DNA from: Sialis fuliginosa
Taxonomy: Eukaryota > Arthropoda > Insecta > Megaloptera > Sialidae
Direction of reading: 5' to 3'
NCBI GenBank assembly: GCA_961205875.1
Contig: OY540812.1
Coordinates: 1,922,001 to 1,986,000 of the forward strand
DNA: 64,000 bases
The notes beneath the pieces were generated by a model, which was given only the letters and a program-made list of their open reading frames with translations, did no database searches and was not told the DNA's origin. The position numbers and the translations under genes are program-made. Positions 1-64,000 of the stretch are shown here, piece after piece (the first letter of the stretch is position 1; each line of letters starts with the position of its first letter).

Positions 1-37
1 CATTCCACACCAAATTTAATTAACAGATCTAAATAAT

Positions 38-2397
38 TTAAGCTGTCGCTTCCATTCCCGGTGTGTCTTTCTTAGCCATACCGGCGAGCAGTTTCTTGAT
101 CTCAGCAATCGCCAAGCCAGGATTTAAGCCCTGTAAGAAATATTTGTATAATAATACAGTTGAATCGTTTAAACAATTAACGTTTTTACCTTTGGACATG
201 TCTTCGTACAGTTCATGATGGTGTGACATCTGAAAGCTTTGTAATAGTCACGCATGTCATCGAGACGCTTTTCTGAGGCTTGGTCGCGTGAATCTATGAT
301 CCAACGGTATGCCTAATAAAACAAATTAATTGTAAACGAAATTATTTATGCACTAAAATTTTCAACTTATTTTTGAATGGCTGTATCTCCGTGAAAAATG
401 GTCATAGAACATTTAAAAAAAAAGTATTTAAAACCTTGAACATTCTAGTTTTTGAATCACCAGTTACAAATTTTATTTTTATTCAGGACAATGCCTTTTT
501 TTTCAAAATGAAGCTCCAAAAAAATTTGCAAAAATTTACATCAATTTTGAAAGCCTCCACAGGCCGTAAACATTTTTTTTTACTAAAACTAACTAATGAC
601 TTTTGTAGATCAGACTTTTTTCTTCGATTTGCTTTTTTTTATATCGCTGTATGACTATTTTTGACCGAGTTATTTGCAATCAAAGTTTAAGCTCCTGTAA
701 CTATGGAACAAATTATCGTAAACAAATTTCAAGAGTAGAAAAGTTTCTTCTTCAATGTACCTGCATAAGTACAGCTGGACCTAAGTATTTTGGTCCGTTC
801 CACCAATAACTCGGGCACGACGTGGAGCAACACGCGCACAGAATACATTCGTATAGCCCGTCGAGTTTCTTACGGTCGTCTGCGCTCTGTAAATACTGGC
901 GCTCTCCAAGTTTACCTTCGTTTCTAGAATAGACAGTTCAATATGTATTTATATAAGTGTGTGTCGTATGTTTTTGCATTTACTTACTTGCGCTGTAGCC
1001 ACGGTTCAATTGATGTATACTGGTTGTAAAAATGTGTCATGTCTGGAATGAGATCCTTCACTACGTACATGTGAGGTAACGGGTACACTTTAAGTGACTT
1101 GCTAGTATTCGGGTCAATTTTACTGAAAAACAAAAGAAAATCAATGGGACAATAATATTACTGTACTGTAATAGTGCTTATAGTATTTGAAAAAATGTGA
1201 TTCAAAGTTTAGATGTTGTTAAAATTTCTTCCATTTAATCTAAAATAAAGTTTCTCCCGAAAATAGTTTTTTTATAACGAGCTATAACCAAAATTCAATG
1301 TGCGGTTTTACTCTAACTATAATATTCCTTGAATTTTACAGATTCAGGTTTGTCAGTTATGTAGTTTCTGCAAGCACAGATTCAGGGGTGGAGGGTTCAT
1401 AAGGGTTATAAATACCTCCTCTTAAAAATTTATAAATTTAAAGCGCTGAATTTAAAAAATGCTTATTTTAAGGTTAATTTGTTTTGAACTTTATAATTGT
1501 TTTGTCTATTTTCTAGACCGTTTTTTGATTTAACAGTATCTATTAGATAATAAACTATTAGAAGGGAATGTTTATTATAAATATAAATCAGTTAGCTGAA
1601 ATATAAATAAACAAATACAAATAACATGGTGAGATAAAATACAAGATAAGAAGTGTATGCAATTTGTCAACATTTGCAAGCTTTTTGTACTTTTATATTT
1701 GCAATATGTTCTTCTGGGAATTATAAATAGGTGATGTTTAAAAATAAAACATATTTTTATAACTTTAACTATTTAAAAATGGCTAATAAATTAATTATTT
1801 ACCTATTTCATTGTTCATGAATTTTATATTTTGAAAATAAAAAATATATTTTTTGAAACCAAGGCAACAGTTATTTAATAGAAAATAATTTGATATAAAA
1901 TATTTATGCATAATTAATATAAATTAAATTATTAGTTAATTAAAAGAACATGTAGATTAGATAATATATATAGATATTGTTAAACAATACCTGATGCAGG
2001 CAAGAGTGTTAACACCACCGATGTTCATGGCGCATGATCCACAAATTCCTTCTCGGCATGAACGCCGGAATGTCAGAGTTGGATCCATTTCATTTTTAAT
2101 CTTAATTAGAGCATCCAATACCATCGGACCACAAGTATTAAGATCAATTTTATATTCTTGGACTTCAGGTTTTTTACCTGAATCAGGATCATATCTATAG
2201 ACGTAACATTTCTTTATGCGAGGACCGGCTGTTGCTGCAGCAGGTGCAGCTGCTGTCATGTGAATTTGGCGAATCTATTATTAAAATCAATTATTTATAA
2301 TTTCTTATATAAGATAATAGTTTAAGCCACAAATTAGTATATGTACCTGGCCAAACAATCCTCTGTACGTATTGAGAAGTCGAAGTTCTTTTGCCAT
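38..2397 (-). CDS. SdhB: Succinate dehydrogenase iron-sulfur subunit (complex II), six coding exons
   Basis: Electron-transfer subunit of mitochondrial complex II, carrying electrons from SdhA flavin to ubiquinone at the inner membrane. Exons on the minus strand, in order: 2397-2347, 2274-1991, 1122-988, 923-761, 312-190 and 130-38. All have GT/AG borders and join to 849 nt, giving 282 residues, the usual size. The sequence shows all three cluster motifs: the 2Fe-2S ferredoxin motif CREGICGSC with a following Cys (exon 2), the 4Fe-4S motif [12 protein letters not shown] followed by SYWW, the quinone-site region (exon 4), and the 3Fe-4S motif [18 protein letters not shown] spanning exons 5 and 6. 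The start at 2397 gives [17 protein letters not shown], a plausible basic mitochondrial presequence. The stop at 38-40 lies just inside the window edge; the poly(A) site is outside. Frame continuity across all five introns makes the assignment very secure. Confidence 0.97.
370..700. repeat. Dispersed repeat in SdhB intron 4
   Basis: Intron sequence between the SdhB exons at 190-312 and 761-923. A stretch around 540-690 resembles one at about 49190-49330: both carry a conserved block reading roughly TTGACCGAGTTATTTG, plus related text on clustered T runs and a CTCCACAGGCC or CTCCACGGCCC block. No terminal repeats or coding capacity seen. Confidence 0.45.
1123..1990. other. SdhB intron 2, no further feature seen
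   Basis: An 868-bp AT-rich intron between the second and third SdhB coding exons. I see no ORF, tandem repeat or transposon end in it. Confidence 0.8.
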
Positions 2398-2964
2398 TTT
2401 GAATTTTAATAATTAAACGTCCATAAAATATAATACCTTTCAAATACTAACACTATATTATATTTGTACTTTTACGTTTATAATGATCAGGTCACGCAAA
2501 GGTAAAATAGGAGGAACCGGAGGAACTCAGAATATTAAAATGAAGTAATATGTGTTCGGCCAGTGTTACCAAGACACAGAGGACACAGGTCCGTGAAAAA
2601 ATTCACCAAGGACAAAATTTTTTTTAAATTAATTTGACCTTGGGCAAAAATATATTTGGTGAATGTCACGTGCACATTTGGATGCGTTTCCGTGCTTCTT
2701 CTCGTTTCATTGAACTCTGAAAATACTTATGCTACTTTTTGTACATTTATGTAAAGATTATTGTATTAATTTCATTTAATTTCCGCATTGTTATCTAACA
2801 GTTGGACATCCTGCTTTAATGATCGAAAATAAGTAAACGTCAAATCGTCGATATTTTTCATTTCTGTCATTTACGGTTTGAAACTAAAATATTGTTTATA
2901 TTTATTAAAACTCAAACTCAAATAAACATTATAAGATTTAAGACGTTTTATACAATTGTTAAAA
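2398..2964. promoter_or_regulatory. Divergent promoter region SdhB / RBM42
   Basis: The start codons of SdhB (minus) and RBM42 (plus) are 567 bp apart and point away from each other, so this interval must contain both promoters and both 5' UTRs. A bidirectional housekeeping promoter is inferred from layout only. I do not recognise a TATA box at a convincing distance. Confidence 0.6.
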
Positions 2965-5900
2965 ATGGCAAGTGACGATAGATTACGGCAGATGGAGGAT
3001 GAAATGAACAGGTAAATGAAAATAATTCAATATAACCTCAAAACTCCACATTAAATCGGATTATTTTGTAATATTATAGATTTGAAGCTGAAATATCTGG
3101 TGCACCTAGAGCGGTAATTGGCTCTAACACATATAATCAAGTACAACAACGATTACAGTCAGTGGATTTTTCTTCTTACGGAGGTTCAACTATGTTAACT
3201 GGGTTTGGTAACATTCCACCTCCTCCGCCACCTCCATCTCTCCTGATACCTCATCAAGTATCACGTCCTCAGAATACGTATTCAGCACCTGCTCATGTGT
3301 TCCACCAACCAGTTGTGTCACAACCGGCCGTTGTTACCGCGACACCTAAACTTTACACAGCGAAAGCTCCCGAGGTTTCTGCTCGTGTTATTATGCCACC
3401 TGTGTTAAATATTTCCGCAATACAAGCAGAGGTCGAGAAAAAATTAAAAAAGCTAAAACCGGAAAAGAAAATTACAACTGCAGAAGAAGCTATCAGCCAG
3501 GGCAAAGCGAGTAGTGCGTTACAATCTTTCGGACCTGATGAACAGAGGAGAAGTAAAAAGGGTAAAAAAATTATTCGAACTGCGGGTGGACAGACCTGGG
3601 AAGATCCGACTCTTTTGGATTGGGATGATGATGATTTTCGTATATTCGCTGGAGATTTAGGGAATGATGTAACGGATGAATTACTTACACGCACGTTCAA
3701 TAAATTTCCTTCATTTCAAAAGGCTCGGGTCATACGAGATAAGAGAACTAACAAAAGCAAAGGGTTTGGTTTTGTCAGTTTCAAAGATCCCCAAGACTTC
3801 ATTAAAGCTATGAAAGAAATGAATGGTAAGTGATATTCTTTATTCAATCAGATTTTTTACTTTATTTAAGTATAATTTACATTGACTAGTATAATTGACA
3901 AATACAGCAATACCTCGTTTAACTGCAAGTAAATTAAAGTTAATTTAGGTTAGATTTTATGTCAATCTGTTGTGTACCTTATAACAATTATAAACTGATA
4001 TGAACTGTTCAGAAGCCAAAGTAATTACTTTCACATAGAAAACAGTTTAGAATTTATACTTATAGACAGGAGACAGCAACATGGGAGGTTATATAATTTT
4101 CTCATGGAAATTTCAAGTCCTTTTGTCACTAATATTAAAATCTGGCCGCCATCTTGGAAAGATGGTGGGTAAAATAGTTTTTTTCCGTGTTATCTCCTTT
4201 CCGGTCGGCTTCACGACCAAAACAGTTATAAGCAATATTATAGAGGAGACAATTACCTACAACTTTTGTCACAAACATTTTTTTGTAGGTTAAGTAAACC
4301 AGCCTATTAACGACCATATCTCGGAAACTATTTAATCTATAAAAAAATGTTTGGCACAAAAGTTGTTGGGAATCATCTCTTCTATAATATTGCTTATAAG
4401 TCTTATAACTATCTGGATATTACGAAAAAAACTTTTTTTGTCGCCCATCATTCCAAGATGGCGGCTAAACCTTAATTTTAGTGATTAAGACCAGTTTAAT
4501 GACAACATTTTGTTTATTAGTATGAAATTAGTGACTCATTACAGCACTTATTAAAAAATAGTGTTAACTGAGGTACGCTAATATTCACATTTTCAATTCT
4601 TCATTTATTAACATCAAAGTTTATAAACCCTCATTTATACACAAATGGAGAGTTGAAGTAAATAATTCAGATACATTTTTCGTAATAGCATCGAGACTAG
4701 ATATTCAACTATTTCCCATAAAAAAACCTGCAACAATATTTTCATCGTAATCTTAATTTTTTAGTTCGTTATTTACTCCATCTCTTCAAATATAAATTAC
4801 AGTAATTATAATAATGATATAACATTTACACTGAATTCTCGACTCGGTCGATATATCGTTATTTTTTCTTTGATTCCTCAAATCTGCGGCCCGCCAATTG
4901 ACATATGTCGTCGAAGGTAGCGACACCTTCAGTGGCAAAAATCGAAACTAACACAATCGGGTCAACTGTCATCTAAATTCTAACCTAACTTAATTAACCG
5001 ATGTTTAATGTTTAGTAAACAATTAAATCAGTGATTATTGATTATATACGTTTAACAATTAGAGTATTTAATTTCTTTTATAAAGAAAATAAAACAATTA
5101 AACGCATTTTTCAAACAAACAACTGACCCTATAGGAATAGTTATTTTTTTCGTCACATGGTGGCGTACGATCTAAGACACATACCAACAATAGACAAATA
5201 AAATACCCCAAACGGTTCCGTTACGGGGACTTACTTCTTTCCGATTGGCCCCCAGCCATACGAAACAAACAGTTGCGGTAAGACAGAGTACGCCTTCCTG
5301 ATCGGTTCATTGTTGCCACGGTACATCGTTTGCAGTCTTTGAACGACCGGTAAAGCCTGGAACGGTTCCTCTGTCATTCTTTGTTGTTGTTTGGCGTTCA
5401 TGTAGTATTTTGCATTTGATTTCGATGAGTATTTAGGTTTGAGATATAATACTCCGAAAGGCATACCGCCGGCCGCCCAGCCGCGGGATACGAATATGTC
5501 TTTTTTACTCTCAGGTCGGTGTATTTGATTGTTGATACTTTGGTGCTGCTGTAAAGGGTTGCAGGTGATTTGGTGGATGCTGAATAGTAAAGTGATGACG
5601 GCGTATATGTATTTCGAGTCCATTCTGTAATTAAAATAATTGTTTTTAATTTTTTAATCGATTTAAAAAAATGTATAGTTTTTCAATTCGACAATATACA
5701 GAGTGTTTTTTATTTCCTAAATAACGAATTTTCAGAGAAAATGTTTCGTACAAAAGTTTCATGGGTTCGAGGGGGCTCAATAATAACATGGGTTTCAAAT
5801 CTAAATCTATATTTTTTGTTGCAGATTCGTAATTTACGAGGAAAAATAAATAACTTTTACTTGAAACATTTTTTATGAAAATATTCATTTTTTATGATAT

Positions 5901-8900
5901 GGAGCAAAACAAATAGAAATTTCTGGATATTCAATAATTTTTTACTCGAAAACTATAATTTTTTTTTTAAAATCACAAGAGGAAAAAAGTACTTAGATCT
6001 AGGCAAGGATCCTCAAAGAATCTTTTTTATTGAAATTTAATATTAACTTTTTATGCAACTTTTTAATAAAGTATAATTTTTTTTTAATTTTGAAGAAAAC
6101 AAATAAAATAAAAATCTCTGAGAATAATTGCCTAAATCTAAGCACTTTTTACTTGTTATGATTATTTTTGAAAATTAATAGTTTTCGAGTAAAAAATTAT
6201 TGAAAATCCAAAAATGACAAAATATTTTTACGATTTTTTTGAAAATTTGTTAAACGAAATTTTTAATATTAACAAAACTTTTACATAAGTATTAAAATTC
6301 CTTGAATCGACAGCTTTCATTTGATACCCTACTCGCCGGGTTTGAATAATTTTTTTGATAACCTTTCCCCCCTTAAAATGCACCAAAAATTTAAAATTCT
6401 ATTTTTACAATTATAGGTTTACAATTTTCTATAATTAAGTCAAATATCAGCTGCATTTACAATTCGTAATATCCACTGTATTGTTGGACGAAACTTTGGT
6501 TAAATTTGCAATCAAAATAACACAAAATTCAGTTATTTTTAATTTATATAAAATAATATTTATTTAGCAAAAAAATTAAATAATAAATTAAAATTACCTT
6601 TTTTCAAATTCGGCAATTTTTTTTCTATAATTAAATATATTTACTGTATTGTTGGACGAAACTTTGGTTAAATTTGCAATCAAAATAACACAAAATTCAG
6701 TTATTTTTAATTTATATAAAATAATATTTATTTAGCAAAAAAATTAAATAGTAAATTAAAATTACCTTTTGTCAAATTCGGCAATTTGTTTTCTATAATT
6801 AAGTCAAATATCAGCCGTGGTTACAATTTTTAATATCCACTGTATTGTTGGACGAAACTTTGGTTGATTTTGCAATCAAAATAACACAAAATTCAGTAAT
6901 TTTTAATTTATATAAAATAATATTTATTTAGCAAAAAATTAAATAATAAATTAAAATTACCTTTTTTTAAATTCGGCAATTTTTGTTCTATAATTAAGTC
7001 AAATATCAGCTGTAATTACAATTCTTAATATCCTCTGTATTGTTGGACGAAACTTTGGTTGAATTTGCAATCAAAATAACACAAAATCCAGTTATTTTTA
7101 ATTTATATAAAATAATATTTATTTAGCAAAAAAATTAAATAGTAAATTAAAATTACCTTTTTTCAAATTCGGCAATTTTTTTTCTATAATTAAATATATT
7201 TACTGTATTGTTGGACGAAACTTTGGTTAAATTTGCAATCAAAATAACACAAAATCCAGTTATTTTTAATTTATATAAAATAATATTATTTAGCAAAAAA
7301 ATTAAATAATAAATTAAAATTACCTTTTTTCAAATTTGGCAATTTTTCAGAAACAATTAATAGGGTCTAGTTAACAGTACCGTATTTACTAATTTCGTTA
7401 ATGAATAACTCATCTTATAAAATATACCACCCCCACTTTTAATTCAAGTGGTTCCCCTTCCACTTCAATTTGCAATAAACATCCGTAGTCCTATTTAAAG
7501 TTGTATGGCACGTACAGTCTGAGTCAAAAATAATGTAAATCTAGATGCAATGAACGATCAAAATCAAAATATGAATTATTCACTTTAAATGTTTATAAGA
7601 AAGTCAAATTGGTTTGTACACTACCTAAACTATAAATATACTTTTGTTTAAAACCTTATTTCCCATTATTGACTGTTATTTTAGAATTTTAGCCAAAAAA
7701 TTAATATTTGTGTTGATAATACGAAAAAATTTTATTCTGAATTCATCTGTCAGATATAAAAACAAAAGAAGTATTTTATTGTTGTAAATGACATAAATTA
7801 AAATATTTTTAAATAACACTATTTAGAACATATGGGGAACATACAAATGTAATGAAAATAATAATTTTTTTTATGAAACTTGTAGTTAAATATGTAAGTG
7901 ACGTGTTGTGAAAATTTCAGATTTTTCTCGATGCTTGAACCATGTGTTTTATTGGACTTTAACCGTAAATACACCATTCTGCCATATTTAAAAAAATAAT
8001 AACTTTCAAACTATGTTGTAAAACCTTTTGAAATTTTGTGTGGGTACTTAAGATTTATAAAGGAGTAACTTCTCCAAATTTCAACTATTTCTCGTTGAAA
8101 TTAGATACCTGCCATACATCCTTAAAATAATTCTGTTTACAGTGGGAGGTTCACTTTAGCTTATTGTTAATTATTTTTTTTTTAATCTTTCTTTACACAT
8201 TTTTCTCAGAAACACTCGTAATAATGAGAAATATATTACTTTACAAATCTTCTTATATTTTTTTTTTGTTTGTTAGAAATTATAGAGGAGAAACAATACA
8301 ATTGTATTTATTTTCTATGTAATAAAGAACTATTTTTTCTCTTTATTTTTCAAGCATATTACGTCAAGTATATAGATTTTTCTTATATGTATTTTTCTTT
8401 GAATTTGTATCAAATATCGTTTAATTTAATGTAGATACAATATATTCTGTCTGAGATGAGATTTTATAAAAATGTAACGATAATGAATTTAAAAACTTTA
8501 TGTAGTAGATATTAAATAATATACAGTGAAACTTCGTTATAACGTTCTTGAACGGGTTGAATCAAAAACGCGTTTTTTTATTATGTGAGTGTAATTCTAC
8601 AGGAATTTATTTAGGATTTTATTCGCAGTAGTGGCCAAATATAACATTTTTTAATTAAAAAAACGATATTTTAAGTTATTTAGCATATGTTGAAAAAAAC
8701 GTACAGTCGCCTGCAGAACTCGTCTGGCACCTTAAAGGCTAGAATCGCTCACAACAGATTCCAAATTTAAAGACACACACCATCGGTTATCTTTTTCTAA
8801 CAAGTTTAATATATTTCAATACTAAAATTCGGAATATCAAATATTTATTGCCACAAAATTTACGTATACAATTTTCAATAGATTACATAATAATTTAATT

Positions 8901-11900
8901 GCACAAATATATATGAGTACAAATGAATTTCAAAATATCTGTCTTTGTTTGATACATGGAAAAATGATTTAAATATTATAATAATCAAATGGGAGGAGCC
9001 TACTAAGTTTGTGATAAACGAAAATGAATACAAACTGCAAGACCATTAATGCAGGCGACTGTACATAAAAAAGTCTACAATTAAAAAAGTAAAATTTACC
9101 CTACGACGTTTTCTCATTAAACGGCGATCTTTTCCATTTTTTTCAAAAATGGCCGATTGTGGGTGTACGAATAAAAAAAATTAAATCCTGGTGAGTGGGG
9201 TATCAAATTCAAGGAATTTGATTATATAAACGTTTTGTTATTAATAAAATCCTTGTTTAACAATTTTTCAAAAAATGAATATTTTTTGAAAAAAATCTGA
9301 AAAATAAGAATATACTTAAAAAAATTAACAGTAATTTTTCAAAAATAATTAAAAATCTGTGTTCTGTGTCCAGTAAGTTAATTTTGTTTTACAATAGTTC
9401 AGTCGATAAATTATCGACAATCATGCGGTATGCGGTCTACCGGAGATTGAGTCCCCGTGTTAATTTGAAATAACCCCAATACTCCCCCACCACCGGAGAT
9501 TGTTTACCGCAACATGAAATTTAATTTTAACAGCTGTAAACTGCATTCGACATTAATAATGTAATTTTTAATGAAATATCTCGAAATCGATTGTCTTATT
9601 TTTATTTTAGAATATCCATATAAGGTAAAGGCACCAGTTATGGCCGCTATAAGAGCAAGTTTTCGTTTTTTTTGGTTAATGGACTTATTTTTTTGTAATT
9701 CTCATGAACTGGTGTTACTAATAAAACAAGTAACTCTTTATTTAATCAATTTAATTACCAAAGTCCGCAAATATAGTTTTTTTTTTTTAATTATAGCCTT
9801 TTATTTTGTTCATAAAACCAGTAATGAGCACTAAAAACCTGTTTTACCGACTACCATTACAGAAATCTGTATTATCTACACCTAACCTAACTTCAGGGTG
9901 TTAAATTGTTACCGTAGCATTTCTAAAATTTCATCCTGAATGCGCCTAACGAAGTAAAAATAAATAAAAAACGTGTTGGCGTGCAAATGCAAAACTAAAA
10001 ACCTGTTTTACCGACTATCGTAACAGAAATCTGTATTATCTACACCTAACCTAACTTCAGGGTGTTAAATTATTTCCATAGCATTTCTAAAATTTCATCC
10101 TGAATGCGCCTAACGAAGTAAAAATAAATAAAAAACGTGTTGGCGTGCAAATGCAAAACTAAAAACCTGTTTTACCGACTATCGTAACAGAAATCTGTAT
10201 TATCTACACCTAACCTAACTTCAGGGTGTTAAATTGTTTCCTTAGCATTTCTAAAATTTCATCCTGAATGCGCCTAACGAAGTAAAAATAAAAACTAAAA
10301 CGTGTTGGCATGCAAATGCAAAACTAAAAACCTGTTTTACCGACTATCGTAACAGAAATCTGTATTATCTACACCTAACCTAACTTCAGGGTGTTAAATT
10401 ATTTCCGTAGCATTTCTAAAATTTCATCCTGAATGCGCCTAACGAAGTAAAAATAAATAAAAAACGTGTTGGCGTGCAAATGCAAAACTAAAAACCTGTT
10501 TTACCGACTATCGTAACAGAAATCTGTATTATCTACACCTAACCTAACTTCAGGGTGTTAAATTATTTCCATAGCATTTCTAAAATTTCATCCTGAATGC
10601 GCCTAACGAAGTAAAAATAAATAAAAAACGTGTTGGCGTGCAAATGCAAAACTAAAAACCTGTTTTACCGACTATCGTAACAGAAATCTGTATTATCTAC
10701 ACCTAACCTAACTTCAGGGTGTTAAATTGTTTCCTTAGCATTTCTAAAATTTCATCCTGAATGCGCCTAACGAAGTAAAAATAAAAACTAAAACGTGTTG
10801 GCATGCAAATGCAAAACTAAAAACCTGTTTTACCGACTATCGTAACAGAAATCTGTATTATCTACACCTAACCTAACTTCAGGGTGTTAAATTGTTTCCG
10901 TAGCATTTCTAAAATTTCATCTTGAACGTAAAAATAGAAAGAAAAACTGTGTTGGCGTGCAAATGCAAAACTAAAAACCTGTTTTACCGACTATCGTAAC
11001 AGAAATCTGTATTATCTACACCTAACCTAACTTCAGGGTGTTAAATTATTTCCGTAGCATTTCTAAAATTTCATCCTGAACGCGCTTAAAGAAGTGTAAC
11101 TTCAATAAATATTTTTTTTTATAAAATAATAAATTATTTCAATCACAATCTATTTTTATTATTTACTTGTGATTTGCTCGCTATAAATAGTACAATTTAT
11201 AATAAACAATTAATAATACATTTATAAATAAATATCAATAATAAAACAATTATAATTATATTCTTATACAGCAAAAATAGTAAATAACAATTTATTATTT
11301 TATAAATTTAACGTCACAATTCTAATATTTTCTAGATTTCGTATTATCTTTATTTATATAGCGAAAGGCGCCAGGCAAAAAAAAAGTATATTGGGATTGA
11401 ACTTATGGACTTGGAGATTTTGAAAATGCGGATTAACAACGTCATCATTTGTTTTGTTATTATTTATTCAATTAATAATAACTTTATTGCTTTTTTGGCG
11501 CCTCGAACGCCACAAGAACAAAGCATGCAAACTTGACTTTGATAAAACTCGCATAGAGTAGGTATACCTAGTTGGGTTTTGTTAGAGATACTCTTAATAA
11601 GAGTTATGACACCCCGAATCGATTTCTGATTGATTCTAGTAGCCAAGTCTTACTAACAGCCGTATTGGCAAGGACCCCAGTAATGGCAAATTTTTAATTA
11701 GAAATATGTGTTGATATTTGATTACTACCATTTCTGAATATTAATCTATATACATTTAACTGTCTTACAGCGTGATTTGATGACAATCGGCCAATAGGTG
11801 TCAAAATGGTGGACATTTAAACTAATTATTAGTATAATTTATTTATTAATTATTATATTATCATAGCAACTGCTTTATATTGTTTCAAATTTGACGATTC

Positions 11901-14900
11901 TTTCTTTTATATCTTTTGTGTTGTAGTACTTATCATTAGCAAGTGTCCATCACTGCGTGCACATTCCAGGTTTTACCTTTTCTATTACTGGAGAAAAAAC
12001 ATGAACAAAATAAAAGGCTATTATTTAAAAAAATAAACCATATTTGCGGACTTTGGTAATTAAATTGATTAAATAAAAAGTTACTTGTTTTATTAGTAAC
12101 ATGAGTTCATGATAATTACAAAAAACAAGTCCATTAATCCAAAAAAACCGAAAACTTGCTCTTATAGCGGCCATAACGGGTGCCTTTACCTTATGTGCTC
12201 GCGGCTTCGCTTGCTTAAGTATAAGAGTTAGATATATGGTATCGCGGAGTTTATTTTAGATCTTTTTATTCTACATATGTAGTTCTATACTATACATTAT
12301 ATTGTTCAATTAACGGTTTAGGCAGCGTATTGCAAAAGAACTAACTTTTTTCCGACTTGATTTACTATTATCGTCACTGCTTATGCCTTATGTTACCTAA
12401 TGTAACACAATATATACTAAAATTTGACCAAAAGACATATCTATGAATTAAAAAAAAACACGTAAGTAAATCGGATAAGTAGTTCTCGAGTAATAAGAAC
12501 ACTAACGGACAGATAGACGGACAGACGTTGCGTTTTATAATATGTAAGGATAGTATTTTTTTTATGCGTGCTGAAAATCCATACTAATATTATAATATTA
12601 TATATAATTTATATGTTTTTTGTTTTGCATTTGTCTTCGCCAAAAAAAGTATTAACAATCGCGCGAAGAAATGTCACACATTAATTTTTTTATCTAGTAA
12701 AATTTTAGGGATACAAAGTATATAGCCTATGTCCTTCCTCAGGATGTAAGCTATCTCCTTGCCAAATTTCATAAAGATCGGTTCAGCGGTTTAGCTGAGA
12801 AAAGGTAACAAATAGACAGACAGGCACACTTTTGCATTTATAATATTATTATAGATGTGAAAATAATTCTGTCTGTATGTTACCTTTTTACGTCTAAACG
12901 GCTGCACCGATCTTGATGAAATTTGGCAGGAAGACAGCTTGAGTTTTGAGGAAGGACATATGCCAAAAATTATTTAGATAAAAAAAAACGAATTCCAGAC
13001 GGGTAGTTGTTAGCAGGCACACTTTTGCATTTATAATATTATTATAGATGTGAAAATAATTCTGTCTGTATGTTACCTTTTCACGTCTAAACGGCTGCAC
13101 CGATCTTGATGAAATTTGGCATGGAGACAGCTTGCATTTTGAGGAAGGACATATGCTAAAAATTATTTAGATAAAAAAAAACGAATTCCAGACGGGTAGT
13201 TGTTAGCAGGCACACTTTTGCATTTATAATATTATTATAGATGTGAAAATAATTCTGTCTGTATGTTACCTTTTCACGTCTAAACGGCTGCACCGATCTT
13301 GATGAAATTTGGCATGGAGATAGCTTGCATTTTGAGGAAGGACATATGCGAAAAATTGTTTAGATAAAAAAAAACGAATTCCATAATTTAGTTAATTACC
13401 CTAGTCAGCCATCATACCTAATATACTACACTCTACAATATTAATCCGATTTTGACCGGTTGTATCAGTGACCCCAAACCAAGGGCCGGCGGGTCGACAT
13501 TGGCAATGTGAGCTATATATAGAGCGATATATCCAATATTCACATATATACTAAAAATACATTAATTTTACTAACAATTACGATATGGTGATTGCTTCAT
13601 GACCTGACCTTATATTAATAGCTGTGTTTGTTGTCCTCGAATAGTATAACATTTGATCCGAAGATTTTTATTGGCGTCTGCTAGCTTACACCTGTATTTT
13701 TGTATTTTATTCTTCTGGACCCACTGTGCGACGTGGTAAAAAAAACATCTGCCAAGTAAATGCATAGTGCTTCCTCGTGCTAAATTCACCAAAGGTAGTT
13801 AATTATTGAACAAATTAAATAAAAACCGATGCTTAGAATTGGTTAAGTATTTAATTTTTATATAATTTTACTAAAAAAATATTAGTTAGGATTTCTTTTT
13901 AAGACGCACCTGATTATTTTTTCGTATATTTTTAATAAGATCGGTTCAGCGGTTTAGCCGTGAAAACGTAACAAACATACAGAGAGACAGACAGACACAC
14001 TTTCGCATGTATAATATTAGTATGGATTTCAAACGAATTATTATTTACATTTATTTCTTATGTTACGTACATAATCAGGGTGTCCACTTTCTGGAAAGTC
14101 AGGGAAGCCTAAAGTGGTCAGAGAAAGTCAGGGAATTTCTTTAAAATTCTGAAAAGTCAGGGAATTTATTGTATCTAGGAAGTCAGTAAAAAAGTGTATA
14201 AATTTAAGTTGACGAGTAAAAAAGTTCTTCATATTTTTTTGCACATTCTGGGGCCCCTTGATCACTTCTTGCCCCCGAGCTTCTAGTGGTCAGGGAAAAG
14301 TCAGGGAATTTTATTTTCAAAAAACAGTGGACACCCTGATAATTTAAAATATTTATATTATTAAAATAATGTTGTTTAAAAAGTCTTATTTTAATAAAAA
14401 GTTTATTTTTATTCAAATACACTTGTAAAAAAATCAATTCTAAAGGCGATTGGTTACGTGAATTATAAAATACAAAATAATAACCCAGTTACTTTGATGT
14501 GCCAGATTTTTCTTTACGTTTGGAAAGGATGAAACTCATTCATAATATCCAAGAATTGAAAATAGAACAGTGCTTCTCAACATTTTTTTCTAGTTACATA
14601 CGTAATTTTCTTGTTTTGTCATATTTTATTTTTTGATTTATTTCGGTGTCTTAATTATAGCCCCTACATCCTGTCGCGACCCCCTGGTCATGATTTTAGA
14701 TGGGCCTCTTGCTGATAATAATAAATAAATAAATAAAAATCCTCTGGGCCCCCAGACTAGAGCCCTCAACATTTCTGAATGATAATCTTTGAAAGATATT
14801 TTATAATTTTCTTGTTTTGTCATATTTTCCTTTTTTGTTTATTTCGGTGTCTTAATTATACCCCCTACATTCTATCGCGGCCCCCGGGTCAGGATTTTAA

Positions 14901-17900
14901 ATGGGCCCCTTACCGATAAGAAATCTAAGACATTTTTTCTGACGACGATGAAAAAAAATCCCCTGGGTCCCCAGAATAGGGCCCTGTCAGCCCCCCCTTT
15001 GTGGGGCCTTGATCTTAATATATGAAAGAAAATAATTAAATTTTAACAAAATAATTTTTTTGTATTTTTCAATAAATTTTTACTCGAAAACTATCAACTT
15101 GTGAAAAAAAAAACAGTTTATTTTGATCTAATAAAAATTGGAGAATTTGGTTTGTTGATATTTATTTTCTGAACAAAAAAATACTCAAAATCTAAAATAC
15201 TTTTCAAGTTCATGGTTTTCAAATAAAAATTCTTAGAAATCGAAAAAACTCAAATAATTTATTAATTGTGCTGAAAATTGAAGTAGTACAAAAAATGTAT
15301 CATAAAAATATAAATTTCCATTAAAAAATACATTTTTTCTAACCTTAAAACTTTTGTTCGAAACATTTTTATCATAAACTTTATTTAATATTTAACGACC
15401 TTTTTTGTTTTTCTATCCGGGATAGGGGGTCCCTGGAAAATAATTGTTCAAAAGGGGGTCCCTAGACCATACAAGTTTAAGAACAGCTGCACTAGAGTGC
15501 TTGTTAAGCTCACCTAACATTTTTACCATCAATGGTTTGAAATCGTGTCTATACGAGTATGAAATTTTAATATTTGCAATTCATTTTTCAAATATATCAT
15601 TGATGCTAATAATTCTTATTCAAAGGAAAGGCAAAAATATTGCGTGGGCTGTCGCGTTCTATATTTTCTGTTTATCAATAATTAATTTATAATATATAGA
15701 CATCTCTTTTCTATTTGTTCTTTTACGTGTATTCATATTTCGTATAAACTATATGTTATACAATAATTGAAATGTTATTACGAAACAATACACTCTTTTC
15801 AGTGGCGTAGTAAGAAAAATTTTCGTTGGGGGGGGGGGGGGGTGAAGCTTGGGGCACCCAAAATATGCAAAATTATTATTACAATTTCTAATCAAATGAT
15901 TATAATCACAAAAAAGGTCATTCAATTCAAAATTGTAATAATAATTTCATATATTTTAAGAACATAAAATATTTCGGGGGGGGGGGGGGGCTTTGACCCC
16001 CCCCCCCCCCCGTTCCTACGCCACTGATTCTGTTAAATGTTAGAAGAAATAATCGTCTCTTGTGTTTGCTTGAGTAATTTTCTTATATATGTATTAAGTT
16101 CAATCACAGCGGATGTTATTAAATATTGTACCTACACAGTGGCACTCTATTGTGCACCCCCTCCCTCCCCCCCTCCCCACGAAATCAATTTAATTTATAG
16201 AGGTTATGAATATGAATATATGGTATAAAATTATACAAAATTTTTGAGCTCGATTTTTTGGTGGAAATATTTTTTGCCATCATGTCTGTTTGTCTGTAAT
16301 TCAAAAATGGCAGAACGTGAAATGGTATTTTATATTTAGGATCAATTTACATCCTGGAAAAAAACCGTTTTTTTTAAATTAAAGTTTTATTCATTAAAAA
16401 AAATAAAAAAATGAAAAAAATGTTATTTTCTATAATTCATTTTTTCATATCATTTATCAGTTAGCCAGAAATATTTGTTTTATATAGTAGATATATTTAT
16501 ATACACGTACACTTTACTACGTATAAGAAAGTCCTGTGGAACCCATGGTAGCTTTTTTATAAACTATACTCTTCGACTATATTTTATTTTTTTTAATTTT
16601 TTTTTTAAATATCAAGAATTTAGCACCTTTTTCGAAATTTCATAAATTAGTGTAGTTTTTTGGCCACATGTCAATTTTTATTAAAATCTATTTTTTCGTT
16701 TTCGGGTATACTTTATACCGCTGTGCGTCGAAGGGTTAAAAAAAAACTCTTACAGGCCCACGTATATCTTACAATAATTAATCCAGCCCTCCTTCAGTCT
16801 TATCTATCTACCTTTGACCTTTACAACCTTAAAATTAACCAATAATAATTAACTGAAATATCTTCTGATAAGTGAGCGTGAAAATTATAATCTGAATTAA
16901 TTAATTTTCCATGTATCATTTGGAACCCTAACCACAGAATTAATCGCATGTGACGTCATTGTACACTTAGAATTTAATAAGTCCTTACAACCCTGAGATT
17001 TACTGATAAAAAACATCTGCCTAGTAAATGCACAGTGCTTCCTCGTGCTGAATTCATCGAAAGTAGTTAATTATTGCACAATTTAAATAAAAACCGATAG
17101 TGTTGAGATAAATTGCCTGGAATTGGTTAACCATTAAATTTTTATACAATTTTACTAAAAAATATTAGTTCGAAATTTTTTTACTAATTATTTTTTTTAT
17201 GCAAACGTCAAAATGACATTTAAAACGTCAAAATAACATTTAATATGTCAAAATAAATATCAGTTTAAAAAAAAACACGATTTTTACAAGTAAATCTTTG
17301 TAAGGGAATATTTTACAACTAACTTTGTAGACCTATATTATAGAAAATTTAATGCTCTACAAAAAAGGTTCTATAAAATTTTCACGTAACATGTGTCGTT
17401 CTTGAGATATCTTTAAAAAATAAATATTTTGAGATGTCACCCCTCCCTCTTACACACGATTTTGATGATTTTGAAATGGGACCGTCCTCAAACGAGACCC
17501 AACCATCCTACCAAGTTTAATTAATATCGGTTCAGGAATTCATGAGATATGCGTGTGACAAAGATTCAAGGAACAGACAGACAGACAGACACGGAACAAA
17601 AAGAGATCTGAAACGGAAAGATTAATTTAAAATTTTAAAATCGGAGAACATTTTTTTTTGTCTCATTCTAAAACGATCACAAAACTTCGATATTGCGAGA
17701 AAACAAAATATAAAAAATAAATAAAAATTTTATTGTAATATTTAAATATATAATGTATAATTTAAAAATATGAAATTCCTGCTGCCGTAAAATTAACTTT
17801 TTATTGCTTAATAAACGATATGTTCCGAGGCGCAGGGAGGGGGGCTTAGAACCTCCCCCCCCCCTCCGACTTTGTCAATATTCATTATTATGTTTTACAC

Positions 17901-20900
17901 ATAAAAATGAAAATTATATGTAATTACAAAAAAAACTGAAATCCCCTTCCCGATTTTTTATTATATTGAATTTTAAAAATCTACAATTGGATACTTAATA
18001 AAAAAATGTCGTTCGGTCAAGACGAAATTTATTTTTTAGTGTCGAAAATTTAACAAAAATATATAAAATTAAAAATGCCATAAATAATTACCTTTGACGT
18101 TTTTTTTTAATCACAAAAAATTTTATAAACACTGTTTCACTTAGATTTTTTTGTTACCCACACGATGGTGTCTTTCCGGGCATCCACACCTGTTGCACGC
18201 GCGCACGTGACTAGCTCCGCTCCGGAGGACTTCCGGTTTGTGTATGTGTGTGTGTGAGAGTAGGTGGGAGGAGGGGGGGGGGTAAATGTGCCATACCCCA
18301 TACCGGATGCTGTAGATGGAACTTAAAGTATGAAGTACGTACGGTAAAGTGGGGTAAATGGTAAATGCAAGCATACGAGTTTTATAAAGGATGAGTAAAA
18401 AATATCTGGCAAGTAAATGCACAGTGCTTCCTCGTGCTAAATTCACCAAAACCGATAGTGTTCAGATAAATTGCTTGGTATTGGTTAACCATTTAATTTT
18501 TATACAAATTTTACTAAAAAATCTTAGTTCGTAATTTTTCTTAAAACGCACCTGAATATTTTTTCATGTATTTTTAATTTTTTGACAATTTCAATCTAAA
18601 TCTAAATTTATGCAAATGTCAAAATGATATTTAATATGGCCAAGCAAATATCAATTTAGAAAAACAAAACACGAATTTTTAAAATAAATTGAGATAAATC
18701 TTTGTAAGGGAATATTTTACAACAAACGTTGTAGACCCATATTATAGGAAATTTAATGCTCTACAAAAAATATTCAATTAAATTTTCACGTAACATGTGT
18801 CGTTCTTGAGATATATTGATAAAATAAATATTTTGGGATGTCACCCCAAAATAAGGAATTTTGCTCATATTTTTTATAAAATATTCATTATTAAAAAAAA
18901 AATTTTTTAGAGAAATTATTTTCTATGTAATGATAATCTTAAAAAAATTCAGTCAAGTTGCTATGGCATCCAACTCTATTTTTTTAAATGACTACATATA
19001 TTTTTTATTGATTCTATGAATAGTTCTTAATTTTTTGTATACAACCCTGTAAAATTTAAATTTTTTGAGAAAAATTAACTTTTAAAATCTCAATACACAT
19101 TAACTACAACTTAACCAAGAAAGCCTTGAAAAATGGGACAGAGAAAAAAAATAACCCTTATATGCAAATATTAAAGTAATATTTTCTTGTTTTCAAAATG
19201 TATCTCATATTTGATACTATTTATATAAATGTTATATGTCATATTTACAATATAATACTTACAATACTTGTGGAATAGAATACACCTACAATAAAATGCC
19301 ATATTAAATGAATAAAAATATCATACGTACATAGGGTAGAGTGGGGTAGTTCGAACATCTAAGAGAGAAATCAAATAAATTAAAACCTGAGTCAGAAACA
19401 GTACAAATTCGACATTGCAAAATCATAAAAAGCTGTCAAAATCACAGAACGTATTGCCAACTTAAGAATAGTAACCAAATGCTTTTTTTATGATTGTGCA
19501 ATGTCGAATTTGTACTTATTTGATTGTATGTGTTGTTAAAATATCAAAAAAATACGAAAACAAAGACATTTTTTTGTAATTGATATTCTATTATACATTT
19601 ATAGCATTTGAATACGTCCCTCAAGTGACGTCAATTCTCTCACGGCCGCGGATTGGTCAAGGAGTTGATGAGAATACCTTGTCTTTATATATCTTTGGTT
19701 ATTTTCTTTAAAGTTTAGTTTTCAACAGTCTTTTTTTTACAACGTAAAAACAATAGTTTACAAGATATTTGGAAAAACACGATTTTCGCAACCTTTGACC
19801 TGAAATAACTTTTTTTGCGCACATGATTTCGCAATTGACTTTTTACACGTTATTTCTTATGCCCAAATAAAGATAATCCCTGTGAGAAAACTTGGATTTT
19901 TTTCGCAGAAAAATCCTTATTTATTATATAGAATTACTATATTATCTGAAAAGTGATAACTGTTTTTATAAGTGATGTAGAACAAAATATAATATAAATT
20001 AAAAACTGGGGACCTTTTTTTTTTTTTTTAGTTGCACTACTCATTTTTAGTCTGTCTATTATTTTTTTTAATATTCTATATTAAACTATGTCCGGTATTA
20101 TAAAGGACCTAACAAAATTCAAATGGGGTATTAATTCTGTACTAGTATCTATGGAATTTAGAGCAGTGACACTTCAACTAATTGTAACACAGTTGGCATC
20201 TTTGACCGTACAAAATAATTTTCATAACATCACCACTGTTTTAATACCGTTTGTATTTACCTACAACGCGTGCGCGAAACTTGTCAAAGTCATCAACAAA
20301 CTCCAAAAGAACTGTCATATAAGTTTGATATCTCAGTTGAAAGTGCTTGCTAGCTAACAAATTTGCTAGGTCCCTTATGATACCGGACATAAAAGAAACT
20401 AAAGAATCTACCGCCCCTCTCAGCCTTCCGCCCTATTCTTCTTCTAACATACTGAATTCGCGATTACCCCACTCTCCCCTACGTACATCTCAGATCTTTG
20501 ATGTTATATGTCTGTTACAAGGTAGTTTCGATGTATGTATGTTGTACGTATACACAGTAATTTTATTTTTCTTCTACCTACATTTAATTGGGGGGATTAC
20601 CTATATAGGTTATTTATGTTTGTATTTTATTGAAAAATATATTTCCAATTTTACAAGCAGTTTGATTAGTCCAATTTATTTTGTTTCAATGATAATTCAT
20701 TATCTTTCTTTTTTCTTTACGTCTTTTGGTTCCTTGCTATATCGAAGATACGAGAAGCTTTGTGATCGTTTTTAAAATGATAAAAAAAAATTGTTATGTT
20801 TTTTCTCCAATAATGGATAAAGTAAAACCAGTAAAGACACTTGCTAATGATAAGTACTACGACACAAAAGATATAAAAGAAAGAATCGTCAAATTTGAAA

Positions 20901-21517
20901 CAATGTAAAGCAGTTGCTATGATAATATAATAATTAATAAATAAATTATACTTATAATTAGTTTAAATGTCCACCATTTTGACACCTAGTAGCCGATTGT
21001 CATCAAATCACGCTGTAAGACAGTTAAATGTATATAGAATAATATTTAGAAATGGTAGTATGTAATCAAATATCAACAAATATTTATAATTCAGTACATT
21101 TAATTTAAAAATAACCATTACTGGGGTCATATCCAAGACCTTATATAAATATAAAATTATCATAAAAAAAGGTAGTAAAAAAATATTAGAAGGCGCAAAA
21201 ATTCGGATTGGGGGGAGCGGAAAAAAAGTCAATATATTTTTATATTTATAGGGGGGGGGGGGAAGGTGGCAAATTTACGGCAGAAACTTACGTTACGCCA
21301 CTGCTTTTGCTCCATACTTCTGCTCTGTGGGCTGTACTCCAAAATCCACAAAATTTTTAATTTTGATATTGTATCTTTTATAGGTCGATACGTTGGCAGT
21401 CGTCCGATAAAATTACGGAAGAGCTGTTGGAAATCTAGGAATCTCGACATCGTCAGAAAGAAAGATAAAGAAAAGGCGGCGCTAATAAGCATGCTAACAT
21501 CCGGCTCAAATAGATAA
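2965..21517 (+). CDS. RBM42: RNA-binding motif protein 42, three coding exons
   Basis: Single-RRM RNA-binding protein; the family is implicated in splicing and hnRNP K-associated RNA control. Coding exons 2965-3011, 3080-3825 and 21384-21517 join in phase to 927 nt (308 residues). Residues 1-60 carry the conserved MASDDRLRQMEDEMNRFEAE start and a glutamine-containing segment. A polyproline stretch follows (about 3216-3240), then the conserved basic linker with KKLKPEKK, and an acidic WDDDDFRIF lead-in to the RRM. RNP2 is RIFAGDL (residues 203-209) and RNP1 is KGFGFVSF (243-250). The last exon supplies the family C-terminal signature GRYVGSRPIKLRKS followed by a Lys/Arg-rich tail, and ends at TAA 21515-21517. 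A poly(A) signal AATAAA lies at 21648. The odd point is a 17.6-kb last intron. The distant last exon is secure because it completes the RRM in frame and matches the family tail. Confidence 0.95.
4125..4490. mobile_element. Palindromic MITE-like element
   Basis: Two long inverted arms, about 4125-4290 and 4345-4490, pair over most of their length. Each outer end carries CCGCCATCTTGGAA, and the inner parts share GCAATATTATAGA and ACATTTTTTT blocks. Small size, no coding capacity and long inverted repeats fit a foldback MITE. I did not find a clear target duplication. Confidence 0.7.
4859..4972 (-). CDS. Small protein-like ORF, 37 codons, antisense in RBM42 intron
   Basis: Reads ATG at 4972-4970 to TAA at 4861-4859. 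The product starts MTVDPIVLVSIF and ends CQLAGRRFEESKKK. It stands out from its AT-rich surroundings by balanced base composition and a protein-like residue mix. AG immediately precedes the ATG (TTTAG|ATG), so it could equally be a terminal coding exon entered through a 3' splice site. It lies 260 bp downstream, on the same strand, of the neuropeptide-like exon at 5231-5623. It could not be joined in phase to the GTAAGT at that exon's end: one base short, giving a stop. The Gly-Arg-Arg could be an amidation/cleavage site if this is a prohormone piece. Not recognised; function unknown. Confidence 0.4.
   Translation of the reverse strand: MTVDPIVLVSIFATEGVATFDDICQLAGRRFEESKKK
5231..5623 (-). 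CDS. Putative secreted neuropeptide precursor nested in RBM42 intron
   Basis: A 130-residue frame on the strand opposite RBM42. Residues 1-21 form a likely signal peptide with a hydrophobic core (AVITLLFSI). A dibasic KK (40-41) precedes DIFVSRGWAAGGMPFG. A second dibasic RK (109-110) precedes AYSVLPQLFVSYGWGPI (111-127), which is followed by Gly-Lys-Lys, a classical amidation and cleavage signal. Both segments share the pattern FVS-x-GW, as in related peptides from one precursor. Directly upstream of the ATG is TTTTAATTACAG|A, a good 3' splice site, so a 5' UTR exon is expected further right. The stop (TAA 5233-5231) overlaps GTAAGT, a perfect donor, so the exon may instead splice onward after residue 129. 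I do not recognise the family by name; prohormone identity is inferred from architecture. Confidence 0.68.
   Translation of the reverse strand: MDSKYIYAVITLLFSIHQITCNPLQQHQSINNQIHRPESKKDIFVSRGWAAGGMPFGVLYLKPKYSSKSNAKYYMNAKQQQRMTEEPFQALPVVQRLQTMYRGNNEPIRKAYSVLPQLFVSYGWGPIGKK
5925..6215. repeat. Imperfect inverted repeat
   Basis: TTCAATAATTTTTTACTCGA near 5930 recurs in reverse complement near 6185-6205, with further weaker pairing between (GTACTTAGATCTAGGC versus CCTAAATCTAAGCAC). No ORF. Probably a decayed MITE; its boundaries are uncertain. Confidence 0.45.
6400..7345. repeat. Tandem array, 168/196-bp units, five copies
   Basis: The block TTGTTGGACGAAACTTTGGT starts at 6481, 6649, 6845, 7040 and 7208, so spacings are 168, 196, 195 and 168 bp. 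Short units lack the segment reading AAGTCAAATATCAGC that the long ones carry. Each unit also contains ACACAAAAT.CAGTTATTTT and GGCAATTTT. No coding potential. The alternation of short and long units suggests amplification of more than one monomer type. Confidence 0.93.
8704..9061. mobile_element. mariner-like MITE with CAGTCGCCTGCA ends
   Basis: Perfect 12-bp terminal inverted repeats, CAGTCGCCTGCA at 8704 and TGCAGGCGACTG ending at 9061, are each flanked by TA, the Tc1/mariner target duplication. The 358-bp interior is AT-rich and non-coding. A likely non-autonomous deletion derivative. Confidence 0.85.
9831..11095. repeat. Satellite array, 164-bp unit, eight copies, with a higher-order period
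   Basis: CTAAAAACCTGTTTTACCGA starts near 9831, 9995, 10159, 10324, 10488, 10652, 10817 and 10971. Spacing is 164-165 bp except for one 154-bp unit. Diagnostic variants recur every third unit: the CATAGC-type unit (9995, 10488), the CTTAGC-type unit with AAAACTAAAACGTG and GGCATGC (10159, 10652), and the CGTAGC-type unit (10324, 10817). This gives a higher-order period of 493 bp. A single inverted partial copy lies at 51680-51755. Confidence 0.96.
11665..11960 (+). repeat. Dispersed repeat, copy 1
   Basis: This segment (containing CAGTAATGG, CTGTCTTACAGCGTGATTTG, CAAAATGGTGGACATTTAAA and TACTTATCATTAGCAAGTG) is found in reverse complement at 20835-21130, with only scattered differences. It lies inside the larger inverted-repeat element. 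Confidence 0.85.
12715..12855 (+). mobile_element. RTE-like LINE 3' tail fragment
   Basis: Carries CTATCTCCTTGCCAAATTTC, GATCGGTTCAGCGGTTTAGC, then a GACAGACAGGCACAC tract and TTTGCATTTATAATATTA. Near-identical text occurs at 13935-14027 and 51785-51935. The form is familiar from 3' ends of insect RTE-type retroposons. No reverse-transcriptase frame is present, so the class is tentative. Confidence 0.55.
12821..13385. repeat. Tandem array, 193-bp unit, three copies
   Basis: CAGGCACACTTTTGCATTTA begins at 12821, 13014 and 13207. Each unit then has GATGTGAAAATAATTCTGTC, CACGTCTAAACGGCTGCACC and GAGGAAGGACATATGC. The unit contains both the tail motif (TTGCATTTATAATATTA) and the inverted head (CGGCTGCACCGATCTTGATG) of the neighbouring RTE-like fragment, so it looks derived from that element. 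Confidence 0.92.
13744..13930 (+). repeat. CTGCCAAG family repeat, truncated copy
   Basis: The 5' part of a dispersed ~720-bp family that starts CATCTGCCAAGTAAATGCA, then CTTCCTCGTGCTAAATTCAC. This copy keeps about 185 bp and then abuts an RTE-like tail (13935-14027). Confidence 0.8.
13935..14030 (+). mobile_element. RTE-like LINE 3' tail fragment, second copy
   Basis: Contains AAGATCGGTTCAGCGGTTTA, a GACAGACAGACACAC tract and CGCATGTATAATATTAGTAT, as in the copies near 12720 and 51800. Class tentative. Confidence 0.5.
14076..14338. mobile_element. 263-bp MITE with CAGGGTGTCCACT ends
   Basis: Terminal inverted repeats CAGGGTGTCCACT (14076) and AGTGGACACCCTG (ending 14338) are flanked by a perfect ATAAT direct repeat (14071-14075 and 14339-14343). 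The interior repeats GTCAGGGAA several times in both halves. Non-coding. Superfamily unclear: the ends are hAT-like but the duplication is only 5 bp. Confidence 0.82.
14571..15490. mobile_element. hAT-like element or remnant with C/G-rich subterminal tracts
   Basis: The left end CAGTGCTTCTCAACATTTTT is a hAT-type terminus. The right side GGGGGTCCCTAGACC...TTTAAGAACAGCTGCA resembles its inverse. Internally a ~190-bp segment (TTTCGGTGTCTTAATTATA, CCCCCTACAT, GACCCCC) is duplicated at 14640-14760 and 14840-14960. No transposase frame. Confidence 0.55.
15800..16026. mobile_element. CAGTGGCGTAG MITE with G/C homopolymer ends
   Basis: Terminal inverted repeats CAGTGGCGTAG (15800) and CTACGCCACTG-type (ending 16026) are each followed by a run of about 14 G (or C). 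The flanks ACTCTTTT and ATTCTGTT agree at 6 of 8 positions, as for a degenerate 8-bp hAT duplication. Confidence 0.78.
17012..17720 (+). repeat. CTGCCAAG family repeat, near full length
   Basis: Starts ACATCTGCCTAGTAAATGCA and contains the family blocks CTTTGTAAGGGAATATTTTA, GTGTCGTTCTTGAGATAT, GATTTTGAAATGGGACCGTC and a CAGACAGACAGACAC tract. Ends TTCGATATTGCGAG. No ORF, no terminal inverted repeats. Confidence 0.88.
18396..18850 (+). repeat. CTGCCAAG family repeat, 3'-truncated
   Basis: Begins ATCTGGCAAGTAAATGCACA and loses the family sequence after GGGATGTCACCCC. Just upstream, at 18150-18290, is a short GC-richer segment with a TGTGTGTG tract and a G run, otherwise unrecognised. Confidence 0.85.
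19332..20481. mobile_element. Element with TAGGG-AGAGTGGGGTA ends, carrying a nested MITE
   Basis: TAGGGTAGAGTGGGGTA at 19332 and its inverse TACCCCACTCTCCCCTA ending at 20481 frame 1150 bp. A second inverted-repeat element (20087-20392) sits inside. No transposase is seen. A related end, TAGGGTAGAGCGGGGTAA, occurs at about 62588. Confidence 0.7.
20087..20392. mobile_element. MITE with TATGTCCGGTAT ends
   Basis: TATGTCCGGTATTATAAAGG at 20087 and the inverse (CCCTTATGATACCGGACATA) ending 20392. Same family as 60509-60756. The interior shares AACTGTCATAT.AGTTTGAT and AAAGTGCTTG with that copy. Confidence 0.85.
20835..21130 (-). repeat. Dispersed repeat, copy 2 (inverse of 11665-11960)
   Basis: Reverse complement of the segment at 11665-11960 (CACTTGCTAATGATAAGTAC ... 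TTACTGGGGTC). About 9 kb separates the two inverted copies inside one intron, which allows long-range pairing of the pre-mRNA. Confidence 0.85.
21185..21303. mobile_element. Remnant of a GTGGCGTA-ended element
   Basis: Contains GGATTGGGGGGAGCGG and a run of about 12 G, and ends ACGTTACGCCACTG, the inverse of the CAGTGGCGTA terminus seen at 15800. Lies 80 bp upstream of the last RBM42 exon. The left end was not identified. Confidence 0.5.
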
Positions 21518-23100
21518 TTAATATATTAGGTAAATAATGAAAATCAGTGAATAATTATTTTTGAATTTTTATTGTGTATTTATTAATATTATGTACGCGT
21601 TATACCGGCTGTAATTTTATGCTAAAAAAAATATATAATAATTTTCAATAAAATTTGAATATAAATTCTTTGTTGATTTATTTCAGTTTCAGGGTTAAGA
21701 GAGGTAATTTTTTGTACCTTTATTGGAGGTTTCAAGGTCATTTTGAGGTCAACTACATTTTTTTTTAATGGAAACCTATTTCTTTTTTTACATATTAGTA
21801 TTTTATAGAAAAAAATAAACAACTTTTGTATGAATTTTTTTTAAAAAAACCCCAATTGTAACCTATTTTTTAATAATAATTAACATTTTTTATTTTTTCG
21901 CCATTAAAAATCCAAAAATTAAATTGTTTTTTTCTTAAAAAATACGCCACTCAAAAAGAAAAAATAAAAAACTTTATGAAAAAAATAAAAAAATGACTTC
22001 AAAAAATTTAATACTTTTTTTCGTTTTTTTTTATGTATCTTTTTATTTTTTTCGTTTTTTTTTATAGTTATAAATATCTCAAATATATTTTTTCATTCAT
22101 TTTTTAATCCATTCAGAAATTATAGAATACGTCGATGTCTTAGAAAAACAATTTGTATTTTGTACTTTGAAAACTTTATAATTTATTTTTGTGCGTGATT
22201 GGCATTTTATAAACTGGTAGAATTCTGGGTAAGAGCTTTCAGTTAAGTTTAATTTGAACTTCCTGGTAGTTGGTTACATAATTTCATTATCATAATTTTG
22301 TGGTTTTATAGCAAAAGCGTGTGTGTCTATTTTTCATATGAATATTTCAAGAGAGAAAAATTAGTTTGCTGACTGATACAAAATGTAATTTATTTAGAAA
22401 TGTGGTAAAAACAGGAATTCTAAAATTATTAATATTAAATACTTTTTGAGTGTTCCATAGTCCAACATTTATTTACATATTATGTAACAATACATTATAC
22501 ATAAATACATTAACAATTAGAAATAAAACGGCCGGGTGCGTGTTGGGCACGCACTTGTTAGGGTTCCGTAGACATTCTCACTACGATTTGTAAATAGAGT
22601 TATTTCAAAATTTTTCATAAACTACATTCTGAATTTTTTTCAGATTTTTTGAATTAAAATTAGAGGAGGGGGGACGCTCTGATAACGACATTTAAAAGCA
22701 AATAGTTCGTGACTAAAGGGTTCAAATCAAAAGGTCATATAACATGTTTTGTTGCATTTTATTTTTTTTATATTTTTTGAATATATAATACTTTTCGGGG
22801 TCAAAAAATTGTTTTTTTTTCAAAAATCTTCAATCTTCGTCCGTACACTAATTTTCATCTCAATCGATATAAAATTTATATAGACAGACAGACGGACGGA
22901 CGGACCGAGCGAAACTATAAGGATTTCTAGTTTTCTACGGAACTCTAAAAAGATGGAAGGAGAAGGTAAAAATTTAATTTTACCCATTTTCTAGACATAT
23001 TTTGGTCAAAAATCAAAACATAAATTAGTAAATCCGTATTGTTACGAAATTGTTTTTTACGTAAATATTTTCAATTGTTTTATTTTGACATAATATAAAA
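21518..23100. other. Intergenic RBM42-RSPH1
   Basis: Holds the RBM42 3' UTR (AATAAA at 21648), long A/T homopolymer tracts (21830-22080) and one repeat element (22540-22950). RSPH1 promoter elements must lie in the last few hundred bases, but I see no clear X-box there. Confidence 0.7.
22540..22950. mobile_element. AGGGTTCCGTAG element
   Basis: TTAGGGTTCCGTAG (about 22557) and CTACGGAACTCTAA (about 22938) form inverted ends, preceded by a GGCCGGGTGCGTGTTGGGC segment. A GACAGACAGACGGACGGACG tract precedes the right end. This arrangement is common in insect introns. Non-coding. Confidence 0.65.
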
Positions 23101-26100
23101 ATGTCATCTGATGAAGACGAAGAAGTTGGGGGAGAAGGGGGTGAAGAAGAGAAAAATCCTTTAGGGGTAAGTTTTTTTATGACACATTTTATAAATACTA
23201 AATTTGAAAATAGCAAAATCAGAATTTCTTGAAGCTAAAAATTAATAATTCGAATTTAATGCATATTGGACTATTATTTTTCACTATATGGGCGCTAACA
23301 TCAGAGACACGTTATATAGTACACAAACTAGGGAACCCCAGCTCAAAATGGGTCCATAAAATTTGCTTTTTTTATTTATTTATTTTTATTTTTTTAGAAA
23401 AACGAATTTTTTAATAATCTCAATAAATGGGGTTCAAAATTATTTTTATTTTTGAACCTCTAATGGCCATAACGCGTTACTACTAACATACATACTTATT
23501 TACAAGGTCGTTGATTATATACATAGTTTTAATTAAAAGAACAAATAGTAAATAGGATCTCATAAAACTGATAATCTTAATTTTATGTTAATATGTCAAT
23601 CAAAAATCTATAATAATATAAATATTGTGTTACATTGTTTGCGAAAATGCGTTATAAATATATAATTATCTGTGTAATACAATTATGTACATGCGATTAT
23701 TGCATGATTGATAATAGCTAATTTTATTTTATAATTAAAAATTCATAATAAACGCAATGTGATAAATTTCTGATATTTATATTTGACTAAGATTGTATAG
23801 GGAGCGTCAATTTATTAAATAAGGTCTTAAGGCATAGGTGTCCAACCTTTTGAACCTTTTGGGCCGCATAGCATAAACCCAATCTACCAAGGGCCGCACA
23901 TGATTTTGTATAAAATCCTTTTTCGACATCTTTTTTTAATCACCTTAAAATAGGTGAAAATGTAATTTTATGAAAAATGTTCAAATAAATAAAGAAAGCC
24001 AGTAAAAAAATCTTTAAAATGATATACAACACTTAGTACTTTGGGCGACAACTTTAAGAGAAAATAGGCACAGGAAAAACGTGCATTATTTTTGCAACAA
24101 CCTAATAGGTATAGGTTTAACACGGACTTTTACACCCGGTTTTATTACATCGGTTATAGAGTACGTTTACACAGCGCTTTTATTCCGGTTTAACTATAAC
24201 CGATGTAATAAAACCGGGTGTAAAAGTCCGTGTAAACGGCACTTTACACCCGACATAACTAATCAGGTTTAGTTATGCTATTCCTCTTGGTCTACGGGAA
24301 TAGCATAAGTAAACCGGAATAGAGCAGGAATAAAAATGCGTGTAAACTGCATGGACATAGTTCTACCTATTTAGCCAACCTCAAAAAATATGGAGTATAG
24401 GGATTTCATCGTAATGCACTTCGCATTAACATTTGAAAAAGCGTCGTCAGTTAAAATATGGTTAAAACACCAGAGATGGAAAACAAAAGAAACGTGATTC
24501 GTGGGACATAAAAGAGACGAACTATTTTTGAGATTTCTTGTTGGTGCACCATCGAACTTATAGCGTATTTCAAATCGGAATTATAATTTCAGCTGACGTC
24601 ACTTATTCTCGTATGTGTAAACAGCACCACTTGAAACGGTTTTATTACATCGGTTATAGTTAAACCGGAATAAAAGCGCTGTGTAAACGTACTCCATGAA
24701 GTAAGTTTGATATCGTTTTTAAATTCAATCATATAAATAAATCTACGATTTAAAATTAAGATTACAACAAACAGGAGTACGATGGTGGTAGAGACGAGAA
24801 CGGCGAGAGGCACGGAGTCGGTGTCGCCCAGCTTCCCAACGGAGACATCTACGACGGGCACTATTACCACGGAAAGCGTCACGGTTACGGCGTGTACGCA
24901 TTCAGGGGCGGTGCAAGGTACGTCGGCGAGTGGAGGCTCGGACGCAAGAGCGGCTGCGGTACGTTCTGGTACCCGGATGGTGCCAGGTACGTCGGCGACT
25001 GGAGGAAGGACAAAAAGCACGGTTTCGGGGCGTACTACTATCCGAATGCCGACGTGTACGAAGGCGCTTGGTTTAAAGGTACAGGTATAGTCTTAGTTTG
25101 TGTTTTTGACGTAAATAACGTCTATAAGGTCATGGAGGCAAATAAAGCCGCTTTTACACTATGTAGCAAAACCTGCTATATAACAAATGTTATATAACTT
25201 TTGCTATAAGTACGAAAACGGAAAAATGTCAAATGTTACATGTAGTAGTTTTTGGTGCTACATATAGCAAAATCTGCTACATATAGCAAGATTTATGTTT
25301 TCCATCCAGAGTAGGTAAAGATCAAAGAAAAATAAGCTACATGTAACTTTTGCTATATGTAGCAAGTATTACAAGTAGTTTTGGTTCTCTAGCATCTGCT
25401 TCATGTAGCAGTTTCTATCATTCGAGTTCAAGCGGTGATATTTATATGTCTTATGTGTCTATGTCTACAACGGTTTTTTCATTTTTAATAAAGCTTTCAT
25501 AATGGAAAAGTCATGCAAAGTCATCTGCATTTAAGTCTTTCAGCAAATCACTTCCACTGTATTTTTCTCTAGCTAATAATAACGGCCGAACCCAAAACCT
25601 ACGTTTCCTTCTATGACATGCCAAAAATATCGTAATAGCTGCCGCTAGCATTAAGTCTTTCCTCCTCGACATCTTCAATCAGACTGGATGTTATATAACT
25701 TTTGCTACATGTAACACAGTATCATTTGAGTACAATTTGAAAAATATAGCAAATGTTTTATAACATTTGCTATATATAGCACTGCTACATATAGCAAATG
25801 TTATATAGCAGATTTTACTACATAGTGTAAATGCGGCTTAAGGCCTACTTTAATCAAAAATGCTATATTTCGGGTAATAAGTAATTTATATTTAAAAGGC
25901 TATGTTAATGGTCATCTTTGGTCACGCCCGCTCACTCACAGTTACAAAAAAAGTATTCACGACCACGCACGCCCACGAATTTTATTTTTTTACTCACGCC
26001 CGATCACGCACGGCGGGTCACGCTTGTAACCCGATTTGATCTAATTGTTGTCAATTAAATTTTGATATGATGAAAATTAATGTTTTTACGTGCAATATAT

Positions 26101-27799
26101 TTTACATTCATATTATTTTCTTCTAAATTACATTCTAGTACAGTAATAGCAAACAAAACAATACGAAAATAAAGCTACAATGCATTTTTAATCTTTTTTT
26201 GGTGTTCTGATATAGTTGGCAATATTGACCATGTGAAAGTGTTTCTAAAAATAACATTTATTATTTATACTATATTTTTTAATGTCAAATTTCGTTTTAA
26301 AACATTATTATATTTATGCATTATTAGTTCAGATATTAAAAAAAAGTTTATAAAAAAAATTATCTTATCTTATAAAAAAAATATACTCACGGAATCACGA
26401 ACGAGAAAAATGTACTCACGCACAGTTGTTTTAATTTGACTCACGATCACGCCCGCTCACTATTCAATATTTGAAAATCACTCACGCTCACGCGGGTCAC
26501 GGACGTGACCCGACATGACCCGAAAAATTCACGGCCCGCGCCCAGCTCTAGTCGGTATGTAGTTAGCTTTGTATAAATACCAGACCGATCCAACTATTGC
26601 AAATGTGCTTTTTTTTCACATGGGCCTTATTACACCCTGGGGGCCTTATTTTCCGCAGGTACCTTATGTTTTGATTAGTTTTTTTAAATTGAAATTTTTT
26701 TTTTTAATTTTGTATTTCCATGATTTTACTTGTTGATATTAATAAATCGAATTTAAAAAAATAACAGTATACAATAAAAAAATAAAAAGTAAATTTCGTA
26801 TATCCACGATTTTGCTTGTAAATATTAATTAAAATCATAAGAAATAACTATATTAATATACAATAATCCATTTTACAAATATTCAAACGAGTTTTATTTA
26901 ACCCCACTTCCACGTATTCACTTCAATCCCTCGACTGTGCATTCCGACACAGTCACACCCATTTTTTTAAACTAATTTCAAAACGTTACAGGCGTTAGAA
27001 GCGGTTTAGGCACGTATTCGTTTTCTGGTGATGACATGCGTATATCGGGGACCTGGGTAGAGGGGCAACTGAAGGGCCCCGGTAAGATTTTACACGCACG
27101 TCACGCTTTTCACGGCGCTTTCGAGGGCAACCTCCCGAAAGGTGACGGGTGCTACACGTTCGAGATGAAGATAATGCAGCATGGGCAGTACATGCACCTC
27201 AGAGACCCAAAGTTCGACAATGTGCCTGACGTAAAGGTAAAATCTTAACTGCAATTTGTAACAAAAACGTTTGTTGAAGTTATAACCAACTCATTGTTAG
27301 GTTCAAATATATCGTTAGTTTTAGAGATTTTTGTATTTTAGGGTTTACCATTCTGCTATCAGAAATGATTGAAACATGAAACAAAATTTACATAAAGGTC
27401 GAACCTTTAGTAATATGCATTTCAAAGTGTCTTTGTAGTTTTATATGTGTTTATTTGCGGTCATATTTTGAATTATATTATTTAGATGAATTTCACGAAG
27501 ACGGACTTAACCTCTATTAAATTAAATGACAGTTCGTTTTTATTTATCAAATTTATTTTCAGAATGATGATGGGTCGATTATTCCAGTATGGAGGGCTAA
27601 TTCTATAATTGAATATAGGTCTGAATTAATGCCCCAAGAACCCATACCAATACGTGTGAACGAGTCTGCAGAATCTGTTATTGTAATTCCAACAATTGAA
27701 CCATTTCCAGATAGTGATTTTGAACCGCTACCTTATCCGGAAATGGCAGGGGAAGGTGCCATGTTGTATAATGATTTGTATGGTATCGGGAATATATAG
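23101..27799 (+). CDS. RSPH1: Radial spoke head protein 1 homologue (MORN-repeat), four coding exons
   Basis: Axonemal radial-spoke head component of motile cilia and flagella; in an insect it should act mainly in sperm tails. Exons 23101-23166, 24775-25078, 26992-27236 and 27563-27799 join in phase to 852 nt (283 residues). The N-terminus is acidic ([17 protein letters not shown]). Then come six MORN repeats from about residue 24 to 170, with cores [63 protein letters not shown] and LKGPGKIL. The end of exon 2 was placed at AAAG|GTACAG because this keeps the MORN spacing and the family length; a second GT 5 bp further (ACAG|GTATAG) would add two residues. A QHGQYMHL block follows, then an acidic/proline C-terminus ending at TAG 27797. 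The poly(A) signal AATAAA is at 27830. The introns carry several MITEs. Confidence 0.95.
23848..23960. mobile_element. hAT terminus fragment in RSPH1 intron 1
   Basis: CATAGGTGTCCAACCTTTTG, then GGGCCGCATAGC and GGGCCGCACATG, are characteristic of hAT (Charlie-like) subterminal sequence. The opposite end was not identified, so the extent is uncertain. Confidence 0.6.
24158..24695. mobile_element. Palindromic MITE in RSPH1 intron 1
   Basis: GAGTACGTTTACACAGCGCT at 24158 through TTTATTCCGGTTTAACTATA and ACCGATGTAATAAAACCG recurs as its reverse complement at about 24637-24695. The first arm also pairs with sequence just before it (24135-24155), so several foldbacks overlap. Ends 80 bp before RSPH1 exon 2. 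Confidence 0.82.
25143..25840. mobile_element. MITE with TAAAGCCGC...GCGGCTTA ends in RSPH1 intron 2
   Basis: CGCTTTTACACTATGTAGCA (about 25150) is the inverse of CTACATAGTGTAAATGCGG (25818-25836). Inside, TGCTATATGTAGCA-type palindromes recur about ten times near both ends (TTATATAACTTTTGCTA, CTGCTACATATAGCAAA). Non-coding, 698 bp. Confidence 0.83.
25905..26552. mobile_element. hAT-like element rich in TCACGCCCG motifs
   Basis: The right end, read on the minus strand, is AGAGCTGGGCGCGGGCCGTG, a typical hAT end. Both subterminal regions (25930-26035 and 26390-26530) are packed with CTCACGCCCG / GATCACGC / GGGTCACG motifs in clustered copies. The interior is AT-rich with no transposase. The left terminus is eroded. 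Confidence 0.62.
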
Positions 27800-28074
27800 A
27801 GTTGTAATTAAATGTTTTAAATAAAGATGTTGTTTTGATCACAATACTTGTGTACATAAAATTTGTCTATTTTTGAATGTTTAAAATTCCCGCGTATAAG
27901 GTTTACAGAAAATGTCCCTAGATTGTAATTTCAACAATAAGAAAATCTATAAAATATTTAACGAAACTGATTCTATGAAATTTACGTCTTTTTCACGTGA
28001 GTATTCAATTTAATTAGTCTTCTTTAATTAATTGTGTGATTTTTAAATAATTTAGTTTAATTTTCTCTACATTG

Positions 28075-28200
28075 GCGTACGTGGAAATAATCAACCAATG
28101 AACGAATTTCGCGGGATTTGGTGTCGTTTGATGAACATATTTTCGCGGCATTTATTTATTAATCATTCTACATATTATACGTTGTATTAACAGTAAAAAC
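28075..28200 (+). promoter_or_regulatory. E2F-like sites and CCAAT box upstream of the RnrL paralogue
   Basis: TTTCGCGGG at 28107-28115 and TTTCGCGG at 28141-28148 match the E2F consensus core. A CCAAT box is at 28095-28099. All lie within 110 bp of the first ATG. Ribonucleotide reductase genes are established E2F targets; binding here is inferred. Confidence 0.6.
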
Positions 28201-30650
28201 ATGGTACATGAACCTGTAGGAAGAATGTACGTCCAGAAAAGAAGTATGCTAATGTTTGTTATAATAATTCATAATAAAATAACCTTTTTATGTTTCCTTC
28301 AGATGGGCGAACAGAATCTGTTTATTTTGATAAAATTACTTCAAGAATCGAAAAGCTTTGCTATGGGCTCGATATGGAATGGGTTGTGCCGGTAAGAAAA
28401 TCATTATTTACTCAAATAAGCTTATACTAATTTTTCATTGTCGTTTTCAGACGCAAATTACTCTACGAGTTATCCAGAATGTGTACAGAGGTATTACAAC
28501 AGTTGAATTGGATAACATGGCAGCGGAGGTCGCCGTGTCGTTAGCAATAGCACATCCGGATTACGCAATTTTAGCTGCGCGTATTGCCGTTTCAAATCTT
28601 CACAAGGAAACCAAAAAAGTGTTCAGCGGTAAGTAATGATTGAATGCAGCAACGATCGAACTTTAAAAATAATCTTGTTTCAGAGGTGATGTTCGATTTA
28701 TACAATAATATCGATGAAACTACCGGAGAAAATTGTCCAATGATTTCCAAGAGACATTACGACATAATTACTAAACATGCTGATAGATTTAACTCAGCGA
28801 TAGTCCACGAACGTGATTTCCAGTATGATTACTTGGCGTTCAAAACATTAGAAAGCTCATACTTGCTTAGAATAAAAAATAAAGTCGTTGAACGACCCCA
28901 ACAGATGCTGATGCGAGTTTCATTAGGAATTCACGAAGATGACATTGAATCAGCGATAGAAACGTACAACTTACTTTCTGAACGATACTATACACATTCC
29001 AGTACTACGCTTCTAAATGCTGCCACTCCGTCATCGCAGCTTTCTTCATCTTTCATACTCACCATGAAAGATGATTGTTTGAAAGCTATCTACGATACAG
29101 TCAAACAATGCGCTTTGATTTCAAAATCAGTCGGAGGAATCGGATTAAATATTCACTGCATTCGTGCGAAGGGGTCGTACATAGCAGGGACTAAAGGGAT
29201 ATCCAGCGGGATAGTCCCGATGCTTTGCGTGTTCAACAACACCGCACTTCACGTAGAACAAGGCAGGACTTCTCGAAGCGCTGCGATAACCGTTTATTTA
29301 GAACCGTGGCACTCAGACGTTTTTGATTTCCTCAATTTGAAGAGAAACACGGGTACAGAAGAAGGCCGCGCTAGAGATTTGTTTTACGGTATGTGGATCC
29401 CGGATTTGTTTATGAAGCGTGTCGAAAACGACGAGGAATGGTCGTTAATGTGCCCCCATTACTGTCCGGGTCTGGTCGACGCATGGGGTGAAGATTTCGA
29501 GAAGTTGTACGTCAGTTATGAAAAGGAAGGAAAGTTCAGAAAGAAAGTACAAGCCCGTCAACTTTGGACTGCTATTATTCAGTCTCAAATAGATACAGGC
29601 TGTCCGTATATGCTGTATAAAGATGCGTGTAATCGTAAAAGTAATCAGAAAAATATCGGTATAATTAAAGGTGCCAGTTTGTCTGCTGGGATGATAGCCT
29701 ACTCGTCTTCTGACGAAGCTGCATCATTAAATACAGCTTCAATTGCAGTTAATATGTTCGTTAAGTCAGATAAAACGTACGACTTTCAACAACTTAAAAA
29801 TATTACGAAAACCGTTACCAAAAATTTGAATAGGGTGATTGACGTTACTAATTATCCAATTGCAGAGGCGGAGAGTTCTAATTTGAAACACAGACCGATA
29901 GGTATCGGAGTTCAAGGGCTAGCTGATGCGTTTATATTGATGCGAATGCCGTACGATAGCGACGAAGCGAGATTATTAAACAAACAGATCTTCGAAACGA
30001 TGTATTACGGAGCTTTAGAAGCCAGTTGCGAACTTGCAGAGAAGCACGGGTCTTATAAAACTTACGAGGGTAGTCCGATAAGCAAGGGGATACTTCAGTT
30101 TGATATGTGGGAAACAAAACCAACTGATTTGTGGAATTGGGACGAATTGAAAGAGAGAATATCAAAGTACGGAGTAAGGAATTCTTTACTCTTAGCGATA
30201 AACCCAACGGCTGCGATGGCTCAAATTTTAGGGAACACAGAATCGTTTGAACCTTGCATGTCAAATGTTTATACCAAAAAAATGTCGTTTGGAGAATTCC
30301 AAATTGTAAATCATCATTTACTGAAAGATCTGATTGAACTGGGTGTATGGAATGACGAGATAAAAGAAAAACTTCTGGCGAATAACGGTTCAGTTCAAGA
30401 TATCGAACAAGTTCCAGATAATATAAAGAAAATTTATAAAACTGTTTGGGAAATATCAAATAAATCGGTTATAGAAATGGTTGTAGATCGGGGAGCTTAT
30501 ATCGATCACAGTCAGTCGTTGAGCATTAATTGCGATTCTCCTACATATAAGTTACTATCGACAATTCATTTTTATACGTGGAAAGCTGGCCTTAAAACTG
30601 GAATGTATATGTTACGTAGTAAACCAACGGTTTCAGTTCAAAGTAAATGA
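28201..30650 (+). CDS. RnrL: Ribonucleotide reductase large-subunit paralogue lacking catalytic residues (predicted pseudoenzyme)
   Basis: Exons 28201-28243, 28303-28391, 28451-28628 and 28684-30650 join in phase to 2277 nt (758 residues). The family MxVxKRxGR start aligns with the second ATG (28225), so translation may begin there. The N-terminal ATP cone (about residues 9-100) is well conserved ([38 protein letters not shown]). The alignment runs without gaps to the human enzyme through residue 452 at a constant offset of 8. Against human numbering: Cys218 is Ser (29049), Asn427 is Ser (29676), Cys429 is Ser (29682), Glu431 is Gly (29688) and Cys444 is Leu (29727). Also, the phosphate-binding Ser-Thr of PTAST is Ala-Met, the second Tyr of GMYYLR is Met, and the C-terminal Cys-x-x-Cys tail is missing. 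Catalysis as a reductase is therefore not expected. The intact frame and conserved remainder argue against a pseudogene. Poly(A) signals are at 30801 and 30826. Confidence 0.94.
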
Positions 30651-31393
30651 TTAATTATTAAAATAGATTTGTACCTTTATCAATAATTATTTATAAGAAC
30701 CATACATTATATTATTATCTATTATTATACCTGTATTTTGTACTTTGAAACTAAAGATGTTTTTCTTTATACATATATTTTAAAATTTATTAGGAATTGT
30801 AATAAAATTACCAAATGTTTTGCATAATAAAAGTGTTTTGATATAGAATATATATTTACTTTTTAAATAGAGAAAATATGGGACTGGTACCTTGGGTTAG
30901 GGGGGAAGGGTAAAAGATATGAACAATTAAGCTGTAAATACATAATATTCTTTATAACTTATCTAAAAAAATTTATTACACACATCGTATTACAAAAATA
31001 ACGTATATATGTATAAATTTTATTAAAATACGGGACATTTAAGCGTTCCGAATAGTGGGACAAAACAAAATGTTAAAAAACGGTACATATTCCGTAAATC
31101 GGGATTTTTGGTTATCATATTTTGAATTTTATAGTAAATTTCGTTTCTATATATTTTTGTCACTTTTCCCCTAACTATCTTACCTAGTTTCATTTTTATT
31201 TGTGATCATTGCAAATTGAAAAAAATATATGTATGTCCACGATTTTCATGATGTATTGAACATGCGAAGTTTAAATAATTATATTAAAAGTGATTTATAC
31301 AATAGCAATTTTATTGCCAGTATGACACATTAATACGTTAATTTCTCATGTTTTCTAATATTAATATTTTTATAGTAAAATAAATTATTTAAA
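30651..31393. other. Intergenic RnrL paralogue - DCAF8
   Basis: 3' UTR of the upstream gene with two AATAAA signals, then AT-rich sequence with the DCAF8 promoter and 5' UTR. No repeat element recognised. Confidence 0.75.
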
Positions 31394-34152
<2,759 letters not shown>

Positions 34153-34190
34153 GATATTTAAATTAAGAGTTCCTAAATTATTTTTTGTTA

Positions 34191-34315
34191 CAGTAAAATC
34201 TCGTTAATTTGGATTCATTTCTACCAGATCAAAAAAAATTCAAATAACGATTGAGTTTCAGCATTTATTACTTCTCGATTAATTTAATTCGTTCTTGATT
34301 AACGAGGGTTTACTG
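34191..34315. mobile_element. pogo/Tigger-type MITE, 125 bp
   Basis: CAGTAAAATCTCGTTAATTT at 34191 and its inverse (ATTAACGAGGGTTTACTG) ending 34315 are flanked by TA on both sides, the pogo signature. It lies 38 bp after the DCAF8 stop codon, probably inside its 3' UTR. Confidence 0.86.
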
Positions 34316-34727
34316 TAATTGTGGTTTTATTTTTATAAATATCCGTGTTGGAAAGCTAAAGTACCAAATTTTACTGTCAGCCGATAAAACAAATATTTCT
34401 TTTTCTTTTTACATCTACAAAATGTAATCACGTTCTTTAATTGAAATAATAATTGATGTCACTTATTGTAATAGTTTTCTTTCAGTTCAATCCAAACCCG
34501 TAGAGCTACGATTATTTGGTTTCAGCTTTCCACCGTTGATATCATAATAGATCATTGTCGTTAGGTAAAAGCCTCCTGTGTGGTTAGTTACCTTGTATCA
34601 GAAGAAGAGATTCTACCAAAGATAATATTGCAATTAGCGGTGCCTTTAAACAAAAGGTTGTATTTGAATTAAACGATGTATTGTTCTATTCAGGTTAGAA
34701 TTCATCACGTAGGAGGTTTCTGCTAAC

Positions 34728-34827
34728 GCCACATTTATACAGTTCAACAAAAACGAACTTCTCTATTTCATTAATTGTCTTCAATGATCAATTTTGATGT
34801 TTCGCTTAGGGACAGTATAAATGTGGC
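34728..34827. mobile_element. 100-bp MITE with GCCACATTTATAC ends
   Basis: GCCACATTTATACAGT (34728) and the inverse ACAGTATAAATGTGGC (ending 34827) frame a 100-bp AT-rich sequence. No target duplication identified. Confidence 0.7.
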
Positions 34828-36389
34828 TTGAATTAGTCGGTGATATAAAAGAGAGCAAAAATATAGCTATTTTCTGTTAAATATCATAGCGAAATCAACG
34901 TACGAGTACGTTGAATTATATTCAAGTAAATAATACATTTTTAAATGTCTTTTATAATCATAAAAAAATAAAATAAGATTTTTTTTTGGTTGTTTGAAAA
35001 GTTCGTAGGGATTTTCAAGAGACGTTCTCGAAGGTATTACGTAAAAGATGGATAATTATTAATAAAAAATCCCTATGAACATTTTGTCATTATACCTTTA
35101 ATGTAATTTTACAGATAAACGAATTCGAAAGTAGCTATTTTAATTAATATAATACAAACCATAATAGTGAGAAGAAAAAATAACAATTTTAAGTTATGTT
35201 TTACGTTTGTAAATCAAATGAAATATAATAGTGTAAAAACAAGAAATGATTTAGTTGGTATGGAGTACGAACATAGCTTAAATAAATGTAACAGATTGTA
35301 CGGACATTTATGCCCCCTTTTATTTTGGAAATTAATTTTGAACGTGGATAGGAACGTTATTTAAAAATAATTATTGGTGATTTTTTATATACAATTAAAT
35401 ATTTATAATAACTTATAGTCATATGTTATCTGGATCACTGTAATTATTTGTTCTTTATTTTATTCTTTGATATAAAGTTGCCATATCTCATAAATTTTTT
35501 TTTTTTAGACTTTTTAGAGCATTAAAAAATATTTTAATTTTTTTTTTAATTATTCCCAAAATCGCGTCAATTAAAATAGATCTAAAGAAGTAAGACTGTA
35601 ACTTAACTCTCGCTAACAGCGTGTTTTCACGTTCTTACTAAAAAAAATTGTCAAAAATTAGTTAGTGCAACTTTCATCTGAAATGTTTTTTCGCCTTAAA
35701 AATTATGTTGTCTTATAAATTTTTTTAAAGTGCTCTGAAAATTCTGAAAAAAATCATGTGCTAAATTTCAACAAAATCCATTTTATAAAATGCTATTTGT
35801 TTGCTTTCGGCCATAAAATTATTAAACGGAGATAAATTCTTTCAATGTGCAAAACGTTTGACTATGCTATTTTGAAATTACATCATAAATAATTGGTGTT
35901 TCTTCTGTCTGCTTAAATTAGCGGGAGCCATGCATCGAGTTAATAGAAGTCTCGTAACCTTTTTAAAACCAACAATTGATTAAGTGGCTAAAATATCAAA
36001 ATAAAATTGTATATATAATATCTTGTTTTTGCCTATAGGTAGTTTAGTTTTAATATCATTATCGTAGGCACTGAATCTTTGTATAGTGATATATTTTGTG
36101 CAAAGGTGAATATAAAAATATAATTTCTGTATAAATAATAAATATATTTTTTTGTATATTTAAATTTCTGTTTTCATAAGGACTGTTCTATATTGTTACA
36201 AATATAATTTATTGGATAGAAGAGTTGTTCTTTTTAATCCAAATTTTTCAGATATTACAAGAGAAGTAAATAAATAAATATTTAACAATAATAAACAATA
36301 TTATTTTATAAAAAAAAATTAAATTGCATATAAAAGATAATTATTATATCTGCGCCTCTAATACAAGCAGTAAGTGCATCAAAAATATA

Positions 36390-39300
36390 ATACACGGTGA
36401 GTAAGTCTCAACAATGACGCCATGTAATAGTACGTTTACAATAATAGAAATAGAAGGTAGGTAATTTTTCAATAATACAATACTTTATACCTGTGTAGAT
36501 AAACAGGTAACAAAGAACTAATATAGAGCATTTACGTAAATGTCACTTGACAAACGCATGTTATACCTATGTAAATAAATAGGTATACTATAAAATTAAA
36601 TCGCATATATTATATTACAATATTAAATACAAGTGGCGCCATCCATTATCCGAAAACAGTATCACTAATTACGAATTTCTGCATTACCGGCATGTTTGCT
36701 AATGTCATTGAGTAAAAAAATATTCTTTATTCAATGCTAATGTAAAAAATGATTTTTAAAAACTTTTTGATTTTCAGATAATTTAACAAGTTATCGTATG
36801 TAAGGGTACAAATTGAAAGTTTGATAAAAAACCGTTATATTGATTCGAGAGCAACTTTTTATTAACATACGATAGCGTGCCTTGCTTGATAAAAAAATTG
36901 GTTAGATGCACCTCAACCATATCTAAAATATTTTTGAAATAATGTTATATAATATGGTGGAGGTGCCGTCATGTTACGTCATCAGATAAAAATTTTTTTG
37001 TCGAGTTAGGTACGCTATCGTATGTATAACCGCATGGTGATTCCAAAAATGTTGATAAAAAGTTCCGCTCGGACCGCTATCACTGTTTTTTATCAATTTT
37101 TCGTCGTAAAATGGCTGTAACTTTTGAACCCTTTGGTGAATTTCGCAACTGATAGAAAATGTCGAATTAGCGTATCCCTTTACATGCGATAACGTATCTA
37201 ATTATTTGAAAATCGAAAAAAGTATTTTTCGACTGTTTTTTAAGCCATACTATAGCCTTGTTTCTTTTTGGGAAATTTTTTTTTTTGGCGAGTTAGAGAC
37301 GCTATCGTATGTATTAGGGCACCCTAATTCCAAATATGCCCATAAAAAGTTGCGCTCGAATCGATAAGACGGTTTTTTATCAACTTTTGTCTTAAAAAAT
37401 TTCATCAAAATTTGAACCAGTGAATTGATTTAAAATCTATTATCATTTATGTTATCAGCATTTCATAATACATACGATGGCGTATCTATTTCTTTAAAAT
37501 TCAATAAGGATGAGTTTTTTAGTACTTTAATTGATACACCCTTTTTTAATTTAAAAATATTATGCACGCCATCATATGTAAAAGGATACGCTGGTATCAT
37601 ATATAACACCAGATTAAAATTCCTTTGTTTGTTAAAAATTTCAAGCTAATTTTTTAGACAAATGTTGATAAAAAACAGTTTCATCGTTCCGAGCGAAACT
37701 TTTTATATGCATTTTTGAACTCATGATACCCTAATACATACGATTAAAAAAATAACACGTTTAAAAAAAAAATTACTTAGTCGGAATGGCTTCTGAAAAA
37801 ATTATTGAACTATCAAAAACTGACTGGAAAATATTATTAGTACAAGCTGTTTCTGCTAGATGGCGCCATATAAACCATATAAATTTCAATAATTTTTTCA
37901 GAAGCCATTCCGACTAAGTCAATTTTTTTAACGTGTTAGAGACGTTATTGTATGTATTAGGGCACCCTAATTCCAAATATGCCCATAAAAAGTTGCATTC
38001 GGAACGAAAAAACCGTTTTTCATCAACTTTTGTCTAAAAAAAATGTTAAAATTATGAACCAGTGAATGTATTTAAAATCTGATATCATATATGTTATCAG
38101 CGAGTCTTCTTACATACGATGGAGGGTTTATTACTTACGAATTCAAAACAGATGTATTAATTATCGTACCAAAAAACACACTCTTTTTGAATTTGAAAGT
38201 AATAGACACGTTATGGTATGTTAGAGGACTCGCTTATAACATATATGATATCAGATTTTAAATACATTCACTGGTTCAAAATTTGATGAAATTTTTTAAG
38301 ACAAAAGTTGATAAAAAACCGTCTTATCGATTCGAGCGCAACTTTTTATGGGCATATTTGGAATCAGGGTGCCCTAATACATACGATAGCGTCTCTAACT
38401 CGCCAAAAAAAAAAATTTCCCAAAAAGAAACAAGGCTATAGTATGGCTTAAAAAACAGTCGAAAAATACTTTTTTCGATTTTCAAATAATTAGATACGTT
38501 ATCGCATGTAAAGGGATACGCTAATTCGACATTTTCTATCAGTTGCAAAATTCATCAAAGGGTTCAAAAGTTACAGCCATTTTACGACGAAAAATTGATA
38601 AAAAACAGTGATAGCGGTCCGAGCGGAACTTTTTATCAACATTTTTGGAATCACCATGCTGTTATACATACGATAGCGTGCCTAACTCGACAAAAAATTT
38701 TTAATCTGATGACGTAACATGACGGCACCTCCACCATTTATAAAAATATACAAAAATAATATTTATTCGTATTTTTGAATAAGGAATATAAAAAAATCAA
38801 AAAATATTTTATTCTGTACATTTTTATTTATGGTGGAGGTACCGTCTTGTTACGTCATCAGATAAATTATTACTAAACACCCCATCGTATGTAAGAAGAC
38901 TCGCTGATAACATATATGATATGATTTTAAATACATTCATTGGTTCATAATTTTAACATTTTTTTAGACAAAAGTTGATAAAAAATGGTTTTATCGTTCC
39001 GAGTGCAACTTTTTATGGGTATATTTGGAATTAGGATGTTCTAATACATACGATAGCGTCTCTAACTTGTAAAAAATAATTATTTAGTCGGAATGGCATC
39101 TGAAAAATACATTGAAATTTAAAAACTACATGTAGTACCATCTAGCGGGACAAATTTCAACTTCAAAAACTTATTAGTTCAAGCAATTTTTGCTAGATGG
39201 CGCCACATGTACCTTTCAAATTTCAATATTATTTTCAGATGCCGTTCCGACTAAATCAATTTTTTTTATAATGAAGAGACTTTATCGTATGTATTAATGA

Positions 39301-39545
39301 ATGAATTTAAAATCTGGTGTAATGTATGTTATCAGTGTCCTCTTACATATAATGACGTGTATACTTTTAAAACTGAAAACCGAGGGAATTTAAAACATCT
39401 ATTTATCTACATAGATGTTCTTAATTAGTTTTTTGTTTCCTGTTTATCTACACAGGTATAAAATATTGTACTATTGAAATTACTTACCTTTTATTTATAA
39501 ATATTTATTATATACGTACCTATTACATGGCATCATTGTTGATAA
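36390..39545. repeat. 3.1-kb foldback structure built of nested inverted repeats
   Basis: Outer arms: 36400-36600 (ATGACGCCATGTAATA, TACCTGTGTAGATAAACAGG) pair with 39380-39545. Inner arms: 36955-37460 pair nearly perfectly with 38210-38740 over about 500 bp. Examples are GAGGTGCCGTCATGTTACGT against its inverse, and GCCATACTATAGCCTTG against CAAGGCTATAGTATGGC. The centre holds further foldbacks (GGAATGGCTTCTGAAAAAAT at 37785 and its inverse at 37895). The motif ACATACGATAGCGT or its inverse recurs about 18 times with alternating orientation and appears to bound the modules. No coding potential. A transposon-derived long inverted repeat; the superfamily is not recognised. Confidence 0.9.
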
Positions 39546-39830
39546 AATTCTTTTTACTGTATTATTATATATATAAACAAATAAATATACAAAAAAATTG
39601 TATAGAACCTTTTGCGTAAAGAATTTAATTAGCTTTAATTTCATACATAACTATTTTTGTCGTAACTTCTAAATAAAGCCGAGAAATTAGCAATAGCTGA
39701 CTTTTTCCATCAGAATTTCTTCTATTCCAAAATACTTGACCTGTTATGGAAATATGGGTATTTTAGATAAAATAAAACAACAAATAAAAAGTACACAACA
39801 CATATATATTTTGTTTATTAAATACAATGA

Positions 39831-40639
39831 CTAATAAATTCCAATTGTTTGAATTAATCCAGCATAAATCTGTAACGTTATAACTCCAATACACGAAGTA
39901 ACGAAAGCTTTAATTAACAATCCGAACCACGGTCCTGCCATAATCGTGGCGATAATCACATCAAGGATTAATGACTTGTATGCAGATACAAATATCAACG
40001 CTATTACAATACGTCTAAATGATTTTTGAAGATCGTGACGCGACCATAACCATATCAAAGTAACGGTCGTAATGTGCTGCATCAATAGTATGTTCGAGTC
40101 GAGGCATTTCTGTATGTAACGCCAGTCGAATTCAGCGCCACGTGCTCCTACCCAAAGCAAGAGTGCTCTGGATAGAATTACTTCAGCTGTTGCCCATCCG
40201 ATTCCAGCTGTCAAAACTTTACTGTGTCCTTTTCCAGGGATTCTGTTTAGTACGACGTGCATTCCGATTAAATCTGCTAGATCTACTGTTGCTTTTAAAA
40301 ATTCCTGAAAGAAAAAAACATCATTTAGTTCTTGTTATTACCATTTAATTAATACAGTAATTACCGAAATACTTAATGTTCCTTCAACGACATCTGCATC
40401 AGGGAAAAATGTTGCAAGTACTAACATTTTTGCTAATTGGGTAAACATGTATATACATCCTGCTTGAATACATTTCCAAAATGCTCCGTATTCAGATCTG
40501 GAATTAATATATTTTAAATTAGTATTTAAAAAAAATTAACCTACAAATGATTAAGATCTTACAATCCAGAATACTTATATGTGAGATAATATGGTACGTA
40601 TATTAACGCCACACAGTTTCCAAAATGATACAAAGTCAT
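39831..40639 (-). CDS. TMEM147: Transmembrane protein 147 homologue, three coding exons
   Basis: ER multipass membrane protein; the family associates with the translocon (Nicalin-NOMO and ribosome-bound complexes). Minus-strand exons 40639-40563, 40497-40365 and 40304-39831 join in phase to 684 nt (227 residues; human protein 224). It starts [20 protein letters not shown], the family N-terminus, followed by [15 protein letters not shown]. The central [14 protein letters not shown] and [12 protein letters not shown] blocks are hallmarks. About seven hydrophobic segments are visible, the last being [20 protein letters not shown] poly(A) signal TTTATT (AATAAA on the minus strand) is at 39814-39819, close to the stop. 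Confidence 0.95.
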
Positions 40640-43380
40640 TTTGATTGATATTAAATTAAATTAAATCAATATTATCTGATTAGGTGTTTTGTATGCATGC
40701 ACTTTTGAATTACAATTTTTACGCTTATATTGCACGGATTGCACTTGTAGCACTTGACACTTATCACAGAGTTGTATCAAGACGAACAAGAACGACAATC
40801 ATAAAGTTATATTACCGGATTATATTGTATTATTAAGGTGTGTAGTTTTTTCTAATTGTTAATATTTATTTTCGGATCAATTTTTGTCTGAGAAGAAAAC
40901 CTAATATTTTTGAAAACGATCTTACAACTGAGAACAAATGTTAACTCTAGTCAATTTTTGAAATTTTTTTAAAATTTGCTTTAGAAAAAAAATGTTATGG
41001 TATAAAAGTTGTAGAAAATATATAATTTATGATCTATTCGTTTTTTTGTGTCTTCATCATTTAACATTTTTTTAAATATAATAAAATAATATTTGAAAGA
41101 ACCGTGGTATCCAAAAAAAAAAAAATATAGTTAAAACTTAAAACTTATTTTTGTTCAATTCATGATATAGAAAAACATGAATATGACATAAATTATAGAA
41201 AATAACGTTCTCTATAACGTTTATTATAAACTTTTTTTTTGCATCATTTGAAAAAAAGATTATTTCCTTTAAAAATTTTTAAAAAATATTTTTTTACAAA
41301 AAATAAAGATAATAACTTGTATCTAAAACATTTTTTCTAATATAATATAATATAATTAAAAAATAATTAGAAAATTTTAAAAATTAAAGAAAATCGATTA
41401 TATCCTAAAAAAAAATTGGTGAAAAAATGAACAGAACATAAATTATAGATAAGAGAATTTATATTATATATTATATTTATATTTATATTATATTATGATA
41501 AGAGAATTTTATACAAGAACCTTATGTTTAAAATTCCATGTCTGTAAGTCTTGCCGTTTTGGCTGTAGAGCGTTCACAAACATACAGACAGACACACACA
41601 CACACAGACGTCATTGAAATAATGGTACTACGTGATTCAAGGACCTTCAAAACGCGTAATTCCGTCAAAATCTAAATTTTTATATAATTTTATTAAAAAA
41701 TATTAATTCTAAATTTTCCTTAATACGTGCCTGATTATTATATTTTAAACATAGTCACAAATAATAAGTATGACTGTCCAGGGTTATCAATACTTTCATA
41801 TACTACATATATTTTATATAAGCGACCGTATAAGAAAGTAAAAAACAGTATTTTTATCAGTGAAAATATGTCTAACATAAGATACACATATTTTTTTTTA
41901 ATTTGCCTATTTTTAATGGAATTAATTTCGATTTAATATTTAAATTAAGATGTACATCTATTTGTGACTGTAAATATTAATATTTTAATAATAATTTAAT
42001 ATTAAATTGACTCATTTTTTGTTAATTACGTTTACATTACATATTTGCAATAATTTATTACCCAGCGCCTCCACCATAATTTTTAACGATTGATTAATAT
42101 ATTATTTTATTTTTTAAATTTTGTTAGTAAGTGCATGCTAATGTTATTATTTTGATGTAAAAGATTTCTATCTAAAACATTTCATAATCTGAAACATGTT
42201 TTTTGTATATTTATGACTGAATTTGTAAAATTAATGGTTTTGGAAGAAATTTAAAATTTACAAGAAATGTGTATTTATTTTATACTTAATTATATTTGCA
42301 TGCATCTAAAATAACATTGATTTCCCTATGTCTGAAGTACGTAAAAAAACATCTGCTAAGTAAATGCACAGTGCCTCCTCGTGCTAAATTCACCAAAGAT
42401 AATTAATTATTGAACAATTTAAATAAAAACCGATGCTCAGATAAATTGTTTAAAATTGGTTAACCATTTAATTTTTATACAATTTTACTAAAAAATATTA
42501 GTTCGAAATTTTTCTTAGAACGCACCTGATTATTTTTTCGTATATTTTTAATTTTTTGACAATTTTAATCTAAATCTAAATTTATGCAAACGTTAAAATA
42601 ACATTTAAAACGTCAAAATGACAGTTAATAAAAAAACAAAAGACGATTTTTAAAAATAAATTGAGATAAATCTTTGTAAGGGAATATTTTACAACAAACG
42701 TTGTAGACCCATATTATAGGAAATTTAATGCTCTACAAAAAATATTCTATAAAATTTTCATGTAAAATGTGTCGTTCTTGATATATCTTGAAAAAATAAA
42801 TATTTTGGGATGTCACCCCTCCCCCTTACACACGATTTTAATGATTTTAAAATGGGACCGTCCTCAAGCCAGACCCAATCATCCGACCAAGTTTAAATAA
42901 TATCGGTTCAGTGGTTCATGAGTTATGCGTGTGACAAGGATTCAGGGAACAGACAGACAGACAGACACTGAACGAAAAGTGTTTGTCTTGACGTGAAATG
43001 GAAAGATCAATTTAAAATTTTGAAATCGGAGAACATTTTTTTTGTCTCAATCTAAAACGATCACAAAGCTTCTCGTATCTTCTATATTGCGACTGAGCAA
43101 TAAAATTTAAAATCTTGCAATGTGAAAATTCAATTAAGAAAATGTATATCACGTAAACATCTTTCTTTGTCTTACTGTGGTATTCAACAATCTCATAAAA
43201 AAATTAACTTGCACGGTTCACTGATTTTTTTAGTTATCATGAAGCATAAATTGCAAAGAAAAAGACAATGCGAGTCAGTTTAAAACTTGAAAATAATAAT
43301 CATAGAGACTTATATCCCCTCCTTTCACCCTCGACGGTTGCATCTTATAGGTCGTAGACCGAGCAGAGGGGGTCGGCATG
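40640..43380. other. Upstream of TMEM147, AT-rich, no gene seen
   Basis: The TMEM147 promoter and 5' UTR lie at the left edge. Beyond it is AT-rich sequence with poly-A tracts, an ACACACACAC run near 41596 and one dispersed repeat (42349-43095). No supported ORF. Confidence 0.7.
42349..43095 (+). repeat. CTGCCAAG family repeat, near full length
   Basis: Starts ACATCTGCTAAGTAAATGCA, carries all family blocks including the CAGACAGACAGACAC tract, and ends CTTCTCGTATCTTC...TATTGCGA. Confidence 0.9.
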
Positions 43381-43460
43381 GTGGGGATACCGACCGACTG
43401 GTGGGGATGTTGCGCATGCGCAGTCAGTTATGGCGGGAGTTCACGCCCTTTATAAGTATC
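43380..43460. promoter_or_regulatory. GC-rich patch with NRF1-type palindrome
   Basis: GCGCATGCGC at 43412-43421 is a perfect NRF1 (Ewg in flies) core. It is followed by AGTTATGGCGG (YY1-like) and sits in a GC-rich 150-bp island within AT-rich DNA. It resembles a promoter, but I see no adjacent coding exon. Confidence 0.4.
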
Positions 43461-44328
43461 GATCGAAGATTCTCGCAAATGACAAAGATGTACTTAGGGA
43501 TTGAAATGAGATGGGGACTTTATTCCGATTTCTATTGTTCGAGGAGTGAGAATTTTGGTTATTGTTTTATGTTAGTTGGAGTATTTGAATGAACTTTGTT
43601 AATGTCGTTAATTTATTGTTATTTTCTAACATTTTCGTTGCGATTTTCTTTTACAATAGCCTATTTCGACAACGATGGGTAACTATGTAACGTATTAGGG
43701 TCTACCTAAACTCAGAAATAGATGATTTTTTTTTATATTTTACCAAATTTTTATTATATTCAATTACATAATTACTAGAGATTGGAAAAATAGTTGTTAT
43801 TTTCAATGAAATAGTTACTAGTTCAATTTTTTTTCGGAAAATAGTTTTTTTTACGATTTAATAATAATTAGTGCAAATGAAGCAGTAAAAAGTGTCGCAA
43901 ATAGTTGGAAAGGTAGTTGCATATAGTTGATTTCAAATTGTGTTCAATCAAACCAGTTTTTTGAAAACGGTGGAGATATGTAATAAAAATTACAATAAAT
44001 GCATTTTTACGCAATAGTTGAAAAACTATTTTTCCAATCTCTATGAATTACATACAATTTCATGATTACATATAAAAGACCTAAAGGGGGTATAAATGCC
44101 TGTACTAAAATATAAATTAATAATAAAAAGAAAAATAAATAAATCAATTTTGCACTAGGTATACCTAGAAAAAAATAAAATTTGTAATTAATTTTACTTG
44201 TAAATGGATTCTTTATGAAAGTAATTTATGTTTTTAAATTTAAATAAATATCACCAAATAGTTCATTAAAAGAAAAGAAAAAAAAAAAATAAATAAATAA
44301 AAATGATAAAAAAAAACAAAAAACAAAA

Positions 44329-44480
44329 AAATCTGCCAAGTAAATGTACAGTGCTTCCTCTTGCTAAATTCACTAAAGGTAGTTAATTATAGAACAATTT
44401 AAATAAAAACCGATTAAGTGTTCAGATAAATTGCCTGGCATTGGTATGAAGCATTTAATTTTTATACAATTAAAAAAACA
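44329..44480 (+). repeat. CTGCCAAG family repeat, truncated copy
   Basis: Carries ATCTGCCAAGTAAATGTACA and the next 130 bp of the family, then breaks off into poly-A/T sequence. Confidence 0.78.
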
Positions 44481-44879
44481 AAACACGATTTTTAATAAAT
44501 TATGTTTTTTTTTTTTTACAAGAATATATAAAAAGAGGGGGTAGATTAAAAAAAAACAGTAATGCATAAGTATTGTTTTAGATGATTTTTTCACATTTGA
44601 AGTTTTGATATTGAGTCTGTCGGTCTGTAACACAAAAATTTTCGCCTTGGTAGAAAACCTTTTACTTTTGAAAACAATCATACAACCGGTATTTTTATTA
44701 ATAATTAATTTTATTATACTATAAAGCCTTGGCAAATAAGACATCGCTGTTACGTCGTCGCATCCAACTTGACTATTCAAATGAGTTACACTCCTGTTTA
44801 AAAAAAGGACAAGTATATTCCAAACCTGTTTCTATCTCTTTCTTTTGACACGACTCTGTTTTCGAGTCAGATGCGTGGT

Positions 44880-45080
44880 TATCCTAGATAAAATTATAAT
44901 AATATTTTTTGGCAGATATAAATTTAAAAACAAAATACTAATGACTATTTTATTAAATTTTATGGCGCCATTTCAAAATGCACCAATCACACATCGTTAA
45001 ATTTGACCAAAGGTTACTACAACACTTCTAATTGCCCCCATGTTAAATTTCCTATGTCTTAATCAACTTAGAATACACTG
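44880..45080. mobile_element. Half copy of a mariner-type MITE
   Basis: Matches the reverse complement of 63305-63510 (TCACACATCGTTAAATTTGA, GGTTACTACAACACTTCTAA) and ends at GAATACACTG followed by TA. The left side is truncated at CCTAGATAAAATT. Confidence 0.78.
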
Positions 45081-45373
45081 TATGTATATTTCATATGCAT
45101 AAAAACAAACTAGTTTGTCTTTATTTAAGAAAAGGTAATCGCAAGCTTTCGATTCACAGAATCATCGTCAGGCTATTAATAAAGATTTAAATTTGAGAAC
45201 GATGTCGTTATCTCAATAATATTCATGTGACTACGGAAATGTTTGAAAAAATATATATTATTATTTCATATCACTGATCTGGTATTATTTAACTGGGTAG
45301 TGGATACCTATGGAATTACTATTAAACCGGATGGCTAAATTTCATACTTTTTCTAACAGTATCATTTCCATTT

Positions 45374-45383
45374 GCGCATGCGC
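45374..45383. promoter_or_regulatory. NRF1-type palindrome
   Basis: GCGCATGCGC, the second perfect occurrence within 2 kb. Isolated in AT-rich sequence; function unproven. Confidence 0.3.
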
Positions 45384-45779
45384 GAGACGCAACACTGAAC
45401 TCAATTTTGATATAATATAGAGGTATGTGACGTGCTTCTATAGTTTCTTTATTCAATTGTTAATCAGATTTGACAGTTAGTATGCATCTATGGTTGTTTA
45501 TTTAGTTATTATTTGATAATTAAAATAAATTACAGGTTTCGCGTGTTAAATAAGTGTATTGTAGTTGATATACAATTGAACTTGTATGTATTTATTTATA
45601 TATTTACCAAATCAATTTGATAAATTTGAATTTCGAACATCCGTTGATGCATGCGCATAATCAGTTTCGGTTGTTAGGAAATATTCAATTTCAGCCATCA
45701 TGTCTGACTTATCATCAGTCCAGCCATGTCAATGTTTCATATACATATAGTATAAGAAAGTAAAAAACATACACCTATC

Positions 45780-46060
45780 GAATATCTTGTCTGCGAGCAG
45801 TACCGCACCCACTGGACCCGCGCGGCCGGCGTCCAGACCGTCTAAACACCGCCGGTACATTGCTAATTGGTATTTGTACAAAGCGGCCCCCCAATTAGAC
45901 GGGACTGGTCCGCCGCTGCCGCCGTCGGGTTGTTATAATAACCAAACAGAAACACGCGCGCGCGGGAGACAGGCGTTACCGTGGCAACGCCGCGCGACGG
46001 ACAGAGAGAGAGCGCCCACCCCGCCGCGTCCTAAGCTATTTTTGATAAGACGATCAATTA
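45780..46060. promoter_or_regulatory. GC-rich non-repetitive island with RFX X-box
   Basis: About 280 bp of strongly GC-rich, CpG-dense sequence in otherwise AT-rich DNA. It contains CGTTACCGTGGCAACG (X-box GTTACC-GT-GGCAAC at 45975-45988), homeodomain-type cores (TGCTAATTGG, CCAATTAG) and a near-palindrome GGTTGTTATAATAACC. An open frame here (45787-46074) has Pro/Arg/Ala-rich composition explained by GC content alone. Best read as a candidate enhancer or promoter; a 5' exon of a distant gene cannot be excluded. Confidence 0.45.
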
Positions 46061-46147
46061 TGATTCAGCTTTAAGTATTGCCTTTCAGGTTTATTACGCG
46101 TTTTGCTTCTTATTATCGTTTCGTTTTTATCAGATGAATTAATTTAC

Positions 46148-47110
46148 AGTAAGACCTCGATTATTCCAGGAACCTCCGATAACACGGAAGAAATACAAAA
46201 ATCTAAATTTTTAATCATTTTTACTTCCATGTTCCGAAGGAAATGGAAGTATTGTAATACCGTCGGAAAATCGTGTCCGAGATAATGAATTATGAATGTA
46301 CTAACTTCAAAACTTGAAGGTGGCTGTGCGTGTGTCTGGATGTAGAATTTTCTTTCGTTCGCGATAACTACTGTAATATCGGTATGGAGAACCATACATG
46401 ACTTCCATGTTCTTTCTATCTTTTTAAATAATTTTTAAATATGAATTTTTTTTAAATATTTTATTTATATAACCTACTACTATGAATATAAACGTAATAC
46501 ATAAAAAAACATATATACTTACGACGGTCACAGCTGTTATTGCCATTTTTATATAAATATAATTTAATTTCCTAATGTCCAAAACATAATACACATTCGT
46601 AGAACAACTAATTTGACAATCTGAATTTAGTTGCATTTGTTTCCAAGGGAACATGAATTAATGACGTATTAATTAGTATTTAAAATTCAAATTTTGAAGC
46701 TATTTTTCATCCCTTCAATGACTGTTTAGGCACGTACAAATAATAAATGCCCCTTGAATTCAATTGAACTACAAATGTACCAAGTCTTATCAAAATTAGT
46801 GAGATAATCTCGCAACGTTCACTTTTTAGACGAAAAAAGTTACAAAATTTCGAATATTTCCAAAACCCTTAATCCGATTAGCACCAAAATCAATAGGTCT
46901 GGAGTACTCACTGAGACAAACATTTTCCCCAAAAACAATTCAGATCGGTACATTTTTACAATAGTTATCGTGAACGAAAGAAAATTCTACAATCAACTTT
47001 TCTTTAAGTTTTGAAGTTAGTACAATCAGAATTTACTCTTATCTCGGACACGATTTTTCGACGGTATTACAATACTTCCATTTCCTTCAGAACATGGAAG
47101 TAAAACAATA
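46148..47110. mobile_element. Tigger-like composite element with internal inverted repeat
   Basis: Left end CAGTAAGACCTCGATTATTC (46148) is of pogo/Tigger type. GGAAATGGAAGTATTGTAAT and TCGGAAAATCGTGTCCGAGA (46240-46285) reappear inverted at 47045-47100. Between them, 46690-47000 is the reverse complement of 61740-62060. No intact right terminus or ORF. Confidence 0.6.
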
Positions 47111-47712
47111 TCACCGTTGAAATCTCAATACATATAATAAATTAATATGTATTATAACTAATTCAAATAAATGCTATGTCTCATAAAAAAGTTTGTAAAC
47201 TATAAACAAAAAAAACGTCTAGTTTGTGATTGTTCTTATTCCACATTGTGACCAACGTCTCTGCGGAGTTGGCTAATCAGAGTTCGACTCGGTTTTTCAA
47301 TCAAGTGCCGTAAATTTATCGCGATATGAGTGGTGCAACAATTACAATCAAGATGAGGTTAAATTTATCACCAAAGTTCAACTGTCAGAAAGAGTTTGTG
47401 ATAAATATAAACTTATAAATGGAGAAATATTGTACTGTTTCTCTTGTGTTGTAGAAGCTTCTTAACTTTTCTTTCCAGAATTCGATATAGGGGGTTTTAA
47501 TTACTTACTTATTATTACTTCAATTTATTTCATTTTTGTCAATTTTTTTATGCTAACAGCGGTACTAAATACAGTAGGCTCTTTAGAAAACTGCATATTA
47601 AGTGAAGGGAAGCCCCAGGCCGGGTAGAAAAAAATAATTTAATCTTGAAATATTTTTTGAAAAGCAAGATATTATATTGTTATAAATTTTTTAATATTTT
47701 ACTACTTTTAAC

Positions 47713-47732
47713 GGGGGGGGGGGGGGGGGGGC
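47713..47732. repeat. Poly-G run
   Basis: About 19-20 consecutive G on the plus strand. Length may vary and the tract can form a quadruplex; assembly error is possible. Confidence 0.9.
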
Positions 47733-47774
47733 GTCCTGAAGTCCTATAAGTCTGATTTTTTTAAAATCGGTGTC

Positions 47775-48222
47775 TAAGGCGGCTATTACACTAAAAAAAG
47801 AAATATGATAAAATTTCTTTGATCATAGTTAATGACAGTCTCTTATATTTGATCAAAGTTTTTTGACGTTAAAAACAAAATGGCGATTACCAAGTTATCA
47901 CTGACAGTTACAGTTACATAATTATTAATATATGAATATCAACAAAATCCAGTATTATATGATAATCTTCTTATTGATTATAAAAACCACAATACACGGT
48001 TGTAAATTCAAACCTCGATCGCGTCAATTGACGAACATCCACGCACTGATATTCAAAAGGCACCAAAAAAGAAGAAAATATCCCTAGATAATATTGAGAC
48101 AATATTATCAAATATTTTATGTAGTGTAATAAAACAAAATCTCGTATTTTACCAAAGAAATATGATCAAATCTTTGTCAAAGATCTTTGATATATTTATT
48201 TGATAGTGTAATAGCCGCCTTA
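47775..48222. mobile_element. MITE with TAAGGCGGCTATTACACT ends
   Basis: TAAGGCGGCTATTACACT at 47775 and its inverse AGTGTAATAGCCGCCTTA ending 48222 are perfect over 18 bp. Related subterminal blocks AAATATGAT.AAAT and TTTGATCA occur near both ends. 448 bp, non-coding. Confidence 0.9.
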
Positions 48223-48559
48223 ACCAGTGAATTTTTGGCGCTAAAAAAGCTCATTACACTTTTAAATTGCAGGGGCCAAATAGCCCCGCGTTTTTTTAAA
48301 GTATCGATTTTGACACTTTTGACTATTTTTATTTCAACTTATAGTCAAATTTTTTTTCAGTTATATATTATGTTTTTGATACATTTACTCAACAAACCAA
48401 CAAAGAATCGTTTACGAAAAATTGCATTTTGTTCCTGAAAAACGCAATTGAAAAAAGGGGGCCGAATAGCCCCGTTCTCCCCTACTGTCTAAACGTAAAT
48501 TAGCTACAATAATTTCAACACCAGCACTTGCAGCATATAAATATCGTGACGTCACATCC

Positions 48560-48860
48560 GATTAACGGATGCCAAGTGTACCAACATAACGGCATATTTC
48601 CCAGCATTGCCGTTAATTCGATGTCGGTTTGTTTTTCCTGAAGACTGTCTCTTATTTCATTATTCTATTATTGATTGGCTCCCGCGGGGCTGAAACAAAA
48701 CACTTGCGCGCCTCTTAAAACAATTTACGTCGTCGATCCCCACCCACTGACTGAAATCTAATATTTTTTAGTCGTTAAGTTGTCAGCATTGCACGACAAA
48801 GGCGCTTCCCAGTGTTTGAGTAACTAATAAAATGTATTGGCGGCAGCATTTTCCACTTTA
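48560..48860. other. Non-repetitive, GC-richer block
   Basis: Around 300 bp without repeats or transposon ends. It includes TATTATTGATTGGCTCCCGC, GCGCGCCTCTTAAAACAATT and CACGACAAAGGCGCTTCCC. No ORF. It could be a conserved non-coding element, but this cannot be shown from one sequence. Confidence 0.3.
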
Positions 48861-50100
48861 ATTTCGTTAATGTTTTTAGATTTGTTTTTCATCAGCAATT
48901 TCCTATATAGGAAAGTATTACCTTCACGTATTTTCTATTTTTATAGTGTACCTATATATATAGTATTCATTATTTTCCAACATTAAAAAAAATACCTCTA
49001 TACGAGGATATCTAAATTTAAATAAAATTAAAATTAAACTTTTTTGCCAAGCATCAATTTTAAAACTTATTGTTAAACAATAAATACCAATAAAAAAAGG
49101 TTTTTTCCACTAAACTATGTATTTTTGGGCGCTGAATTTGACAGTAAAAAAATCTCGCTAAAAATTGCAAAAACAAAAACAGAAAATTTATATTAATTTT
49201 GAGGGTCTCCACGGCCCATGAAACTTTTTTTTGACAAAATCGAATTAATGTATTATAATTGTAAATTAGACTTTCCTCTTCAATTTAATTTTTTTTGTAT
49301 CGCTGTCCGACCATTTTTGACCGAGTTATTTGTAAACAAAGGAAAAACCATACTTTAAAAACATGCAGACAGATTTCAAAGACATATTTAGAAAATTGAA
49401 TAACTCGGTCTAAAATAATCGTACAGCAATGCAAAAAAAAGCAAATTGAAGAGGAAATTCTGATCTACAAGAATAATTCATTAGATTTAGTAAAAAAAAT
49501 TATTACGACCCGTGTAATAGGTATTTAAAAAAAATTATTTAAAAAAATTCAAAAATAATAATTTCGCTTTGAATCAAAAAATGTTTTGACCAATAGTTTC
49601 TTATTTTTTCACGTAGATTGAGTTCAATAAAACAATGGCCTTATATAAAAAATCAGTAACCTTAAAAAAAAACATAAATAATAAATATATTTTTTTTGTA
49701 TGTAGCTCAATTTTCGAATTAAAAACGTTGCAAAGTAAAATCTATGTAGGTGTTTTCTAGAAGTGCAAGAGATTAAAAATGTAAGAAACATGTTAAGACA
49801 ATCTTACAGAGTTATATATCGAGTATCAGATAGTTGAATGTTTGAAGAAACCAATAAACGCCGCAGTTCCGATAGACAAGTGGTATTTTAACGGAATTCG
49901 TAGGATTGTGGAATTCACACGTTCTCTGCAATCCATTTTACAGCATTACAAAAAAACATTTCAAATCACTTAAAACCAGTCACTTTTCTCTACATATTAT
50001 TGTACAACAAACAAATGAAAATGTAATATGATCATTCCTTTGTTAGATTCGAAAACCTATCTACCCCATCATAGACTCATAACCAGTTGTTTTACTGTTA
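48861..50100. repeat. AT-rich region with dispersed repeat
   Basis: 49120-49330 shares blocks with the SdhB intron repeat. 49380-49500 carries an inverted version (AATAACTCGGTC), making a rough palindrome centred near 49360. The rest is unremarkable. Confidence 0.45.
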
Positions 50101-50111
50101 CATAACTTTTA

Positions 50112-50252
50112 CCATACATGACTTCCATGTTCTTTCTATCTTTTTAAATAATTTTTAAATATTTTATTTATATAACCTACTACTAAAATATAAATTTCGT
50201 AATACATTATATTTAAAAAGATAGAAAGAACATGGAAGTCATGTATGGTTCT
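50112..50252. repeat. Palindrome CATACATGACTTCCATGTTC
   Basis: The 40-bp block CCATACATGACTTCCATGTT... at 50112 recurs inverted, ending at 50252, and once more directly at about 46392-46440. Likely a MITE end. Confidence 0.75.
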
Positions 50253-50299
50253 TCATATCGATATTTTAGTTATGATTTTGAAAATTTTAAAAGTTGAAT

Positions 50300-50520
50300 T
50301 ACTTCCTCGCAATATCGAAGATACAAGAAGCTTTGTGATCGTTTTAAAATTAGACGATTTCAAAATTTTAAATTGATCTTTCCATTTCAGGTCAAGAAAA
50401 ACACTTTTCGTTCCGTGTCTATCTGTCGAGTGGATCCTTGTCACACTCATGAACCATAGAACCGATATTAATGAAACTTGGTTGGATGATTTCAAAATCA
50501 TAAAAATCGTGTCTAAGGAG
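50300..50520 (-). repeat. CTGCCAAG family repeat, 3' half
   Basis: Begins TTCCTCGCAATATCGAAGAT (the family 3' end, inverted) and runs to AAATCGTGTCTAAGGAGTAG. The 5' half is missing. Confidence 0.8.
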
Positions 50521-51209
50521 TAGGTGTGAATTTTTTTTTCAATTTCCCAATTTACCGCCTGAAATTAACTCCCAGAATCAAAATTCAATTTTTTATACTT
50601 TACGTCTATAATTAAAAAAATTTACGTCGAATATTTTTTAACTCTTTTACCACACTTTTAAATTTACAAAAAAAAATGTTTTTTGTTCCTTTCTTAACTT
50701 AACTCCGCGAAAAATAAATAAAATTTCAATCTGCAGTAAAAAGTATTGAAAAGTACATATTTCAATCTTTAAAATGCACTTTAATTTATTTCTGTACTAT
50801 TATTTTAAGCATAACAACAGACCTGTTGAATATTTTCATCCCTTACATGTGTCTATACATTAACATCAATTGTGTATAAAAGGCTGTTGTAATATTATGT
50901 AAAAAACGGGTTCATCAATATTATGCAGAACACCCTTTTTAAATACCTAAATAGGCGTATGATTGTTAAATACCTGACACTATACCGGAAGGGTTGAATT
51001 GAAGGGTAGATATTATCGTATATCTACATAATATATGTACCTGTATTCATGTAAATATTAGTAGGGTATTGAAATGTTATGCTATATAATTAAGGTAACA
51101 CTTGTAGCTCAATTCACAATAAAGATATATGATTTAAAACAGGTACCTACTTAGCGAAACGTGACATTTGAATCAATTCAGTAAATAAATTCGTACATAT
51201 TGATTTGTT

Positions 51210-51615
51210 TGTGGTGTAACCAGGGGGGGGGTAGATGGACCTGCCCCCCCCCCAGGGTAGTTTGGGAGTTATGTAAAAATATAATTGAATTAATTACCTA
51301 TATAGGAATATATTCAGTTACACAATATAATTATTTTAAATTGCAGAGCAAAAACGGTCATTTGAAAAAATTATCGGTATTTTTTTACTGCCCCTCCCCC
51401 CCCTCTAAATAAAAAAAAAATATTGTGCAATTTCTTCACCTTGGCCCCCTAAAAATTCTTATTTATTAAATTATATGTACTCGCGAACAAAAATAATATT
51501 TGTAAAATTTTAGAATGGATATTTTCAAAATGATAGAATTTTAAAATAAATATATTTCAGATTTGCTAATCCCCCCCCCCCTCCCTTCCCCCTCAGAAAT
51601 GTAGTTACTCCCCTG
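51210..51615. mobile_element. C/G-run element, probably MITE
   Basis: Starts ACCAGGGGGGGGGTAGATGG and ends CCCCTCAGAAATG...TTACTCCCCTG, with internal C runs at 51245, 51390 and 51570. Resembles the G/C-run MITEs at 15800 and 53536. Termini are not exact. Confidence 0.45.
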
Positions 51616-51674
51616 TGTCAGTTTCGTCTAAGAGCTTAATTAGAATTTAAATAATGAAATATATGTAATCCGCG

Positions 51675-51760
51675 ACATCGTCCGCGTGGTAATACAGATT
51701 TCTGTTATGATAGTCGATAAAACAGGTTTTTAGTTTCGCATTTGTACGCTAGATGTTTAC
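51675..51760 (-). repeat. Single inverted copy of the 164-bp satellite unit (partial)
   Basis: AATACAGATTTCTGTTATGA and TAAAACAGGTTTTTAGTTTC are the reverse complement of the array unit at 9831-11095, 40 kb away and outside its host element. Confidence 0.82.
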
Positions 51761-51784
51761 ACCCAACTTTTTATCTAATAAATT

Positions 51785-51935
51785 TAATAACAAAGTAGCC
51801 TATGTCTTTCTTCAGGATGAAAGCTATCTCCCTGCCAAATTTCATCAAGATCGGTTCAGCGGTTTAGACATGAAAAGGTAACAAACAGTCAAACAGACAG
51901 ATAGACACACTTTCGCATTTATAATATTATTATTA
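51785..51935 (+). mobile_element. RTE-like LINE 3' tail fragment, third copy
   Basis: AGCCTATGTCTTTCTTCAGG, AAGATCGGTTCAGCGGTTTA, a CAGACAGATAGACACAC tract and TCGCATTTATAATATTATTA. It directly follows the partial satellite unit. Confidence 0.55.
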
Positions 51936-52124
51936 ATACAACAATTAATAACCTAAATTATAAATTTGACAGAAAGTGGAGATTTTGACTTTTAGGTTGT
52001 TCAGTTATATTAATATTTATTTACCATATAAAAAATACAATAAAGATTGCCATTTAAATGTAAATAAGCAAACACATTGACGTTTTATTATTTACTATTG
52101 CAGAGCCATCTGTCGGCCACGCGA

Positions 52125-53240
52125 CAAAAAAAGGGTGCTACCCTTTATAAAAAAGGGTTGTGATTTTTTAAAAGGGTTACTCTACCACAATTAGAATACA
52201 GTGTCATAATATGGTTTGCAAATATTCTATTTTTGCAATATTTTTAATAACAATATTATTGAAGTAAATATAACAATGCATTAAAATCAACAATTAAAAA
52301 ATATTAGGTTAGTTATTACAAAAATGCATTAATATTTTATATTACATACTTATATATAAAAAAATAAAATTTTTTATTCATAAGGGCCCATTTATTATAT
52401 ATAAAACTGTTTATTTAATTTCTTTATCAAGAAAACAACATTTCGATACCAAATCACTGTTAAAAACCTAATCGTAAAGTAATTTAATTCTGATTCAGAG
52501 ATCGTAAAACATAAAAAAGGGTTGAAAGTGACTAAACAAAGGGTTACCCATTCAATAATGCAAAATAACAAGGGTTAAATCAATGTTGTGAGGGGTAACG
52601 ATAGCTTTTTTTCACTCACTGTAATCTTACGTGACAAAACCTTCCCCTACGGTTACATCCAGCGTGTGCGAAACATCCAACCTTACGTCACGTCTTCGAT
52701 ATGGAGAGAGATAGCTTTATTTGTGGCCATCTTGAATATTCCACCCTTTTTTTCAGTATGCGTCTTTTATTTAAACGTATTTCAACGTTAGGGTGGATGT
52801 AAATCTTTCAGTCGGAGATCACCTTTCGTTCGTGTTGAACGCTGGGGTAGTTTTTGTTCGATCGCCATGTGGAATGTTAACGTCTACAGTTGAGATTGTT
52901 TGTGAAGTGATTTTTTATGTATATAAGTGAATAATATTACTTTACGTTAAATTTATTATTAATTAAACGTAAAATCTAGTTTTTAATAAAAGTTTATAAA
53001 TGTATTAAAAATAATAAATGAAAGAATAATTTAATAAACAAATATGTGAAATTATAATAGATCAACGTTAAAAAAAATATATCATAAACATATTTAACGG
53101 CAGACAAAAGAATAACAAAAAATTGTACTTTATTGTAATGCAATGATGTTTACATTATCGATGAATAAAAAAGGGGTTGATTTAAGAATAGGGAAGGGTT
53201 AGTTCCTGCAGTTTTTTAAAACCCCTTGCTGTGATTGGGT
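52125..53240. repeat. Region with recurrent AAAGGGTT motif
   Basis: AAGGGTT or a one-base variant occurs about eight times (52130-52180, 52510-52610, 53170-53210), with inverted ACCCTTT / AACCCCTT at both ends. Probably the subterminal motifs of one non-autonomous DNA transposon about 1.1 kb long. No exact termini found. Confidence 0.4.
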
Positions 53241-53535
53241 ACAACCATCCTTTACGGTGTCCGTTAAGATTTGCATTCACAGTTACGTTTAGACCTCCGT
53301 AGAGGTTGGATCGAGGGAACTATTGTTGACAGTATTTTTAATTGATCTTGTTTTATTTAAATTTTAATGTTTGTATAATTTATGTGACGTATAAATTATT
53401 TTAATTAATTTAATTTATGTTTGACATTTTTGGATTTGGATTTATCGATAACGTAAGGAGTATTAAAAATTATTTTGCTTGATTATGTTCGTATGTAAAT
53501 GTTTTTGCATGAGTTTTTTAATTGTATTTGTGTCA

Positions 53536-53700
53536 TGGGCGCCGGGAGGGGGAGTGCAAGGAGGTGCACTTGCACCCCCCTGACAAAAAAGAAAAAATTA
53601 AGAAATACAATTTTTAATTTAAAATTCAGGTCATATATTTAATAAATTTAATTTTATATATCTAGATGCACCCCCCTGGAAGAAATTCTGTCGGCGCCCA
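53536..53700. mobile_element. 165-bp MITE with TGGGCGCCG ends
   Basis: TGGGCGCCGGGAGGGGG at 53536 and CTGTCGGCGCCCA ending 53700 are inverted. Both sides carry GCACCCCCCTG-type tracts. Non-coding. Confidence 0.75.
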
Positions 53701-53879
53701 AGATTTGTGTATATAATCACTCGTTAGTAAACGAGCCGTTAAAATTTTATTAAATTACTTACATACCCAAAAAATAATAATTTAAAAATTGATTTTGATA
53801 TTTTAATTGTTGAATTTTGCACAGATTTAAGTAGGGACAATATATGCTTTAAATTTAACAATGAATAATTAAAAATTAA

Positions 53880-54604
53880 CATCTGCCAAGTAAATGCACA
53901 GTGCTTCCTCGTGCTAAATTCACCAAAGGTAGTTAATTTTTGAAAAATTTAAATAAAAACCGATAGTGTTCAGATAAATTTCCTGGAATTGGTTAATCAT
54001 TTAATTTTTATACAATTTTACTAAAAAATATTAGTTCGAAATTTTTCTTAAGACGTACTTTTTTGTATATTTTTAATTTTTTGACAATTTCAATCAAAAT
54101 TACATTTAATATGTCAAAGTAAATATCAATTTAAAAAAACAAATGACGATTTTCTAAAGTAAATTGTGATAAATATTTGTAAGGGAATATTTTACAACAA
54201 ACGTTGTATAGACCCATATTATAGGAAATTTAATGCTCTACAAAAAATATTCTATAAAATTTTCACGTAACATGTGTCGTTCTTGAGATATCTTGAAAAA
54301 ATAAATATTTTGGGATGTCATCCCTCCCCCTTACACACGATTTTGATGATTTTGAAATGGGACCATCCTCAAGCCAGACCCAACCATTCGACCAAGTTTC
54401 AATAATATCGGTTCAGTGGTTCACGAGTTATGCGTGTGACAAGGATTCAGGGGACAGACGGACGGATACACGGAACGAAAAGTGTTTGTCTTGACGTGAA
54501 ACGGAAAGATAAATTTAAAATTTTGAAATCAGAGAACATTTTTTTTGTCTCATTTTAAAACGATCACAAAGCTTCTCGTATCTTCGATATTGCGAGGAAT
54601 CAAA
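53880..54604 (+). repeat. CTGCCAAG family repeat, full length
   Basis: The cleanest copy: starts ACATCTGCCAAGTAAATGCA, ends CTTCTCGTATCTTCGATATT then GCGAGGAA. Contains no ORF, no terminal inverted repeats and no poly-A tail. A short hairpin (ATCTTCGAT within TCG...CGA) lies at the 3' end. Confidence 0.93.
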
Positions 54605-54790
54605 ATGTTGTGCAACTTCTGGAATAGATAACAAAATTAATATTTTTCTATTCAATTATCACAAAATTAAATATTTAGGTGGCCATTTGCAAATTTTATA
54701 AAAAAATTAAAAAGAAATCGACATGACGCATTTAAAAGATATTGTGCAACTTCTGGAATAGATAATAAAATTAATATTTGCGGATAAATA

Positions 54791-55320
54791 CAGTAAAAGC
54801 TCCTTATTTGCGCTTCCTTCATTCGCGTTTTCACTATTCGCGGATTAAAAAAATGCGACCCAATTCCTATATTCGCGGCTAAAGATTTCTTTATTCGCGG
54901 ATCTAATCAGGAAACGTGACATTTAATATGAAAAATCTTAGTGAAGGTTTAAGAATGGCAAATAAGCTTTGTGATTTCTTTATGAAAATTGATCCGTCTA
55001 TGGAACGAAGTCTTATTTTTAAGAGGCAAATTGCTAATGCCACTGCTGAATATCAGTCTGAATTGAAGGAGCTTTTAAAAACTGCCAAGCAAGAAAAAAT
55101 TACAAAATTATTTAAACCATTGCCTAAGCCTGAAGATAATAATTTATCAATATGGTCAAAAACTTCAATTAAATTGATTTTTTTATATTGTATTTATTTA
55201 TTTTGTCACCTAGGAACGTATCCCCTATAATCCCATATAAATTACCATTCCGTATTCACGGTTTCTGTATTCGCGGCATATTTATGGAACATATACCCCG
55301 CGAATAAAGAGCTTTTACTG
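54791..55320 (+). mobile_element. Deleted Tigger/pogo-like transposon retaining transposase C-terminus
   Basis: Terminal inverted repeats CAGTAAAAGCTCCTTATT (54791) and AATAAAGAGCTTTTACTG (ending 55320) are flanked by TA. Subterminal GCG-containing blocks (ATTCGCGTTT, ATTCGCGGAT, TATTCGCGGC) repeat at both sides. The interior keeps an open frame, 54916-55230, with residues such as LRMANKLCDFF and SMERSLIFKRQI, typical of the C-terminal tail of Tigger-type transposases. The catalytic DDE domain is absent, so this 530-bp copy is non-autonomous. Confidence 0.85.
54916..55230 (+). pseudogene. Transposase C-terminal fragment (Tigger-like)
   Basis: A 104-codon frame inside the element above. About the first 80 residues are protein-like: Lys/Glu-rich helices, then KLFKPLPKP, as in the disordered tail of pogo-family transposases. 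The last 20 residues are read-through of the transposon end. No DNA-binding or DDE domain, so it is a deletion relic. Assignment is from family resemblance. Confidence 0.65.
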
Positions 55321-55322
55321 TA

Positions 55323-57532
55323 TGGATATTTATAATAATTAGAAATATTAAAATATCAGAAAAACAATTTAAAAAGTGATATTCAAATCTAAAATCAGTT
55401 ACAATTATATTTTAATAAGTAACCTAATGTACAACAAAAATAAAAAGAAGCATTTTCCATCGCTTGACCTCCACGACCTATTATGAGTGTTGTCATCATA
55501 AGAAAGCTGATAACACCACCCTCGTTTAGCGACTCAAGGGGTAGAAAATGACAACATAAAAAACATCCCCGTCGGCGGCCGCACACTTATCTACCCTTAT
55601 AAGCAAATGTGCGTACCACCGTAAGATTGGTTCGACCTTTACGACCCCTATTCTTCTAGATCAGGTATTGTTTCACATAAAGTCGGGGCTTTTTGTAAAA
55701 TTAAATTCGAGATCAAAAGTGCTTTGGAGAGATTAAAAACACGATTTCTTTGTTTGCAATGCGTTGCTATTATTGGATATGTATTGTTACTCAATGCGAA
55801 CCTTAGACAAGGGAAGATAAAGGACAAATAACACATTACCTAACGTTGTTACCATATCGCACCACGATTATGTATGATATGTATTTCAAAATGCTACCAA
55901 ATACATGAAAATTGGTTGGAAATTGGAATGTTCCCATTAGCATTTTAATGCAATAGACAAAATATTAAATTGATTCAGTAAGCCGTTTAGGAAATATATT
56001 GATTTAAATTTAACATGTGTTCTTATGGGAAACTAATATTTTTCGGCATTTTTTAGGTAAAACACATTGATAAAAAGCTACCGATTTTCTAATTTTTGGA
56101 GGGAGTGTAGTATTTGATTAGTTGAACATTTATACAAAATATCATATGTATTCACTAAACCGTTTCCGAGAAATAAATTATAATATGTACAACAAAATTT
56201 TAAATTTCCCGCTCTACGACTGTTATGCATGTAAATTTGATAACAATGTAAACAAAGTATTTTTTGAAAAAAAAAACGATTATAAAAGATCTTTTTTTTA
56301 TAATTAGGTCATATATTATGTTTCTTATAGAGAATTAAAGAAAAATTTAGTACATAGTGCAATTAAAAGTGCATAAATAATAAAATATCAAGATATTCTA
56401 TTAGTGTTTGACAGCAATATTTACCAACCTGAAAATGACAATAGCGTTGTGAAAACTGATAATTAGAATATTAAATATTTACGTTAATAATGATAAATAT
56501 CAATAATTGTTATATTTATAACACAGGATTACGTATTTTTAATAATTATATAAACTATATTTATTAATTTGCAGCTATAAATAACGTAAATTATATTTAA
56601 AATATATTTTTGTTAGGTTGAATTTGCCGTATAGTCAGTGTCAAAATAATAAACTATATTTATTAGAATCTTTACAAATTTAACAAAATAGTCATTGGGA
56701 AGGAAAAATTAGCTTCATATATGTAAGTTAACGACTCTAGCTATAATTTGTATCATTTATAACTTCTATAACGAAATTTATAACACAGATATTTGTATAT
56801 TTTGAAATTCAGCTACTTTTGTATCTGATTGTCCGTCCATATCACCCTGATTAATAACTTGATATAGCATGGCTTGGCCATAAAATGCACACCCCTTAGA
56901 CTTTTGAAATTATCGTTTTTTGAAGGATGTTTAAAAAATTTCTTGTAAAAAATAGTTAATAGTAATAAATGACATAACCTCACTTTCAAGTAGTATATTT
57001 TCTTAAAACAATTTGTCACAAAAGAATAAATAAATACAGAAGCTGAAAAATATATTCCACATATAATAAATATTCTGGTACACCTCTACAAAAATTATGA
57101 ACTTTTTTTAAGAAAACACAAAGTGTATTTTATTTTCAGACATCACCTACATCGGCGTTTTCTTCCGATAATAAAATAATCTTGTTTAAACTGAATAGAG
57201 AAAACATAGTTATACAATATTTTCTATAATGTAGGGTCGCAAGCTTACAACAACAAAAGATGTTTCACAAACATGTCTATCGGATTTCTTTATTTAAAAT
57301 AACATTTCTCCCCTATCGGTCGGATCTCTCGCGGGACCCGGATAAAAAACAAACTTCCGAAGGACTTTATGTGCGGTGTCTTCCCTTACTTGACGAAGAC
57401 GCCTTGGGCGTATGCAAACATTACAAATGTTTCTTTTCCATTTGCAATGGAGTGGAATAAAAAATACATACGTGCAAATACATTTGTGTTATTATCCAAA
57501 TAAGAAATTTTACTAATGCATTATTGTTGCTT
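55323..57532. other. AT-rich gene-free region
   Basis: No repeat or transposon end recognised in most of it. One short Cys-containing frame (57260-57460) is discussed as a finding. An antisense frame at 55395-55586 lies in GC-richer DNA but shows no recognisable protein. Confidence 0.6.
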
Positions 57533-58205
57533 CCTCGCAATATCGAAGATACGAGAAGTTTTGTGATCGTTTCAGATTGAGATAAAAAAAATGTTCTCCG
57601 ATTTCAAAATTTTGTCTGTCTGTCTGTCCCCCGAATCCTTGTCACACGCATAACTCATGAACCACTGAACCGATATTGTTGAAACTTGGTCGGATGGTTG
57701 GGTTTGGCTTGAGGACGGTCCCATTTCAAAATCATGTGTAAGGGGGAGGGGTGACATCCCAAAATATTAATTTTTTCAAGATATCTCAAGAACGATACAT
57801 GTTACGTGAAAATTTTATAGAATGTTTTTTGTAGAGCATTGAATTTCTTATAATAAACGTTTGTTGTAAAATATTTCCTTACAAAGATTTATCTCAATTT
57901 ATTTTAAAAATTCGTGTTTTGTTTTTCTAAATTGATATTTGATTGGACATATTAAATGTCATTTTGACCTTAAATTTAGATTGAAACTGTCAAAAAATTA
58001 AATAGATACGAAAACATAATCAGGTGCGTTTTAAAAAAAATTTCGAACTAATATTTTTTAGTAAAATTTTATAAAAATTAAATGGTTAACCAATTCCAGG
58101 CAATTTATCTAAACACTATCGGTTTTTATTTAAATTGTTGAATAATTAACTACCTTTGGTGAATTTAGCACGAGGAAGCACTGTGCATTTACTTGGCAGA
58201 TGTTT
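57533..58205 (-). repeat. CTGCCAAG family repeat, full length, inverted
   Basis: Runs from TTCCTCGCAATATCGAAGAT to ACTTGGCAGATGTTTTTTG, the reverse of 53880-54604, with the CTGTCTGTCTGTCCC tract in place. Confidence 0.92.
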
Positions 58206-58329
58206 TTTGATATATTAACTGTCATTTTGACGTTTGCATTTTAGATTTAGATTGAAATCGTCAAAAAATTAAAAATATACGAAAAAATAATCAGATTCAT
58301 TTTAGTAAGATTTTGTATTTTTATAATTT

Positions 58330-58460
58330 TTATAATATCTGCCATGAGTGTCATGGGACTTTCTTATACGTATTACAGAGATTGAACAGTGTGTGTATTT
58401 GCCGTAGGTAACATGGGACTTTCTTATACGTAATACTGAGAGTGAACTGTGTAGGTGAAT
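58330..58460. repeat. Short tandem duplication around ATGGGACTTTCTTATACGTA
   Basis: ATGGGACTTTCTTATACGTA occurs twice, 68 bp apart. Related forms (TATAAGAAAGTCCCGTGG, TATAAGAAAGTCCTGTGG) occur near 58766 and 16523. Probably ends of a dispersed element. Confidence 0.6.
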
Positions 58461-59249
58461 CTAAATAATTACATAAAAAAATTCTTTCTGGCTAAATCAT
58501 AAATGTTGGAAAAAAATGTATAGGGAATAAATTATAGATAATAACATACTCGTCATTTTTTATCTAAAACATTTTTTTCTTATTTCAAAAATAATTCAAA
58601 AATCCAAAAATTTACAAGAGTAAACATCCGTTTTCAGTTATTATGTTAAAAAAAATCACTTGTTATATAAATATAAAATTATTCATTTTGTTCTTTCTTG
58701 TTAGTTTGTTAGAAATGTTTTAATAAATAAAGAATCACGTATACAATTCACTGTTAGGTTAGGTATAAGAAAGTCCCGTGGTTCCCAAGGCAGATATTTT
58801 TTTTAAAATTGATATTAATGAAAAGGTTTCAATTAACATATTTTAAAACAATTCGAGAAAAAAACACATGTAAGTAGCGCTTTGTACCCCCCCCCCCCGC
58901 AAGCATTGCTTAGTTAATGAACACTCCCTTGTATTGTAAGTTTATAAATTCTTGTAAACAAGTTGCATAATATTGATGTTACATGGTCAAACATATAAAA
59001 ATTCGATACCTTTCGACTCGCTATCACACCTGCTGCGGTAGTAATGATGTTGTCAAATAAAAACACACATACACACACACACATCGTGTGCGTCATCTTG
59101 CGGCGGCGTCCACCATCCGACTGCCGCCCTTCCCCCCTGGGGGCCAAGTCCGAACCTGTCACATTAAAATGTCTTCACTGTTCACCATCCACAGTTTCTT
59201 ATATGGATATGTACGACAGTAGCGATATATTGGCGTAGTTCTACACCTG

Positions 59250-59700
59250 TACAGTGGCGCACCAAAAAAAAAATCGGAGGGGGGGATTTAAAAAAAAATT
59301 ATATATATTTTATATCAACAAATTCGAAATGAGTTTTACACCTATATATTTGTACAGTGGCGCACCAAAAAAAAATTCGGGGGGGTTTAAAATAAAATTA
59401 TATATAATTTATATCAACAAATTCGAAGGGAGGTCTGACTCCTGAAATGAGTTTTACACCTATGTATATAAAACAGTACAGTGGCGCATCAAAAAAAAAT
59501 TCGGGAGGGAGTATTTAAAAAAAATATATATATAATTTATATCAACAAATTCGAAGAGAGGTCTGACTCCTGAAATGAGTTTTACACCTATATAAAACAG
59601 TACAGTGGCGCATCAAAAAAAAATTCGGGAGGGAGTATTTAAAAAAAAATTATATATAATTTATATCAACAAATTCGGGGGGGGGAGGTCTGACTCCTGA
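59250..59700. repeat. Tandem array, 103-124-bp unit, four copies
   Basis: ACAGTGGCGCACC or ACAGTGGCGCATC starts at 59251, 59354, 59478 and 59602. Each unit continues with an A run, ATTCGGGAGGG-type text, TTATATCAACAAATTCG and TGAGTTTTACACCTAT. Confidence 0.93.
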
Positions 59701-59849
59701 AATGTTGATCTTGAGAAATCAAACTGTGTAAATGAATGAGGCTGGCACTTAAGTGACGCTGGCTTAAGTGCCAGTTTCATTTATTTATATGTTACATGTA
59801 CATGTGATTTATGTTAATTATGGTAATCAAACAGTGGTGTATGAACATC

Positions 59850-60130
59850 CGTTCATTATGAAATTTGGTTTGTTCGTTGGGTCTGGTATTCCAAAATTGT
59901 TATTTTTTCAAAATATCTTAAAAACGACGCATGTTACTTGAATATTTTATAGAATCTTTTTTGTAGAGCATTTAATTTTCTATAAGAAAGGTTATTACTA
60001 CTTTTGTAGTAAAATATTCCCTTACGAAGATATATCTCCATTTTCAATTTAGATTATTCGATAATTAACTACATACCTTTGGCGAATTTATTACGAGGAA
60101 GCACTGTCCATTCACTTGGCAGATGTTTTT
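59850..60130 (-). repeat. CTGCCAAG family repeat, diverged 5' part, inverted
   Basis: Ends GAGGAAGCACTGTCC...ACTTGGCAGATG. The internal blocks TTTGTAGAGCATTTAATTTT and AAAATATTCCCTTACGAAGA match the family. Confidence 0.8.
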
Positions 60131-60330
60131 TCTTCTACATATTTCTTATTTTATATAAAATACAAACAAGTCTTTTTATCCGAACCGATTTTTTTTATAT
60201 ATAAATTTTATCAGAATCTGATCGTAAAACACTTTTTAAGAAAAAAAATAAAATCTTCAAAAAAATACTTTTAACAGTTTTTAAAGTCAGTTTAAACTTT
60301 AAACAAAATTAAAATATAAGACAAATGGAT

Positions 60331-60473
60331 CTTGGCTTCTGGGTGTAAGCCGCGTCGATTTGGTCGTGTTATCGGCCAACGTTTCGTCACACATTGCAGT
60401 GAGCTCTTCTGAAAGCACGTAACGTTGGCCGATAACACGAGCAAATCGACGCGGCTTACACCCAGAAGCCAAG
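60331..60473. repeat. 143-bp hairpin, 56-bp arms with two mismatches
   Basis: Left arm 60331-60386 starts CTTGGCTTCTGGGTGTAAGC and goes on CGCGTCGATTTGGTCGTG. The right arm is 60418-60473. The loop is about 31 nt. GC-rich compared with its surroundings. Confidence 0.92.
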
Positions 60474-60508
60474 TTCCATATCAAGATCACCGCGAAAGCA
60501 TCAAGACT

Positions 60509-60756
60509 TATGTCCGGTATTATAAAGGAGCTTGCAAACACTTTCAAACGAGATATCAAACTTATACGACAGTTCTCTTTGAGTAGTAAGTTGATTTTTA
60601 CCGTTTTTACTCAAAATTTGTAAATACACTTTCATAATATATTCTTTACATCCTATGCATGAAATTAGAATAGAACTGTCATATTAGTTTGATACCCCAA
60701 TTTGAAAGTGCTTGTAAGCTTGCAAATTTGCGAGCTCCTTTATAATACCGGACATA
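60509..60756. mobile_element. MITE with TATGTCCGGTAT ends, second copy
   Basis: TATGTCCGGTATTATAAAGG at 60509 and its inverse CCTTTATAATACCGGACATA ending 60756. Same family as 20087-20392. 248 bp. Confidence 0.92.
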
Positions 60757-60779
60757 TTAGATAAGAAAATAAAACTAGC

Positions 60780-61015
60780 ATCGATTTAGAGGAAAAACGA
60801 GTAACGGGCGAGCGACGCCTTCATATTTCGTGATCACTGCAGCCCCCGGTTTTTGTCAGATATAGAATATTCGAAAAGAAGGGTGGCCGACCACGACTGC
60901 CAGCCACCCCTCCCTCGCCCGGTTCATACAGTATTCAGTACAAGCAATATCCGAACCCTTAATGTATCGCTATAGGATTCGATTTTGCCAAATGTATGGA
61001 TGTCGCTTCTGTATA
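60780..61015. other. GC-richer non-repetitive block
   Basis: About 230 bp, including GTAACGGGCGAGCGACGCC, GATCACTGCAGCCCCCGG and CCCTCGCCCGGTTCATAC, without repeats or a credible ORF. A candidate regulatory segment at most. Confidence 0.25.
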
Positions 61016-61035
61016 TATATATTCACGTCTCGCGT

Positions 61036-61112
61036 GCGAGCGGGTGTGTGTGCGAATGTGTATGCGTGTGTGAGTGTGTCACAGCATTCTGTGACCAGTT
61101 AAGTAAAATGTT

Positions 61113-61143
<31 letters not shown>

Positions 61144-61150
61144 TTATATG
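61036..61150. repeat. GT and TA microsatellites
   Basis: A GTGTGTG-rich tract interrupted by GCGAATGTGTATGC (61040-61080), then an uninterrupted TA run (about 61112-61135). Confidence 0.9.
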
Positions 61151-61719
61151 TAAGGATCTGCAATATTTTATATTCCATGAAAAATATAAACTACTTACAA
61201 TGAATAGTAATATTCTTCTCCAGTTTGATTTTGTAAAATGTTTCCAGTTCTGTCAGGCGTTTAAGGGAATACATCTAAATTTACTAATTTTTGACTATTT
61301 TTTTATTGAGTAAAATGATGTATAAACATCTTAAAAATGATATTCAAAAGGAATTATAAGCTAAAAAAGTGTCTCCGAACGAACGTGGTGAAAAATGAGT
61401 AATAATGAGTATATGGTAATATAAAGGGGCACCGTAATTCGGTTTCAACCCAAAACAGAAGCAAAATAAGCAACCGAAAACCGCCAAATCGACATAGCCT
61501 CGAAAAAAAGTCGACGTTTGCATGTAGTAAAACAGTTTTCAAATTTTAAACTCATTTTTATCGAAATCACGTTTTTAAAAACTGCGGAAAACGTATCTTG
61601 GCCATTTTTCATCCGATCGACTTGAAATTTTAACTGTAACTTCTTAGATAGATTTAACATCGAAGTACACATGGATTTTATGATTGGTTAACAATTACGG
61701 TTAATTTCTGCATGGCGGC

Positions 61720-62170
61720 TGTGCGTGTGCCTGTGTGTCTGGATGTAGAATTTTCTTTCGTTCATGATAACTAATGTAAAAATGTACCGATCTGAATTAC
61801 TTTTGAGGAAAATGTTTGTCTTAGTGAGTACTCCAGACTTATTGATTTTGGTACTAATCGGATAAGGGGTTTTAGATATATTCGAAATTTTGTAATTATT
61901 TTCGTCTAAAATATGAACGTTGCGAGTATTATCTCACTAATTTTGATAAGACTTGGTACATTTGTAGTTCAATTGAACCTTAGGGACATTTACTATTTGT
62001 ACGTGCCTAAACAGCTATTGAAGGGGTAAAAACCACCCTCAAAATTTGAATTTTAAATACAAATTAATATGTCATTAATTTATGTTGCCTTGGAAACAAA
62101 TGCAACTAAATTCAAATTGTCAAAGAATGTGTATTATGTTTTTGACATTAGGACATTATTTATACAATAA
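61720..62170 (+). repeat. Dispersed repeat, inverse of 46440-47000
   Basis: GTCTGGATGTAGAATTTTCT, GTACCGATCTGAATTACTTT, AGTGAGTACTCCAGACTTAT and ACTTGGTACATTTGTAGTTC all occur in reverse complement at 46600-47000. No terminal repeat identified. Confidence 0.85.
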
Positions 62171-62182
62171 TTTCAATAATTG

Positions 62183-62225
62183 TGAATTTAGCACGAGGAA
62201 GCACTGTGCATTTACTTGGAAGATA
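62183..62225 (-). repeat. CTGCCAAG family repeat, 5' end only
   Basis: GAATTTAGCACGAGGAAGCA then CTGTGCATTTACTTGGAAGA, the inverted 5' terminus of the family. Confidence 0.75.
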
Positions 62226-62400
62226 TTTACTTTTTGTTTTGTTTAAATCACTCAGACAGCTTGCTGAAGAAATTACATAATGTTTATGATATTATCGACA
62301 AATTTTCACTTTTCCTGTCTGGCTAACATCCGATCAAACCGGTGATGATAAGTAACATGACGTCATTACCGGAAATGTCGCTAAGAAATACAGTGGGTGG

Positions 62401-62429
62401 GTGTATGGGGGTGACACACCCCCATACAC
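62401..62429. repeat. Perfect 13-bp-arm hairpin
   Basis: GTGTATGGGGGTG, ACA, CACCCCCATACAC: a perfect inverted repeat with a 3-nt loop. Confidence 0.95.
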
Positions 62430-62584
62430 ACTGAGAGATACATGTTTGCCAATCCATCTGATGTGTCTGAGGAATATGTATTGTAAATGTGGAATTAATT
62501 CGAGGGTGAATATGTTATACGGTGAATACTCGGAGAAATGTTTGTACGTTAACTAACTAAATATTTGTAATAGAACAGATATAA

Positions 62585-64000
62585 TGTAGGGTAGAGCGGG
62601 GTAAATATGAAACACCAAAAAAATGGGGTAAAAGTGAAACAAGCTTGCAACTAAAAAACTAATTTGTTTATAGGAGAATTATAAAAACTTAAAGGTTTGT
62701 TAAAGCGACCTGAAAATATGTGTCACCTCTACAGATTTCCCTGTTAGTCGATGTCAAAAACGTGTGAATTAAATTTTAATTCTTTGCACATAACTTTCTG
62801 TATAGCTCAGATATTAATTAAAGTTAAAATTTCACATTGATATGCCACAAAGAAGATAAATCAAAGTTGCCTTTGTAGCTTTTCTTTTAATTTTTCGAGA
62901 AATATTTTCCATTAGAGGCCTGATTCACTTTTAAAAAAAACACACTTTTTTCATTTTTAAAGTCCGTGTTGTATCGTACAGTTCAAATGGCGTAAGTATT
63001 TAAAATGGTTATTCATAAGCGCATCTAGTAGAAAAAAATTAAAATATGAATTTGTATCGTTAACTGCCAAAAAACATGAAAGATTTGTATTTTGTTTCAG
63101 TTGATCCTACATGAATCGATAATTTCAGTGAACTGACCTCAAAAATCGTGTGAAATTAAAAACCCTTGTACAGCTGTATAGGTACATTACACCCCTTTAC
63201 CCCCTTACCAGACAGTCGAATCTTTACCCCCCCCACGATTAAAAATCAACAAAATAAGAAGCAAGAAATTTGGTATTATTTTTAAGCATCAAAATTATCT
63301 TATACAGTGTATTCCAAGTTGATTAAGACATAGGAAATTTAACATGGAGGCAATTAGAAGTGTTGTAGTAACTTTTGGTCAAATTTAACCATGTGTGATT
63401 GGTGCATTTTGAAATGCCGCCACAAAATTTAATAAAATTGTAATTAGTATTTTGTTTTCAAATTTATATCTGCCAAAAAATATTATTATAATTTTATCTA
63501 GGATGCTTAAATTAATGAAATTAAAGTTGAGAACAAAATACTGTTGATTAATTTAAAATTTATCAGTTAGTTTCGAGGCGACATTTCAAAATGCACCAAT
63601 CACACATCGTTAAATTTGACCAAAGGTTACTACAACATTTTTAATTGTCCCAATGTTAAATTTCCTGTCTTAACCAACTTGGAATACACTGTATATACAT
63701 TAAAAAAAATAAATTAACATGTAAGACATTTGAAGAACGCTACAAACATGCATAGTCGATGTTTGTATATTAGTTTTGTATGCATTCGAGATGGTCGGAA
63801 TAAGGTAATCGATATCACAATATCGCATCGATTATCTAAATGCCACGCCCCCATACACTGCGCGTCTCGACGTTCTCATATCTGAATACAAGAGAGAGGG
63901 ATGATCGAGTGTACGTTATGGCTACAGCTTTCTTTCTTTTCATGCAGCAGTTCTCAATAATTTCAATTTCTAGAACTTATTTTTAATTTATATGTAAAAA
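62585..64000. other. Right end of window, no gene seen
   Basis: TAGGGTAGAGCGGGGTAA at about 62588 resembles the element end at 19332, with C-rich text (CACCCCTTTACCCCCTTACC) at about 63190 as a possible partner. Apart from the mariner MITE at 63305, AT-rich and non-coding. Confidence 0.55.
63305..63691. mobile_element. Palindromic mariner-type MITE
   Basis: CAGTGTATTCCAAGTTGATT at 63305 and the inverse AACTTGGAATACACTG ending 63691, flanked by TA. The two halves pair over more than 110 bp each (TCACACATCG, GGTTACTACAACA). 387 bp, non-coding; the half copy at 44880-45080 belongs to the same family. Confidence 0.88.

Follow-up and report, generated by a model that had tools for sequence, protein, structure and literature searches.

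Chromosome 4 of Sialis fuliginosa carries a four-exon paralogue of the ribonucleotide reductase (RNR) large subunit that lacks the residues for thiyl-radical chemistry. The gene, here called dead R1, lies on the forward strand at 28201-30650 of the 64,000-nucleotide stretch that we analysed (the window; C4:1922001-1986000 in an assembly of 392,097,322 bases and 20 contigs). Our preferred, still tentative reading is that it represents a second RnrL gene, duplicated at the DNA level and now kept by selection as a pseudoenzyme, which may join canonical RnrL and regulate RNR. The role of dead R1 is probably to control the working enzyme, not to catalyse.

The locus and its canonical counterpart

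The gene model comprises the following exons:

28201..28243, + strand: exon 1, start codon and N-terminus (spliced reading frame, GT donor)
28303..28391, + strand: exon 2, first part of the ATP cone with F15, D16 and I18 retained (spliced frame, codon check)
28451..28628, + strand: exon 3, remaining ATP cone with D57 and K88 retained (spliced frame)
28684..30650, + strand: exon 4, which encodes the helical domain and the barrel through the stop codon (Pfam PF00317, PF02867)

The spliced frame has GT/AG at all intron borders and contains neither a stop nor a frameshift. The first-pass annotation had taken 28684-30650 as the gene; this interval is exon 4 only, and the 758 open codons counted there do exist but are spread over four exons. 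Pfam orders the domains as ATP cone, all-alpha domain and barrel, with no added domain and no long N-terminal extension. The ORF containing exon 3 matches the ATP cone family PF03477 (E 1e-6), Ribonuc_red_lgC and lgN score 629.8 bits (cut-off 23.9) and 72.4 bits (cut-off 28), and TIGR02506 scores 620.6 bits (cut-off 341.05), which places the protein in the class I RNR large-subunit family. Human R1 aligns without a gap over 654 residues (query 10-663 to human 92-745), beyond the stretch for which an absence of indels had been claimed. The claim does not extend to the insect's own canonical copy, against which the alignment has two gaps ahead of the missing tail, one of a single residue inside the protein and the other at the N-terminus. 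An AlphaFold2 model of exon 4 (pLDDT 74, pTM 0.83) matches human R1 (6lkm_A, Foldseek) with a TM score of 0.94 at 2.2 A and thus supports the earlier view that the R1 fold is conserved, although the input alignment held 33 R1 proteins, so that the fold is partly imposed and the match speaks for compatibility rather than proof. Low model confidence in the catalytic loops was considered as a sign of disorder and dropped, because an active control, Chrysoperla R1 modelled from the same sequences, shows it as well. In domain order, ungapped alignment and modelled fold dead R1 resembles eukaryotic RnrL/RRM1; it differs in lacking the catalytic cysteines, Asn427, Glu431, Tyr738, the phosphate-loop Ser-Thr and the Cys-x-x-Cys tail. 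The gene is spliced, has the host R1 exon layout and sits in a 35.8 Mb insect chromosome with TTAGG arrays on both ends, which speaks against a viral origin.

A search of the same genome for a canonical RnrL with intact cysteines had been suggested by the first-pass annotation. Such a gene is indeed found on chromosome 4, 12 Mb from dead R1 (C4:14025529; region C4:14024029-14028600), and it contains all five catalytic residues as well as the Cys-x-x-Cys tail. Both copies have four exons with identical phases, and this common layout indicates a duplication at the DNA level, not via mRNA. When the window is compared with 20 kb around the canonical copy, only the R1 exons match one-to-one. A segmental duplication still including flanking genes was rejected, as the non-R1 matches hit several places and are repeat-like. 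When the genome was searched with either the barrel family or the dead protein as query, no third nuclear R1 copy emerged among the best candidates, which were the ones scored.

In an R1 tree, both copies fall within Holometabola near Neuroptera and Coleoptera, the dead copy on a long branch (tip 1.63 vs 0.5 for the canonical copy). Clade tests gave p 0.49 for dead plus canonical R1, p 0.40 for these two plus Chrysoperla, p 0.40 for canonical R1 plus Chrysoperla, and p 0.10 for Holometabola without the dead copy; they are uninformative on the age of the duplication. Rare shared residues were tried as a tie between the two copies and rejected, since dead R1 shares 4 with canonical RnrL, 5 with Carabus and 4 with Armadillidium. 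No megalopteran R1 occurs among the named hits of our homologue searches (the best 120 of 8000 scored in each), and a search with region 338-380 for further proteins sharing the dead motif yielded 23 candidates, none of which scored.

Loss of the catalytic machinery

The following positions, numbered as in human R1, are altered in exon 4:

29049..29051, + strand: Cys218 position changed to Ser (TCT; codon check)
29250..29282, + strand: loop 2 (human 285-295) rewritten, with 6 of 10 invariant residues changed (alignment; coordinates by offset)
29676..29690, + strand: finger loop Asn427-Leu-Cys429-Thr-Glu431 changed to Ser-Leu-Ser-Ala-Gly (alignment, codon check)
29727..29729, + strand: Cys444 position changed to Leu (TTA, requiring two base changes; codon check)
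30213..30218, + strand: phosphate loop Ser606-Thr607 changed to Ala-Met (GCG ATG; codon check)
30609..30611, + strand: radical-path Tyr738 changed to Met, all three bases unlike the canonical copy (codon check)

The thiyl cysteine Cys429 and the redox pair Cys218/Cys444 are thus gone (now Ser and Ser/Leu), and with Asn427 and Glu431 replaced by Ser and Gly the protein lacks residues required of the enzyme. Each codon behind the Ser, Ser, Ser, Gly and Leu first noted at human 218, 427, 429, 431 and 444 was confirmed, those in the finger loop being AGT (427, 29676-29678), TCT (429, 29682-29684) and GGG (431, 29688-29690). The changes of the PTAST Ser-Thr to Ala-Met and of GMYYLR to GMYMLR likewise hold codon by codon; human 737-738, which we take to be the radical-path tyrosine pair of R1, reads TAT ATG (Tyr-Met) at 30606-30611. 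The wider statement that all catalytic residues are replaced is accurate for the five and overstated beyond them, as Tyr737, Ser202, Ser217, Thr604, Ala605, Gln288 and Arg293 are retained. The reported loss of the Cys-x-x-Cys tail is real: the frame stops five codons past the last residue aligned to human R1, and translation of 30621-31100 in three frames shows no remnant of the motif. Alignment and codons together support the earlier claim that dead R1 is without the residues for thiyl-radical chemistry.

We assessed conservation in an alignment of 180 of the 183 proteins from the homologue searches (three were dropped for length). C218, N427, C429, E431 and C444 are present in every one of the 180 relatives with a letter there (one gap, at C218). 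Among 342 invariant positions, defined as conserved at >=98% in the alignment, dead R1 is changed at 61 and the canonical copy at 12. Catalytic loops were taken as residues 198-206, 217, 218, 285-295, 426-446, 603-608 and 737-738, a set based on RNR anatomy. The boundaries of loop 2 follow PMC9221315. In dead R1, 23 of 42 invariant loop positions are changed vs 38 of 300 elsewhere (Fisher P 4.5e-9, a value that is not fully independent, as the loop set was picked from RNR anatomy after an earlier list of changes had been seen); the corresponding counts in the canonical copy are 1/42 and 11/300. As judged from the alignment, residue loss in dead R1 is aimed at the active site. A second cluster of changes (R627K, R628K, V629M, L630S and S631F) lies in the beta-hairpin 624-637, which adjoins the cone (PMC5819950).

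Retained parts, promoter and possible role

The ATP cone, described as intact by the first-pass annotation, is well preserved, with 5 of 47 invariant cone residues changed. It retains F15, D16, I18, T40, I44, D57 (GAT, 28511-28513) and K88, the last of which is presumably a dATP contact. F15, D16, T40 and I44 are contacts of the alpha6 ring and D57 is a dATP residue (PMC5819950); D57 and D16 have been tied to dATP inhibition and ring formation (PMC5819950; PMC3267527). Dead R1 differs from human R1 at the ring contacts R12, Q23, A37, M41 and L47, several of which vary among insects anyway. The idea that the cone of dead R1 is specially preserved was weakened by a comparison of the two copies, which match the consensus at 68 and 69 of 95 positions and are equally close to it. 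The canonical cone is itself unusual, with changes at the invariant residues S20F, L25Q, T52S and K88R, all of which the dead copy keeps. The dimer-helix stretch KQCALISKS is unchanged in dead R1. Its interface residues are largely retained, from which we infer that a hetero-oligomer with canonical RnrL may form.

Two motifs lie upstream of the gene:

28107..28114, + strand: E2F-like site TTTCGCGG, 94 bp upstream of the dead R1 start codon (motif search)
28141..28148, + strand: second E2F-like site TTTCGCGG, 60 bp upstream of the dead R1 start codon (motif search)

We take TTTSSCGS to be the E2F-like core. Canonical RnrL has a comparable site at -91, and the two R2 genes each have one, TTTGCCGCCAAA, at -112; the R2 start codons used for these distances were chosen by eye, and the R2 sites count once because the two genes are recent copies. 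A single site occurs in 1.8% and a pair in 0.17% of 150-bp stretches of the window, while 2.5% of stretches in 40 kb elsewhere hold one. The whole window contains 9 motifs vs 9.0 expected, which is not above chance, and it is the position of the motif rather than its count that speaks. The motif was examined only after the promoter had been seen. At the level of sequence, a promoter motif common to dead R1, canonical R1 and the R2 genes is shown.

The two R2 genes (C1:42315634-42316598 and C11:20216742-20217698) are 92.5% identical over 1.86 kb including introns. Their unspliced exon pieces look intact, and some family matches carry a stop. They end in FSLDVDF (C11) and FSLDVNF (C1), which we take to be the R1-docking tail.

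Regulation of the true enzyme fits this anatomy best among the roles that had been proposed for the protein. Dead R1 would be made together with canonical RnrL in S phase, join it via its dimer helices and, in the alpha6 ring, by contact between the cones, bind ATP/dATP at its own activity site, and lower or tune RNR output. In yeast, the R1 tail probably acts on the adjacent chain. Within a mixed dimer, dead R1 would contribute neither an active site nor a tail with which to re-reduce the other chain, and in a mixed ring its cone could still serve as a dATP sensor. Negative or tuning regulation thus appears likeliest, followed by an Rnr4-like helper. The altered loop 2 and the beta-hairpin 624-637 beside the cone could cause such oligomers to differ or to fail. 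A more specific and more doubtful version is a division of labour, in which the canonical copy would perform the chemistry and the dead copy, with its dATP-sensing cone, would seed or cap alpha6 rings. RNR sets the cellular dNTP supply, and if our reading is true, the animal would gain an extra, evolvable control on this supply via a host-encoded alpha pseudosubunit. Such a host gene, if under selection, would demonstrate that erasing an enzyme has given an animal a regulatory alpha subunit, and dead R1 could serve as a natural separation-of-function mutant for probing alpha-ring and ATP-cone control of the active subunit.

The same anatomy is expected if dead R1 were an obligatory positive partner that stabilises or assembles active RNR, in the way that yeast Rnr4 serves Rnr2, and the four cone changes of the canonical copy, at residues which the dead copy keeps, would fit this reading. 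We consider this unlikely, yet the most serious alternative: canonical RnrL looks self-sufficient with its five catalytic residues and tail, the share of its changes that falls in the cone (4/12, where the cone holds 47/342 invariant sites) is only suggestive, and the whole cones are equally close to consensus. Yeast offers a partial precedent. Rnr4 is an RNR-subunit paralogue with a structural role, and Rnr3 is an additional large-subunit gene that accompanies the principal one (PMC5673236). Rnr4, however, is a small-subunit paralogue, acting for Rnr2, whereas dead R1 belongs to the large subunit, and Rnr3 makes dNTPs (PMC5673236), for which dead R1 lacks the needed residues.

Beta-herpesviruses are known to have inactive R1 homologues (PMC5469499; PMC11772975); in these, among them HCMV UL45, most catalytic residues are missing and the protein has been kept for a different role (PMC5469499). 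Signalling through RIP1 and NF-kappaB is a target of both UL45 and MCMV M45 (PMC5469499), and dead R1 might by analogy act as a scaffold in signalling or immunity with no link to dNTP supply; a signalling scaffold had been suggested by the first-pass annotation. This seems improbable to us. Dead R1 yields no positive evidence for it and has neither an added domain nor a long N-terminal extension, and it retains the ATP cone, the dimer helices and a promoter motif common to RNR genes. Unlike UL45/M45, it is a host gene with introns and its own ATP cone, beside an active host R1. Among the literature matches listed, a small part of all those for the broader searches, every inactive R1 protein comes from a beta-herpesvirus, and none of these matches describes an inactive R1 paralogue in a cellular genome.

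Selection and the remaining alternatives

Dead and canonical R1 are identical at 484 of 757 aligned residues (64%), and their differences by codon position amount to 28, 17 and 58%. We obtained dN 0.23, with synonymous change saturated, and a pairwise omega of about 0.02 or less, a value that averages both copies rather than describing the dead branch alone; the cost in log units rises from 2.5 at 0.02 to 36 at 0.1 and 341 at 1.0. As omega averages both branches, drift after a late death was simulated separately by letting the canonical frame drift, with 400 draws per level. Drift to 12.7 or 17.8% of residues changed, the shares changed at invariant positions beyond the loops and at all invariant positions, is expected to bring 7.9 and 10.7 stops, where dead R1 has none. 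At 10, 12.7 and 17.8% changed, 0/400 draws each were free of stops. Replacements needing at least two base changes make up 8 of 61 in dead R1 (13%) vs 4% under drift to 17.8%; drift reaching 11% of such replacements would bring about 23 stops (60 draws each). These two-step replacements point to an old loss of the active site; that the frame nevertheless stayed intact speaks for a gene retained in a different role. Codon comparisons indicate purifying selection over most of the history of dead R1, which does not look like a drifting pseudogene, and its retention is well supported. The part of the original proposal that had the gene kept for another role is borne out to this extent by omega, stop count and multi-step changes.

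All but one of the eight multi-step replacements fall within the catalytic loops or adjacent to them, and the active-site loops are changed far above background, which could reflect adaptation to a new activity, with a remodelled pocket binding or turning over another ligand. We give this a small probability, as phosphate, ribose and loop 2 contacts are all altered and nothing recognisable has been gained in their place. Smaller still is the chance of a decaying pseudogene that was alive until recently. It would account for the faster evolution of the dead copy evident from its tip length, and a short late neutral phase is compatible with zero stops (drift to 5% changed gives an expected 3.1 stops, with 3.5% of draws stop-free). 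Against it stand the open frame, the three introns with consensus borders, the simulated draws at 10% and above, the concentration of changes on the active site, the two-step replacements that indicate an old loss, and a GC3 of 0.385 vs 0.25 in the introns. A sequencing or assembly error can practically be dismissed, as 61 of 342 invariant residues differ within an open frame, the scaffold has TTAGG arrays at both ends, and the published assembly GCA_961205875.1 is reported with a QV of 63.7 (PMC11549539).

Several other features of the genome and the window were recorded. The small contigs C15-C19 (15.6-25.6 kb) look bacterial, with long frames and 40-47% GC in the sampled C15, C16, C18 and C19, and C17 holds a bacterial-type RNR. 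The mitochondrial contig has 15,590 bases and the gene order W-C-Y, which speaks against most Neuroptera. Repeats with 71-91% identity are common to the window (9620-13773, 17223-21139 and scattered over 41675-60154) and the flanks of canonical RnrL. Downstream of dead R1 on the same strand, 31394-33737 contains an acidic Ser-rich frame followed by a WD40-like frame (E 1.5e-5, just under the cut-off); both may belong to one gene, which we presume could be DCAF5-like. The window further contains an ORF with an RNA recognition motif at 3072-3830 and an ORF with a DUF2053 membrane domain at 39831-40334.
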